Of a stretch of DNA of 64,000 nucleotides, positions 1-64,000 are shown piece by piece. The stretch is from Vigna angularis (lineage: Eukaryota; Streptophyta; Magnoliopsida; Fabales; Fabaceae), in assembly GCF_016808095.1 (NCBI RefSeq), contig NC_068977.1, positions 3,284,479-3,348,478 of the forward strand. Direction: 5' to 3'. The position numbers and the translations under genes are program-made. Numbering within the stretch: position 1 is the stretch's first letter; every line of letters begins with the position of its first letter. The notes beneath the pieces are model-generated. The model searched no databases and had not been told where the DNA came from. It saw nothing but the letters and a program-made list of their open reading frames with translations.

Positions 1-431
1 TCATAACAGAGCACAGTTACTTGATATTCACAGGATGGTTGATATGGGTTTGGTTACAAACATTTGACATACTCTGAGAGAAGGTATCAATGTTTAGATC
101 ACATGGTAAAAGACTGGGTCACCCCAAGACAAGAAAAGCCAGGAAGATGCCACTGGTAGGTAAGGAATGCCGAGCCTTACTACTCTGTAGAATATACTTT
201 TCTGTTTCTAAAATGCAGAGCAAATACCTCATTAGATATAGAAGAAAGACCTCAATTCAAATATAAATTGCAACAAACTCAAATTTAATCCAGTTAAAAC
301 ACAATATGCATCTTATATTAAGCTAAACAAGTAGAAACAAGAAAAACTTTCTTAAACATTGCTTAACTACACTCCTTATATTTTCATAATTAGTATCATT
401 TTAATTTTGTATAAAGCATATACATACCTAC
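1..431. other. No gene recognised at left edge
   Basis: AT-rich sequence with no open frame I can support. If the PPR gene to the right has a spliced 3' UTR (see 432-486), this stretch would hold further downstream UTR or intron sequence on the minus strand, but nothing here proves it. Confidence 0.4.
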
Positions 432-486
432 CTGCAATGACCTGGTAACCAATATGCAATTTCAGCACAGTCCTTCTCTTTTCAAC
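432..486 (-). other. Possible spliced 3' UTR exon of the PPR gene
   Basis: On the minus strand a pyrimidine-rich acceptor (TTTCTACAG, ending at 487) and a strong donor (CAG|GTAGGTATG, starting at 431) bracket 55 nt. It lies about 170 bp beyond the PPR stop codon and has no coding frame of note. Introns in the 3' UTR are common in plant PPR genes. This rests only on the splice-site match; a transcript read would settle it. Confidence 0.3.
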
Positions 487-659
487 CTGTAGAAAGAAAC
501 ACAATCCTTCAGCTCAGTAATTAAAAGACCATGTTTCAGTCATACGTCTTAGCAAATAAGCCAATAGAATATGTGATTTTGCTTTACCTTTAGGTTTTGA
601 CTGGATAAACTTTAGAAATCAGAATAAATCCAAGTGCAAACCGTCTAATTGACAAACTT

Positions 660-3068
660 CTAATGAAAATGCACCCTTCTAGCTTTTACAATACCACGTT
701 TTAAAGCTGAGATGACACACGCATCTGGTGTCATTCCCTTGGAATACATTTCATTAAGCAGTATAATGGCTTTTTCCATGTGCCCTCTCGTACATAAGCC
801 AGAGACCAGAGCAGTGTATGTTACAGTATCTGGTTCTAGTCCACTGTCAATCATTTTATCAAATAGGCTTACTGCTTCTTGAAAGTTCTCTGTCTTCATG
901 TGTCCATCAATCAACACAGTGTAACAAACAACATCCGGATTTATTTCCATTTGCTCCATATCTCTCAAGATGGAAGAAACTTTCAATGATGTCTTATTTC
1001 CTTCTCCATGACGAGAGACACACCTTAAATTTGCTTTAAAGTTTCCATCAAGTAAAACTGTGTAGGTAATGACATCAGGTTTGATTCCTCTCCTCTTCAT
1101 ATCCTGCAAGAGATCATGGGCCTCTTGCAAGAAGTTCATCCTACAATAGCTATTTATCATAATTGTGTAAATTATAACATCAGGGGTGAGTCCTCTATTT
1201 ACTAAAAAATCAAAAAGAGAGCGGGCATTCTTCATATCCCCAGTCTGGCACAGTGAAGCTATAACTTTTGAATACATTATAATGCTAGGTTCAGCATTTG
1301 ACAACAACATTCTCTCCAGTAACATCTTAGCTTTCTCAATGTCACCTGTCATACAGAGTTTAGTAATTAGCTTAGAACATGAGGCATTGTTAGCCATATC
1401 TCCTTGGTTTGTCAGCTTAAGGAAAATTTCATAGGCTTTTTTTACAATGTCCACTTCACAATAGCCATTAACCATGGCAGAATAGATTTCAATACTCTTA
1501 TCTTCTAGACTGTTAAAATACGCCTCGGCTTCCAAAACATTTCCCACTGAACACAAAATTTCAATGATTAACTTATGTGTAGTAGAGTTTGGCTTCACGC
1601 CTTGACTCTCCAAACAATCCAAAAGCTTTAATGCCTCACAAGCATGACCATTTCTAAACAACCCAGTTGCCAGTACATTATATGTTATAATATCAGGTTT
1701 GAAACCCTCATCACTCATTTCCTTAAACACCCTATACCCACTAACGAGATCACCCTGAAGACAGTATCCCTTGATAAATGTTGTGTAGTGCTTAAGATCT
1801 AAAGCCACACCCCTTCTCTTCATGTCTTCCGACATCTCTATCGCATCCTCCACCTTCCCTAACTTAAACAAAGCATCAAAAACAATGTTGTAGGCAACCC
1901 CATCAAGAAACATCCCGGACTCCTTTAGTTCCTTAAACTGATCCACCACCTCCAAAGTCATGCCCATCTTTCCCAAACCATGCAGAATGTAACTAACAAT
2001 AACACAATTCGTCTTCACACCCCTCGAAATCATCTCATCATGCAAAGCCAAAGCCTTGAGCAGATTATGACCCTTACAATACCCTAGAATCAACGCAGAA
2101 TAAACAAACACATCAGGAACCAACCCTTGCCTCTCCATGTCATCAAACACACCCTGAGCCTCATCCAACTTCATCTCATTACAAAACCCGCGAACAATCG
2201 CAGTGTATGCATAAACCTCCAAAGGGGCATTACTCTTTCTAAATGCCTGCAGCACCTCATACCCCAAATCAGACCTATGTTTATTACAAAACCCTTCAAT
2301 GTAAGCAGCATAGCAATACGAATGAGGGGTGATCCCGACTCTCTCCATTTCCTCAAAAACACAGAAAGCTTGCCTCAAGTCACCCTTTTTACACAACGCC
2401 TTGATGACAATTGCATAGGAATAACAATTGGGTCTGAAACCAAACCTCTTGAGTTGCTCAAAAATAGCCAGTGCTTTATCGACCTCGCCCTGTTCCACCA
2501 ACCTGTTGAAGAGGAAGTTGCAAGTGAGAACATCAGGGACAATTCCGCGACGCCGAGTTTGGAACAGGAAATCAATGGCCTCATCAAACATGTTGAGACT
2601 AACACAGGTCTTGACAAAGCCACCAAAAACTCTGAGCAAGTAATGGTTATGGTAATCGAAGTCCTGGAAGAGTATTTCGAAGAGTTGAAGGAGGTGAAAG
2701 GAAAGATGATGATGTTTTGAGAGGGTAATGAGGTGGAGAAAGAGGGAGTCTAGTTTTCTGGGCAGGTTCCAGAAAGCGAACATTTTGGTGATGGTGGCAT
2801 AGGTTGAGAGGGTGTGCGGGAAACCGGTGCGGTGGAGGTGGTTGAGGAAGGAGAGGGCGAGGGAGGGGTGGTGGTGGAGACATTGGAGGGTTTGAAGGAC
2901 TTGGAGGGTGGTTGGGTGTGAAAGGGGCGTGGAAGGGGTGGTGTCGGAGAAAGAGGGTGGGGTGGAGTGAGCGAGTGCAGTGGATGCAAATCGCTGTGAA
3001 AAGGGTCTTAGGTTGGGTTTGTCAATGGTTTTGAAGACAAGGTTGAAAACACGAAGCCACATAGACAT
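660..3068 (-). CDS. P-class pentatricopeptide repeat protein, probably mitochondrial
   Basis: A single uninterrupted exon of 802 codons from MSMWLRVF. I chose the ATG at 3066-3068 because the next upstream in-frame ATG (3125) adds only 19 residues that look unlike a targeting peptide, while the N-terminus from here is rich in Arg, Ser and hydrophobic residues as expected for an organelle presequence. From about residue 145 to the end the protein is a tandem array of 35-residue PPR units, many ending in the P-class form PDVxTYxxLIxG, with no E, DYW or SMR domain. P-class PPR proteins bind single-stranded organellar RNA and affect its stability, processing or translation. The sequence resembles the Arabidopsis At2g26790 type from memory. 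No internal stop or frameshift is seen. A TATAA-like motif lies near 3112-3117, and an LTR-like repeat begins less than 100 bp upstream of the start. Confidence 0.9.
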   Translation of the reverse strand: MSMWLRVFNLVFKTIDKPNLRPFSQRFASTALAHSTPPSFSDTTPSTPLSHPTTLQVLQTLQCLHHHPSLALSFLNHLHRTGFPHTLSTYATITKMFAFWNLPRKLDSLFLHLITLSKHHHLSFHLLQLFEILFQDFDYHNHYLLRVFGGFVKTCVSLNMFDEAIDFLFQTRRRGIVPDVLTCNFLFNRLVEQGEVDKALAIFEQLKRFGFRPNCYSYAIVIKALCKKGDLRQAFCVFEEMERVGITPHSYCYAAYIEGFCNKHRSDLGYEVLQAFRKSNAPLEVYAYTAIVRGFCNEMKLDEAQGVFDDMERQGLVPDVFVYSALILGYCKGHNLLKALALHDEMISRGVKTNCVIVSYILHGLGKMGMTLEVVDQFKELKESGMFLDGVAYNIVFDALFKLGKVEDAIEMSEDMKRRGVALDLKHYTTFIKGYCLQGDLVSGYRVFKEMSDEGFKPDIITYNVLATGLFRNGHACEALKLLDCLESQGVKPNSTTHKLIIEILCSVGNVLEAEAYFNSLEDKSIEIYSAMVNGYCEVDIVKKAYEIFLKLTNQGDMANNASCSKLITKLCMTGDIEKAKMLLERMLLSNAEPSIIMYSKVIASLCQTGDMKNARSLFDFLVNRGLTPDVIIYTIMINSYCRMNFLQEAHDLLQDMKRRGIKPDVITYTVLLDGNFKANLRCVSRHGEGNKTSLKVSSILRDMEQMEINPDVVCYTVLIDGHMKTENFQEAVSLFDKMIDSGLEPDTVTYTALVSGLCTRGHMEKAIILLNEMYSKGMTPDACVISALKRGIVKARRVHFH

Positions 3069-3160
3069 GGAAAGAAGAACAACATATGGTGGTGGTACGG
3101 GTAGGCAAACTGCCTTATAGTGCACTGCACTATAAAAGTTTATAGTTAATTATAAACTAG

Positions 3161-4796
3161 TGTCGCAACCGAATCGCGACGGAACGACGATCCAATAAAA
3201 AAAAAAAGGAACGTTCAAAAAAGATTTGGAATCGTCATCATAGTTTATTTTAGAAAATTACGAAAAAACCATAAAATGATAAGGCATGGTATGCGAAACT
3301 GAGATTTTAAGTTTGAGAATCGGTTACGTGAAAGGTATTAGCATCCTACGCCCTAAGGCAGTACTTTTAACTAAATACGCGAATATGATGTGGTTTTCAA
3401 AATGTTTAACTATCCCCTAAAATAAAATTCTAAAGAAACAAAATATATTTTTTTAGTTTTTTGGGTCCGACAAGGATTGATCTTACTTATACGTAAAATG
3501 AGAATACAGGGTTACGTAATTCTTTCGGAAACTGCTTGGAAATTTTGTTTAGGAAATTATTTGAGAAATTTGTTTGAGAAATTGATTAAGGATAAATTTG
3601 GATTTTTGGGAAGTGAACCCGAAAAAGGACTAGCCTTGGTCCTATGTATCTCCACTTTTGATGGGGAATCAAGGATCACGTAGTTCTGGCTAGCAATATT
3701 GTTTGTTTGTTTGAAAGTGATGAGGTTTTTATTTTTTGAAGATTTTATATTCTTTTTGGTATTTTGATGTAATATTTAGATTTTTGCGTAATGAGCACTA
3801 GGCTAATGCGTATGATCGCACGAGCACTCACATGGCTTTTTCCTTATTTTTTTATTGTTTTTTTGCGTAATAAGCACTAGGCTAGGCTGATGCGTACGAT
3901 CACACGAGTACTCATACGGCTTTTTTTGTTTATTTTATATTTTGGGTAATGAATACTAGGTTGATGCGTACGATCGCACGAGTACGCATACAACTTTTTT
4001 TGTTTATTTTATATTTTGAGTAATGAATACTAGGTTGATGTGTACGATCACACGAGTACTCATACCGATATTTATATCATTACATGTTTTTTAAAGTTTT
4101 ATATATTTTTTTTATTTTTTGTAATTTTTATGCAAAACAAAACAAACAAATCTAATATATATAAATAAAAAAAGGGGTGGGGTTATCATACAAGGGGTTA
4201 CATACAGTAAAAAAAACTAATAACCAAACAAATAATGAAAATAGAGGAGCAAAAGAAACAGCCCAACAAGAATAGGAGTGCAGAGATAAAAACCAAAGGT
4301 GTGGAGTGAAATTGAGACTCTTTAGTTTTGGGCCAAAACCCCCTTTTCTTTTAACTTTGTGTCTGTGAAGGGTGTAAGGATGAAATTTGGAGGTGTCATT
4401 GAGTATTTGATTGTCAGGCCCAATTCCCTTCTTCTTTTTTCAATTTTTGTTTGCAGAAACGGATGGGCTTAAGCCCAAACTGAGTAGGGGTGCGAATGGA
4501 GAATAGGGGGTACAGGCAGGAAATGAAATTTTGTTTCCTTTGTTTTTATTTTTTTGGGAATGAGATGGGTCTGGGCCCAGGCTTAGGGAATGGATAAGGG
4601 GTGTGTGGGTGAGAAACGGGGGGTGCGTGAAGTAGAAAATTATTTCTTTTATTATAAGCATATATATGATTTTAAATGAAAGCTGGATCAGAAAGAGAGG
4701 CCCAGGCCTTTTCGTTCCTTTGCTCAGGAAAACCTTAGGGGTTCTCCCATTCTCTCTGCATCACGCCCCTTCACTGAAATGAGACCTAGGGTCTCC
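3161..4796. mobile_element. LTR-like retroelement remnant, possibly Ty3/gypsy (Ogre/Tat type)
   Basis: Begins TGTCGCAACCGAATCGCGAC and carries the phrase GGTATTAGCATCCTACGCCC, both of which I associate with long legume LTRs of the Ogre/Tat group. It has no coding capacity. It contains a local tandem repeat (3786-4075) and is cut at 4797 by the copia element's 3' LTR. The far end was not found, so this may be a solo or truncated LTR. The family assignment is from memory and weak; that it is repeat DNA rather than a gene is more secure. Confidence 0.4.
3786..4075. repeat. Four imperfect tandem copies with a GTACGATC core
   Basis: Four copies spaced roughly 65-90 bp apart, starting near 3786, 3865, 3953 and 4019. 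Each has GTAATGARYACTAGG, then GATGYGTACGATCRCACGAG, then a T-rich spacer. The core GTACGATCGCACGAG is partly palindromic. The copies differ by several substitutions and by spacer length. Confidence 0.7.
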
Positions 4797-5232
4797 TGTA
4801 AGCAATTCTTTAATTTTCAATTGAATGAAAAATACACACAGGATCTTGAATTTTTATGATACTTACTATTTTCTCATACACAGTAGAAAAGAACTTACCT
4901 GGATCCATTGTAGAGTTTCTTCCTGTCAATGTTCTCCCTTCTCTTACTCCTCTTTAATACTTTCTTGATGATATAGAAATTCTAAGGAATGTCACAGTAT
5001 CTTTTCTTTTTCCAGAGAACGTAACCTTTCTTTCTCTCTTTTCAGAAACTTAACTTGTCAACCGTAGTCTCATCTTTTTCCCTCTTTTATGATATTTTAA
5101 TTAACTTTAATAAAATACCAAAATGCCCTTTATTGAAGTGAGAAGAGAGGGATTAATTTTAATAACTCTAAATACATCAAAGTTATACTTTAAATTACAT
5201 GAACCAATCTTAAATATTAATATAATTTAACA
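4797..5232 (-). repeat. Copia 3' LTR
   Basis: Starts TGTAAGCAATTC and ends TAACA on the plus strand (TG...CA). It matches 10652-11104 closely, apart from an internal gap of roughly 55 bp after AATAACTCTAAA that is filled in the 5' LTR. It carries about 40 bp at its inner end that the 5' LTR has lost. Confidence 0.88.
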
Positions 5233-5245
5233 TTCTCCCACTTGG
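5233..5245 (-). other. Copia polypurine tract
   Basis: Read on the minus strand this is CCAAGTGGGAGAA, a purine run directly against the 3' LTR and the expected second-strand priming site. Its position fixes the inner LTR boundary at 5232. Confidence 0.75.
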
Positions 5246-5601
5246 TTCATGTGATGACTTGAAGATCTAAACTAAACTTTAAGTGCGCACCATTCATTAG
5301 AATTATCAAGTCATCATCCTTATATGAATTGAAATGATCGGATCATGGCGGGCAAAAGTCATGAATGACAAGATTCCTTCCATGTATCACATAATCAAAC
5401 CAACTCAACATAACTTTAATCAATCTTTTAACTTTCATGTCTCTAAAAGAGATATAACATGTTACCACAATCAATAATACATGTATATAACTTAATGTGG
5501 ATAACAATAGAATAAAGAGAAACATAACTTTAATTGAATTCACAAGTGTCATAACAATACAAGCATATAACTATACATATCCATAAAGATAGATAACATC
5601 A

Positions 5602-8600
5602 TCATGTTAATATTGACTTATCCATAATGCCCATACTTTCAACATGGCCAATAAAAGTTTTGGGCGGTAGTCCTTTAGTTAACGGATCTGCTATCATCAA
5701 ATCCGTACCAATATGCTCAATTAACACTCTACGTTTCTGCACTTCTTCTTTGACCGACAAGTATTTCAAATCCATGTGTTTAGCACCCTTTGAGTACTTG
5801 TCATTTTTAGAGAAGAAGACGGCTGCGAAATTATCACAATAAATCCTTATCGGCCTAGCAATACTGTCAATAATGCCAAGCCTCGATACAAAGTTCCGCA
5901 ACCACAAAGCATGAACCGTGGCCTCAAAGCATGCCACGAATTCAGCTTCCATGGTGGAAGTAGCAATGACTGATTGTTTTGCACTTTTCCAAGAAATTGC
6001 TCCTCCAGCTAATAGATAAACATAACCCAATGTGGATTTTCTTGAATCCACACATCCAGCATAGTCTGAATCCGAGTAGTCAATCACTTCAAGATGATCT
6101 GACTTTCTATAGGTGAGCATGTATTCTTTGGTACCTTGTAAATACCTAAGAACTTTCTTTGCAGCTTTCCAATGATCCATTCCGGGATTACTTTGATATC
6201 GGCCTAACATTCCAACAGCAAAACTGATATCTAGCCGAGTACAAGTTTGAGCATACATCAAACTCCCTACCACTGACGCATAAGGAATAGACTCCATGGC
6301 CTTTCGTTCCAAATTATTCTTGGGACATTGCATTTGACTAAACTTGTCTCCTTTTTTAATTGAAACTATTCCAGGAGAACATTTTTCCATTCTGAATCTC
6401 TCTAACACTTTGTTAATATAGCCTTTTTGAGACAAACTTAACAATCCTTGTGATCTATCACGGAATATTTCTATTCCTATCACATAAGATGCCTCATTCA
6501 TATCTTTCATTTCAAAGTTGCTAGAGAGAAACTTCTTTACATCATGTAACATACCAACATCATTAGTAGCAAGAAGAATGTCGTCAACATATAGAACCAA
6601 TATAACAAACTTACTCCCACTGATCTTCATATATATACATCGGTCAACGGTGTTCTCTACAAAACCATATGAAGTTATGATATCATTGAATTTTAGATAC
6701 CATTGTCGGGAAGCTTGTTTCAGTCCATATATTGATTTCTTCAATTTACACACCAAATTTTCTTTTCCTGTTATTGTGAAACCTTCTGGTTGGTCCATAT
6801 AAACTTCCTCTTCTAAGTCACCATTCAGAAAAGCCAAAACAATTCTCAAAGAGTCCTTCTTAGAAACAGGAGAGAAGGTCTCTTTGTAGTCAATGCCTTC
6901 CTTTTGAGTGAAACCTTTGGCGACTAATCTAGCTTTATACCTTTCAATATTGCCTTTTGAGTCATGTTTAGTCTTAAAGACCCATTTACAACCGACTCTT
7001 TTTGAACCCTTAGGCAATTCAACTAAATCCCATACTTTATTGTCATCCATTGATTTCAATTCTTCTTTCATAGCATTCAACCAATTCTCTGAATTATTAC
7101 TTTCCATGGCTTGTTTGAAAAAGACTGGATCCTCATCAATGCTTAAGTCACATTCATGTTCAACAGAGTAAACCACATAATCATTCGAAATAGCAGGTCT
7201 TTTCTCCCTTACAGACCTTCTTAATGCTGCTTCTTGTGGTTCCTCTATCAATTGCTCATTTATGACTTGCTCATTTGTGACTTGCTCATTGTCAATTGGC
7301 TCAACATTTATATGTTCATTTTGTGGGATTGGAACATTAATTTGTTGTCTCTGCTTGTTGTGTGACTGTGATACAACAAGAGGGATAACAACTTCAGAAG
7401 AGACATTAGATGTAGAAACATTATTAGTATGCTCTTGAATATCCACTATTCGTGATTCCTCACTCCCACTAAATTGACCATTTTCAATGAACCGAGCATT
7501 TCCAGACTCAACTATTCTTGTACTATGGTTAGGGCAATAAAATCTATATCCCTTTGATTTTTCAGGATAACCGATGAAGTAACCACTAATGGTTCTTGCA
7601 TCAAGCTTCTTTTCATGTGGATTATATAACCTTACCTCTGCCGGACAACCCCAAACATGAAGATGTCTCAAACTGGGTTTCCTTCCAGTCCATAGTTCAT
7701 AAGGAGTTTTAGAAACTGCTTTGCTAGGAACCCTGTTAACCAGATATACAGTAGTCTTTAATGAATACATCCACAAAGATAAAGGAATATTACTATGACT
7801 TAACATACTCCTAACCATATCCATAAGAGTACGATTCCGCCTTTCTGCTACACCATTTTGTTGTGGTGTACCGGGCATTGTATACTGTGCACATATACCC
7901 CGACTTTCAAGAAACTTTGCAAATGGACCTGGACATTGTCCACTCTCATCAGTTTTACCATAATATTCACCACCTCTACCAGATCTCACCACTTTTACTT
8001 TTCTATCTAATTGTCTTTCCACCTCATTTATGAACACCTCAAGGGCATTCACTGATTGAGATTTTTCATGTAATAGATATATATAACAATAACGTGAGAA
8101 ATCATCAATAAAGGAGATAAAATATTTTTCACCACTCCAGGATTTAATGTCAAAAGGACCACAAATATCAGTGTGTATTAACTCAAGAAGTTGACTACTT
8201 CTTGTGGCAGGATATTTTGATATGTGTTTTGTTTGTTTACCCTTAATACAATCAATACATACATCCCAGTCATCAAAATCCAATTGAGGCAAAATTTCAT
8301 TTTTAACTAACCTCAACATCCTTTCTTTGGATATGTGACCTAATCTTTTATGCCATAAGAAAGCAGAACATTATTTTCCTGCACCACAGTTTCTATCAAC
8401 AACATGTTCAACATTAAACAGGGATTCAGAAAAATTAACATCAAGATTTAAATGATATAAACCATCCAATAATGTACCAGAACCATAATAGTACGAAAGT
8501 TTATACAAATGAAAAATACCATTTTCAATCTTAAAGTTAAAACCTAAATAATCCAACTTTGCAACAGAAATTAAATTCCTAGCACAACCAGGAACATAGA

Positions 8601-9544
8601 GACACTTTTCAAGATTCAGACAATAGCCAGTGTCTAGAATCAATCTGTAAGTCCCAATTCCTTCTATTCGTGCCTTCATTTTGTTCCCCATATATAAATA
8701 CTTTTCAGTTCCTTTTATGGGCTGGATTGAAAGGAATCCCTTTCTTTTCGAACCAAGATTTTCTTTTCGGACAATCTTTCTTGAAGTGACCTACTTTCTT
8801 GCAAAAGAAACATTTCTGGTCCTTCTGGATATTGCCCTTATTCACTTTCATTGGGGCTTTGTCCTTCTTGTTCTTCTTTCCTGATTTGGCTTTACTGAAG
8901 CTAGCACCTTCATGAGTTGTGAGATGGATAGAATGATCTTTCATTTTCTTCAATCTCCCTTCCTCTTGTATCAACATGGCTTTAATTTCTTGAAAGTTCC
9001 ATTTGTCTTTAAGAGTGTTATAGTTCACTTGGAACTGGCCAAATTTAGTAGGAAGAGAGTTCATGATGAACTGTACTAGAAAAGACTCATTCACCTACAT
9101 TCCCATTGACTTCAATCTTGCTGCTATATTTGCCATTCCATTTACATGGTCATGTATGGGCTGCGACCAGTCAAACTTTTTGGTAGTCAGCTCACTCATA
9201 AGAGTTCCTACAATAGACTTGTTAGTTATGTCTGATTGTGAGTACTCTTTGATCAGTTTCATGAATTCCTTTGCATTTTCCGTTTTAGGCATAGAAGGCT
9301 TTACATTCTCTGCCATAGACATGCGCATCAAGTTTAGTGACAGCCTGTTAGACCTATGCCAAGCCTCATGAAGAGACTTCTCATCATCTGTACTAGTCAC
9401 TGTAATGGCTGCGGGCATTTCATCCATCATAATTGCCATGTCCAAGTCTAAGACACCCAGTTGGAACTGGATTTGTTCTGACCAATCAGCATAATTGAGC
9501 CCATTAAACTTGACCACATTGTTGCTTAAACCTGATAAATTCAT
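5602..9544 (-). pseudogene. Copia gag-pol polyprotein, degenerate
   Basis: Gag starts at 9544 (MNLSGLSNNVVKFNG) and is interrupted by TAG at 9095-9097. It continues in the same frame through a CX2CX4HX4C zinc knuckle to a stop at 8705-8707. The D-S/T-G region of the protease is missing; the frame resumes near 8691 with the post-active-site segment and is stopped again by TAA at 8371-8373, just before the integrase-joining motif LWHKRLGH. From 8319 a 905-codon frame is open. It has integrase with the first Asp (HTDICGP), RSGRGGEY where RSDRGGEY is expected, and GVAERRNRT. Reverse transcriptase keeps YVDD but jumps from LRIVLAF to [14 protein letters not shown], so the segment with the first catalytic Asp is absent. 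RNase H follows. The product could not be active. Confidence 0.93.
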
Positions 9545-10630
9545 GTAAGCTGGAAATAATACAGAAGCTCATACATTAATGTTTTGATAAAAATTAATGG
9601 ATTCAAACAAATTACTACACTAGTCATACATTCAAGTTCACCTTTGGGTGACACTTAAACTGATAGGTAATCATTTAAGTCATTCATTTAAGTTCACCTT
9701 TGGGTGATTCTTAAACTGACAAATTCCATATACACTTTGATAAACAATCAATCATATTTTAAGTCTATATGTATGTTATCTTTTGATATACAAACATATT
9801 TATTAAGTACATGAATTGTCTTACTTTAATGTCATCAATTATAAACAATGGTTCACCTTTGGTAATCCATATACACTTTAATATCAATGACTAGTTACTC
9901 TCCAAAATTCAACGTAATTGAATTTCCTTCTTCCAAATACATATAATTCATAAAACAAAATTATATCATATATGTCAGTAGCACTTTTCAAATTAAAAGT
10001 ATCTGAAACCTTCCCACTTTTAATTCACATTTAATTTCCATATTTGAATTTCCATTCAATACAGTAACAATAACCATGTTTACAATATAATAATAATATA
10101 AGTTGCAACAATAAATTGCTTTACTGTGAAAAATATGTGTTGTAACGTTATGCCAAATAGAAAACCCGCGGCTGGATAAAACACGTTACAGTGATGCAAC
10201 AATAAAGTTGCTTCCAAAATAAAAAATGAAATTCCACTACAACAATAAAGTTGCTTCCAAAATGGAATTTCGGGGCTGAAGATGTGCAAAATAAAGTTGC
10301 TTGCACACCATGCAACAGTAAATTGCGGCTTGGATTCTTGTGCATGAAAAAAAAAATTGCGGCTTCAAAATTCACGATACAGTGAATTGAAATAATCAAC
10401 AGTAAATTTGCTTTTAAACTTTCGACTTCCAGGGTAAAATTCACGTTAAAGTGAATTGAACTTTCTTGCATCAATAAAAAAAAATGATATCTTAAAACCC
10501 TACAGCTTGGATTTCATGCCAATAAAATTAATTAAACATATGAAAATTTAAAATCCCAAATTTTATAATTCAAAAATTAGGGTTTCACAAAATTGAGAAA
10601 ATTACTATTCATGGATAATCACAAAATTCA

Positions 10631-10649
10631 GAACCTGGTTCTGATACCA
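10631..10649 (-). other. Copia primer-binding site, initiator Met tRNA
   Basis: Read on the minus strand: TGGTATCAGAACCAGGTTC, two bases inside the 5' LTR end. TGGTATCAGA is the usual plant complement of the 3' end of initiator Met tRNA. It fixes the element's orientation as minus. Confidence 0.88.
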
Positions 10650-10651
10650 CT

Positions 10652-11104
10652 TGTAAGCAATTCTTTAATTTTCAATTGAATGAAAAACACACACAGGATC
10701 TTGAATTTTCATGATATTCACTATTCTCTCATACACAGTAGAAAATAACTTATCTGGATCCATTGTAGAGTTTCTTCCTGTCAATGTTCTTCCTTCTCTT
10801 ACTCCTCTTTAATGCTTTCTTGATGATATAGAAATTCTGAGAAATGTCACCGTATCTTTTCTTTTTCCAGAGAACGTAACCTTTCTTTCTCTCTTTTCAA
10901 AAACTTAACCTGTCAACCGTAGTCTCATCTTTTTCCCTCTTTTATGATATTTTAATTAACTTTAATAAAATACCAAAATACTCTTTATTAAAGTGAGAAG
11001 AGAGGGATTAATTTTAATAACTCTAAAATAATCCCTATAACTTTAATACATTATATTCTAATAATCATCACATTAGAATCTGTACATCAAAATTATACTT
11101 TAAA
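10652..11104 (-). repeat. Copia 5' LTR, outer end missing
   Basis: Matches the 3' LTR from TGTAAGCAATTC onward through TATACTTTAAA, then stops and gives way to GGTTTAATACC, the tip of MULE A. The last 40 or so bases expected from the other LTR (TTACATGAACC...TTTAACA) are not found here nor past the MULE. Confidence 0.85.
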
Positions 11105-14100
11105 GGTTTAATACCTCTTTTGGTCCCTCGAAAGGGGGCAAAAGTTCAATTCGGTCCTACCTTTTTTTAGAAGTTCAATGTGGTCCCAACTTTTGTAAAA
11201 AGTGTGCAATCAAGTCCTTTTTGGAAACGGCGTTGAGTTTTTAACGGAGCAGCTGACAAGGTGGACTGAAGTTAGCTACGTGGCTGTGTGTGGGTAATAC
11301 GTGGCTGTGAAAGGGTGATACGTAGCTGTGAGAGGGTAAATGTGATAATATTACTGAGGTTAAGAAATCAGAAGTTAGGGTTTGAGGAATTGCAGAGAAA
11401 TTGGTAATTTGGGATTTATCATCGTGGAGGAAGTGTGTTGAAATCTGAAGCACGAATTGGATACCGCAAATCTGAAGCTCAAATTGGAAACCGCAAATCA
11501 GGTTAGGGTTTATGTTTGATAATTTTATGATATGTATTTGTTGTATATGTTATCACTGTTGTCGCTTTATAGGGGGTTTAAGTAGGGGTGAAAAGTTGTC
11601 TTGTTTTGATGGTTGATAGTGGTCCCATAGATATTAGTGGTCCCCGTTTGCATTTGCAGGGTTGGGGTAGGGATGGGTGATGACATGTTTCAGGTTGTGG
11701 TCCATCACGGTGGGACCTTGATCAAAGAAGTCCCCTTTAAGTATATGGGCGGGGAGATAGTTTATTGGGACGTAGATCCTGATAAATGGTGTTATTTTGG
11801 AGTATTAGGTTCACTTAAAGATCTGGGTTACATGGAAGTAAAAGAATTATATTACAATATCCAACATGTTTTACATAAGCTTGATGATGATAAAGGAGCT
11901 ATGAACATGATGAAGGTGGCTAATTATTTGGGGAAAGTGAACCTGTATGTTGTGCATGGGATGGACGAACCAGCTATTGTAGAAAATGATGACAATGAGA
12001 TTTTGTACCTATGTGAAGGTCCAGCAGACAGTGGTGAGGGTAGTGACGTTGGAGGAGAAGCATATGTTGAGGGTGACAAGGAGGATGCTGAGAATGAAAA
12101 TGTCTGGGAGGATGACAAGGAGGATGCAAAAGATGTTGAGGTTGTAGTGGAGGTTGAGAATGAGGACAGAGTTGAGCTTGAAAATGATGGATTAGTGGAA
12201 GTGCACATTGAGGATGGAAGGGAGGTTGAAAGTGAAGAAGAATTGGAAGTGGACATTGAGGAGGGAGGGGAGGTTCCTACTGAACAAGAAGTGGAAGTGG
12301 ACATTGAGGATGGAGGGGAGGTTCATACTGAACAAGAATTGGAAGCGGACATTGAGGATGGAGGGGAGGTTCACACTGAACAAGAATTGGAAGCGGACAT
12401 TGAGGATGGAGGGGAGCTTCATATTGAAGAAGAATTGGAAGTGGACGTGGACAGTGATGATGAACTAGGAATGGATGATCTGAGTGGTGATGAATATGTG
12501 GATGCAGACAATGATCAAGAAACCCAACAACAATGCAGGGGTTTGTCAGATGATGATTGGGAGTCTGATATGCTTGTAACTCCTGAAAACAGTTCAAGTG
12601 AGGAAGATAACAATGAGGATAGAGTATGTATGGGTGGTTTCTCAAAATATGCAAAACAGAAGTCCATGGCAGATTATAAGTGGGAAGTGGGCACCATTTT
12701 CAATGGGAAGGAAGAGTTTAAGGATGCTATTAGAAGGTATGATGTTCATGCTGGGAGGGATCTAAAATTTGTGAAGAATGATAAGCGTAGGGTGAGGGTG
12801 CGCTGCATGGGTGGCCAAGGGAAGTGCCCATGGGTAGCTTACTGTGGGTACTTGCCATCACGCAAAATTTGGCAATTAAGGAAGATAATTGATACTCACG
12901 GTTGTAGTAGGCAACTTAACATCAAACTAATGAATGCTCAGTGGTTGAGTGAAGAAATAGATAGGTCTTTAGTTGACAATCCTAATTTAAAGGTGAATGA
13001 TATTCATACTAAAGCATTAAGAAAATGGAATACAAATGTGTCAATATCCAAGGCACGAAGGGCAAAGTTAATTGCCACAAGACAGCTTGAAGGAGATTTC
13101 AAAGAACAGTATAAAAGGATATACGACTATGGACATGAGTTGTTGAGGTGTAACCCAGGTTCAACAGTGCAGATTAAAGTTGACTCTCATAATGGTGACC
13201 CAATCTTCCAAAGAATGTATGTTTGTCTGAAAGCTTGTAAAGACAGCTTCAAAAGTTGTAGGCCCATTATATGTTTAGACGGATGTTTTTTGAAAGGTTA
13301 TTACAAGGGAGAGCTTCTCACTGCTGTTGGTAGGACCCAAACGATCAAATGCTACCCCTTGCCTATGCAGTAGTAGAAGTGGAGAACAAAGAGAGCTGGA
13401 CATGGTTTTTGCAATTATTAATTCAAGACCTCGGGGGTAGTCAAGTATGTGGGGGATGCACGTGGATGTCAGACCAGCAGAAGGTAAATATACACCTTAT
13501 ATTCAATTTAAGTTAATACTTTGTTAAAGGATCTTGTTTTATGACTAAAATTATTTGTGCAGGGGTTGGTCCCAACTATCCAAGAGCTTCTTCTTGGGGC
13601 AGAACAAAGATTCTGTATGAGGCACCTGTATGCAAACTTTAGGAAAAGGTTTGGTGGTCAAATTTTAAAAAATCTGATGTGGACAGCTGCCACAAGCACA
13701 TATCCACAGGCTTGGGAGAGAGAGATGCTGAAAATTAAAGAAGTCAATATTGAAGCATATAAATACCTCATAGGCATTCCCCCGAGGTAACCCATTAGCC
13801 ATTACATACAATTTACTGTCCCTGATGCATTGTAACCCATTTGAGTGTGCAACAGGTTTTGGTCAAGATCTCGCTTCACAGGTCAAGCAATGATTGATAC
13901 ACTAGATAACAACATCAGTGAAGCTTTCAACAGTGTTCTTATTCATTCAAGAGGAAAACCTATTATAACCATGATGGAGGATATCAGAGTTTATCTCATG
14001 AAAAGGTTGGCCACCAATAGAACCAAGGTGGCATCTATGGACTTCACAATATGCCCAAAGATAAAGAAGAGACTTGAGAAGGAATGTAATCTGTCAAGAT

Positions 14101-15090
14101 TTTGGGTGCCAAGGTAATATAACTCAATTTATTTTATATACAAGTTATTTATCTACATTGTTGATGTGCTTCATTTCTTTCAACTGGTCTGCACGAAAGA
14201 TTTTTAAGGTTAGGCATACTTCATCAGTTGGGAACAAGTTCACACTGGACCTGGACACAAAGGAGGAGTGTAGCTGCAGAAAGTGGATGATTAGTGCCAT
14301 TCCATGCTGTCATGCAATTGCAGCAATGAACTTCTCCAACGTTGATCCACAGACTTTTGTCCCCAATGTGTTCACAAGATCCACCTATGAAGAGGTGTAT
14401 GCGTCCATAATTTTTCCACTCAATGGCCACCTACTATGGGAAACCACAAATTTCAATGATGTACTACCACCACTGATCAGGAAGATGCCTGGGAGGCCAA
14501 AGAAAAAAAGGAGGTTGGAAGCATGGGAGCTAACTAAAGATCACACTCAAATGCGTGTTGGTGGCCATAAGAAAAAATGCAGTATTTGTCGTCAGATGGG
14601 GCACAACAAGAATAACTGCCCTTTAAAGCCCCAGCCAGCAGAAACAACACAATCATCACAGCCACCTCCAAGTTCCCCAACCCCTGAACCATCACAGCCA
14701 TCAAGTCCCCAATCATCCCGGCCAACAAAATGCAAAGTCAGAAGAAAAGATACTTAGATGAAATTGGGTTATTAGATAGTTAAATTACATGGTGGTGTAA
14801 TATGTATTGTTTGTTACATGGTGGTGTAATAGATACTTAACTTACTTACTGAACTGATTTTATGTATTTCTTTTATGTGTCTTAATGAATGAAACTGGTT
14901 TTATGTTTTTGTTTTATGTATTTGTTTTATGTGCCATTATTCAGCATCATATGCATTATTGGGGTGACCTTTGTGAACAGTTTTAAAGCAAATGGGAGAC
15001 TCATTTCAACATTTTTAAAACATCAGGGGACTGATTTCAACATTGTTAAAACATCAGGGGGACTGATTTCAACATTAATCACTGAAATTA
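11105..15090 (+). mobile_element. MULE A: Mutator-like transposon with degenerate transposase
   Basis: Left tip GGTTTAATACCTCTTTTGG followed by the GTCC-punctuated terminal repeat style of plant MULEs (CAATCAAGTCC, ACGGCGTTGA, TTAACGGAG). It encloses a MuDR-type transposase relic (11673-14757). The right tip is not clear: around 14990-15090 there are short repeats of the form GTTAAAACATCAGGGGACTG but no good inverted match to the left end, so the right boundary is approximate and no 9-bp target duplication was found. Confidence 0.7.
11673..14757 (+). pseudogene. MuDR-type transposase of MULE A, broken
   Basis: Start chosen at MGDDMFQVVVHHGG, just after a likely 5' intron acceptor. Order of parts: PB1-like N-terminal domain (about 100 residues); a Glu/Asp-rich stretch with 16-residue repeats of the form EVHTEQELEADIEDGG; the MuDR DNA-binding domain (FKDAIRRYDVHAGRDLKFVK); the MULE catalytic domain; a SWIM zinc finger (CSCRKW...CCHAIAAM); the basic PGRPKKKRR segment; and a CX2CX4HX4C zinc knuckle. 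Exons by splice sites are 11673-13483, 13563-13786, 13856-14113 and 14184-14757. Two lesions are visible. One base is missing near 13332 in the conserved GR-D/P segment, shifting frame into a stop at 13371-13373. The acceptor before the last exon reads AA (14182-14183), where the homologous intron in MULE C has AG. Confidence 0.88.
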
Positions 15091-15104
15091 ACTCATTAAA
15101 ATAG

Positions 15105-16841
15105 TCAATACGTAATATATTGAATTGCATAATTGATCTTACACCTTTCAAAACATAGGATGTTACAATCTAACTAAATCAACCTAAACAGAACCTGAAA
15201 GTAGAACTTTACTGTCAATGGTGGCTGAAGAGAGCAGTGGTAAATTTGTTTCTTAATCTAGCATTGAATTGGGTGAGGGAATGGAAGAAACTGTAGAGAT
15301 CCGAAAATGAGTAAATGGTTCTGGGGTTTTTGAAAGATGAATTTGAAGTAGGGTGGGAGAATGAGGTTCTGTGATGTGCGTGCCCGAGGAAATGACGAGT
15401 GGGAGTTGGAGTAGGGGATGGATGATGTTCGGTAACAATGGACATATACAAATATCCACAATACTAGGAATGTATTCAACAACAATCATATGCTAACATA
15501 GCAACAACGTAACAGAGATATGTTGAAAGCTACCACTTTTACATCCATGATAGCAGAATATGGAGATTTTTATGTGAATATCTTTACTTCAGGTACAATT
15601 TTCATCTGCCAGATATGTAATTCAGGAAATATATATAAAAATCTGATATGTAAAACTTTGTGATTTGTGATAAATTTTAGTTAATATTATTAATATTCTC
15701 TTATTATAATATATAAAGTTTGAAAAGCAAGAGGAATAAATGTTCTTAACAATATAATGTTACTATATAATCTCTTTAAATTTTTAATAACATGTTCAAC
15801 TTACCTTTCCTGCAATGTTTCCAAAGTCTCTATTCTGACAACAAATAATGAATTGGAATGTAATTGATTCAAATAATGTCAAAGTAATTATACTTATTTT
15901 CATTTTTTTATATTATTAATGTTACTTGCTGGTTAGTAGTATGTTTCTTTGATTTAGTATATTTCTGATTTTTTAAACTTGGAACATAGTTAGAAATATA
16001 TAATTAATGTGAAAATTTACATATAAAAAATTTTAAATGTTATGATCCACACCTACACAATTAAAACATAAGGAAATTATTGTAATATCTTTCAAGGAGA
16101 GACATCATAAAAATACTAATGAATGAGATATATATATTTTTTAAATGAACATTTTTGTAATGTAAAAAATTCTTAAACTTTATAGAATTTTTACTTATTT
16201 TATATCACATTTATTCAAGTTGTTATTAAGATCAACTAAATTCTGATATCACTGATATTTTTTACTAGAAAAGACACAAAAAATTTATCATCAATTAAAT
16301 ATAAACAAACTATTCTTATAAATTATTCGTATTACTTATTTTTATCTAATACAAGATTTTTCACTTATCTTGAAGTAGTGAAGTTGTCGTTATTAATAAC
16401 TTTAAATCTTCACAATAATATATACTGTTTAATTTGACTACTCACAACAATATATACTCAAAATCTTCACAATAATTCAATTTTTTTTTATTATATATTA
16501 TTCAATTTGTTTATTCCTACAGTAAAACTTATTATCTTATAGACAAAAAAATGCATTGTGCTACACAGTTCTTATTCAAAAATCCGTAAAATAAATGAAT
16601 TTTAGCAAATAATAATATATTAACAGAAATCTTTTAATAATATTTTAATATATAACACTTATTATTTTTTATTAAATTTCGAATATGTTAATATAATAAC
16701 AAATAAATAATATATTATATGAAAATATTGTAAATCGTTGTAAGATTTTCTATTTTGTTTTTCATTGTAAATGAATGTGTAGCAGAATCCATGAATGTAC
16801 AGTGTACCATGAGAAGACAGTGTGAGGATGAAGCAAAGTCG
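15105..16841. other. No gene recognised
   Basis: AT-rich spacer. A GC-richer patch at about 15180-15470 keeps short open frames on the minus strand in more than one phase, but none has a recognisable domain. It may be a decayed gene or transposon fragment. Nothing else is supported. Confidence 0.5.
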
Positions 16842-16850
16842 TTTATTAAT
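16842..16850. repeat. Target-site duplication of MULE B, left copy
   Basis: TTTATTAAT, identical to 19276-19284. Nine base pairs is the diagnostic duplication length of Mutator-superfamily insertion. Confidence 0.92.
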
Positions 16851-17566
16851 GGTTTAATGTCTCCGTAGGTCCCTATTTTGGTCATGAATTTCAAATAGGT
16901 CCTCTTCATTTTCGGCGTATCAATTGAGTCCTTGTTTTTGTAAAATTGAATCAATTACAGGCCTGCCGTTAATTTGGAGAAACGGCCGTTACGGTATTGG
17001 TTAGGTGGCATGGTTGAGTGCAGACGTGACATTTAAAACGATTATTGTATTAAGTAATTGGTATGCACGTATGTTTATTCAGTTTTGGGGTAAGGGCAAA
17101 GTAGGAAATTTGAAAAAATTAAAGGGCAATTGAGATTGGGGAAAGATTATTAGAGTATTAGGGTTCGCGTGAGAGGCCAAAAATCGCGATCGTAAGTTCG
17201 ACCTGAAGCGGCAGAGTGCATGCAGTGGGCGGTGTGTGTGGGTCCTTTTGTTGTTGGACGCAAGAAGCTGAAGCACGTGGTCAGTGGAGGTTCATCTAAA
17301 GGAAGGTAAGTGTTTGTGCTTTATTGTATTCGTTTTTATTCAATCGAAACTACACCGAATACGGGGTCCCCCATTGATGTATGGTTTGGTCTCTGGTTTT
17401 GATTGCATTTTGGTGGTCCCCCATGTATGTTTAAAGTTATTTGACTTTGTCTGAGTGCGTATGTTTAAAGTTATTTGATCTCTGTGCCTGTTTTAATATA
17501 TATTTTTTTTGTCGTCATATGTTTTCATAATAGGTCTGTAGATATATTTATGTTGTGTTGTGCGTA

Positions 17567-17920
17567 ATGGAGGACGCTATTGTGTGTGTGTTCCACCATG
17601 GAGGAAAGTTCATTAATGATAGTACCCTAAAGTATGAAGGGGAGACAACAACTTTGTCCTTTGACCCTGACAGGTGGAGTTTTTTTGTGGTTGTCAGTGT
17701 AGTCAAAAGTTTAGGATATGAGAATTTGAAAGATTTATGGTACTGTTTAGGAGGGGGTTTAGTGTTGGAAAATAGGTTGGAACAATTGATTGATGACAGA
17801 GGTGTCATGCATATGGCTAACATTGCTGTGAATAAAATAAACATTATACAATTTTCAAAAGGCTTAAAACCTGCTAAATTAAACCAAAACCTCAATTTAT
17901 TATGTTTATCACTTCAGTAA
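17567..17920 (+). pseudogene. MULE B transposase, N-terminal fragment
   Basis: Begins MEDAIVCVFHHGGKFIND and follows the MULE C transposase almost residue for residue for about 86 codons (PB1-like N-terminal domain). At about 17825, after HMAN, it leaves the family and reads through unrelated sequence to a stop at 17918-17920. It has no DNA-binding, catalytic or zinc-finger parts. It results from the deletion that formed MULE B. Confidence 0.9.
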
Positions 17921-18009
17921 CACAACTTCATTCCTTCACATCTAGTCATATACATAAACACTACTACATCTAGTCATTCCTTCCTAAGAATACGATCAAC
18001 ACTACTACA

Positions 18010-18551
18010 TTATGGATTTATGATCCATATTGAAATTACAATAATATTAAGTAAAAAAATCAAAATAACTAATCCTGTCAACACCTTCATCCATTTCTCC
18101 ACAACGTTGACAGATTTAATCAAATCACTCATCATCTTCGATCCACCTCCCATTTCTCTTGTCTTTGACAAAGACTCATGCTTTTCTTCCCACTTCACAT
18201 TCGTATAGCTTTTGTCATCACCGTCTTCACAACACCATTTGAAGAAATTGCAACCACCTTCATGTCCAGTCTGTGAAAAAAATAAAAATTAAAACCACTT
18301 TCCAGGAGTAACAAAACCCTACTTCTACACGTTCTTACCTTGTACTTAGGGCAGCTCCAGAATTGCTTCCCTCTGTTCTTAGTAGTTCTAGCTGTTCTTA
18401 CCACTGTTTTCTGTCCACAGAGGCAAAGGGGTGATACACCATCAATGGTAGATACTCCACCACCACGAAAAACGACATCACAGTTTTGATTCCGCCACCC
18501 ATTGCATGTCGAAGATGAACAAGAATGCGACTTTTGCACTTCATTATCCAT
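18010..18551 (-). CDS. GRF-type zinc finger protein carried by MULE B
   Basis: Two exons, 18339-18551 and 18010-18270, joined in phase 0 (AAG|GTAAGAACG ... TTTCACAG|ACTGG), give 157 residues from MDNEVQKSHSC. A GRF zinc finger spans about residues 42-86: CLCGQKTVVRT, then NRGKQFWSCPKYK, then CNFFKW. Near the C-terminus is one hydrophobic membrane-type helix (VLTGLVILIFLLNIIVISIW). GRF fingers bind single-stranded nucleic acid in several DNA-repair proteins, and in legumes small proteins of this type are often annotated as At4g04775-like. The frame is also open upstream through the 33-bp repeats, so a longer N-terminus is possible. The MULE C copy differs at only three residues. Function in or for the transposon is unknown. 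Confidence 0.75.
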
Positions 18552-18868
18552 CACTTCGAAACGAACAAAGAACGCGCACCCTCCCACTTCGAATCGAACC
18601 AAGAACGCGCACCCTCCCACTTCGAATCGAACAATGAACGCGCACCCTCCCACTTCGAATCGAACCAAGAACGCCCACCCTCCCACTTCGAATCGAACAA
18701 TGAACGCGCACCCTCCCACTTCGAATCGAACCAAGAACGCCCACCCTCCCACTTCGAATTGAACCAAGAACGCCCACCCTCCCACTTCGAATCGAACCAA
18801 GAACGCGCACCCTCCCACTTCGAATCGAACAAAGAACGCGCACCCTCCCACTTCGAATCGAACAAAGA
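18551..18868. repeat. 33-bp minisatellite, about ten units
   Basis: Unit of the form CACTTCGAATCGAACAAAGAACGCGCACCCTCC, ten copies with small changes (CCAAG or CAATG variants, CGCC for CGCG). Because 33 is a multiple of three, several frames stay open on both strands; in the frame of the GRF gene it would read as 11-residue repeats of VRFEVGGCAFF. MULE C has seven units. Confidence 0.93.
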
Positions 18869-19275
18869 TACACCTGATTTTTGGATCGAACTTAGGATCC
18901 CATTTTTGGCCTCTCACGCGAACCCTAATATTAAAAACCCTCAATTTCTTTCCCCAATCTCATGTGCATTCGTCAATTAAAACCTTTTGGCCTTTAATTT
19001 TTTCAAATTTCCTAGTATGCCCTTACCCAAAACTGAATAATCAAACGTGCATACCAATTATTTAATACAAAAATCGTTTTAAATGCCACGTCTGATTAGT
19101 TACTGCACTCAACCATGCCACCTAACCAATACCGTAACGGCCGTTTCTCCAAATTAACGGCAGGCCTGTAATTGATTCAATTTTACAAAAACAAGGACTC
19201 AATTGATACGCCGAAAATGAAGAGGACCTATTTGAAATTCATGACCAAAATAGGGACCTACGGAGACATTAAACC

Positions 19276-19284
19276 TTTATTAAT
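19276..19284. repeat. Target-site duplication of MULE B, right copy
   Basis: TTTATTAAT, identical to 16842-16850. Confidence 0.92.
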
Positions 19285-19709
19285 TGTACTTTCTCACTGT
19301 AACTTTTTCATCACGTTAGTTCAGTTTAAGCTATCCTAAGAATCTTCTGCTCCAATCACATCACATATTTTAAAGAAATGATATTTTCTACACACAAATT
19401 TTTTACATACTTTTCATTTATTTTTCTCAAAAATATATTTTCTTTTCTTTTATAACTATTTTATCATTATTATATTATATGTTAAATAAATATAAAAGTA
19501 TGTTATTTTATCATTATTTCATATTTTACCATATTTTAAGACATTTATATATACAATCCTAAATGTTTTCATCCTGTTAATTTATAGATTAATAGGTTAA
19601 GTATAAAATAAAAATATATACATGCTTTTTACACTACCAATATGTATTATTTATTCTTATTTTTCATATTTGACTGAAATTATATTTTATGTTTTTGTCA
19701 AATCAATAT

Positions 19710-22214
19710 TGTAAGACCCCGTAAAAACGAACACCATTAATTACTTGTCACATCCTCTTTAATTACTCAAAACCCTTCTGCAGTGCATTAAAAACGCACT
19801 TCCTTAAACTCTGCAACTCACGCCAAGTGTCACCAGGAAAGAATGGAAGTCAGTAATGGGGGTGCAAGTGTCGACAGGAGAGACGCACGTTCGTGTGGAC
19901 GTGTGGAGAACAAAAATGATTTCTGAAAAACATTGCCACTCTCCTGCGCACTTCTTCTTCTTCCCCAAAACTCAGACCTTCCATTTCTCCTCCTTCTCTC
20001 TAGAAACCCTATCTTCTCTCTACCATAACTCATTTTCCTTTTCTCCGATCAAATTTCAGAGACCGTAGAAGAGATCCCGACGTCCTAAGCTTTCCATTAA
20101 ACCGAACAAGTTCACGTTTGAAGCTGGTAAGTTTCCTCCCTTAGTCTTTTGTTCTTAGAGTTCATGCAAAACCAAGTTATGGTTGCATGCATGGATATAG
20201 TCTAAGTACTTGGATTTTTATTATGGTTAGATTTGAGTTGGAAGAGTTAAGTGACCACTGAGGGTAGAAAAACGTTAGTTGGACGAGCCACAAATCTTGC
20301 GTTTAGGACAAGTTGCTCACAAATCCAGGTAAGGGAAGCTTATTGTGATTTAATTGATGTTGTATGTTGTATGAACGTCTGATATGGACTGAATGTATGA
20401 GATAAATGCTGATTGATGATGTATGAACGATCGCTGTTATAATGAATGAATATGGTATGCATTGGTTGATACGTATGCTGATGGTTGCTAGGTATGAATG
20501 ATTAATGTGAATCATATAAAGTTTGTAATTTGATATGTTGATATGAAGTTATAAAGTATGAGCTGATATGTTAAATCTGGAATTTTGATAACATGGTTTA
20601 TGATAAGAAATACCCCTTATGAATATGTACGTACGTCACTGGACGGTCTTTGACTGTTCGGTATTCCAGTAAAAATGATTTGGTAAGGGATTCTTTCATT
20701 CGGAAAGAATCCTAGTTGAGGACGAACACCCTCTTGTAATAGTACTACGTTTGAGCGTTCGGCCGAACGTAGACAACCGAGTGTTATGTAAGGAGTTGAG
20801 AAGCTTATAATTTTAACTTTGGACACTTATTCATTTCTAAATTCTATCTTCACCATCTCGTATTATCTTGAATTCTATTTCTATTATGAGTACAAGTATG
20901 CGATGGGTCTCGACCCAAAGCGTTCGTTATGAGTGGTGTTTGGTCTTATACTGAAACGCTCGTCCTAGTATTAAAATACCAAATGGATAGAAATAGCGTT
21001 CGTCCAATTTTCCATAAAACAGTATACCGCGTTCGGTCATTGACTGGCAGTCGGCTTCGATAATTAAATTGTTCTCGGTATGGTTTTCTACTCGTCTTGA
21101 GGTGTCTTCATTTATTTGGATTCGGCCTAGAGCCTTCCTACTTAAACTATTCTTTGAGAAATGATTTGATTTTCCTAGAGTCAGTTCATTCAACTGATTC
21201 AAATAGAAAATGACGTTCGGTAAATCTGAAGTGTCAGTTTTATTCGGTTCTGAAACAAGAATCTCTCGGTCTAGTCTTTCACGTTCGTCCTCGTTATGAA
21301 GAAGGTTGAACGCTCGTTATTTTATGAAATTGTAATGGAAGATAAAAATGAAGTTAAAGTGAAGAATGGTAATGAACGAACAGTATATGAGATGAAATAA
21401 TGATTATGGATTTTGAACGAGCATTCCAGGGAGGAACGACTCCTGTATGGATGAATATGAATATGGAATTTGTAAAGTATGACTGTGGGCATGCTAATGC
21501 TGGCTGTCCATCCTGATGTTCCGTGAGTACTCATCCTCACTTAGAGGATGGTAGGTCATGTGTGGGAACGGCAGGAGGTCCGAGTCCTTAGGGGTACTTT
21601 GGATAGGGCTAACCTCGGGTGGCAGCTGATGTATTTTTCCAGTTACTACATCACCCGTGTGCTAGGGACGCCCGTAGCTACACAGATTCATACAGTCCGG
21701 ACGGTCGGTCTAGTAATTAGTTTATGAATGAATATGCTTGTTGAAATACTGGTGTGTTTGAAATGTTAAATTTTTATGTTAAGGTATGAATTAAATTATA
21801 TAAGCTTACCCTTCGTTTTTCCTTGTGTTGTCACTCGTCCTTGTACGTCCGTCTTGTCTTCGCGATGATCATCCGTGTGGATGGGAGCAGATGGGAGTGA
21901 GCCACTTGAAGAGGCGTTGGAAGAAGAAAATTTGGAAGATGCGAGCCTCGTAGATGTGGAAGTAAAGGTCGAGCCCTAGCGCGCTCGTTAGTTTAGTTTT
22001 GAATTGTTTAGTATTATGAGTGGACGTTCAGTTATTTGATTTTGTAAAACCGTTCGTCCCTGACTCTTCTTATCTCTGCTGTTTTGTATTTTGGTTTCTG
22101 TATTTAAGCCGTTCGGCTTTTTGAACCCAGTGTTAATGTAAGACTGCTTCGTTTAAACTGTTTAATGTAATTAAATTCTAATTTATGGTGATTACTGTAT
22201 TTTGGGATGTTACA
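19710..22214 (+). mobile_element. Solo LTR of about 2.5 kb, probably Ty3/gypsy
   Basis: Starts TGTAAGACCCCG and ends GGATGTTACA, the TG...CA form of many plant gypsy LTRs, flanked by AATAT (19705-19709) and AATAC (22215-22219), a one-mismatch candidate 5-bp duplication. No primer site, polypurine tract or coding sequence is present. A diverged relative lies in reverse at 58281-60639; the two share long stretches, such as the segment around CAGTCCGGACGGTC near 21690. It is rich in GTTCGG and CTCGTCC words. Alternative: a non-autonomous element with LTR-like ends. Confidence 0.65.
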
Positions 22215-22219
22215 AATAC

Positions 22220-25200
22220 TTATTTAATAATAAATACAAGTTTATAGTTAAATGACGGAATAAAAATTTTTCACAATATTAGTAGATATATTGTCTATAC
22301 AACTTTATTTTCATTCCGTCACTAGGGTTTTAGCAACATAGTATCTAATATGTTTCTTTTTTTCTAATAAGATTTTTGAGTTTGTCCCACTAATTGAAAA
22401 CTTAATTTTTTTTAAATGATTAATAATTTAAAAACAAAAGGTGTACTCTTGTTTGTTTTAACTTATTAAAAGATAAAGGAAAATTTCATTCTTTAAACGA
22501 ATAATGATCGATTTGTTTTGATGACAATATCTATATAATTAATTTCTATATTCTTTGAATACTTTCTAAAACTATAATCACCCATAAGAGTAATAGTAAT
22601 GGTTGAATTTAATTTAATGAAATATTACTTAAAAAAGAAGTTTTTTCCACACATTTTACAATACATTTTTAAATATTTGTAAGTTGTACCAATTCATTAA
22701 ATTTGTAATAAAATCCAAAGGTTGGAGTCTCAAGACACTTTTGTAAAACCCTAGAATTCGTAGGTCAACCTATTTAAATGTCATTAAGTTTGGCATTAGC
22801 ATAATCATCAAATGCTAAATAATATAATTATACAACATTTGAGCCAAGTTGGATGGTAACTCATATATTCTCTTGTTTAGTCAGTGTATGTAATGGTTGA
22901 ATAACTTATCATTAGATTAAAAAATTATAATTTAATTATGATTTTACTTATCTAATCTTCGTCATTAAAAAATAATCTCAATCAAATTAAAAAAAATATT
23001 TCCGTTCTAATTTACTACTTTTCTTACTAAACTACTATTGATAATTACATTTATAACTATTTAGGATAAACATATATATGTAACAAAATATAACAAGATT
23101 TCATTACTTAGGGTATATTGTTTTTTTTCAAAATTATTTTTAATTATAACTATTTCTTTTATGTGAAATACATCCAACACAGTTATTTTTTTATTTTTTA
23201 ATAAATACAAGAAAAAAAACATATATTTGTTTTGTTGGTGTGGTGTGGGTCCAACGAACATGGATTGCGTGTGAATGTGGTCAGAAATCAGAACATAAGA
23301 TCCAAAATTCATTCACGGGATTCTTCTGTCACACTTTCTCTTTCTCTGTCTCTTTGTCCCCATTTTTCCAATTGCCTCTATCAAATTCCAATTTTAACCA
23401 ACCATCCCTTCAAAATCCTAATTTAATTTCCTTCTTCTAAATCATCTCCATTCCCAAAGATTCAATCTTTATCATAAAATCTCTTCGTCATAACAGTTAA
23501 AACAAGTCAAACAGAACAGACATTTTTTTCCCTTTTGCCTAAAAATTTTCCTTTGAAAATGTGCTGATTCAATACTTCAATATTAAATAAACAAAATCTC
23601 AAACTCTTTTAGTAGGGTTTTTATTATTTCAATAAAAATTAAAATCTCAATCACATGCTACATTGAAAAATCTAACTATATCAGTTAAAATATTTAAAGT
23701 AGAATAACTTAAAATGTTGTGTGTTAGAAGAACAACTGATCTCAGAAATGTGATAAAATTTTTCTTTTGTGACAAGACACTTACATTTTTTAAAAATATA
23801 ATTAAAAATATATTTTTTATTTGATATTGTTTTTGTAATTTTTTTTAAAAAGTATAATAATTCAGTTTTTGGGATTATTTATCTTTATTTATAATATGTA
23901 TTAAATGATATCGTTGTTCAATATTTAACTCTGCTGGGCGATGAAGGATGACGAAATTAATTTTATTACTCTGTTCTTCTTTTGTCCACCTTTATTGTTC
24001 AGAAATGGTGTATATTTTATTTTACTAAGGAAAATATTTTTATAATAGTTTTTTAACAATTTTTTTATAATTATTTACGTAATAGTTTGTGATTAGACTA
24101 ATAAAATAGTAAGATCGTAGTCTATTATCAAAAAAGTTATTAATACAATACTTATTTTAAACAGAGAAAAAAAAAAACAGGAGCAATTTGATGGAAATAA
24201 CGAGAACCATTCATTCTAAATTTTTGTGCATTTTAATGTGATGTGATATGTCACTAAGTTGTTCTCAAAGAAAATGTATGCTATTGATCAAGCTTCCTAG
24301 TTATCAACATTAGCTCCTACCAAATCATCCATATTTCAATGTGTTTTTATTAATCTATGCATGATTTGTTTTCTAAGCTTTATCTGAATTTGATGTAAAG
24401 ACAGGAACAAAGTTTTAAATTCGATAAAATAAAAGATTGAATATGAATTTACATACATGTAAAATATATTTCTTTTGATAAAAAATTGTTTAAAAATAAT
24501 ATTAAAAATTAATTTATAAAAATTTAATTAAAACAAACAATATCTTTATCAGTATAAAAACGCGTTTATTCCAACTATTTTTTGACATTTCATATACCTT
24601 ATCTCCTTGTTATCTGCACGGCAACACATTAAAACGAGGAATCTTCCCACTTTCCATTTTTGTCTGTTGTTCACATATTCTTTCCCTTATATCATACTCT
24701 ACCATGTGTTTAGAGGAACAAAAATATACCACTAAAATGACTTCACACAATTTTTCAGTTTATTAAGTGTTCTTAAGTTTCACACATAATCTTATTTTAT
24801 ACAAAAATAAATAAATAAATGTTTCTTATCAGTTCAAGATGGTGATTATGTTCCCTTAGATGTACACAAGTTGAGTGTTATACCATTCAATTTCAAACCT
24901 TTCCTCCACACATAATTCTTTTGAAAACCTCAGTATAAAGTAATTTAGGTTTCAATTCATTTTTTATAAAATTAATTTCTTCAATAAGCATTATCCTACT
25001 TGTATATTATAATTGATTTTTTAATTGATATTAAATATATGACACACTCTTTTCACACTTATATATATAAACTTATCGTGTATAAAAAACTAAATGAAAT
25101 TAGATATTTATTAGTAATATGATAATAGTCTCATAAGAAACAGCACAAAAGACTCAATAAATTTTACAATAATAAATTTTGATAAAAAAAAAAAACCTAA

Positions 25201-26532
25201 GTTTTAAGAAATTAATTGGTCAGATTAAATTTATCTAATAAAATTTGTTCAAAAATGAATTTCTAGTAGGCAGAGAAAATTGGATTTGCTAAACGAAAAT
25301 TGAACATTAAATTTGGAAGAAACACGGTATAAAATTCAGTCAAATCATGAAGAAGACTTGAAGATGAAAAATTCATTTTTTTTAAAATTTCACTAACAAA
25401 AAATCAAGTTCTCATATTTAAAAAATCGAATGATACAAATATGGTTTTAAAATATTAAAGATACGTCTTGGAATAGAGGAACTAGCATGAACATCAAAAT
25501 TCTATTGAAGTTATTGTTAACTTCTTAATAAATGCACTAGTAGGAATAGTATAATGGATAAATCAACTTGCCTCTACCATGATTAATACTAGTTAGACAA
25601 TTTGTATTTTTACTTACTAATATTCAAGAACTTTAAATAAATAGAGAGAATAACTTCTATCCTTAAATATGATCAATAAATTAAACAAGATGTTTATAAA
25701 TTTTCTAAAAGTATTGCCATAAAAAGAAAAACTACCAAGGAAAGGGGAAAATGTTGATGAAGAAGACAAAAGGTGATCTAGGAAAAGAGAAAATTATAAA
25801 AGAAATCTTTGCCTAAATTTGTTTCTCACCGTTTTCCACACTACCCATCACCATTTTTCTATCCATTTTTGTTTCCTTTCCACATATAGAAGGACATTTT
25901 TTCACTTTCTTCTTACTATTATTCTCTTTACCTTGTGCCCTCTCCCTTCTTATAGATTTGAATTCATATTAAGAAAATACTTGATGCCCGAAGCAATCAA
26001 TGACGTTTCCTTAATGAACAACATATAAACTATTTAGAAAAGGAGAGAAATGTTTTCAACATACCATTTTCATATAAACTACACTAATTAACATGCACTT
26101 GTTTTTTACTTAGTTAAGTCTACATAAAACTTACATACTAGTGAAGAATTTGTTCCAAGCATTTATCCAGAAAAAGGACATTCAACATGCCAAGGCACGG
26201 CCACATCTTATAAGTTGCTTAGCCGAACACCATTTGCTTTCCAAATAATATAAACCAAACTATAACCACTGTTGGATGCAGATGAAGACTATGTATATAA
26301 CATTAAAACCATGCAATTTTGTGATTTCTGCCGGTGGCATTCACATCAAAAACTCAGAAATAAAGGGAAGGTGAGGCATGATTTCATTGTACAACTATCT
26401 TATGATGCTGTGGTCTTGATTAATCAGACTGACCTACATCAAGTACTGAGAAAGGAGAAGGACCTAGAATATCAAACTGCTCTATAAATCAACATCAATG
26501 ATTTTTCCTAAATCAACTGGCAGGAATAAAGA
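22220..26532. other. Gene-poor AT-rich spacer
   Basis: No coding region supported. A CT-rich stretch at about 23310-23460 looks like a plant 5' leader or core promoter but has no open frame after it. The short frame at 26272-26487 has no recognisable domain and lies beyond the 3' end of the WD40-like gene. Confidence 0.5.
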
Positions 26533-29500
26533 TCAGTAGTAGGCATCAAGATATTGATATTGGTGCTTCCTATTATACTGTAGCAAGCTTGCATATGTCC
26601 TGTCCCAGATTCCAATATACATACACTCATCATCAGGACTCAGACAAACCCCAGAAATTTCTCCAAAGAAATCAATCTCTTGCCGTATTTTGTAGTCTGC
26701 CTTTGTGCTATAAACGTGCACAAAATCTGCAGGCTCAGCAACCACCATATATTGACCATCTGAAGAAAACCGAATAGAACGGGTTGCCCCTAGGTTACCC
26801 CTGACAATGGCAACAGGAGAAGATAAGTGTCTAACATCCCATACTCTGCAAGTCTTATCCTGATTCCCCGTTGCAAAGGTACACCCATTGGGATGCCATG
26901 CAGAAGCAAAAGAGTAATCTCGATGACCAACCAAAGTAGCAACAGTCTAAGAAATCAAACAAGTCACAAAGATGTTAGTGGAAGTTTCTTCAGCATGGTA
27001 TGCTGTTTTTGGAAAGTATAAAACTACAAGGTAACTACATAATGCTTAATTAATTTCATTACATTCGTATCTTCATCTCCCTTTCCCAACACTTTTCATA
27101 TCTAGCATGCATTCACTATCCCTTGGAGATGTTTAACAATGACTACCCGTATGACCACATCATATAGCATATATGTTCAATGAAAGTTTTACTCGTTTCA
27201 CATTCACTACCCATACAGCTCCATTAGCAAATGCATGAACTAAATCAAAGACTGCATTCATCGGGAAAAAGACAAAAAAATATACTTGAACAAAAGTTTC
27301 CAACAACTGTATGATCAAGTGAAACCAAGTACCTTCCCATTCTGAGGATCCACCAGCAGCCCATCCAGGTTATCTCCAACAACAGTCATAAGCTTACGGT
27401 CTGGACTGATTGATGTGTGCTGCATAAGGAATCAAGGCAGATCAAAACTGCATTTTCTTGGAAGTAGAAATGATGTAGAAAAAATAGTTGAAGTTCATAC
27501 AAATTGTGAATGCAACTGCCATGCTCAAATCAAGAAAATCAGTTTAAGACAATCAAACAGTAGAAGAAAAAATTTAACATGGAAACTAGTTAACTTCAAT
27601 CCATCTTTGGCTTTAATTGATTATGCTCTATTTCCTTTTAATCAAGACATGCAATTTGGAACCTGAATTCCTGTGGTATTTTTCAAAATTTCAAACAAAT
27701 CTTATTTCAATTTCTCACTTATCCTCCTACAAGGGAAAGACTATCTCCATATAAGTCCATTTGGAAATCAAAAGCTTCTTCAAAGGTCAACTTTTCGAGC
27801 AAGAAATGAGTTTGTCCAAGTGGCATGAATCAGTTTCTTCATGTCCCCTTTTAAGGGTTTGGAAATACAAAAAAAATGAAAATCAAAACAATATGGCTGG
27901 ATAGTTTGTAAAGTGCATGTGAGTTGAAAGGAATGCTTGTATTTATGATTACAAGGGTACATCATATCCTTTAATGGAATCAACAAATAAGATATGCAAA
28001 GAGATTGGACAACACTCCTACACTAACTAGGTTTTACAGTTATAGGACTTCAGTATTTTGGTGTCTTTGTTTTGGTTTTCTTTTTAAGTTCTAAGAGTTC
28101 TTATCCTGAAACTTATGGTACTGTTTTCTTTTCACTTTCTAATATATTTTCTTCTAACCAACTGAAAAAAGAAAGAAGGAACTACAAGAAATGGAAATCG
28201 GAATGAACCTGAGTGAGAGAATAACTAGCTAACAAGCAGCAATTGAAAAAGAAAATAAAATAAAAAAATATACTGCATAAGTCAGATTTCTCTTAGAGGT
28301 GCTTACATTCACTGGCCAAGAGAACTGGAAGTTATTCAAAAGCTGAAACCTTTCTGTGTCATATTCTCTCACACCACAATCATTATTGGAAGCAATAATA
28401 TGAGTTGCACCACTGCAAAAGTTTTCATGTCAAGCCGTGTTCATGTTCCAAACAGAGACAAATATAACTTGGTATGAAAAATACCTCAAGCTGTCATATA
28501 TTTCAATTGCATTTGTTATGGCATTATCATCATGTGTGGTCCGTGTACAAAAGCTTACTCCCTTCTGATCCAAACGCTGCATTCAGAATAGACAATATAA
28601 GTTGCAGCACACAATCCTAATCTTAGTATGATAAAATTGAGAATTGGGGAGAGATAGTAGGCTTGCGTAGTAGCAATAATTCCTATCACATACCCAATAA
28701 AATGGAACAATTAATCTATATACTAAGTATATATTGCCAACCCAAATAGAAGGAAGCCCCAAGAAGAGAACAAAGGAGAAAAAGTAAAACACCACAATCA
28801 TAGAATCCGAAATATCTAATAACGCAAGATGTGCAAACAAAGGAAGGTTTGACCCCCAAAAACCAAGGGTGATTAACTACAAGTTAATCCTAGTGATTAA
28901 GTTGAGCTTGATTGAGAAGTTATTGTGAATTATGATAGAAACAAGAGTATTAGAAATAAGGGAGACCAAGCTCCTCACAAGTAAAGGTAGTAATTTTAAA
29001 GTGAAAATAGGACGGTATTCCTGCAATTATCAGTAACATAAAAATGAATATCAAGAAACACCTTTTTGAGCCTAACTGATCCAAACAGATCTTTTGTTCA
29101 CGAGCTTCACTAGTAAATCTATATACTAGTCCTCAAAGTCAAAGTTCAACAAAATTTAACAGGGAATCTAACAGAAAATGAAATCTAACAAAAATGTTTC
29201 CCTCTTTAGAACATATAAGAATCATATCAAAAGATGAAATTTTTGAACAATAAGAGTGAGTTAACACAAACTTTTAGTAACTTAATGCAAAGGACCACCT
29301 ATCAACAAAACCCTACATAGCACTGATTCCATATAGATAACCTGCTATTCTTTTAAAGAACACGTAGCCCTTTATGACCACCTGCCTTATATTTTACATG
29401 GGAGAATTTATTCACAGCAACCCGCACATTCAAGAAAAATTAATGTCTCCCAATGGATAGATGTTCAAGCAATATATAAATATATCATTAATAATACAAA

Positions 29501-31226
29501 GTCATTCATCTTTAATAGAGTATCGGAAGCATAAATCATGCGGACTCACCTTACAAGTAAGCTCTCCTTGGAAGCCACCAGCAACAAGAAGTTTATCCTT
29601 GACAGCCAATGTGCTAATCTGGGTCTGAGAAAATCCTTCCAACAAATTTCCTACATGTCTCTACAAGACCAAAGAATGCACAGTTAAGTAAAGCAAAGAA
29701 ATAAGATATGTATACTTAAATAAAGCAATGCTGAAGCCATTTAGATTGTGTTCTAGTATAAAATTCGTCATAATTTGCACTCTTAACTAAATCGTTTTCT
29801 CAAATGAACCATGATAACTTCTCTGATTCATTAACCACACATGTATACTTATCAACTAGGTTTCTCATGTTTAAAGAAATTATAGGTTCCGCATAAGACT
29901 TGCATTCATAAAGCACGGAAAAGACACAAGTAACATTTCAATTCCTCTATCTTTATAGATGAACAAGATTGTGTAAGGGACTGCATTACCTCCGTAGGGG
30001 CCACGTGCCCAGCAAAATTGATTATCTCAGACAAGGTACCACTTATAGATGACCAGTGATTAACTGAGTAGTTGGAGACAAGGTAGACATCATGCTTTGA
30101 GGTTGCCCATACCAAGTTTCTCAGCTGCATGTCACAAACAATTGTCACTAGGGTAGACTTTTTCCTTCATCAGTAAAATCCATTACATTAAGCTTGAATA
30201 TCATTTAGATAAGGAATCCAAACCTACTTTTGTAAGACCACAAACCATACAGAGAAACAGAACCGCTGTGTCCAATGAAAATGGACACATGCTTGTTTTA
30301 TTTTTATTTGATATATAATATAAAACAAACCCAATCCATCTTCTACAGGACTGTTGTTTCTCAATGTCCACGAAGAAAATCAATGTACAAGAAGTACAGC
30401 CACACACAATCAATAACATTTTGGTTAATTATATAACACAGGAAACCACCCAAACACTCAAGTTTCAACTTTCAAGTCATGTTAAAGCAAAGTTTATCAG
30501 CCATTCAAATCGCAGGAAAATAACTAGGTGCATCACCAAATGAAAAAGTCAACAAACCTGAAAATGAAGGATGGTAGGCTTAACCATTCTTGTGTTATAG
30601 AAGAACTCATAGTAATTGCCACCCTTCTCCATTTGCTTGGACTCCTGGGACCCGAAATAGGAGAAAAATAAATAAATAAATAAACTTTGAACATCAAAAC
30701 ATTTAGTCAAACGAATTCACTGCTATTTCCATCCTCCCAACAACCCTAAACAAAGGACAATAAAAAAGGGCAAAGAAGAAACAGAAAGGAAAAGACCTTG
30801 TCCACAGCATCCCCAGATGTAAGAATGTTCTCAAAATTCCTGTATTGCTCAAGCCTTGTCAACCTGTACCTTTCCCTTGATATGTTCAACCTCTCCCATG
30901 GAATTCCCTGAATGTCCTTTCCCTTTCTTGCCTGTGCAGCTGACGTATCAGTCACCTTAGTAAGCTGTTCCAATCACCAAACACATACACAAAAAAAAAG
31001 AAACAAACTCCCTCTCAGTTCAATCAATAGATACATAAAACAACTCAAAAAACTAAAAATTAAAAATAAAAATGCAAACCCGAAAAGAGAATAGGAAATG
31101 AAAAAAACAAACCATTTCATATTCATCAAGAGCAGCATCCCCACCATGGTTTTGGTAATCAATTTCATCAAAGAAATCGTCTTCGTCCATTTGATCAAAA
31201 GGGTTCATGTCATCATGGTTGGACAT
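26533..31226 (-). CDS. WD40-repeat protein, C2A9.03-like family
   Basis: Nine exons, all GT-AG: 31113-31226, 30797-30964, 30558-30644, 29990-30124, 29550-29660, 28485-28576, 28307-28412, 27333-27419 and 26533-26946. Together they give 437 residues. The start MSNHDDMNPFDQMDEDD was preferred over an in-frame ATG 12 codons upstream because the acidic N-terminus is typical of the family. The clearest WD unit is residues 301-339 (GHRDYSFASAWHPNG ... DKTCRVWDVR), followed by another blade (SIRFSSDGQYMVVA) and a conserved tail ending YQYLDAYY. WD proteins form beta-propellers that hold protein complexes together; the plant members like this one are usually annotated only as 'uncharacterized WD repeat-containing protein C2A9.03', after a fission-yeast relative, and I know of no assigned role. 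All exons agree in phase and no lesion is seen. Confidence 0.88.
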
Positions 31227-33640
31227 GGTGTCTTTCGTGCGTCCAAGTTCAACCCTTTTCAATAGATTATTGCAGTGTGTCCGTGCATTCGTTGTAGGAA
31301 CAGAAAGAAGAACGAAGACACGAAAGAAACACGGTTACCTCTTCTCCTGCATCTTAATATATCAATATAAAATTCTGAGCGAAAGAATAAAGCAATAAAT
31401 GAGATTAAAGGGTTTCTTTACCCTGTGCTTCCAAACAAAAACAATTAAAATATTTATATAAATATTTAATATCTCGTAGGTCCAAAAGAAACGCTATAAA
31501 TCCTGAGAAAAATACAATAAAAAATTAATATATTTTAAGAATTAAATATATATATTGATAACGTAGGGTCAATAAATTTATTTTACCGTTTAAAAAGATT
31601 AACAATGTTAAGACATAATTATTAAATTTATGAGTCAAATACGTTTGTACTCTTAATTTTAGATATAAAATTGAAATTTGATACAAATTTCTCACACTTT
31701 CATATATTTTTTTCTTTAAATTTTAAAAATAAATTTTAATTTAATTATATTAATTTTTTTAATACATAAAGGTATTATCAACTCAGGTTAATTGTAAGAA
31801 AAATATAATGTTATTGAATTAAATTGATTATATTTTTTATTTTTAAAAATATGAAACTAAAATAATTGAAAAGTTGAAAGAATAGGAATTTGATAGATGT
31901 GATTAATTAAGTTGATGATATAGAAGTAAAAAGGTGTGAAGATGATAAGAATATTAGTGGTGATAATTAGTAAGGGAGGAAAAGGCAATGGGTAGTATCG
32001 ATTGCATTGCGAATTGCGATGGGAATGTGGATATAGGATTGAGTAAAGAGACATTCATTGATTGTGTAATGTGTTTTGTTGTGTTGTGTGTGTATGGACA
32101 AAAGAGAAAGAGATGATGACAACCTCGTGCTCCTGGGACACTCCCCTCTTCTTCTATTCATCTTTTTTCTTTTTCTTCTATTTATTTATTCACTATCTTC
32201 CACCGCACTACCCAATTCCTTATCCCTACCACTTCTTACATCACTATTATTTTTAAATAATAATCTACTACTCTACCTTCACTACTTTTATAAATAATTA
32301 TTTCAGTATTTTTGTATTATTAAGATGTATGATTGATTTTTTTCTTTTGCATAGTCAATATATAAAAAATTTGGACGAAAAAAGACACGCCCATTCAAAA
32401 AGTGAAGACATGCCACAAACCGCAATCAAAAGCTTCCTATTTTATTCATCAAACCTACTTACTACACCTCATCGACAAAATCAAACAGAAAGAACAAGCT
32501 TTCTGTTCACTTTAGTCCTTTTAGCTACACCCTACTTAACACTTCCCCCAGTGCCTTATAAAGAAACAAATGAGTTTATTATTTTATTCTAATTATAAGA
32601 AATATGAATCAACTTTGAAAGTACATAAACTGCTTATTCTTTTTTGTATCTTTTTCTTATTGTGGAATGTATTAATGAAATGTTTTTACTTTAATAGTGC
32701 AAATAGATGCATTTATGTAACAAAATAAAGATTCATTCGTCAGAAAGTGTTGTCAGACTATTTGAAAACTTAGTACTTATATTATTTGATCGAATATTTA
32801 AAAATAGAATTTAAATTAACCATATTATTAATTGTAGAAAAGAGGAATGTAGCTTGCAAGCTTTAATGGACACGACAAATATACATTCACTTCACTCATC
32901 AGGGATATGTCCTATCAAATGAACAAACCTTAACAGAGACGGAATGGCATACGTAAAGGATGTTTACTATGCTATGATGTGCTACAGAGTTTTGACAAAG
33001 ACAAAAGAGTTGAAAAGGGTCACTTCTTATGTGTTGGTGGGGTTGTTCCAGTTACAGCTCGTGAGATTGATCTTGACATTACTATTTATTTTCATTTATG
33101 GACAATGATACTTTAATTTACCAGAGTAATCTCCCTAACATACATAAAGTTAATACTTGATAAGGCACGGAACCCAATAATTAAATGACGAATCAGCTAG
33201 AGCAAAAATAATTGCATAATTAGATGAAGAATCAGCAACAAGAATTACTGCATGAACGTATTTCAATCTCTCTGCGTCAATGGTTCATTGGCTCTGTTGG
33301 CATTTGCTTCTCTACAATTTCGTATAGCACCTTTATACTTCCTTCCTGCACCTTTATAGTTGTGGGAAAATGTCCAAATTGTTTATGGATTGGATTCCAG
33401 GTTATAAAATTCAAAAATCTATCAGATTTTTCAATCAGAAAATCTTCCTTAGATTGGACAATCTAAAATTAAAAAATATATTTCAGATTGGACAATCTAA
33501 AAATAAATATAAGAAGTAACCATGAGGATGGAAGAAGAAATACCCTGCTCTTCTGGCTGGGCACCTATTACTACTTTCGGTCAAGAGTAGAGTAGTTCAT
33601 ATGTCGTATAGAACCGTTCCTCTTCTTTCCAGGAGTATTG
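31227..33640. other. Intergenic region upstream of the WD40-like gene
   Basis: Presumed promoter of the WD40-like gene at its left end, then AT-rich DNA. A T/C-rich patch near 32150-32240 gives short frames with no domain. Two copies of AGATTGGACAATCTAAA (near 33451 and 33485) are a small local repeat. No gene is supported. Confidence 0.5.
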
Positions 33641-33645
33641 CTTGT

Positions 33646-33765
33646 TATTAGAAAGTGAGTTTATGCCTAACTCATCCCCACAAAACCGGCTTGTAGGGTG
33701 AGGTTTGCACCTCATTTATATATTATAATTTGGCCTTATCTCTAGTCGATGTGGGACTTCCAACA
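33646..33765 (-). repeat. TRIM 3' LTR
   Basis: On the minus strand it begins TGTTGGAAGTCCCACATCGA and ends CTTTCTAATA. It is 120 bp and preceded by the G-rich tract GTGAAGGGGG. The boundary is fixed by the CTTGT duplication at 33641-33645. Confidence 0.9.
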
Positions 33766-33899
33766 CACCCCCTTCACGCCAAGGTATAGACATCTCGTGC
33801 GTGATAGTAGAAATTGGGTGGTCCGATAACGGCCCGATTGCGGGTGGAAGAGAAGAATAGAATGCCCACTTAGAACTCGCTAGGATAGGCTCTAACCAT

Positions 33900-33963
33900 G
33901 GCTCTGATACCGTATTAGAAAGTGAGTTTTATGCCTAACTCATCCCCACAAAACCGGCTTGTA
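33900..33963 (-). repeat. Internal partial LTR with second primer-binding site
   Basis: 33913-33963 is the last 51 bp of the LTR, next to a primer-site copy at 33900-33912 (one change, final A to G on the plus strand). The piece is joined on its upper side to AGGTATAGACATC, matching the end of the TRIM leader, and then to the CCA gene. It shows that this element contains parts of two TRIM copies. Confidence 0.85.
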
Positions 33964-35359
33964 AGGTATAGACATCTTTGCCATTGATCAATTGTTTTAC
34001 GTCCCATATCCTCTCAAGGCCGAGTTTGGTTATAGCATTCTCCACAGTATTAAACAGATCTCTTCTTATGTCCAGCTGGGAGGGCTCATCCTCAATGTCA
34101 ATAGGATGTAGTATAGTAGATATCAACAGTGCAACTCGCCAAAAATCTTTAAGCTCTCTTAAGAGAAACCCTGTCAGTACCCTGACTCTAGAATAGACAG
34201 GGACATCAACCAAGTCTCCCATCCAATCATGATCGACAACTTGGTCATCCTTACCAGATGTAAGACAAGGGAACAACGACAAGAATTTATGTGATGCTTG
34301 GTGTAAATTAAGCACCACTTCCGCATCCTTAGCTTTTCGTTTAAGTGACTCCCGGATAATATGATTGACAACAGGAACCGTTTTTGCTTTTTTTTCTCTG
34401 TAAGTGGTATTTCTAAGAGGAAGAAACAAAGCAGCATAAAGTGCTAACCTTTTTTGTTCAGCAGTGAAAGTTGACTCTCCAAGTAACTGGACAAGGTTCC
34501 AAGCAGTATCCAAGCAAGAAATGCAAAGCCTTTCACATCCATCTGAAATAGCAGGTTCAAATTCAGGAGGAAGACTGAATACAATCTGAAAGAGTGTCAG
34601 ATCATAAATGTAAGTCATTGCTTTGACCGGCTGATTTCCGGATATCATAAGATCAATCTCAGTTCCAATGCGCTCTCTGCTAATTTTAGTGGCCAGAGCA
34701 TCTTTCACATCATCACATGAAGCAGCTACTTTCAGATCTTCGTCTAGGGTGAATTCAAATCTAGCACCAAATCTAATGGCTCGAAGAACTCGTAATGGGT
34801 CATCAAGAAATGTGGCTTTTGGGGGTAAAGGTGTCACAATCTTTCCGGACTTAAGATCCAGGATCCCTCTCTTAGTGAAATCTTCAACTGAGTCAGTGTT
34901 GATATTGTAGAATAAGCTGTTAATTGTCAAATCTCTCCTATATGCATCCTCTTCTGCTGTTCCAATTCTTTGCTTGGAAGGAATGCGGCTATTCTCAGTG
35001 TATTCTTCACTACGTAGGTTAACAAAATCAATCCACATATCAAACAAACGCATCCTGGCTGTTTCCAAATGTTTGGACTGGTCAGGATTGCTCTCGATGA
35101 CACAAACTCCCTGTGCATCTTCGCCGATGGACAACAAGTACTCCCTAACCTTGTCGACAAACTCAGTTCCCATCATATTGTCCAGAGCGATATCGATGTC
35201 ATAGCACTCTTTTCCTAGAAGCTTGTCGCGAACCCAGCCACCCGCGACACGGAGCTGAGTTTGGAGGTGAAAGTGGCGAAGAGTGGCAAGAAGCCTATCA
35301 AAGATGCTTCTCTCGGTATCAGATATGTCGATTCTGTCACGGACCTGAACCGTAGACAT
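33935..35359 (-). pseudogene. tRNA CCA-adding nucleotidyltransferase, retrotransposon-captured and 3'-truncated
   Basis: An uninterrupted frame of 474 codons from MSTVQVRDRIDIS. Class II nucleotidyltransferase motifs are all present: GGWVRD with DIDIA (metal-binding Asp pair) near residues 36-54, RRDLTINSLFYN (motif B), DDPLRVLRAIRFGARF (motif C) and SRERIGTEIDL (motif D). The enzyme adds CCA to tRNA 3' ends in nucleus/cytosol, mitochondria and plastids. The native sequence ends at residue 462 (LINGKD) and 12 residues read from TRIM LTR follow, so about 50 C-terminal residues are lost. Those residues lie upstream at 35719-35877. The frame is also open upstream of the chosen ATG, but that part runs into the antisense duplicate and is not native. 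Absence of introns over 1.4 kb suggests an mRNA-derived copy. Catalytic motifs look intact, so a truncated product is conceivable. Confidence 0.85.
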
Positions 35360-35661
35360 TGGTGCGCAACCGCAACTCCGAAACGACGGCGTGGCGATTC
35401 GAACGAGGGTTTTGGCGGGACGGTGAGAGTGGCTTTGAAAACTGCCACAAATATGATGGGAACTGAGTTTGTCGACAAGGTTAGGGAGTACTTGTTGTCC
35501 ATCGGCGAAGATGCACAGGGAGTTTGTGTCATCGAGAGCAATCCTGACCAGTCCAAACATTTGGAAACAGCCAGGATGCGTTTGTTTGATATGTGGATTG
35601 ATTTTGTTAACCTACGTAGTGAAGAATACACTGAGAATAGCCGCATTCCTTCCAAGCAAAG
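34968..35661. repeat. 212-bp perfect inverted repeat inside the CCA gene copy
   Basis: 34968-35179 and 35450-35661 are exact inverted copies by my reading, separated by 270 bp that contains the ATG of the CCA frame. Each arm encodes the same 70 or so residues of the enzyme (MMGTEFVDKVREYLL ... IPSKQ), one per strand. A transcript across both would fold back on itself. Confidence 0.93.
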
Positions 35662-35718
35662 CAGCTTCTCTCAATCCGAAACAATGAGAGAATAAACAAT
35701 CACTCAAGGCAATCAATC

Positions 35719-35877
35719 TCATTGCAACTTAACACGCTTAGAATTGGTTTCTCTCAACCATTCAACGCAATCCTCCGCGGTTCCAGATGGAAGGGCAAGT
35801 TGCCAAGCCATTGCTTTATCCAGCGACTCCTTTACAAGAGGCCCTCCTCCTTTAAGCCCTAAGGTATTCATAACATC
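35719..35877 (-). pseudogene. CCA-adding enzyme, displaced C-terminal segment
   Basis: Codes for the last 52 residues and stop of the enzyme (DVMNTLGLKGGG ... SKRVKLQ) with the native 3' UTR following to about 35662. It begins in GATGT, the same pentamer at which the main copy stops (33972-33976), and is preceded by TRIM leader. It lies 5' of the N-terminal part, so the gene is permuted and this piece cannot be translated as the end of that frame. Confidence 0.88.
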
Positions 35878-35982
35878 TCGTGCGTGATAGTAGAAATTGG
35901 GTGGTCCGATAACGGCCCGATTGCGGGTGGAAGAGAAGAATAGAATGCCCACTTAGAACTCGCTAGGATAGGCTCTAACCAT

Positions 35983-35995
35983 GGCTCTGATACCA
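35983..35995 (-). other. TRIM primer-binding site, initiator Met tRNA
   Basis: TGGTATCAGAGCC on the minus strand, directly against the 5' LTR end. The leading TGG pairs with the CCA tail of the primer tRNA. Confidence 0.9.
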
Positions 35996-36115
35996 TATTA
36001 GAAAGTGAGTTTATGCCTAACTCATCCCCACAAAACCGACTTGTAGGGTGAGGTTTGCACCTCATTTATATATTATAATTTGGCCTTATCTCTAGTTGAT
36101 GTGGGACTTCCAACA
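35996..36115 (-). repeat. TRIM 5' LTR
   Basis: 120 bp, differing from the 3' LTR at two positions (CCGGC/CCGAC and GTCGA/GTTGA on the plus strand). Both changes fit decay of methylated cytosine. Bounded on the right by the CTTGT duplication at 36116-36120. Confidence 0.9.
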
Positions 36116-36187
36116 CTTGTAAATGAATAATGAACTTCGTCAAATGTACCAGAGTAAACTTCAACGTGAGTAGTAATAATAAGCAAC

Positions 36188-39100
36188 TTACAACAATTTC
36201 ACTTTACAAACCTCAACCGAAAATCCACATTCCATAAGCAGCAATAGCCATGCTCTCTGCTGCTCGGAGAGTCGGTCATTGTGGCCTTTAACTTCAACAA
36301 GCTTGGCTTCACCACTGTATTCTCCATGGAAACGCCATAGCAGCAAATCAGGCATCCCACTAGACCAGCTCCGATAATCTTGAGCCAGAAGTTGGCAGAG
36401 AGATGCCAAACAAGTGCCCCCAACACAAGTAACAGCAGCGCGAAGCTCATCCAAAGAATGGGAGTCCCAATTAACTCCTCTACATGCTGTTCCAAAATGT
36501 GTTTCCCATGACTTAATAAGAAACTCCTCGGCCATGCCATCACGAATCTGCTGCAGATGGGATTCTATGACACTCTTTCTTGAAGTATAAAAACCATCAG
36601 TACCAAAATCTAAAGGAGCATTCTATAAATTCAAGACCAATGAGTAAAATTACAATGAATGAATATGTCTGTTCATAACAAACACTAAATACGAGTCTTC
36701 TAACAATATTTTTTTAACCCTAATTGAGTAAAAGGCAAAAGTACAAATAATCAACATAAAGTGGTAATTCTAGCATTACACAGTTAAACTAATGTCTTCA
36801 GTTAAACTATAACAAAATAACCATGAAAATAATCAGATTCATAATGGATGATGGTAACAGTTATGCCCTTAATTAGAAGTCCATGGAAAGAAAAAAAATC
36901 CTCTATCCCTTAATTTGTCAAGCTTTAATTTTAAAGGTAGGAGGAGCCAACGAGGCTTCCCTGAAGCAGCTTCTGAGAAGTGACTTGTAAGACAACTTAA
37001 GATTGTGAACTCGAGCACAGGTGAAAAAGGCTCAGCAAACTGGTAACGTAGAGTAACAATGGAAAGGGAACTAGAGACAGGTAAAAAAGGGAAAAGCAAA
37101 ACTTGATAATGACCTTTGTCAACAATCTATTTATAGTTGAAACTGCTGTGGAAATTTTATTCCACATCTCCAAGACATCGTACACGAAATATAGTAATGC
37201 AGCACAAAGTTGAAAGCTGAGAAAGACGGGAGGGTTAATTAACTGAATAAAATGTACCTGAAATCTAGTATAAAAGACATTTGGTACATCAGCATATATG
37301 ACATCCCACATAAGTAGCCCAAAAATGGTTAACCATATCCCACTCTCTGCGTGAACACCTTGCCATCCACCTCCATCCCTAGCATAGTAATTCAAAGCAA
37401 GCTCTTCCACTCCACATTGTTTCCCCTCTTCATTGTAGTACCTACTCTTTCCTCCCAAATCAGAATTCAATGGTCTCCCTTGAACAAAAACCTGAATCAT
37501 TACAACCACAATGAGAAGGCCTTGTTAAAGAAAATCAGAAATGTTAATTTGAAGAGAGTAGGACACAAGCAAATTATAGGTAAGAATCAATGAATCATAA
37601 AACAATAAGCAATTTACCTGAGGGATCTTCTGCAGTGCAGACCTAGAATAACTAGGAACTTTCCAGCGCCTTGGTGGTTTACCTAGACAAAGAACCCGCC
37701 TTTGCAGTGCCATTCTTGAACCAGCACGTACCCATGGATCCAGCAACCCGTTTTCAGATACTTGGAGACTCTCATCAATGAAGCCCAGGTGCTCCAAATC
37801 AATTGATAACCTCAGTGTCCAATATCCTCTTCTTAAATCAGAAGGGAAAACATTTAGCAGCCATCTGAGCAAATTAATTGCGTCAGTGTACCTGAGAAAC
37901 AAATGTCAGTTCTTCCATGAACCCATGTAAGTAAATACATATGCTCCATCTATTTCTACATAAATGAAAATCATGCTTACTTAACATCCTTAGAGTTAAG
38001 GCTGTATGGAGGCGTAACATTATTGGAGTTCATTCCATTAGGAGCTCGATCTAGTGTTCATCTTTTATATGTGACGCTATTTCACTCAGTAAATATGGAT
38101 AAAATCTATTGTTGAGGCTGAGGAGGAAATGGTGCAGGAACATGAGTTGTGCAGAACTAGAGTCGATAAATCAATGACAATAAGTAAACAGGAGGCAAAT
38201 AAAGCAATGAGGTGTACCCTGAAGAGACCTGAAACTTTGCATTCATAGTACTCATAAGTTGATATAGCAATCGTATGATCATCACACTTGACCAGATTTT
38301 ATGGTGCTAGTGGTTAGAGAAAATAGACCAGGCAGCTTAGAACAGGTTTGTTTGAATACTTCGTATGACCAGTTTCAACATAAATATAACATAAGAGAGC
38401 ATCATCGAACTAGCAATCATCACATTTCCAATTGGTTCTTAAAGGCAGTAATCACCAGAATCAAAGGCTTTGCCGGAATCATTACTTAAAGAAGCATAAG
38501 ATATTGGTGCCACTAGGGCTGTAAGAAACATTCAATCGCGGTTCCACCACTTATTCTAGCTTCTACTTCTCCACATCATTAGTAACAAGAAACAGGGATC
38601 TAACATCACTCATACAGCTTCAAGGAAATAGATACAGCAAAAACCCATCACATAGGACACATTCAAATTGTTTTCACTGTAACAATGTGAGCTGGACTGC
38701 TGACTCTATTTCACATATTCACAGCTATTTCGACACTTCTCACATAGAAGTCTTAGATCCACAGAAAGGAGATTGGCCACAAAATAGTGCTTCGAATACT
38801 TGTGGGACTTAATGTCAAAGATTGTACTATTCATGGCATGGGCAACTGGTAGCAAAATGGGTTTCTTCTTCTATAGATTGGGGTTTGCAGTACTTCTGGT
38901 ATTGAAAAGTACCACATCACTACTAAGTGCTCACAGGTTGCAGCAAATGAATTCTGTTTTGGCCACTAGCTCACGCAACAAGATTCATTAGGGCTTGTAC
39001 AATTGGGTTTGTATCAGTTCTGTTCTGTGTAATTGAAGAAAATCTTCTTCCTCTGATTTTGTATTTCACTGCAACTGTAGTAATAAGAGAAACTCAACTA

Positions 39101-42100
39101 GATTTTATGTTTACATTATCCACTTTATAACAACTATGGTGCAAGGAATTGATCTTACTATTTTTTATTTTACAGAAACTGTTTGTCGAGTAAATAGAAA
39201 GAAAAGTGGTTGAAGTAGATTGGGGAAGAAGTCGCTATTGTTGTGTAAATTCTAGAATAAATACATTTAAATGTATGTAAGCCATATCATGTGTTGGTTT
39301 TTTAGGATTTCCCATATCCTCGTATCTATTAGGATTTAACTATCTGGGTTTCATAGTTAAACAAACTATGATAGTTAGTTAAACTATGATAGTTCACAAC
39401 TAAAGAGCATTATAGTGCTAGATACAGTCATCCATGGAAGGATCTAATAAATTCTAAAACCAGAAACCGTTAAGAGCTAAAATACCATCATCCAATTTTG
39501 TCGTAGGTAGTAAGTAGACTAGACTTAAAAGTGAGTCCTTGTCGAGTGGATGGAACAGTAGATAAATAATTGAGGATAATTTGCATCGATTTATTATAAC
39601 TCTACTGCCCCACTGATTTATGATTGGCGTTCCTAAAACTGATAGTAATAATACCATACTACACAAGCTCCAAAACGTTTTTACCATGAATTTTAAAGAC
39701 TTCGCTCTCATACATGTTTACTACATATCGTATAGGTTTTGATGCCGTTATGTATCCATTTGAACAAGATTTAAGGGTTTGCTAATAAACCTCAAAACTA
39801 CCTGCGCTCCTGCTCAAGGAAAGAAATCCCCACGGTGACCACTTTGGAGTATACCCATGATGCTGTAAATAAGTGCTGAATTGAAGATACTGATTCAGAA
39901 GTTGAGTACCGGTCAGAAAAATCAGTAGATACACGGGATTCAGCTAGCTTTATGCACCTTAATACCACTTCAATTTTGTTTGTATCAAGAGCTTCATCCA
40001 TAATTTGTGCCACTTCAATAGCCTGAAAACCTAATGTCATATATGGAAGAAGGAACGGAAGACCACTAACACCTCTGAACTTGGATATGTACCTCTTCAT
40101 AAGAGAGCAGATTCCTGCGATTTGAGAAAATTGGTTCTGATATTATGCAGTTGTAAGCTGGATACTTAATTTTTCCCATATCCACAAGTAGAAAGGACGA
40201 CAGATCATGTTCTCCATTTAAAAAGAAAAGTCTCTGCAAAAGGAATATCGTTTACATCAGACCTAAATATTATCCAATTTGAATAAATCCTTTAATCAAA
40301 ATTAGCAGAGATCAAAGAGGCACCTCAGTACGCCACATAAGAGACTCAGATTTTGATGAAATCCTAATACAAGAACTAGATCTTTCCAAAATCATAGTTG
40401 ATAATTGTGACCTGCATTCAACGGGAAGCAAATATTAAATAAAACATATTTGACTCCACAAATTATAAAATCACAACTAGAAGTTTAATACCAAGGTACA
40501 CCAGCGTCACTAGAAATAATGGATGAAATCAGATGCTGCTTCTTCAACCCATGACCACCACCCTAGAACATTAATAGAATATACTACATTTAATAGTTAG
40601 TTCATAAGAAAGCTGACAAGGAGACAGCAAATAACACACATCAGATGCATTACCTAATTAATTTTTTAACATCTAGGTTTGTATAGAGAAACAAAAAATA
40701 TTCAATTGTTTGGCCCGTATCTGTCCACACAGCCCTCTTACTATGTAGTCATCAGAAGCCAATATTCAATCTAGGAACTTCTACAATGGATACAACCAAA
40801 TTTAGAAGGATCCATCCAAAAAGCTCCATTCACTTGTCACAAAATACACATTATGCTCAGGATGCACTCCTATAAGGATAACAAACTAAGAAAAAAAAGG
40901 TAAACCAAAACAAAAAAAAGAGATTGCACAATCGACCCAATAAGTACAAACCATCCATTTGACAACATTTTTCAATAAGATAAGCTTTGTAACTGACCAA
41001 ATTAAATCAACACAAATCCTCCCGAATCAATTTTCCTAAAACTTAAAGGCAACGATCTTATGCAGTCATTTAATTTAGAAACAAAAAAGAAGAAGCAATA
41101 ACCTAATAGGTAGGCACTGAACATCAACTAATGTCATTGCCCTTAACTTCTTTGGAAGCAAAGTAACAAACGGTAAACTCAGAACCTTCAGAAAACAATA
41201 AATTCGACCATGACAGATTTCAGAACAGGCAATTTCATATCACTTAATGTGTATCAGAGGATACAACTATTATTTAATAGCAGAAAGAGATTGATACACA
41301 GGTAACTTGCACACAACGACCAACTGCCTACTATAAAAATTAATAAGAAAAATCTAAGAAAAACATTATGTGTGTGTAGTCCTAAAACAAGCAATTAATT
41401 CTTACCTTTTTTAGTGAAATGCTCCAAATTTCACGCAATTCAGAAACATTGAGGACATTCAAGATATCTTTCACATCACTCATACATAGTTGATTCGCAT
41501 CTTCAATAAAATGTATGTATTCTTTATCTGCAACATGTATACCAAAGATACAGGTTACAAAGGAGGAATCAGATTTAATAGCAAAAGATCAAATCATATT
41601 TGCATGGAAAGAAGAAATGAACCTTACGAATTATATTGAATTACCAGCAAGTTCCTTCACTGCCTTTTGAGTATCCACTATTTCAGAATATGAAATGCTA
41701 GACATGCGAAACCAAGGTCCTTCATGAGAACCCAATATAAAAAATTTATCAATTCGAAATCAACAAAAAACTTCAAAAATGATTAATAGGCAGCTCAGAA
41801 AATCACTTTAAACAATAGGCATATTCTCGCATAACAAGTGGCACAAAAAGATCTCTACTTGGATACAAACAGAAGCATTTATTTCAGAGACGAGTGGGAC
41901 TGTCACGACATGAATAATAAGAGCATCAACATTTGTGATGTGACATAAGTTTTAGTGCCCGATGGAAGACAACCGGAATTTAAAATAAGTATGAAATTTA
42001 AATAACCTTTTCTAGTGTATAGCCGGATAAAAAGCCTCTGACTTTCATTTGAGAGTAAAGTGAATGAATCTGTCCAATCATCCATAGATGAGACATTGTT

Positions 42101-43971
42101 TAAAATATCTGACTAAGAATTTAAAACAAAATAAAAGTCAAGAGTATTAATACCCATATAGGTTTTCTCATCTTCAGTTAAAAGGTGAATATTATTTCTT
42201 AACGCTTCTTGTAGCATAAGAAAAAAATTCAGCTGATACTTTACAGTTGAAGGAGGATTCCTTCTTTCAAATTTAACAACGTGTTGAACATTTTTCCATA
42301 AGCATATAAATGTCTCATCGGCGTACTTGCTTTCACCATTTGCCGTTTTGTGACACGTAACCTGAATTGGCACGATTTCGAGAGAATGTTTTGGAACAGA
42401 AGTAACATGCCCCTGGGACAAGTTCCAAAGAGAAAAATAATGAGGCTGAGTATTAAGTTGCTTAATCCACAATCTTTTGAGTAATTAGAAGAATTGTCAA
42501 GTGATCTTTAGAATAAATGAGTAAATTAAACAAGAGGGCCAGTAATTTCAAAAGAACGTAATTAGAGCACTTATCCAAAAATTCTAGAAGAATGTCAGTC
42601 ATTACTAATAGGTGGTTTATTGGGTTATATTACAATGTCTTTAGTTTCTTTTATATGCTGTCAAACCCAAAACGCTAAACTTACTCTGTCCACAGAACAA
42701 CAAGAATCACAAATTTAACCTTGAAACCACCTGCAAAATCCCTTTAATCTCATATACATCCAATGAAACTTCAGCCACCGATTATCAATTATTGATATAT
42801 TCTATATATCACATAATGCAAGAATCAACTCTTCAAGTACCTTCTATTTCAATAATCCAATTGACACAACTAAAAGAAAAAAGTGAAGTGACAAAGGCAC
42901 ATTAATACATAACAACTCATGAACAGTCTAAAATTTTGAATACCTGAAATCCAAGGCCATAGTTATCAATAAGAGGAGATAGGTACTGGGCTAGATGGCG
43001 GGGAAGAAAACCTAACGACTTACAGCATGCAGAATCCCCAGAAACAACCTGAACCAAGAGCAACAATGAGCTCCTTCAAACTACAAACAGAAGATACCAC
43101 TATTATAGAGGGAAAAGAAACAAACCTTAACGGCATTGGGGTCCTTAACATTTTGAGGGTCCCTCAAAAGAGATATGGCGGTTCCAGCACATATTTCGTC
43201 TGGATTATCAGCGTGCCTCCGGCCAACGATGAAAGTTTCAAGCGTGGCACCAAGCACATCAACTGGTTTAGAATCATCAGGCACCCCACTGTTCAGGGGC
43301 AAGGAAGGCGAGGAAGATGAGGAAGTGGCAACAAGTGTAGAATTAACTCCAGTCTCGTGTTTTTCAGGCGGTTCTTGTTTATCGCAATTTTCCTCTTCTT
43401 CACAGCCGTTATTTGGAAGAGGAAGGAAGGAGGCACTGTTAGATTCGTGAGAGAGACTCTGGAGTTTAGGTTTGGAATTGGATGGGGAAAAGTTTAACTC
43501 AAGGAGGGTGCGTTGGGAAAGCTTTCGTTTTGTTGCCGGTTTTGGTTGTGATTGAGAGAGACACACATCTGAGAGTGAAAATCGAGATGAGAGAGTTTAA
43601 AGAAACACTGATGTAAGCAAGAATATCAACGTGAATAGCGTGCACACATACCGAGATGAGAGTTTATGCGGTTGTGATCATCACTGGGAAGGTTGCGGCC
43701 GCAAACAGGGCACTGTACGTCGCCGCTTTGATCTGGTTGCTGCGGCGGTTGTTCAACAACCTGAAAATGAAAACGATGAGAATGTGTCACTCAAAACATC
43801 AGCACAAAGAAAGAGATTGAAAAAGATCCGATGCAATACCGGATTCGGGCTGAGGTTCGGGTTAGGGTTAGGATCAGGGATGGGATCGGAGAGGATAGAG
43901 CGGCGATTTGGGAGGAAGCGCCTCCGTCTGCCAATTAATCGAATCAAGCTTTCTCTGCCTGTGAGCACCAT
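36188..43971 (-). CDS. FAN1: FAN1-type structure-specific nuclease (UBZ, HIRAN, VRR-NUC)
   Basis: Fifteen exons close in frame to 936 residues: 43840-43971, 43652-43760, 43126-43568, 42944-43048, 42154-42412, 42007-42108, 41645-41719, 41406-41527, 40492-40562, 40324-40411, 40093-40233, 39802-40022, 37618-37891, 37258-37491 and 36188-36622. The start MVLTGRESLIRLIGRRRR was preferred to upstream in-frame ATGs. Domains: UBZ4 zinc finger C61, C64, H79, C83; HIRAN about 184-270; a central helical region with LSNESQRLFIRLYTRKGPWF; and the C-terminal VRR-NUC PD-(D/E)XK nuclease with E763 (HAESGIW), P883-D884 and E902-V-K904. FAN1 is recruited to monoubiquitinated FANCD2 in animals and cuts flaps and crosslinked forks; the plant homologue acts in crosslink repair. 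All catalytic residues are present. A TRIM element lies in the presumed 3' UTR. The 1.9-kb intron 37892-39801 has no feature I recognise. Confidence 0.93.
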
Positions 43972-45960
43972 TTCTAATGTCACTACTGCACGCTGCACAA
44001 AGGAAGGAGAGGGAAAAATAACCATACCCTTAAATCTCCCGCCATTTTCACCATCTTTATTGTCATTCATGAAAAGTAAATTAAATGAAATTGATTGAAG
44101 TCTCCCCACTCTCTTTTGTTTTAATTTTTTTTATAATAATATGATAATATGATACATTTATGTTATTTTACATATTTTATTTATACGACAATAAATATAT
44201 ACATATATATATATATATATGAGGGAAAACACGATTATGCTTGTATGTTTAATATTTTATTACACAACAAAAACAAAATAGATTCCATAATTAAAATTAT
44301 ATTTACTTCTAGGAAACCGTTGATAAAATGATCATAATATACCTAACCAACTGTCATGATAATATATAATTGTAAAAAGAAAAATTGCGTACGCAACAAA
44401 GAAACGTCCATAAAAGATAATTCTATCGTCATATGATATGTAAAGTATAGATTATTAAGTTATTATGTATATAATCATTAAATCATAAATGAATTATTAA
44501 AAATTAAAAATGTAGTGAATATATCATCATGTATACTATTTATATATCATTAGTAAATATATCATACTCAATATTCATTTTTAAATTTTCATATTTTAAA
44601 TATATAAATGTATTATTATATATTTGGTAAATAATACTTAAACTACTTCATATAATAAATATTTTTTTTGTTCAATATAATATATATAATTAATTGGTAT
44701 ATTAGCAAAGCTCATTATATAATTAATTGGTGATTGGTAAAGGACGAGACTATAAATTTGAGAATAATTGAGAGAGCTCATTTTAATGTAATTAAGGTTT
44801 TGTTTTTTCTCGTTGGCATGAAAACTGAACCGATCCATCAATTTTATTAAGAATGTCTAGTTAAGTGTTAGCTAACATTAAAGTAAGATCATTTCATAAT
44901 CGGTAAATAACTCTCGTTAAACCAATCTAAAATTACTGAAATATAATGCAAAATACTGTTTTGAATAAAAGAATTAATCTACTTTCTTTATCTTTTATTT
45001 AATCTAAAACATTTTCAAATTAAGAAACAAATAAACATTTTAAAACTCACATAAATATGAATAACCTTCTCAACTATTATTGATTTTAATTAATAAAACT
45101 TACAGTTTGATCATTGTATAAATGTACAATTAAAAAGATCTGATTTCTCCTTATTTCAATTATTTTAAAATATTTCATAATAGTAAAAATATAATTCAAT
45201 ACTTCCTTATAGAAGTTTTTAATCAGTTATGTAGTCAAACATTGATTGAATCTCAACCAATTCAATGACTAGTATACTATAAAAATTACTAATAGTAGTA
45301 TTTTAATTTTACGTGGCTCATGTCCTGACAAGTATGTAAACAATTCATACATTAAACCCTAAACTGTAAAATTATTCATCAAGTTGTAATTTATCATCAA
45401 GAATTATGTGTAGAAAATATTTATTAACTATTGATTTTTATATTTAAATATGTAGATTTGCTAAAGCACCAATAATATTTCCATCCAATTTCATATGGAA
45501 AATCTATCCAAAAGAACCATTATCAAAATGGAGGTGACCTGCTTACAATAGAACGATCCAAACAAGAAAATGCACTTACAACGGTTTCTAAGGCCGTCAT
45601 TGTATTATTAGAGCTATGCGAAATTTTGTTAACAAGATTTGTATAAAATTCACAAAGTAATAGGCTGAACAAAAAGAGTTCACGACGACTCAATAGTCAC
45701 TCTTTCCTTGACCAGCTTTCCCAGTTCAATATTGGAGATTTTTATTTAATTTTAATCCTAATGAAACTCGAGAGAAACATCTCTGCAAAATTCAATTGCC
45801 CAGACAGTTTATAATCTGGCCTGGGCATACTATAATTGATGGTGCATACGTCTTTTGAACAGACACCAACTGGTGAGGATTTTCACCCCCACCATAGGTC
45901 CAATAATCTATAGTTGTTTACTGCAGAATAAGAAGAGAAAGAAAGGACATGTTATTACTG
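43972..45960. other. Intergenic region between FAN1 and DUF1664 genes
   Basis: Holds the FAN1 promoter at the left and the DUF1664 3' flank at the right. Very AT-rich, with a short AT microsatellite at about 44200-44220. No coding region is supported. Confidence 0.55.
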
Positions 45961-48900
45961 TTAACTAGTCGAACGAGTTTGTTGGACTACTGAATCTGTG
46001 GCACTCCGAGTTCTGCTCAGAAATGGAGCATAGACGCCAGATAACCTACCCAGCCCAAACAAGCCAGAACTAAATCCATTGGTTCTACTCTCCTGAAAAG
46101 ACGTCCCAAACTAACAAGGTCAAAACTCCAAAACATATATTTAAGAAAAATGTGGGTAACAGGTTAAGAAAAATGTGGGTAATACAGACAATAAAATCAT
46201 GCAAATACGAATTTAAGTTACAACTACAGACAACTGTAATCGAATGGAAAATATTTTTTTAATTGTGAAAATCACATCCATAAAAATAAAACTGGGTTTT
46301 CCAAGGAAAATGCATCATTTCACCAAAATGAACACAAACTTGTCAACTTTTAGCCACACATCCCACAAATATGTAAAATTAAAAATCACAGTAGCAAAAA
46401 ACATAGCCAAACGATGTCATGTGAAACAAATAACTGTTCCCACTTCACACCTCTCTAGTAAATTAATCTGAGTAAGCAAAACAGAATATTGCAAACCTGG
46501 ACAGATCCACCAGAATTCGATGGAGATGGTTGATCAGTCAATATTGTTGATGGCGATCCATCCTGTTAAGAAAACAAAATGGTAGGAAAAACTAACAATT
46601 AGCACAAGTAGTGAAGCAGTAAAAGCTTTCAATTAAAAGTAAAACACAGTTACAAAGACTGCACAAACTTATATGAAGGATTTGGATGAGTTGAGAGACG
46701 ACAAAAGTGACAAAACCCTTATGTAGAAGAACCTTATATGAGAGGAAGGGATGGGAAAGTCTATACAAGGAGCATGAATAAACAAATACACCAACAGCCA
46801 CACCCGTAATTTGGATGTGTTTATGTGATTCTTTCCAAATACCAACTGCATTACTAGATTCAGGGTTTGCTTGGTTGAGCAAGAGACAGTAAGTTGGAAT
46901 GAAGAAAAAAATATTTAAGTCATGACTCAAACTGAAATAAGTACATTTTGTTTTCCAGCTTCTCATGTAGGCAAGTGTAACCTTCATCTCAACTCCCCTA
47001 CTGTCCACCTTTCGAACCATGCAGATACTAAGACTAAGCATACCCAGGAAGTATAATTTCTATATAGAAGTTACCTTTGCTGATGGCGTAACAGAAGGTG
47101 GCTCAAGTGACAGCCTAGACGAACCCGACTGTGAACCCTGTATAATACAGACTAGGAGTAAGCATAGGAACAATTTTCAAAGGAAGTGGACAAGCGAAAG
47201 TCTTCGGGAGGGGGTGAGGGGGCTACAATACAAAACCAAACTTAATGACTGCATTCATTCTTTAGCTTACAGCTTTATTTTCTAGGCCAATGAATAAAAT
47301 ATAATGTTAAACTAACAGCAAGACATCCTATAAATTTACAACATAATATACCAGCGTGTCTAATTGACAAGAACAGTTCACCCGAAGTCATATTGCACTC
47401 ATAAAATGAAAGTGGGGAAAAATGCTTACCCTCGAAGAGGGTGAAACGGGTGGTAGCTCAATGGCTGGCCTGGAAGAACTGGATGATGATGGCTATATAT
47501 TAAAAACAGAAGTGTTAGCAAATTATATGGTAAAAAAAACAGTAACATAATAGAACCCAAATCTGAAGTTCAGACCACAAAACCAAGCCAAACAAGTAAA
47601 AAGAAAACATTGCAACAAACGCTTGGTTCATGCCTGGATATACTCTGTGGTTCTGCTATTTTCCAAAGTCTTTGTAAATTGACACAACATGGTTACTCCT
47701 TCGGTTGTGGCCACCTACACGGATTGAAGTTAGTAAATAGTAAATCACGGATGTAACCAATATTCATAGCATAAAAAATTAAATTATGCAGTGACTGAAA
47801 TCAAATTGACTATACCTGTTTCTCTTCTATTTCTTTAATTCTAGATTCCTGGGAAGAAAAGTAATCAAGCTAAGTTAAACAAGCAACAACAAAATTAAAA
47901 GTAAAAATATTCTAGCAATTGATATACCAGAACACGGACTGCAACATGAACAGACTTGAAATTTCCACTTATCGTATCTGCCTTCTGTTGAGTTACAGAT
48001 ATCTGTAACAGAAGATATTCATATGTTAAACAATGAAGAGGAAAAACTAGAAATCATAAAATCTTTACTTACCTCCTCCCTGGTGCTTTCAGTAAGGGCA
48101 GCACATTCGTCTAAACTTTCATCTAAACGGTTCATTCTTGAAGATAATTTCTTCTTTACATCCTGAAATCATTGTAGATAACTAAATATTATTCATTTTC
48201 ACTATTCCAGGGTAAAAGAACTATTAGTATTATTCTGAATGGCCGGAGAAAGTCAGAAAACTAATCAGACCAGAAAACAAGATTTAGAAGCATTATCTTT
48301 TATAGACCACACTAAGTTCCACTAAACTAATGTTTGAAATATAGGAAATAATATATTTTGACAATGGAAATATACAATTTTAATGATGAAAAATATTGCA
48401 CTTAAAGCTGTCAGAAAATATTTACATGAATAATATTCAACTCAAAAAGGCTGGAAAGAGAAATGAAGCTCAAAAATTATTTGAAAGAAGTCATAAAGAG
48501 AGAATAAAATTAGAGTTCAGCAGGTTTACTACCAAATCTACTCATAAAAACATTATATTGTCATTGATAAAAGTCCCATAAATGATCAAATCAAGCTCAA
48601 ATTATTTGAAAACAGTCATAAAAGAGAGAATAAAATTAGAGTTAAGTAGCTTTACTACCAAATCTATTTATTAAAACATTATATTGTCATTGATAAAAGT
48701 TCCATAAAGGAAACATATCATGATGTGCACTTCCAGTATTCTAGAGGATTCGCACATAGGCTTAATATAAAAAAAAGAACAAACTAAGATCCTCATCAAG
48801 TTCATATGTTTTGTATATTTTCTAGTCCACAAACATTCGAATAAATACTACTTAGTTGTATTATTAAAAATATTTACTCATTTGCTACTTGATATTTTAC

Positions 48901-51900
48901 TTTATACTGTATAGCTATTATACCCAACAGACAGTTGTCATTCATTGTCATCTCTAAAAGAAATGACTGGTTTTGACACAATCTAAGAAGAAGAAACTAT
49001 CCAATAGAAAAGAAAAATTACATCAATGGTTCCATACAGCTTCCCCATCTGATTACCAATAGATGTGCAAGCATCAGACAAACTACGTTTAGTTGCAAAC
49101 ATCAAATCAGGAAGCTTCCATCCCTGTAAGCAAACAAGAGTCATAAAACTAAATCATAAGAGTGGGAACTTGAATATTTGGAGAAAGTAAGGTAATAAGA
49201 TTACAGTAAGATTAATTGTTAAAAAAGATAGACAAAAAGTGAACAAGCATCCAACTGCTGGCATAAACTTCAGTTTAGACAATTTCATGCACAATGACAG
49301 ACCTTTGCATAAGGGCGGACAAAACCTTTAAGTTGGAGCAATATACATGTAGATTGTTATACTATTACTACCCAACAATGTCAATGATTTTCTCTCATAG
49401 TTTTTAGAGTTTTCACTTTTGGTATACAAACTTTGTTCCTGGATTTTTCACTCCCATGCAAACCTGACAACTAACAATCATCTAACAGCAAAGCAATGAC
49501 AGAATTGAGCTAAAACTAAACCAGGAAAGACATTTCTAAGAAAAGAATGATAAATGCAATTTGGCTAAGTTAAAAAGATTATTTGAAACAACTCAAACAA
49601 ACATGAATGATTGCTATGCGAACAGGTCATAATAAAATTTTTAGAAAATACCATCTCTAAAAGGGTTTATATATTTTACAAGATTGGAAAACTTTCAATC
49701 ATATGCTTGACATCCATCAATGGCAGAAGCCAAAACTTCATTTTATAATCCCAATATTGCAGCATATGAAACAGTCATAGTGGGGGTCCCTTCACAACTT
49801 TCCTATGGCATGAGGGTATAAACAAGAATTCAGATTCCCCCAAGCCTCTCCAACTAGGCTTCTCTCCATCCCAAATATCAACCATCCATCACGTTATCCA
49901 GTTACTATGTTCAATTTCAAAAGTTGAGATCATGGCTGGATCCATGTTCACATAGCAGCTAGCAATTATTGAAAGCACCAACAAAAAGTTCAATTTTTAT
50001 CCCTAAAAGTTCCCTACCTGAATGTATTACTACAGCGTCCAGTTACTTAAATCAACTATTGAGAAAATAAAAGACATTACCTTCCACCAGATGTATCCAT
50101 ATCCCGCCACAACAATAACAATCACTGTTACATATTTTTTTCCACCTGTACATTTCTCAAACAAGTCAGAAAATAACACTGGAGTTAAAAAAACAAGGAA
50201 ACACAGGTTAGCTTGTGCAAAGTATGGAGACACCCATAGGATTTGCAAATTAACACGTCAGCTTTTATTAAATTGCTGAAGAAAAAAAAGAAACCTCACA
50301 AAATGTAAAAGAAAGTAGTTAACCAGCACCTGTCCCACTTGAATTTACAATAGTGATTGATCTATCTCTAGCAAGAAGCTGTAGTTCCTGACGAAGACTG
50401 TTTACCTGTAGATGAACAGTTTATTAGCAATTTCAATTACCCCATATTTCTGTATGTTTACAAATACAGCATTTGTTTTTGTAGCCAACTCGACAGGGAA
50501 ATAAAAAGCCCACTTCAACTACTAAAAGTTATACCTCTTATAATATAAACTGAGAAATGTGGCCATGCTCTCATTATTCAATTCAAAGACAGGAACAATG
50601 CTAAGGTTAGCACGTACATTATACATTTACTTACACAACATATTTTCATAATACAACTTAATTGTTATAAATGAGACAATTAAAAGTAAAAGATTATTGC
50701 ATATTGATCAGACTCAAAGTCATGTATTATAAGATTCACTAAAAGATGTTCTGCATGATGCATGCAATTTAACTAAACAAAGAACTATTCCTAATCAAAT
50801 TTAAATATAATGAATAACTAAAAGTCAGCAGCAACAACGTGCAAACCTGAGCCATCAAAGCATCATTATGAGGCAGCTTTTTAACAGCTGGAGCAGGATC
50901 ACTGCTTTTAAATTGCTTCAAAACAACCTGATCAAAAAGACTACAATCAGCAAAAAGCCCGCACATTTCACTGACAATAAATGCTAGTTGAAATATACCG
51001 ATTATATTGATGGAAATTGAAACCAATTACTAATATAAAATAATAGCATCCAGAATATTACGAACTTAGGATTTTAGAATATAAAAAGGCTGAAATAACA
51101 TGACTGAACTTCTCAAGTATATATGACAACCAACTTAGCCCAGCAGGAGGAATAAGCCAAATTGACGAAGCAGGTTTCTAATGAAAAACCAAAGTTTTGG
51201 TAAACCTAATTAGAATGTTTTTTACTATTTAATAGTCTCTCCTAATATTTTCTTGTTCTTCATCTGCCTCTGTTGGTCTTCTCAAATGACTAAACAACCT
51301 TGGGAAAGTTCCCATCACCTTCTCCTCAATAGATGCAACTCCAACTGTCTCCAACAAACTAGATCTTCATCATTGCTTACACATCCACCTCAGTACTCTA
51401 AATTCAGTTACTTTTTCTTTTTTTCTTGATAAGTTTCCAATGATCTATTTATTCTCAATAATAGGCATGAGCCTCTGTTGGTCTTCTCACTAGACAAAAC
51501 AACTTGGGAAGTTACCATCGTTCTTTTCTTAACAGACACAAACTTTAATTTGCAATATTACCTTACTCATCCACCTCAGGGCTATAAACCCAGATACTCT
51601 TTTTTTCTCCCTGATGACCATACAAATTAGCAGCAAAAATTCACAACCATTCATCCAGTAAAACTTTCCTTTTGAGTTTGATAGACACCTTACAATCACA
51701 GATCAAAACTTATACATGTAGTCCCCCAAACAGGAACCCCATATGTGTTACATTCTCATCAATACCTATATGACTTTGAAGTGTACATTGTAGAATAATG
51801 GATCCAATTCCAGAAACCTAAATCGTATGACTTGGGGGCACTGTTTAATCCACAATTTTTGCCATCATAACACTTTAACCTCACATCTTCCCACACCATA

Positions 51901-52626
51901 ACCAATAATATTCTACCTACCCATATCCACACTTCTCGTACATACTAGGCCTCCTCAAACTTCTGTTAATTTGCACAGTATCCCAAATATACCACTTTAG
52001 AGAGAATAAAACACTATAAAATTAAGAAAATCATGAACATCATTTCCCGAAAAGAAAAAAATGCATCTATTAATTTATACCCATAGGCATAGTACATTAA
52101 GCACACAATTCACTAGAAGCTTAAAAAACTTACAAAAGAAATAACAAAAACAACACCACCCAGAGAAACAAGTTGAGCTCTCGTAAACTAACCTTGAAAG
52201 CACCGGAGACGAGACCAGAAACATCAGGCAGACTGCCTTCCTTAGCAATTACTGAACCAACAATACCTAAAACACAAACAGACTGCCTTCCTTAGCAATT
52301 ACTGAACCAATAACACCTAAAACACAAACGAATTAAGCGAGGTGTTTATTCTAATCGTAGCCTACAAAACACCATGCACACACCTACGGGAACGGCTCAC
52401 TAAATTCCTGACATTCCAACACTCAATATACAAATGCAACTCAATAACCCTACCAATAGACAAATTTTGTTACATCGAAAAACAAAGGAACCTAAATTGT
52501 GATGGAACAAATTATGGAATAAAAGCAATTGAAATTAAAGAAAAAGAGAAAGATTAATTGGAGGAAGTGATGAGAGAGTGAACCTGCACCGATGAGAATG
52601 GTGAGCTTGCCGAGTGGGAGAGCCAT
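45961..52626 (-). CDS. DUF1664 membrane-anchored protein
   Basis: Thirteen exons close in frame to 320 residues: 52584-52626, 52193-52266, 50847-50927, 50330-50405, 50081-50145, 49022-49123, 48073-48162, 47928-48002, 47816-47848, 47430-47492, 47075-47137, 46497-46562 and 45961-46092. N-terminus MALPLGKLTILIGAGIVGS is hydrophobic. A second hydrophobic segment, KYVTVIVIVVAGYGYIWW, covers residues 95-112, followed by the conserved block GWKLPDLMFATKRSLSDACT (114-133), a helical Lys/Glu-rich stretch and a Ser/Pro-rich tail. The order matches the plant DUF1664 family (from memory, Arabidopsis At1g04960 and At1g27000 types), which has no firm function. The acceptor region of exon 2 is duplicated in tandem (52231-52330), so splice choice matters: the inner acceptor keeps frame, the outer one gives a stop. 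A MULE starts 333 bp upstream of the ATG. Confidence 0.92.
48466..48714. repeat. Two tandem copies of about 125 bp in a DUF1664 intron
   Basis: AAGCTCAAAAATTATTTGAA at 48466 recurs at 48593 with small changes, and the copies stay alike through CATTGATAAAAGTCCCATAA. It lies in the intron between exons 6 and 7. No coding effect is expected. Confidence 0.8.
52231..52330. repeat. 50-bp tandem duplication over a splice acceptor of DUF1664
   Basis: 52231-52280 and 52281-52330 are two 50-bp copies with three or so changes. Each contains, on the minus strand, TGTTTTAG|GT plus the first coding bases of exon 2. The copy at 52231-52280 is the one continuous with the rest of exon 2. Confidence 0.93.
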
Positions 52627-52959
52627 GGCGAGGCAGTGAGTCCAGCAAGTAGCTAGCGCACTCTGTCGCGAAGCATTTAGAGCGAAACGCTGCGCTTAGG
52701 GTTGACGATGTGATGTGCGATTTTGAGTTTAGGGTTCTTTGCTGTTTGTGTTTCCCACTGGTGTGAATTGATCAGTTAGCGAGAGGAGACAAGGAAATCG
52801 AAGAAACCCTTGGCTATGGAAGGCACACAGAGAGAAATAAAATAATGGTATATTAATAGTATATTCCCTTTACTTGAGTAACAAACATACATATAATAGT
52901 TATAATATAATTTTATACATTTTATTATTTAATTATAATTATTTTGTAAGTTATTTGTA
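52627..52959 (-). promoter_or_regulatory. DUF1664 5' leader and promoter, cut short by MULE C
   Basis: 333 bp between the ATG and the tip of MULE C. It contains GC-rich leader-like sequence near the gene and AT-rich DNA outward. I mark it as promoter by position only; no specific box was secured. Confidence 0.45.
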
Positions 52960-53375
52960 GGTTTAATGTCTCCGTAGGTCCCTATTTTGGTCATGAATTT
53001 CAAATAGGTCCTCTTCATTTTCGGCGTATCAATTGAGTCCTTGTTTTTGTAAAATTGAATCAATTACAGGCCTGCCGTTAATTTGGAGAAACGGCCGTTA
53101 CGGTATTGGTTAGGTGGCATGGTTGAGTGCAGTAACTAATCAGACGTGGCATTTAAAACAATTTTTGTATTAAATAATTGGTATGCACGTTTGATTATTC
53201 AGTTTTGGGTAAGGGCATACTAGGAAATTTGAAAAAATTAAAGGCCAAGAGGTTTTAATTGACGAATGCACATGAGATTGGGGAAAGAAATTGAGGGTTT
53301 TTAATATTAGGGTTCGCGTGAGAGGCCAAAAATGGGATCCTAAGTTCGATCCAAAAATCAGGTGTATCTTTGTTC

Positions 53376-53592
53376 GATTCGAAGTGGGAGGGTGCGCGTT
53401 CTTTGTTCGATTCGAAGTGGGAGGGTGCGCGTTCTTTGTTGGATTCGAAGTGGGAGGGTGCGCGTTCTTTGTTCGATTCGAAGTGGGAGGGTGCGCGTTC
53501 TTTGTTCGATTCGAAGTGGGAGGGTGCGCGTTCTTTGTTCGATTCGAAGTGGGAGGGTGCGCGTTCTTTGTTCGTTTCGAAGTGATGGATAA
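53376..53592. repeat. 33-bp minisatellite, seven units
   Basis: Unit TTCGAAGTGGGAGGGTGCGCGTTCTTTG plus TTCGA, seven copies, the inverted counterpart of 18551-18868. The last unit runs directly into the GRF start codon, and the repeat frame is open and in phase with it. Confidence 0.92.
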
Positions 53593-54125
53593 TGAAGTGC
53601 AAAAGTCGCATTCTTGTTCATCTTCGACATGCAATGGGTGGCGGAATCAAAACTGTGATGTCGTTTTTCGTGGTGGTGGAGTATCTACCATTGATGGTGT
53701 ATCACCCCTTTGCCTCTGTGGAGAGAAAACAGTGGTAAGAACAGCTAGAACTGCTAAGAACAGAGGGAAGCAATTCTGGAGCTGCCCTAAGTACAAGGTA
53801 AGAACGTGTAGAAGTAGGGTTTTGTTTGAGTGGAAAGTGGTTTTAATTTTTATTTTTTTCACAGACTGGACATGAAGGTGGTTGCAATTTCTTCAAATGG
53901 TGTTGTGAAGACGGTGATGACAAAAGCTATACGAATGTGAAGTGGGAAGAAAAGCATGAGTCTTTGTCAAAGACAAGAGAAATGGGAGGTGGATCGAAGA
54001 TGATGAGTGATTTGATTAAATCTGTCAACGTTGTGGAGAAATGGATGAAGGTGTTGACAGGATTAGTTATTTTGATTTTTGTACTTAATATTATTGTAAT
54101 TTCAATATGGATCATAAATCCATAA
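53585..54125 (+). CDS. GRF-type zinc finger protein carried by MULE C
   Basis: Exons 53585-53797 and 53865-54125, joined in phase 0, give 157 residues. The GRF finger has CLCGEKTVVRT, NRGKQFWSCPKYK and CNFFKW, and a single C-terminal hydrophobic helix (VLTGLVILIFVLNIIVISIW) could anchor it in a membrane. It differs from the MULE B copy at E/Q and A/T in the finger and V/L in the helix. An upstream in-frame ATG at 53291 would add the terminal-repeat and minisatellite frame, which I think is not native. It points away from the transposase gene, as accessory genes in MULEs often do. Whether it is a captured host gene or a long-standing MULE gene cannot be told from one window. Confidence 0.75.
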
Positions 54126-54370
54126 TGTAGTAGTGTTGATCGTATTCTTAGGAAGAAATTAGGTGGGTTTTTCGGTTTGTTAGGATGGAACTGTTTATGT
54201 ATATGACTAGATGTAGTAGTGTTTATGTATATGACTAGATGTGAAGGAATGAAGTTGTGTTACTGAAGTGATAAACATAATAAATTGAGGTTTTGGTTTA
54301 ATTTAGCAGGTTTTTAGCCTTTTGAAAATTGTTTAATGTTTATTTTATTCACAGCAATGTTACATAATAA

Positions 54371-55145
54371 TTAACGCTCGGTCCGGTCGTCCTACCGTGT
54401 GTATCGCTCGTCAAACTAGGTCCCTGTTCCCTAGCGTTCGGTTTAGTCGTCGTCCCTCGTGTACCGCTCGTCCACCTACGTCCGTGCTCAAGACCTTTCG
54501 GTGTGGTCGTCCTCCCTTGTCTAGCGCTCGTCCAACTACGTGCGTGCTCAAGACCGTTCGGTGTGGTCGTCCTCCCTTGTCTAGCGCTCGTCCAACTACG
54601 TCCGTGCTGAAGAGCGTTCGGTCTGGTGGTCCTCCCTTGTCTAGCGCTCGTCCAACTACGTCCTTGCTGAAGAGCGTTCGGTCTGGTGGTCCTCCCTTGT
54701 CTAGCGCTCGTCCAACTACGTCCGTGTTAAAGACGGTTCGGTCTGGTCGTCCACCCTCGTGCATCGCTCTTCCAACAACCTCCGTGCTGCAGACCGTTCG
54801 GTCTGGTCGTCCTCCCTTGTCTAGCGCTCGTCCAACGGTCATCCTCCCTTGTCTAGCGCTCGTCCAACTACGTCCGTGTTAAAGACGGTTCGGTCTGGTC
54901 GTCCACCCTCGTGCATCGCTCTTCCAACAACCTCCGTGCTGCAGACCGTTCGGTCTGGTCGTCCTCCCTTGTCTAGCGCTCGTCCAACGGTCATCCTCCC
55001 TTTTCTAGCGCTCGTCCAACTACGTCCGTGTTCAAGACGGTTCGGTCTGGTCGTCCACCCTCGTGCATCGCTCTTCCAACAACCTCCGTGCTGCAGACCG
55101 TTCGGTCTGGTCGTCCTCCCTTGTCTAGCGCTCGTCCAACTACGT
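54371..55145. repeat. 60-bp satellite array inside MULE C, about 13 units
   Basis: Unit of the form GTCTAGCGCTCGTCCAACTA, then CGTCCGTGCTNAAGACCGTTCGG, then TCTGGTCGTCCTCCCTT. The first six or so units repeat every 60 bp exactly. From about 54831 a higher-order 152-bp period appears: TCCAACGGTCATCCTCC recurs at 54831 and 54983. Long open frames on both strands come only from the unit being a multiple of three. Confidence 0.93.
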
Positions 55146-55157
55146 AATATAACCAAA

Positions 55158-55280
55158 ACATTGTAATACATCCAAAACAGTTCCTGGTCATTGACAAAAT
55201 AGTTCCTGCTCATTGTAATACATCCAAAACAGTTCCTGGTCATTGACAAAATAGTTCCTGCTCATTGTAATACATCCAAA
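55158..55280. repeat. 52-bp tandem repeat, about 2.4 units
   Basis: TTGTAATACATCCAAAAC recurs at 55161, 55213 and 55265, with CAGTTCCTGGTCATTGACAA between. It directly follows the 60-bp satellite. Confidence 0.88.
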
Positions 55281-55381
55281 ACCATACATAGTTGGCATCA
55301 TTAAATTACATAGCAGTAAAACAATTAACCTTGTTCCTTAGACTATTACATAACCAAAGTTCCTTAGACTATTACAGACAT

Positions 55382-57554
55382 CTATAGTTCAGCTTCCTCA
55401 TCATTCATACACACTTCAGATAATTGCGATGATGGCATGATTGGTTCTTCGGTTGCTTTCGGGCAACGACTCCTGTTGTGCCCAACCTCCCTACATATCC
55501 CGCATCTCTTCCGCAAACCACCCTTGCTCACTCGTGAATCATCCTTTCTGATCTCCCACTGCTCCAGTCTTCTTTTCCTTTTAGGTCTTCCAGGCATAAC
55601 CTTTTTCCTAGGAGGCATGACATCCGGATATGGTGTTAGGTCCCACATGTTGTTGCCGTTGATGGGATATACGATTGATGCATAGGTTTCTTCATAGGTG
55701 GACTTTAGAAAGCAAGCCGGAATGAACTGCTGGCCATCAATATTAAGAAACTTCATTGCGGCAAGGGAGTGACAACATGGAATCCCTGTGATGCTCCATC
55801 TCCTGCACGAGCAGGAGAACTCGTCTATGTTTACAACAAATTTTTCTCCACTTTGGGAGACGTGTCTTACTTCAAACAGTTTGTGTGCTGACCAGCTATA
55901 AAGAAATAAAAAATTTAAACAACACATTTAAGTGTCTGAAATAAAGTTTACGAAGGAATGAATAAACATTTATGAAGTTATGAATAAAGTTACCTAGGTA
56001 TCCAATTCTTGGTTGCTTGGGATTCCTTTGTAAATCTGGCCTGGATCTTTGGACAAATTGGTCCTGAAAATGATTGTATCTTTGAACTTTTTCACGAATA
56101 TCAACACCCTTCATCTTAGGATTTTCCTGAACTGTTTTCACCAACTTTTTGCTCAACCACTTGGCGTCAACTAACTTCAGGTTGAACTCCCTGCTGCATG
56201 TATGAATGTCTTTTTTAGTTCTCAGCTGCCATGATTTTACAGCCTCCATATAACCAAAGTATATGGTCCATGGGCATTCTCCTTTTGCACCAAAGCACTT
56301 CATCCTCAATCTTCTCTTGTCATTTTTTACAAACTTTATATTCCTCCCATTTTCCAAGGCATACCCTTTTACAACATCTAAAATATCTTGCTTTTCTGCA
56401 AAAAAAGTCCCAACTTCCCATGTAAAGTCTACCATACTTTTTGGCATACAAAAAATACCAAACCTCCCATAACCTTCACTGCCATTAACCTCTTCATCAC
56501 TATCTGTTGCACTAAAAAATTCCTCAGATTTCCACTCAAAATCTGACAATCCTCTATCGTCATGACCATCACATTCAACACTGACATTATCACGGTCATC
56601 ATCACTATCATAAAGACTTTCTACTTGTACTTCTACTTCTACTTCGACATTACAATCTACATCACCATCTATATCACATTCAACACTCACATCTACTAGG
56701 CCCTCTAAGCACTCATTAATTCCATGTACATCACCTTCTTCAGTAGATGTACTCCAACTACAAAGATAAACTTCATCCTCCACGACTCCTTCACACACAT
56801 TCAACTCTTGCTCTTCTTCAACCTCATGCAACTCTTGTACGTGACCATGACCTTCAACCTCTACTTCAACAGCACCACCATCTTCTTCACCCTCGTTCAC
56901 CTCTTGTAAGTCACCATCAACTACATCATTTACTTCAACACTGTCACCATCTTCTTCACAAACATTGACCTCTTGTAAGTCACCATCAACTACACCATTT
57001 ACTTCAACACCGTCACCATCTTCTTCACAAACATTGACCTCTTGTAAGTCACCATCAACTACACCATTTACTTCAACACCCTCACCATCTTCTTCACAAA
57101 CATTCACCTCTTGTAAGTCACCATCACCTTCACCATTTACTTTAACAGAATCACCATCTTCTTCAACCTCTTTTTGTACTGTACCATTAACTTCAACTTC
57201 TCCTTCATCATTAGTAATGTCTTCAAGCATATGAATGACTTCGGGATCAGAAACTACATGGACAACGTATAAGTGAACTTCACCATTAATCCTAGCTAAG
57301 TTAGCCATATGCATGGCACCTCTGTCATCAATCAATTGTTCCAACCTATTTTCCAACACTAAACCCCCTCCTAAACAGTACCATAAATCTTTCAAATTCT
57401 CATATCCTAAACTTTTGACTACACTGACAACCACAAAAAAACTCCACGTGTCAGGGTCAAAGGACAAAGTTGTTGTCTCCCCTTCATACTTTAGGGTACT
57501 ATCATTAATGAACTTTCCTCCATGGTGGAACACACACACAATAGCGTCCTCCAT
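55382..57554 (-). pseudogene. MuDR-type transposase of MULE C with the catalytic domain deleted
   Basis: Two exons by splice sites, 55994-57554 and 55382-55895. From MEDAIVCVFHHGG it has the PB1-like N-terminal domain, an acidic region with 23-residue repeats around EVNVCEEDGDGVEVNGVVDG, and the DNA-binding domain (ENGRNIKFVKNDKRRLRMKC). Just after DIREKVQRY, near 56070-56080, the sequence jumps to a segment equivalent to ICPKIKKRLEKEC of MULE A, in another frame. The whole DDE catalytic domain (about 270 residues in MULE A) is therefore missing. Downstream parts are intact: SWIM finger CSCRRW ... CCHSLAAM, PGRPKRKRRLEQWE, and zinc knuckle CGICREVGHNRSRCP. The last intron has a normal AG acceptor. 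It could bind DNA but not cut it. Confidence 0.9.
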
Positions 57555-58280
57555 TACGCACAACACAACATAAATATATCTACAGACCTATTATGAAAAC
57601 ATATGACGACAAAAAAAATATATATTAAAACAGGCACAGAGATCAAATAACTTTAAACATACGCACTCAGACAAAGTCAAATAACTTGAAACATACATGG
57701 GGGACCACCAAAATGCAATCAAAACCAGAGACCAAACCATACATCAATGGGGGACCACGTATTCGATGTAGTTTCGATTGAATAAAAACGAATACAATAA
57801 AGCACAAACACTTACCTTCCTTTAGATGAACCTCCACTGACCACGTGCTTCAGCTTCTTGCTTCCAACAACAAAAGGACCCACAGACACCGCCCACTGCA
57901 TGCACTCTGCCGCTTCAGCTATGTTTACGATCGCGATTTTTGGCCTCTCACGCGAACCCTAATACTCTAATAATCTTTCCCCAATCTCAATTGCCCTTTA
58001 ATTTTTTCAAATTTCCTACTTTGCCCTTACCCCAAAACTGAATAAACATACGTGCATACCAATTATTTAATACAATAATCGTTTTAAATGCCACGTCTGA
58101 TTAGTTACTGCACTCAACCATGCCACCTAACCAATACCGTAACGGCCGTTTCTCCAAATTAACGGCAGTCCTGTAATTGATTCAATTTTACAAAAACAAG
58201 GACTCAATTGATACGCCGAAAATGAAGAGGACCTATTTGAAATTCATGACCAAAATAGGGACCTACGGAGACATTAAACC

Positions 58281-60639
58281 AATTTAATTCAAGGAAAATC
58301 ATTCATTACATAATACATCAAACATATCAAATATTTCACAACATATAATTAAATCAATCCCTTAACTCAAATCAATTCCTGATACTAGACTGACCGTCCG
58401 GACTGTATGAATCTGTGTAGCTACAGGCGTCCTTGCACCCGAGTGATGTAGTAACTGTATTACACTCGACAGCTGCCACTCGAGGTTAGTTCGTTTCTTA
58501 CGTCGCCCATGTTAACTTATGGACTAAGGACCTCCTGCCATTCCCACACATGAACTACTCTCCTCTACGTGAAGATGAGTATCACGGAATATCAGGATGG
58601 ACCAAGCCAGCATTAGCATGCCCACAGTCATACTTTACAAAATTCCATATTCAACCATGAGTCGTTCCTCCCTGGAACGCTCGTCCAAAATTCACAACCA
58701 TAGTTCACCTCATATAATGTTCATCATTTATAATCTTTCACTTTTATTTTCATTTTTGTCTTTCTGTCCAAGTACATAAAAATCACGCCCTCTTTATAAC
58801 GAGAACGAATGTGAGGAACGAGACCGAAGAACTTGTCCTGTTCCAAAATAAAGTAATACCGGCTTCAAGATGAATGGACGACCTATATTACAAGGTGGCT
58901 CGACACGGTCGGTCGACCCAGATGGACGACCTATATTACAAGGTTACTCGACACAGATGGACAACCTGTATTGAGAAGGGTGCTCGACACAACCGGTCTG
59001 CACAGATGAATGACCCGTATTAACAATGGTTGCTCGACATGGTCAGTCGACACAGATGGATGATCTGTGTTATCATGGGTGATCAACAAGGTTGGTCGAC
59101 ACAGATGGATGATCTGTGTTAATAATGGTATTCGACAGTGTCGGTCGACACAGATGGATGATTTGTATTAACAAGGGTACTCGACACTGTCGGTCGACAC
59201 AGATGGATGATCTGTATTAACAAAGGTACTCGACACTGTCGGTCGACACATATGGTCGACCTGTATTAACAATGGTACTCGACACTGTCGGTCGACAAAT
59301 ATGGATGATCTGTATTAACAAGGGTACTCGACACTGCCGGTCGACACAGATGGATGATCTGTATTAACAAAGGTACTCGACACTGTCGGTCGACACATAT
59401 GAAGGACCTGTATTTTCAAGAACGCTCGACGCTGTCGGTCGACACATTTGAAGGATCTGTATTATCAAGGACGCTCGACACTGTTGGTCGACACAGATGA
59501 ATGATCTGTATTATCAAGGATTTTTCCAGAAAAGAGTAAAGAAAAGAAGAAGAGCGCTTAGTGTAAGACCGAGCACTACCCAACACGATTACTATGTGTA
59601 AGATCGACACTGCTCATTATGAGCTCTAAATAAAAGACCTACATAGATCATGCTCGACCAGAATCCTTCCAAATGAAAGTATTCCAATTCAAAGAAGTTT
59701 ACTGGAACACCAAACGGTCGAGAACCGTTTAATGTCGGACATACGTTATCATAGGGAATTTGATATTCAAGTTTCACTTACGTTCACTGCTTATAAGCAT
59801 GTATATTTCATATTCACACGTATCACTCATATCATACATTTCAACCAACATATACCATGTTCATGCAGTACAACAACGTTCGACCATGCATACTCAACCA
59901 ATATACACCTCATACTTATGATCATATACCAACAATCAAATAACACAGTTCATACTTCATGCGACACACGTAATGTTCATACAGTACAAGACAAACATAC
60001 GAATTAAATTTAATAAGCTTCCCTTACCTGGATCAGAAGTGAACGTCCTAACTCAAGGTGTTTGGTTCGTCCGCTAACAGTTCTCTACTCACACAGGATC
60101 ACTTAATTCTTCCAACCCGATCTAACCATAAAAACCAAGAAATACTAAGAACTTAACCCTTCATGCAACCAGGATTTGGCTTTGCATGAGACAGAAAACG
60201 TTCGACGAAGAAGAGAGACTTACCAGTATCAGAACGTTGAGGTGATCGGTTCAAAACGAAGCTCACGACACGAAGAATGGTTCTACGGTTTCTGAATGTC
60301 GAACGGAGAAGAACGGTGAGTAGCATTAGAGAGAAGTTGAAGGCTTTCTAGAGAGAAGGTGGAGAAAATGAAAAGTTGGGTTTTGAGGAAGAAGAAGAAT
60401 GCATGCAGAGAGTGGGAAGAAGGTTTTTCAGGAAAATTGGTTTTCTTCCCAAGTCAAACGGACGTTCTCTCACACACGGACACTTGTCTTCCACTACAAA
60501 TTTCAGAGCATTCCCCTTGTGACACTTGGCAGAAGTTGCAGAGTTAAGGTAGTGGGTTTTTAATGAATCAGAGAAGGTTTCCAGTGCATTCATTGTGATT
60601 TAACAGGGGGAGGCTGGTCTAATTTTCCAAGGTCTTACA
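58281..60639 (-). mobile_element. Truncated 2.5-kb-type LTR, reverse orientation
   Basis: On the minus strand it begins TGTAAGACCTTGG (60639) and follows the solo LTR at 19710-22214 over most of its length, with much divergence, until GAATTAAATT next to the MULE C tip. The last 400 or so bases of the LTR are missing. It includes a 49-bp tandem array (58866-59525) that the other copy does not have. Several short frames inside have no domain. Confidence 0.7.
58866..59525. repeat. 49-bp tandem array in the truncated LTR, about 13 units
   Basis: Unit of the form CACAGATGGATGATCTGTAT, then TAACAAGGGTACTCGACACTG, then TCGGTCGA, with starts near 59052, 59102, 59151 and 59200. The GGTCGACA part is nearly palindromic. 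The units are diverged at the left end and more uniform in the middle. Confidence 0.88.
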
Positions 60640-61276
60640 AAAAATCAAGAAATCTTTTTTTTTTATTCTTTACTCTTTCTAAATTAATTAAGCCTAATGA
60701 AATTATTATTACATGTTTTTTACCTGGCTTTTTTCTATTGATAATTTTTAAGGTTACTTAACCATTGATACTTCGCCATTTAGTTAATTCGTCATTTATA
60801 TATCTAATTATTTAATAAATTATATTTGTTAATCTTTATCAAATAAATACCATAATCACTATAATTCAAATTAATGATGTCATCAATAATCCTATAAATA
60901 TTATCGATCTAAATAGAATTATGAAAAACATATTTTTCATTATTTTCTGAACAAGTCTCAAATTTTACAATTAGGATATTATACTAATTATTTATTAGAA
61001 TAAAATAAAAGACTTTTAATGTTGTGGAAGCACTTCATTTTCTTATCTTTGTTGTTCATTTCAAAAAGTTTAGAAATGTGTTAAGATTTGGACACACTGT
61101 TAAGAGTTTAATACGAGTTTGGACACACTACTGTTAAGATTTGGACCACTCTTTTGAAGATTTTTCACATACATGTTTCTTGAATTCTGTTAATAAACCA
61201 CTGTATTGGTTATGTACAAATTCTCTGAAATAAGACCCCATATACACACACACAAATATATATATATATATATATA
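60640..61276. other. AT-rich spacer with AC/AT microsatellite
   Basis: No gene is seen. A short (CA)n then (TA)n run at about 61247-61276 leads directly into the hairpin arm. Confidence 0.6.
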
Positions 61277-61564
61277 CCCATATTTATGCTCTTTTGTAAA
61301 TTTTGTTTTCCTTAGTACTCTATGTATGATTCATCTTGTATTTTTGGCAGAAATTAAGGTTACTATTTATACAATTTAATAGTAAACTGTATCTTTAATT
61401 ATCCAACATTCTTTAAAGAATGTTGGATAGAATGTTGGATAATTAAAGATGCAGTTTACTATTAAATTGTATAAATAGTAACCTTAACTTCTGCCAAAAA
61501 TACAAGATGAATCATACATAGAGTACTAAGGAAAACAAAATTTACAAAAGAGCATAAATATGGG
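61277..61564. repeat. Near-perfect 136-bp inverted repeat next to the syntaxin 3' end
   Basis: Arms 61277-61412 and 61429-61564, loop 16 nt, two mismatches (T/C transitions) and no gaps by hand alignment. A smaller palindrome AACATTCTTTAAAGAATGTT sits at the centre. The right arm lies 66 bp past the syntaxin stop codon, so it is likely part of that gene's 3' UTR. Confidence 0.95.
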
Positions 61565-61629
61565 ACTGATGAATCAAGAAGAATCATTCAAACCCGAATC
61601 CCTCCATAAAATGCCATAACCAAAAACAC

Positions 61630-62666
61630 TCAAGAACCGCTTAAACTGGTGGCAACAGGAATAACAATAACCAGAATAAGAATGAGTAGCAATATGATCC
61701 CAATACACATCCACTTCCTGCTATTCTTCTGGTAATGCTTTGCAGTGTGGAGATTCTTGGTCCCATCCTTAACATAGTGCGAAGCGTGCAACACATGATG
61801 CTCAATGTCATCCATTTTCTCACCCTGTGCCTCAACCATCACAGCCATGTCCAGAAACACCTGATGCAGCTCCAGCAAACTCTTCTCCACTTCCTTAGCA
61901 GCATCATGTCTATCCTGAATCTCCACCACAGTTTCCAGAACCTTCCCTCTCCCATGCTCCTGAATCGCCTTCCCTAAAATCTCTTCCTCATTACCATTTG
62001 CAATGATCTTCTCAATCACCTCCTCATCTGGGTACTCCCCAGTCACTGTGAAGTACCTAATAGATAAAGCATTCAAGAACATGAGGGTAAAAAACAAACA
62101 TGATTGAATATAGATATAGAAAGTGTGTAGATTATTTACCTTCTCCCCACAGTATCCTTGTATTCACTCATCATCCTCTGCCTCAACCCCTGGAACTCCA
62201 TCATCAGCTCCTTCAGCTTCTTCCTCAGTCCATTGGTGACAGCGATCCGGGTACGGTAGATGGCCGGCGTGCCGTCCTTGAGACCGGAGAGCCTCCGGTT
62301 GGCGGCGTTGGCCCGGTCCATCTCCTCGAGCTGGGTCCGAATCGCCCTGGCCTTCTTTAGGACTGCAACAATGTTGGCGTTGATCCTGCTCCTTAGTGCT
62401 TTGAGCTCCTCAGCCTTATGCAGAGACTTGCTCTCCTCGTTGGCCTGCTGCAAGCTGCCGAGGATGTCTCTGAGGGACCCCATTTCAGTCTTCACCTTCT
62501 CAGCTTCTTCCAAGAAGATTCCCATGTCAGTGTCCAAGAGGGTTATGGAAGAGGTGAGTTCCACATCGGGAGGAACAGCCATACCCGCTTCCAAATCAAC
62601 GTCTTTCATCGCAGCTTTCTTTAGATCCACGTAGCTGGTGAAGGACTTGGTCATTAGATCGTTCAT
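61630..62666 (-). CDS. KN: Cytokinesis syntaxin, KNOLLE/SYP111-like Qa-SNARE
   Basis: Two exons, 62140-62666 and 61630-62056, give 317 residues. The start MNDLMTKSFTSYVDLKKAAMKD is the typical KNOLLE opening; an in-frame ATG 11 codons upstream is less likely. It has an N-terminal three-helix regulatory (Habc) region about 40-190, the conserved AVTNGLRKKLKELMMEFQGL stretch, a Qa-SNARE helix with LLELHQVFLDMAVMVEAQG, and a C-terminal anchor (WMCIGIILLLILILVIVIP) with nine residues outside. KNOLLE drives fusion of vesicles at the growing cell plate together with SNAP33 and VAMP721/722 and is made only around M phase. Two MSA-type motifs upstream agree with that. SYP112 is the closest alternative; the opening residues favour SYP111. 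Confidence 0.9.
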
Positions 62667-62830
62667 TTTGGGATCAGAAATTGATTTTGATATGTGCAAG
62701 CAAAACTAGAGTAAAAGAGAATGAGTGAAGACGATAATAGAAAGGATGTTGATGAACCGTAGGAGGAAAGTTCGTGGAGTTTTATGAGTTGTGAAAGGGT
62801 AACGGATAGTTTTTTTTTCTTTTCGGAAAG

Positions 62831-62841
62831 TAGCCGTTGGA
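62831..62841 (-). promoter_or_regulatory. MSA element (M-phase specific activator)
   Basis: On the minus strand TCCAACGGCTA, an exact fit to YCYAACGGYYA, 165-175 bp upstream of the syntaxin ATG and in gene orientation. Three-repeat MYB factors bind this site in G2/M genes, KNOLLE being a standard example. Confidence 0.75.
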
Positions 62842-62860
62842 AGTTTTCACTACCACAAGC

Positions 62861-62871
62861 CTCAACGGCTA
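62861..62871 (+). promoter_or_regulatory. Second MSA-like element
   Basis: CTCAACGGCTA on the plus strand matches YCYAACGGYYA except at the second base. It is 20 bp beyond the first site and inverted to it. Confidence 0.55.
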
Positions 62872-63533
62872 TTTTTCGAATTTTCGATTATTCAGCGAGT
62901 TAATAATATTAAATTACTTTTTGAATTGAATTGTATTTTGTTTAGGTTAGACAAGCACGGGTTAAATGAGCTTTAACAGTCAACTACATAAAGATTGAAT
63001 CTCCTAAGAGAAAAAGTTGGGCTGAAAAGAATGATATAATGGGAGGACCAGTAATATAGTAGATTGATAAAAAATAAAAATAAAAAGAGGATAGATTCTA
63101 ATTCTATTTCGGGGGAGTTTTTTGGTAAGTGAATAATTTAATCTTTGAAAAAAAAAATTCTAATTTATTTTCTAAATTAAATATGTAAAAAATTAAATAA
63201 TTTATTCTTTGAAAAAATAAAATATCTAATTTAGTTTCTAAATAAAATATATAACAAAATTGGTCATTAAAAATATACTTTTATGATAAAATAATTTTAA
63301 AAAATTAGAAAACAAATATAATTGAAGAACTTTTTTATCTACTAACTAAAATAAATATTTCGCTTCTTAGTGACAAAAGTGAGAACGTGTAGTATTTTTA
63401 AAAAACGAAATGAGTTATTTGCCGTTTTTATTCATTAGAATTTATCTAGTTCATATTAGTAAATAAAGATTAATTTCTGTTTTATTAGTAATTAAATGTC
63501 AGTTTCAGTTTTTAATTTTGTACTTAAATATTA
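62872..63533. other. AT-rich upstream region of the syntaxin gene
   Basis: Outer promoter or spacer. No gene or known element was recognised before the foldback-like element at 63534. Confidence 0.5.
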
Positions 63534-64000
63534 GGTTTAATCCTTTACTACATCCCTATTTATGTACGAATTTCTCAATTGGGTCCTCGTTTTTTAAAGT
63601 GTATCAAAATGGTCCTTAATTTTGAAAATTGATATCAATTGAGTCCTTTCCGTTAAGTTGGCTGGTGGCGTTAAAAAAATTGATGAGTGGATGCTGTGAT
63701 GACGAACGAACACTCGTCCACCAGCGAACGAACGCTCGTCCACCAGCGAACGAACGCTCGTCCACCAGCGAACGAACGCTCGTCCACCAGCGAACGAACG
63801 GTCGTCGACCTCTTACTGCTGGACGACCGTTCGTTCCACACTGGACCACCGTTCGTTCGGTAGTCGACGAGCGTTCGTTCGCTGGTGGACGAGCGTTCGT
63901 TCGCTGGTGGACGAGCGTTCGTTCGCTGGTGGACGAGCGTTCGTTCGCTGGTGGACGAGCGTTCGTTCGTCATCTCAGCATCCACTCATCAATTTTTTTA
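63534..64000. mobile_element. Foldback-like MULE with 22-bp repeats, cut by the window edge
   Basis: Left tip GGTTTAATCCTTTACTACATC with MULE-style punctuation (TTGGGTCC, TTGAGTCC, CCGTTAAGTTGG). From 63672 a long inverted repeat begins and is mirrored up to 64000 about a centre at 63836. The arms hold five units of CGAACGAACGCTCGTCCACCAG facing five units of its complement. There is no coding capacity. The symmetry predicts that the other end lies near 64138. Confidence 0.8.

Follow-up and report, generated by a model that had tools for sequence, protein, structure and literature searches.

The window analysed here, a stretch of 64,000 nucleotides from Vigna angularis, was located by DNA search at C8:3284479-3348478 of the 448-Mb genome. 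Several frames and repeats in it were named by eye: a Copia-like pol frame (window 5602-8319), transposase-like frames (11637-13373 and 55896-57566) and short tandem peptide repeats in opposite orientations (18195-18980 and 53170-53875).

Positions 33646-36115 of the window (2,470 bp, minus-strand sense) are occupied by a TRIM-type LTR element, which contains a copy of the spliced mRNA of a CCA-adding enzyme. The element lies about 70 bp past the stop of a host gene with a VRR-NUC domain, in the same orientation as this gene, which we take to be FAN1-like. The parts of the locus are the following.

33641-33645, no strand: left copy of the target-site duplication CTTGT, present as a single copy at 5275-5279 of the empty site (L070)
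33646-33765, minus: 3' LTR of 120 bp, from LTR comparison
33767-33912, minus: second TRIM internal region, 146 bp, with the G-rich tract at its low-coordinate end beside the 3' LTR and a primer-site-like stretch (one change) at its high-coordinate end
33913-33962, minus: partial third LTR, from LTR base 72 to the end, with one extra T and without U3
33963-33971, minus: nine TRIM internal bases (15 with the shared AGATGT) between partial LTR and CCA copy
33972-35432, minus: main spliced CCA copy, from exon 1 to exon 14 of the parent, with 8 differences in 1,461 bases and lacking 13 introns
33935-35560, minus: open chimeric frame of 541 aa, with its start from the inverted arm, then the CCA enzyme and an 11-residue tail from TRIM bases
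35424-35658, plus (sense on plus): inverted CCA arm, composed of the start of exon 1 (27 nt), exons 2 and 3 and the beginning of exon 4
35659-35872, minus: 3' part of the CCA mRNA, with the last 50 codons, the stop and some 60 nt of 3' UTR; it lacks one intron and has a single difference in 214 bases
35873-35995, minus: first TRIM internal region, beginning with the primer-site-like TGGTATCAGAGCC and ending in GAGATGT
35996-36115, minus: 5' LTR with a TATA-like box, from LTR comparison and joint analysis
36116-36120, no strand: right copy of the target-site duplication CTTGT, from the sequence
36191-36622, minus: end of the host gene with the VRR-NUC domain, from domain search

The outer LTRs differ at 2 of 120 bases, and the direct LTRs of this length and divergence claimed in an earlier note were recovered at 33646-33765 and 35996-36115. 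The same holds for the perfect CTTGT outside them, which occurs once in the empty paralogous site described below, and for the primer site and G-rich tract. In minus-strand sense the primer-site-like motif TGGTATCAGAGCC follows the 5' LTR, and the tract GAAGGGGG precedes the 3' LTR; the primer site presumably fits the plant initiator tRNA-Met. Short direct terminal LTRs, a 5-bp duplication and motifs of primer-site and polypurine-tract type beside the LTRs thus characterize the element as a TRIM. Its body is small and encodes no retrotransposon proteins: the unit of LTR and internal region measures 266-267 bp in tandem copies, and the 1.9 kb found here in addition is CCA sequence.

The parental multi-exon CCA gene, for which the earlier note had proposed a search, was found on C3 (approximately 8304643-8312360, 15 coding exons) by a DNA search of the same genome that gave 31 matches from 17 candidates. 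No second spliced CCA copy appeared among these matches, and the 3' part gave three matches genome-wide, in the window and the parent only. All 14 coding introns, which have GT-AG borders in the parent, are missing from the element, 13 from the main copy and one from the 3' part. The intronless tRNA nucleotidyltransferase sequence noticed earlier between the LTRs is thus a spliced one, with a PolyA_pol head domain. Main copy and parent differ at 8 of 1,461 bases, four of the differences being amino-acid-changing, and the total for both parts is 9 of 1,675 bases (0.54%, in partly constrained coding sequence). About 94% of the 1,737 coding bases were captured, in altered order; what is missing is limited to 94 coding bases in exon 1 and the initial base of the start codon. 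When the four changed residues were compared with soybean and common bean, the parent alone departed at two, the copy alone at one and both at one; hence either both lineages have changed since the capture or the copied allele was another one.

CCA gene pieces were also observed in a Mutator-like (Pack-MULE-type) family at 11 loci (L048-L058) on C2, C3, C5, C7 and C10. Nine of them carry exon 1, intron 1, the starts of exons 2 and 3 and bits of later introns, while L057 and L058 hold a short exon-1 piece only. Ten of the 11 have inverted ends (elements of 1.27-1.6 kb), and a scan with loose criteria detected a 9-bp duplication at five. As these pieces include intron sequence, the CCA gene has been captured from DNA as well, by a second route.

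Several features of the TRIM element were overlooked in the first reading: its minus-strand sense, the permutation of the CCA copy, an inverted repeat, the partial third LTR and the second TRIM internal region. Read in the direction of the element, the 5' LTR is followed by the primer site and an internal region ending in GAGATGT, and then by the CCA 3' part (9576-9862 of the parent stretch). Antisense CCA sequence comes next and comprises, in this order, the start of exon 4, exon 3, the greater part of exon 2 and a piece of exon 1 that reaches base 2 of the start codon. Sense CCA sequence then extends from exon 1 to an AGATGT in exon 14 and is followed by the nine TRIM bases and the partial LTR, which starts at LTR base 72; the element is completed by another primer-site-like stretch with its internal region and G-rich tract, and by the 3' LTR. 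The CCA copy is therefore circularly permuted, its last 50 codons standing upstream of the remainder. Segments 34968-35179 and 35450-35661 form a perfect inverted repeat of 212 bp, in which the arm is 100% identical to the main copy and two departures from the parent are common to both.

The bases common to both sides at the successive joints number 6 (AGATGT), 3, 1, 9 (inverted), 6 (AGATGT) and 1, the same hexamer being shared at both TRIM/CCA joints. Positions 33646-36115 are accounted for as TRIM or CCA, barring single-base differences, the T added in the partial LTR and an uncompared base beside the 3' LTR; in this computed account ten bases of the second primer site matched CCA by chance. 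Counted from the first T of the TATA-like box TATATAAA, the partial LTR starts 28 nt downstream. The usual spacing between a TATA box and the RNA start puts a plausible start of transcription at about this place, and it is plausible that the border reflects run-off at the 5' end of an RNA with this putative start. Partial LTRs at other loci of the family start at bases 75-78 in 3 of 17 cases, a weak excess, with the distant 21-base match at L062 left out. Joint analysis revealed no poly(A) at the CCA borders and no border duplication beyond the six shared bases, which were counted as microhomology. Absence of all parental introns, AGATGT microhomology at the TRIM/CCA joints and a sole duplication outside the LTRs are what is expected of an LTR-mediated retrocopy.

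The 541-aa frame contains the full PolyA_pol head domain (E 3e-34), and its enzyme part, from the CCA start, can be aligned over 463 residues with the solved chain 9kma. Compared with the 578 residues of the parent, the CCA frame is devoid of the first 41 and the last 50, so that a complete coding frame of a functional CCA-adding enzyme was not found in the element: both protein ends are missing, the head domain being complete. The 5' LTR with its TATA-like box is located upstream of the frame in the same orientation; the 3' segment of the CCA mRNA and the inverted arm separate the two. A public partial protein of Vigna angularis (P0004, VIGAN_11030600) begins with 64 residues from the inverted arm, continues with the main CCA frame and has the four residue differences of the main copy from the parent. 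Its gene model joins arm and frame at a shared CATC, without GT-AG borders, and this joint is perhaps an effect of cDNA or assembly at the inverted repeat and not a real intron. When the inverted-arm frame was searched against proteins, one weak match (P0121), covering 28% of the query, was obtained.

The flank at 36116-36620 has a second copy on C2, 99% identical. A C2 stretch (L070) matches the window at 28391-33645 (97.2%, with indels) and at 36116-40740 (99.2%), and the two matches overlap on C2 by exactly five bases, CTTGT, which means that in a paralogous segment on C2 this site is still unoccupied. The segmental duplication, C8 window 28391-40740 and C2:1684500-1694400, takes in the end of the VRR-NUC gene and extends beyond the compared stretch. 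Parts, spliced origin, joints and empty site of the element are thus established directly. The empty site proves the insertion of an LTR-bounded unit, but not by itself that the CCA sequence was present in it at that time. The earlier note had described one LTR-bounded insertion carrying a reverse-transcribed mRNA; this fits the multi-exon parent on C3 and the empty site on C2, while the presence of the CCA sequence at integration is what we infer.

That the event is fairly recent, as proposed before, agrees with the few differences from the parent (9 of 1,675 bases) and between the LTRs (2 of 120). Between the C2 and C8 segments there are 89 substitutions in 9,838 aligned bases (0.90%) and 26 indels; since copy and parent differ by less (0.54%), the order fits an insertion after the segmental duplication. 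Substitution rates lie near 6e-9 to 1.3e-8 per site and year. With these rates the age of the insertion would be about 0.2-1.4 million years, the LTR count of 2 in 120 being too small for refinement.

The TRIM family was sampled at 20 distinct loci (25 rows minus 5 repeats), taken from the best 45 matches of 2,226 candidates. An exact 5-bp duplication was present in 10 of the 20, and these include three copies that are folded back and end in U5 on both sides (L008, L061 and L064) and two otherwise scrambled ones (L012 and L014). As such irregular copies are bounded by 5-bp duplications, irregular cDNAs of this family integrate as units. Tandem TRIM arrays are common in the family. One locus, L059 (2.75 kb, with the same LTRs and a GTATA duplication), was considered as a second capture and rejected. 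At 804-3163 it carries inside the TRIM a 2.36-kb TG...CA sequence, a few bases from the site matching the CCA joint of the window; the ends of this insert (TGTAAG...TTACA) and its own TCTAT duplication indicate that it is probably a nested solo LTR.

The best explanation of the whole structure, and in our opinion a likely one, is repeated template switching by reverse transcriptase among TRIM RNA, CCA mRNA and CCA cDNA, followed by a single integration. The non-coding TRIM would have been copied in trans by the reverse transcriptase of an LTR retrotransposon, in a particle shared with the spliced CCA mRNA. The growing strand would have run along the TRIM RNA to its 5' end and then along about 15 bases of TRIM internal sequence, switched at AGATGT onto the CCA mRNA and been copied to near the start of this mRNA. 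A turn-back along another CCA cDNA may have come next, then a re-entry into the mRNA near its 3' end and, once more at AGATGT, an exit to TRIM RNA. The resulting chimeric cDNA, whose LTR ends were normal, would finally have integrated once, about 70 bp downstream of the VRR-NUC gene, duplicating CTTGT. The order of the switches, the particle and the completion of all switching before integration belong to this reconstruction.

The permutation about one AGATGT is the most curious feature. Two switches at the same six bases require either a preference for homology or an argument from RNase H, and this counts against the model. In the latter case RNase H might have removed the part of the mRNA that was copied first, so that the second pass would run out of template where the first had begun. 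As for homology, AGATGT is not the single best match between TRIM and mRNA, an idea that was rejected, as a better alignment lies elsewhere; the local alignment that begins with it ranks second (score 20, the best being 22) among at least 31 peaks. Since an alignment starts exactly there, homology may have guided both joints. A circular RNA as template was also rejected, as the closing joint connects 3' UTR to the inverted start of exon 4 and not an exon end to an exon start. It is conceivable, though rather unlikely, that one mRNA was copied once around as if circular, with entry at AGATGT, copying to the 5' end, re-entry at the 3' end and exit at the base of entry, RNase H having removed the remainder.

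A tandem TRIM array might instead have come first, and a later double-strand break inside it might have been filled with pieces of CCA cDNA by templated end joining, giving permutation, inversion and loss of one U3. Such arrays are frequent in the family, the short microhomologies and the inverted filler at the joints are compatible with repair synthesis as well, and the insert at L059, near the same TRIM site, attests a later insertion there at least once. The outer duplication belongs to the TRIM under either account, and the empty site is compatible with both. We nevertheless regard this course of events as improbable: a long spliced CCA cDNA must be present during repair, an inner LTR beginning at the likely RNA start is left unexplained, and the existence of folded-back family copies flanked by target duplications points to an origin of such structures before integration. 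An assembly artefact around the 212-bp inverted repeat is very improbable; perfect inverted repeats and repeated LTRs are difficult to assemble, but P0004 carries both the residues of the inverted arm and the four differences of the main copy, in an assembly that is perhaps not independent. LINE-made retrocopies occur in plants and the copy is spliced, yet a LINE-type retrocopy lying by chance between two independent TRIM insertions is the least credible of all, as poly(A) and a duplication directly around the gene copy are missing, the order is permuted, the single CTTGT pair lies outside both LTRs and the empty site with one CTTGT has none of the parts, which in effect refutes it, barring separate arrival of both TRIMs and the copy at one base.

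Template switching before integration, the preferred reading, has partial precedents, considered here as far as the available sections of the sources describe them. Gao et al. 2016 (PMC4717578) present 30 gene-carrying TRIMs in seven subfamilies, exon-only and with 5-bp duplications; these measure 1,172-1,449 bp, contain exon fragments of more than 70% identity and, all but two, occur in at least two copies. Our element resembles them in its TRIM LTRs, 5-bp duplication, intronless exons and legume host, and differs in its 2,470 bp, in carrying about 94% of a coding sequence at 99.5%, in being the one copy found, in the permutation and in the company of its source gene and empty site. Maize Bs1 (PMC4717578, PMC13317346) is likewise an LTR element with exon-only host-gene pieces in a hybrid frame; however, its pieces come from three genes, whereas here a non-coding TRIM holds one nearly complete mRNA. 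A 2026 review (PMC13317346) gathers the Bs1, TRIM and Veju cases. Complex LTR insertions of grasses, attributed by Sabot and Schulman 2007 (PMC1950507) to switching before integration, share the extra internal LTR, the similar outer LTRs and the one flanking duplication, but join two retrotransposon RNAs, while a cellular mRNA is included here. The LTR-mediated retrocopies reviewed in PMC5408686 arise by a comparable switching between LTR-element RNA and mRNA, guided by microsimilarity; the non-autonomous TRIM, the nearly whole mRNA, the circular permutation and the foldback set the present case apart. Capture of exon fragments by TRIMs is therefore already published; against the accessible parts of these sources, a case in which almost the whole mRNA is present in permuted form, and both source gene and empty site are preserved, appears to be a new variant. 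In the open-licence literature, as far as its available text goes, we found no precedent for this combination with a foldback arm, and no reports on azuki TRIMs or retrogenes or on circularly permuted retrotransposon cDNA.

Source gene, product and untouched site are preserved in one genome and the copy is less than 1% diverged, so that the path of switching can be read almost base by base. It links the tandem arrays, foldback copies and gene capture of TRIMs to one habit, repeated template switching. If, moreover, one mRNA was indeed copied once around as if circular, TRIM reverse transcription can capture entire mRNAs of the cell in the form of permuted circles, and the LTR promoter with the open 541-codon frame would constitute a new putative chimeric tRNA-processing gene, ready for transcription and further moves.
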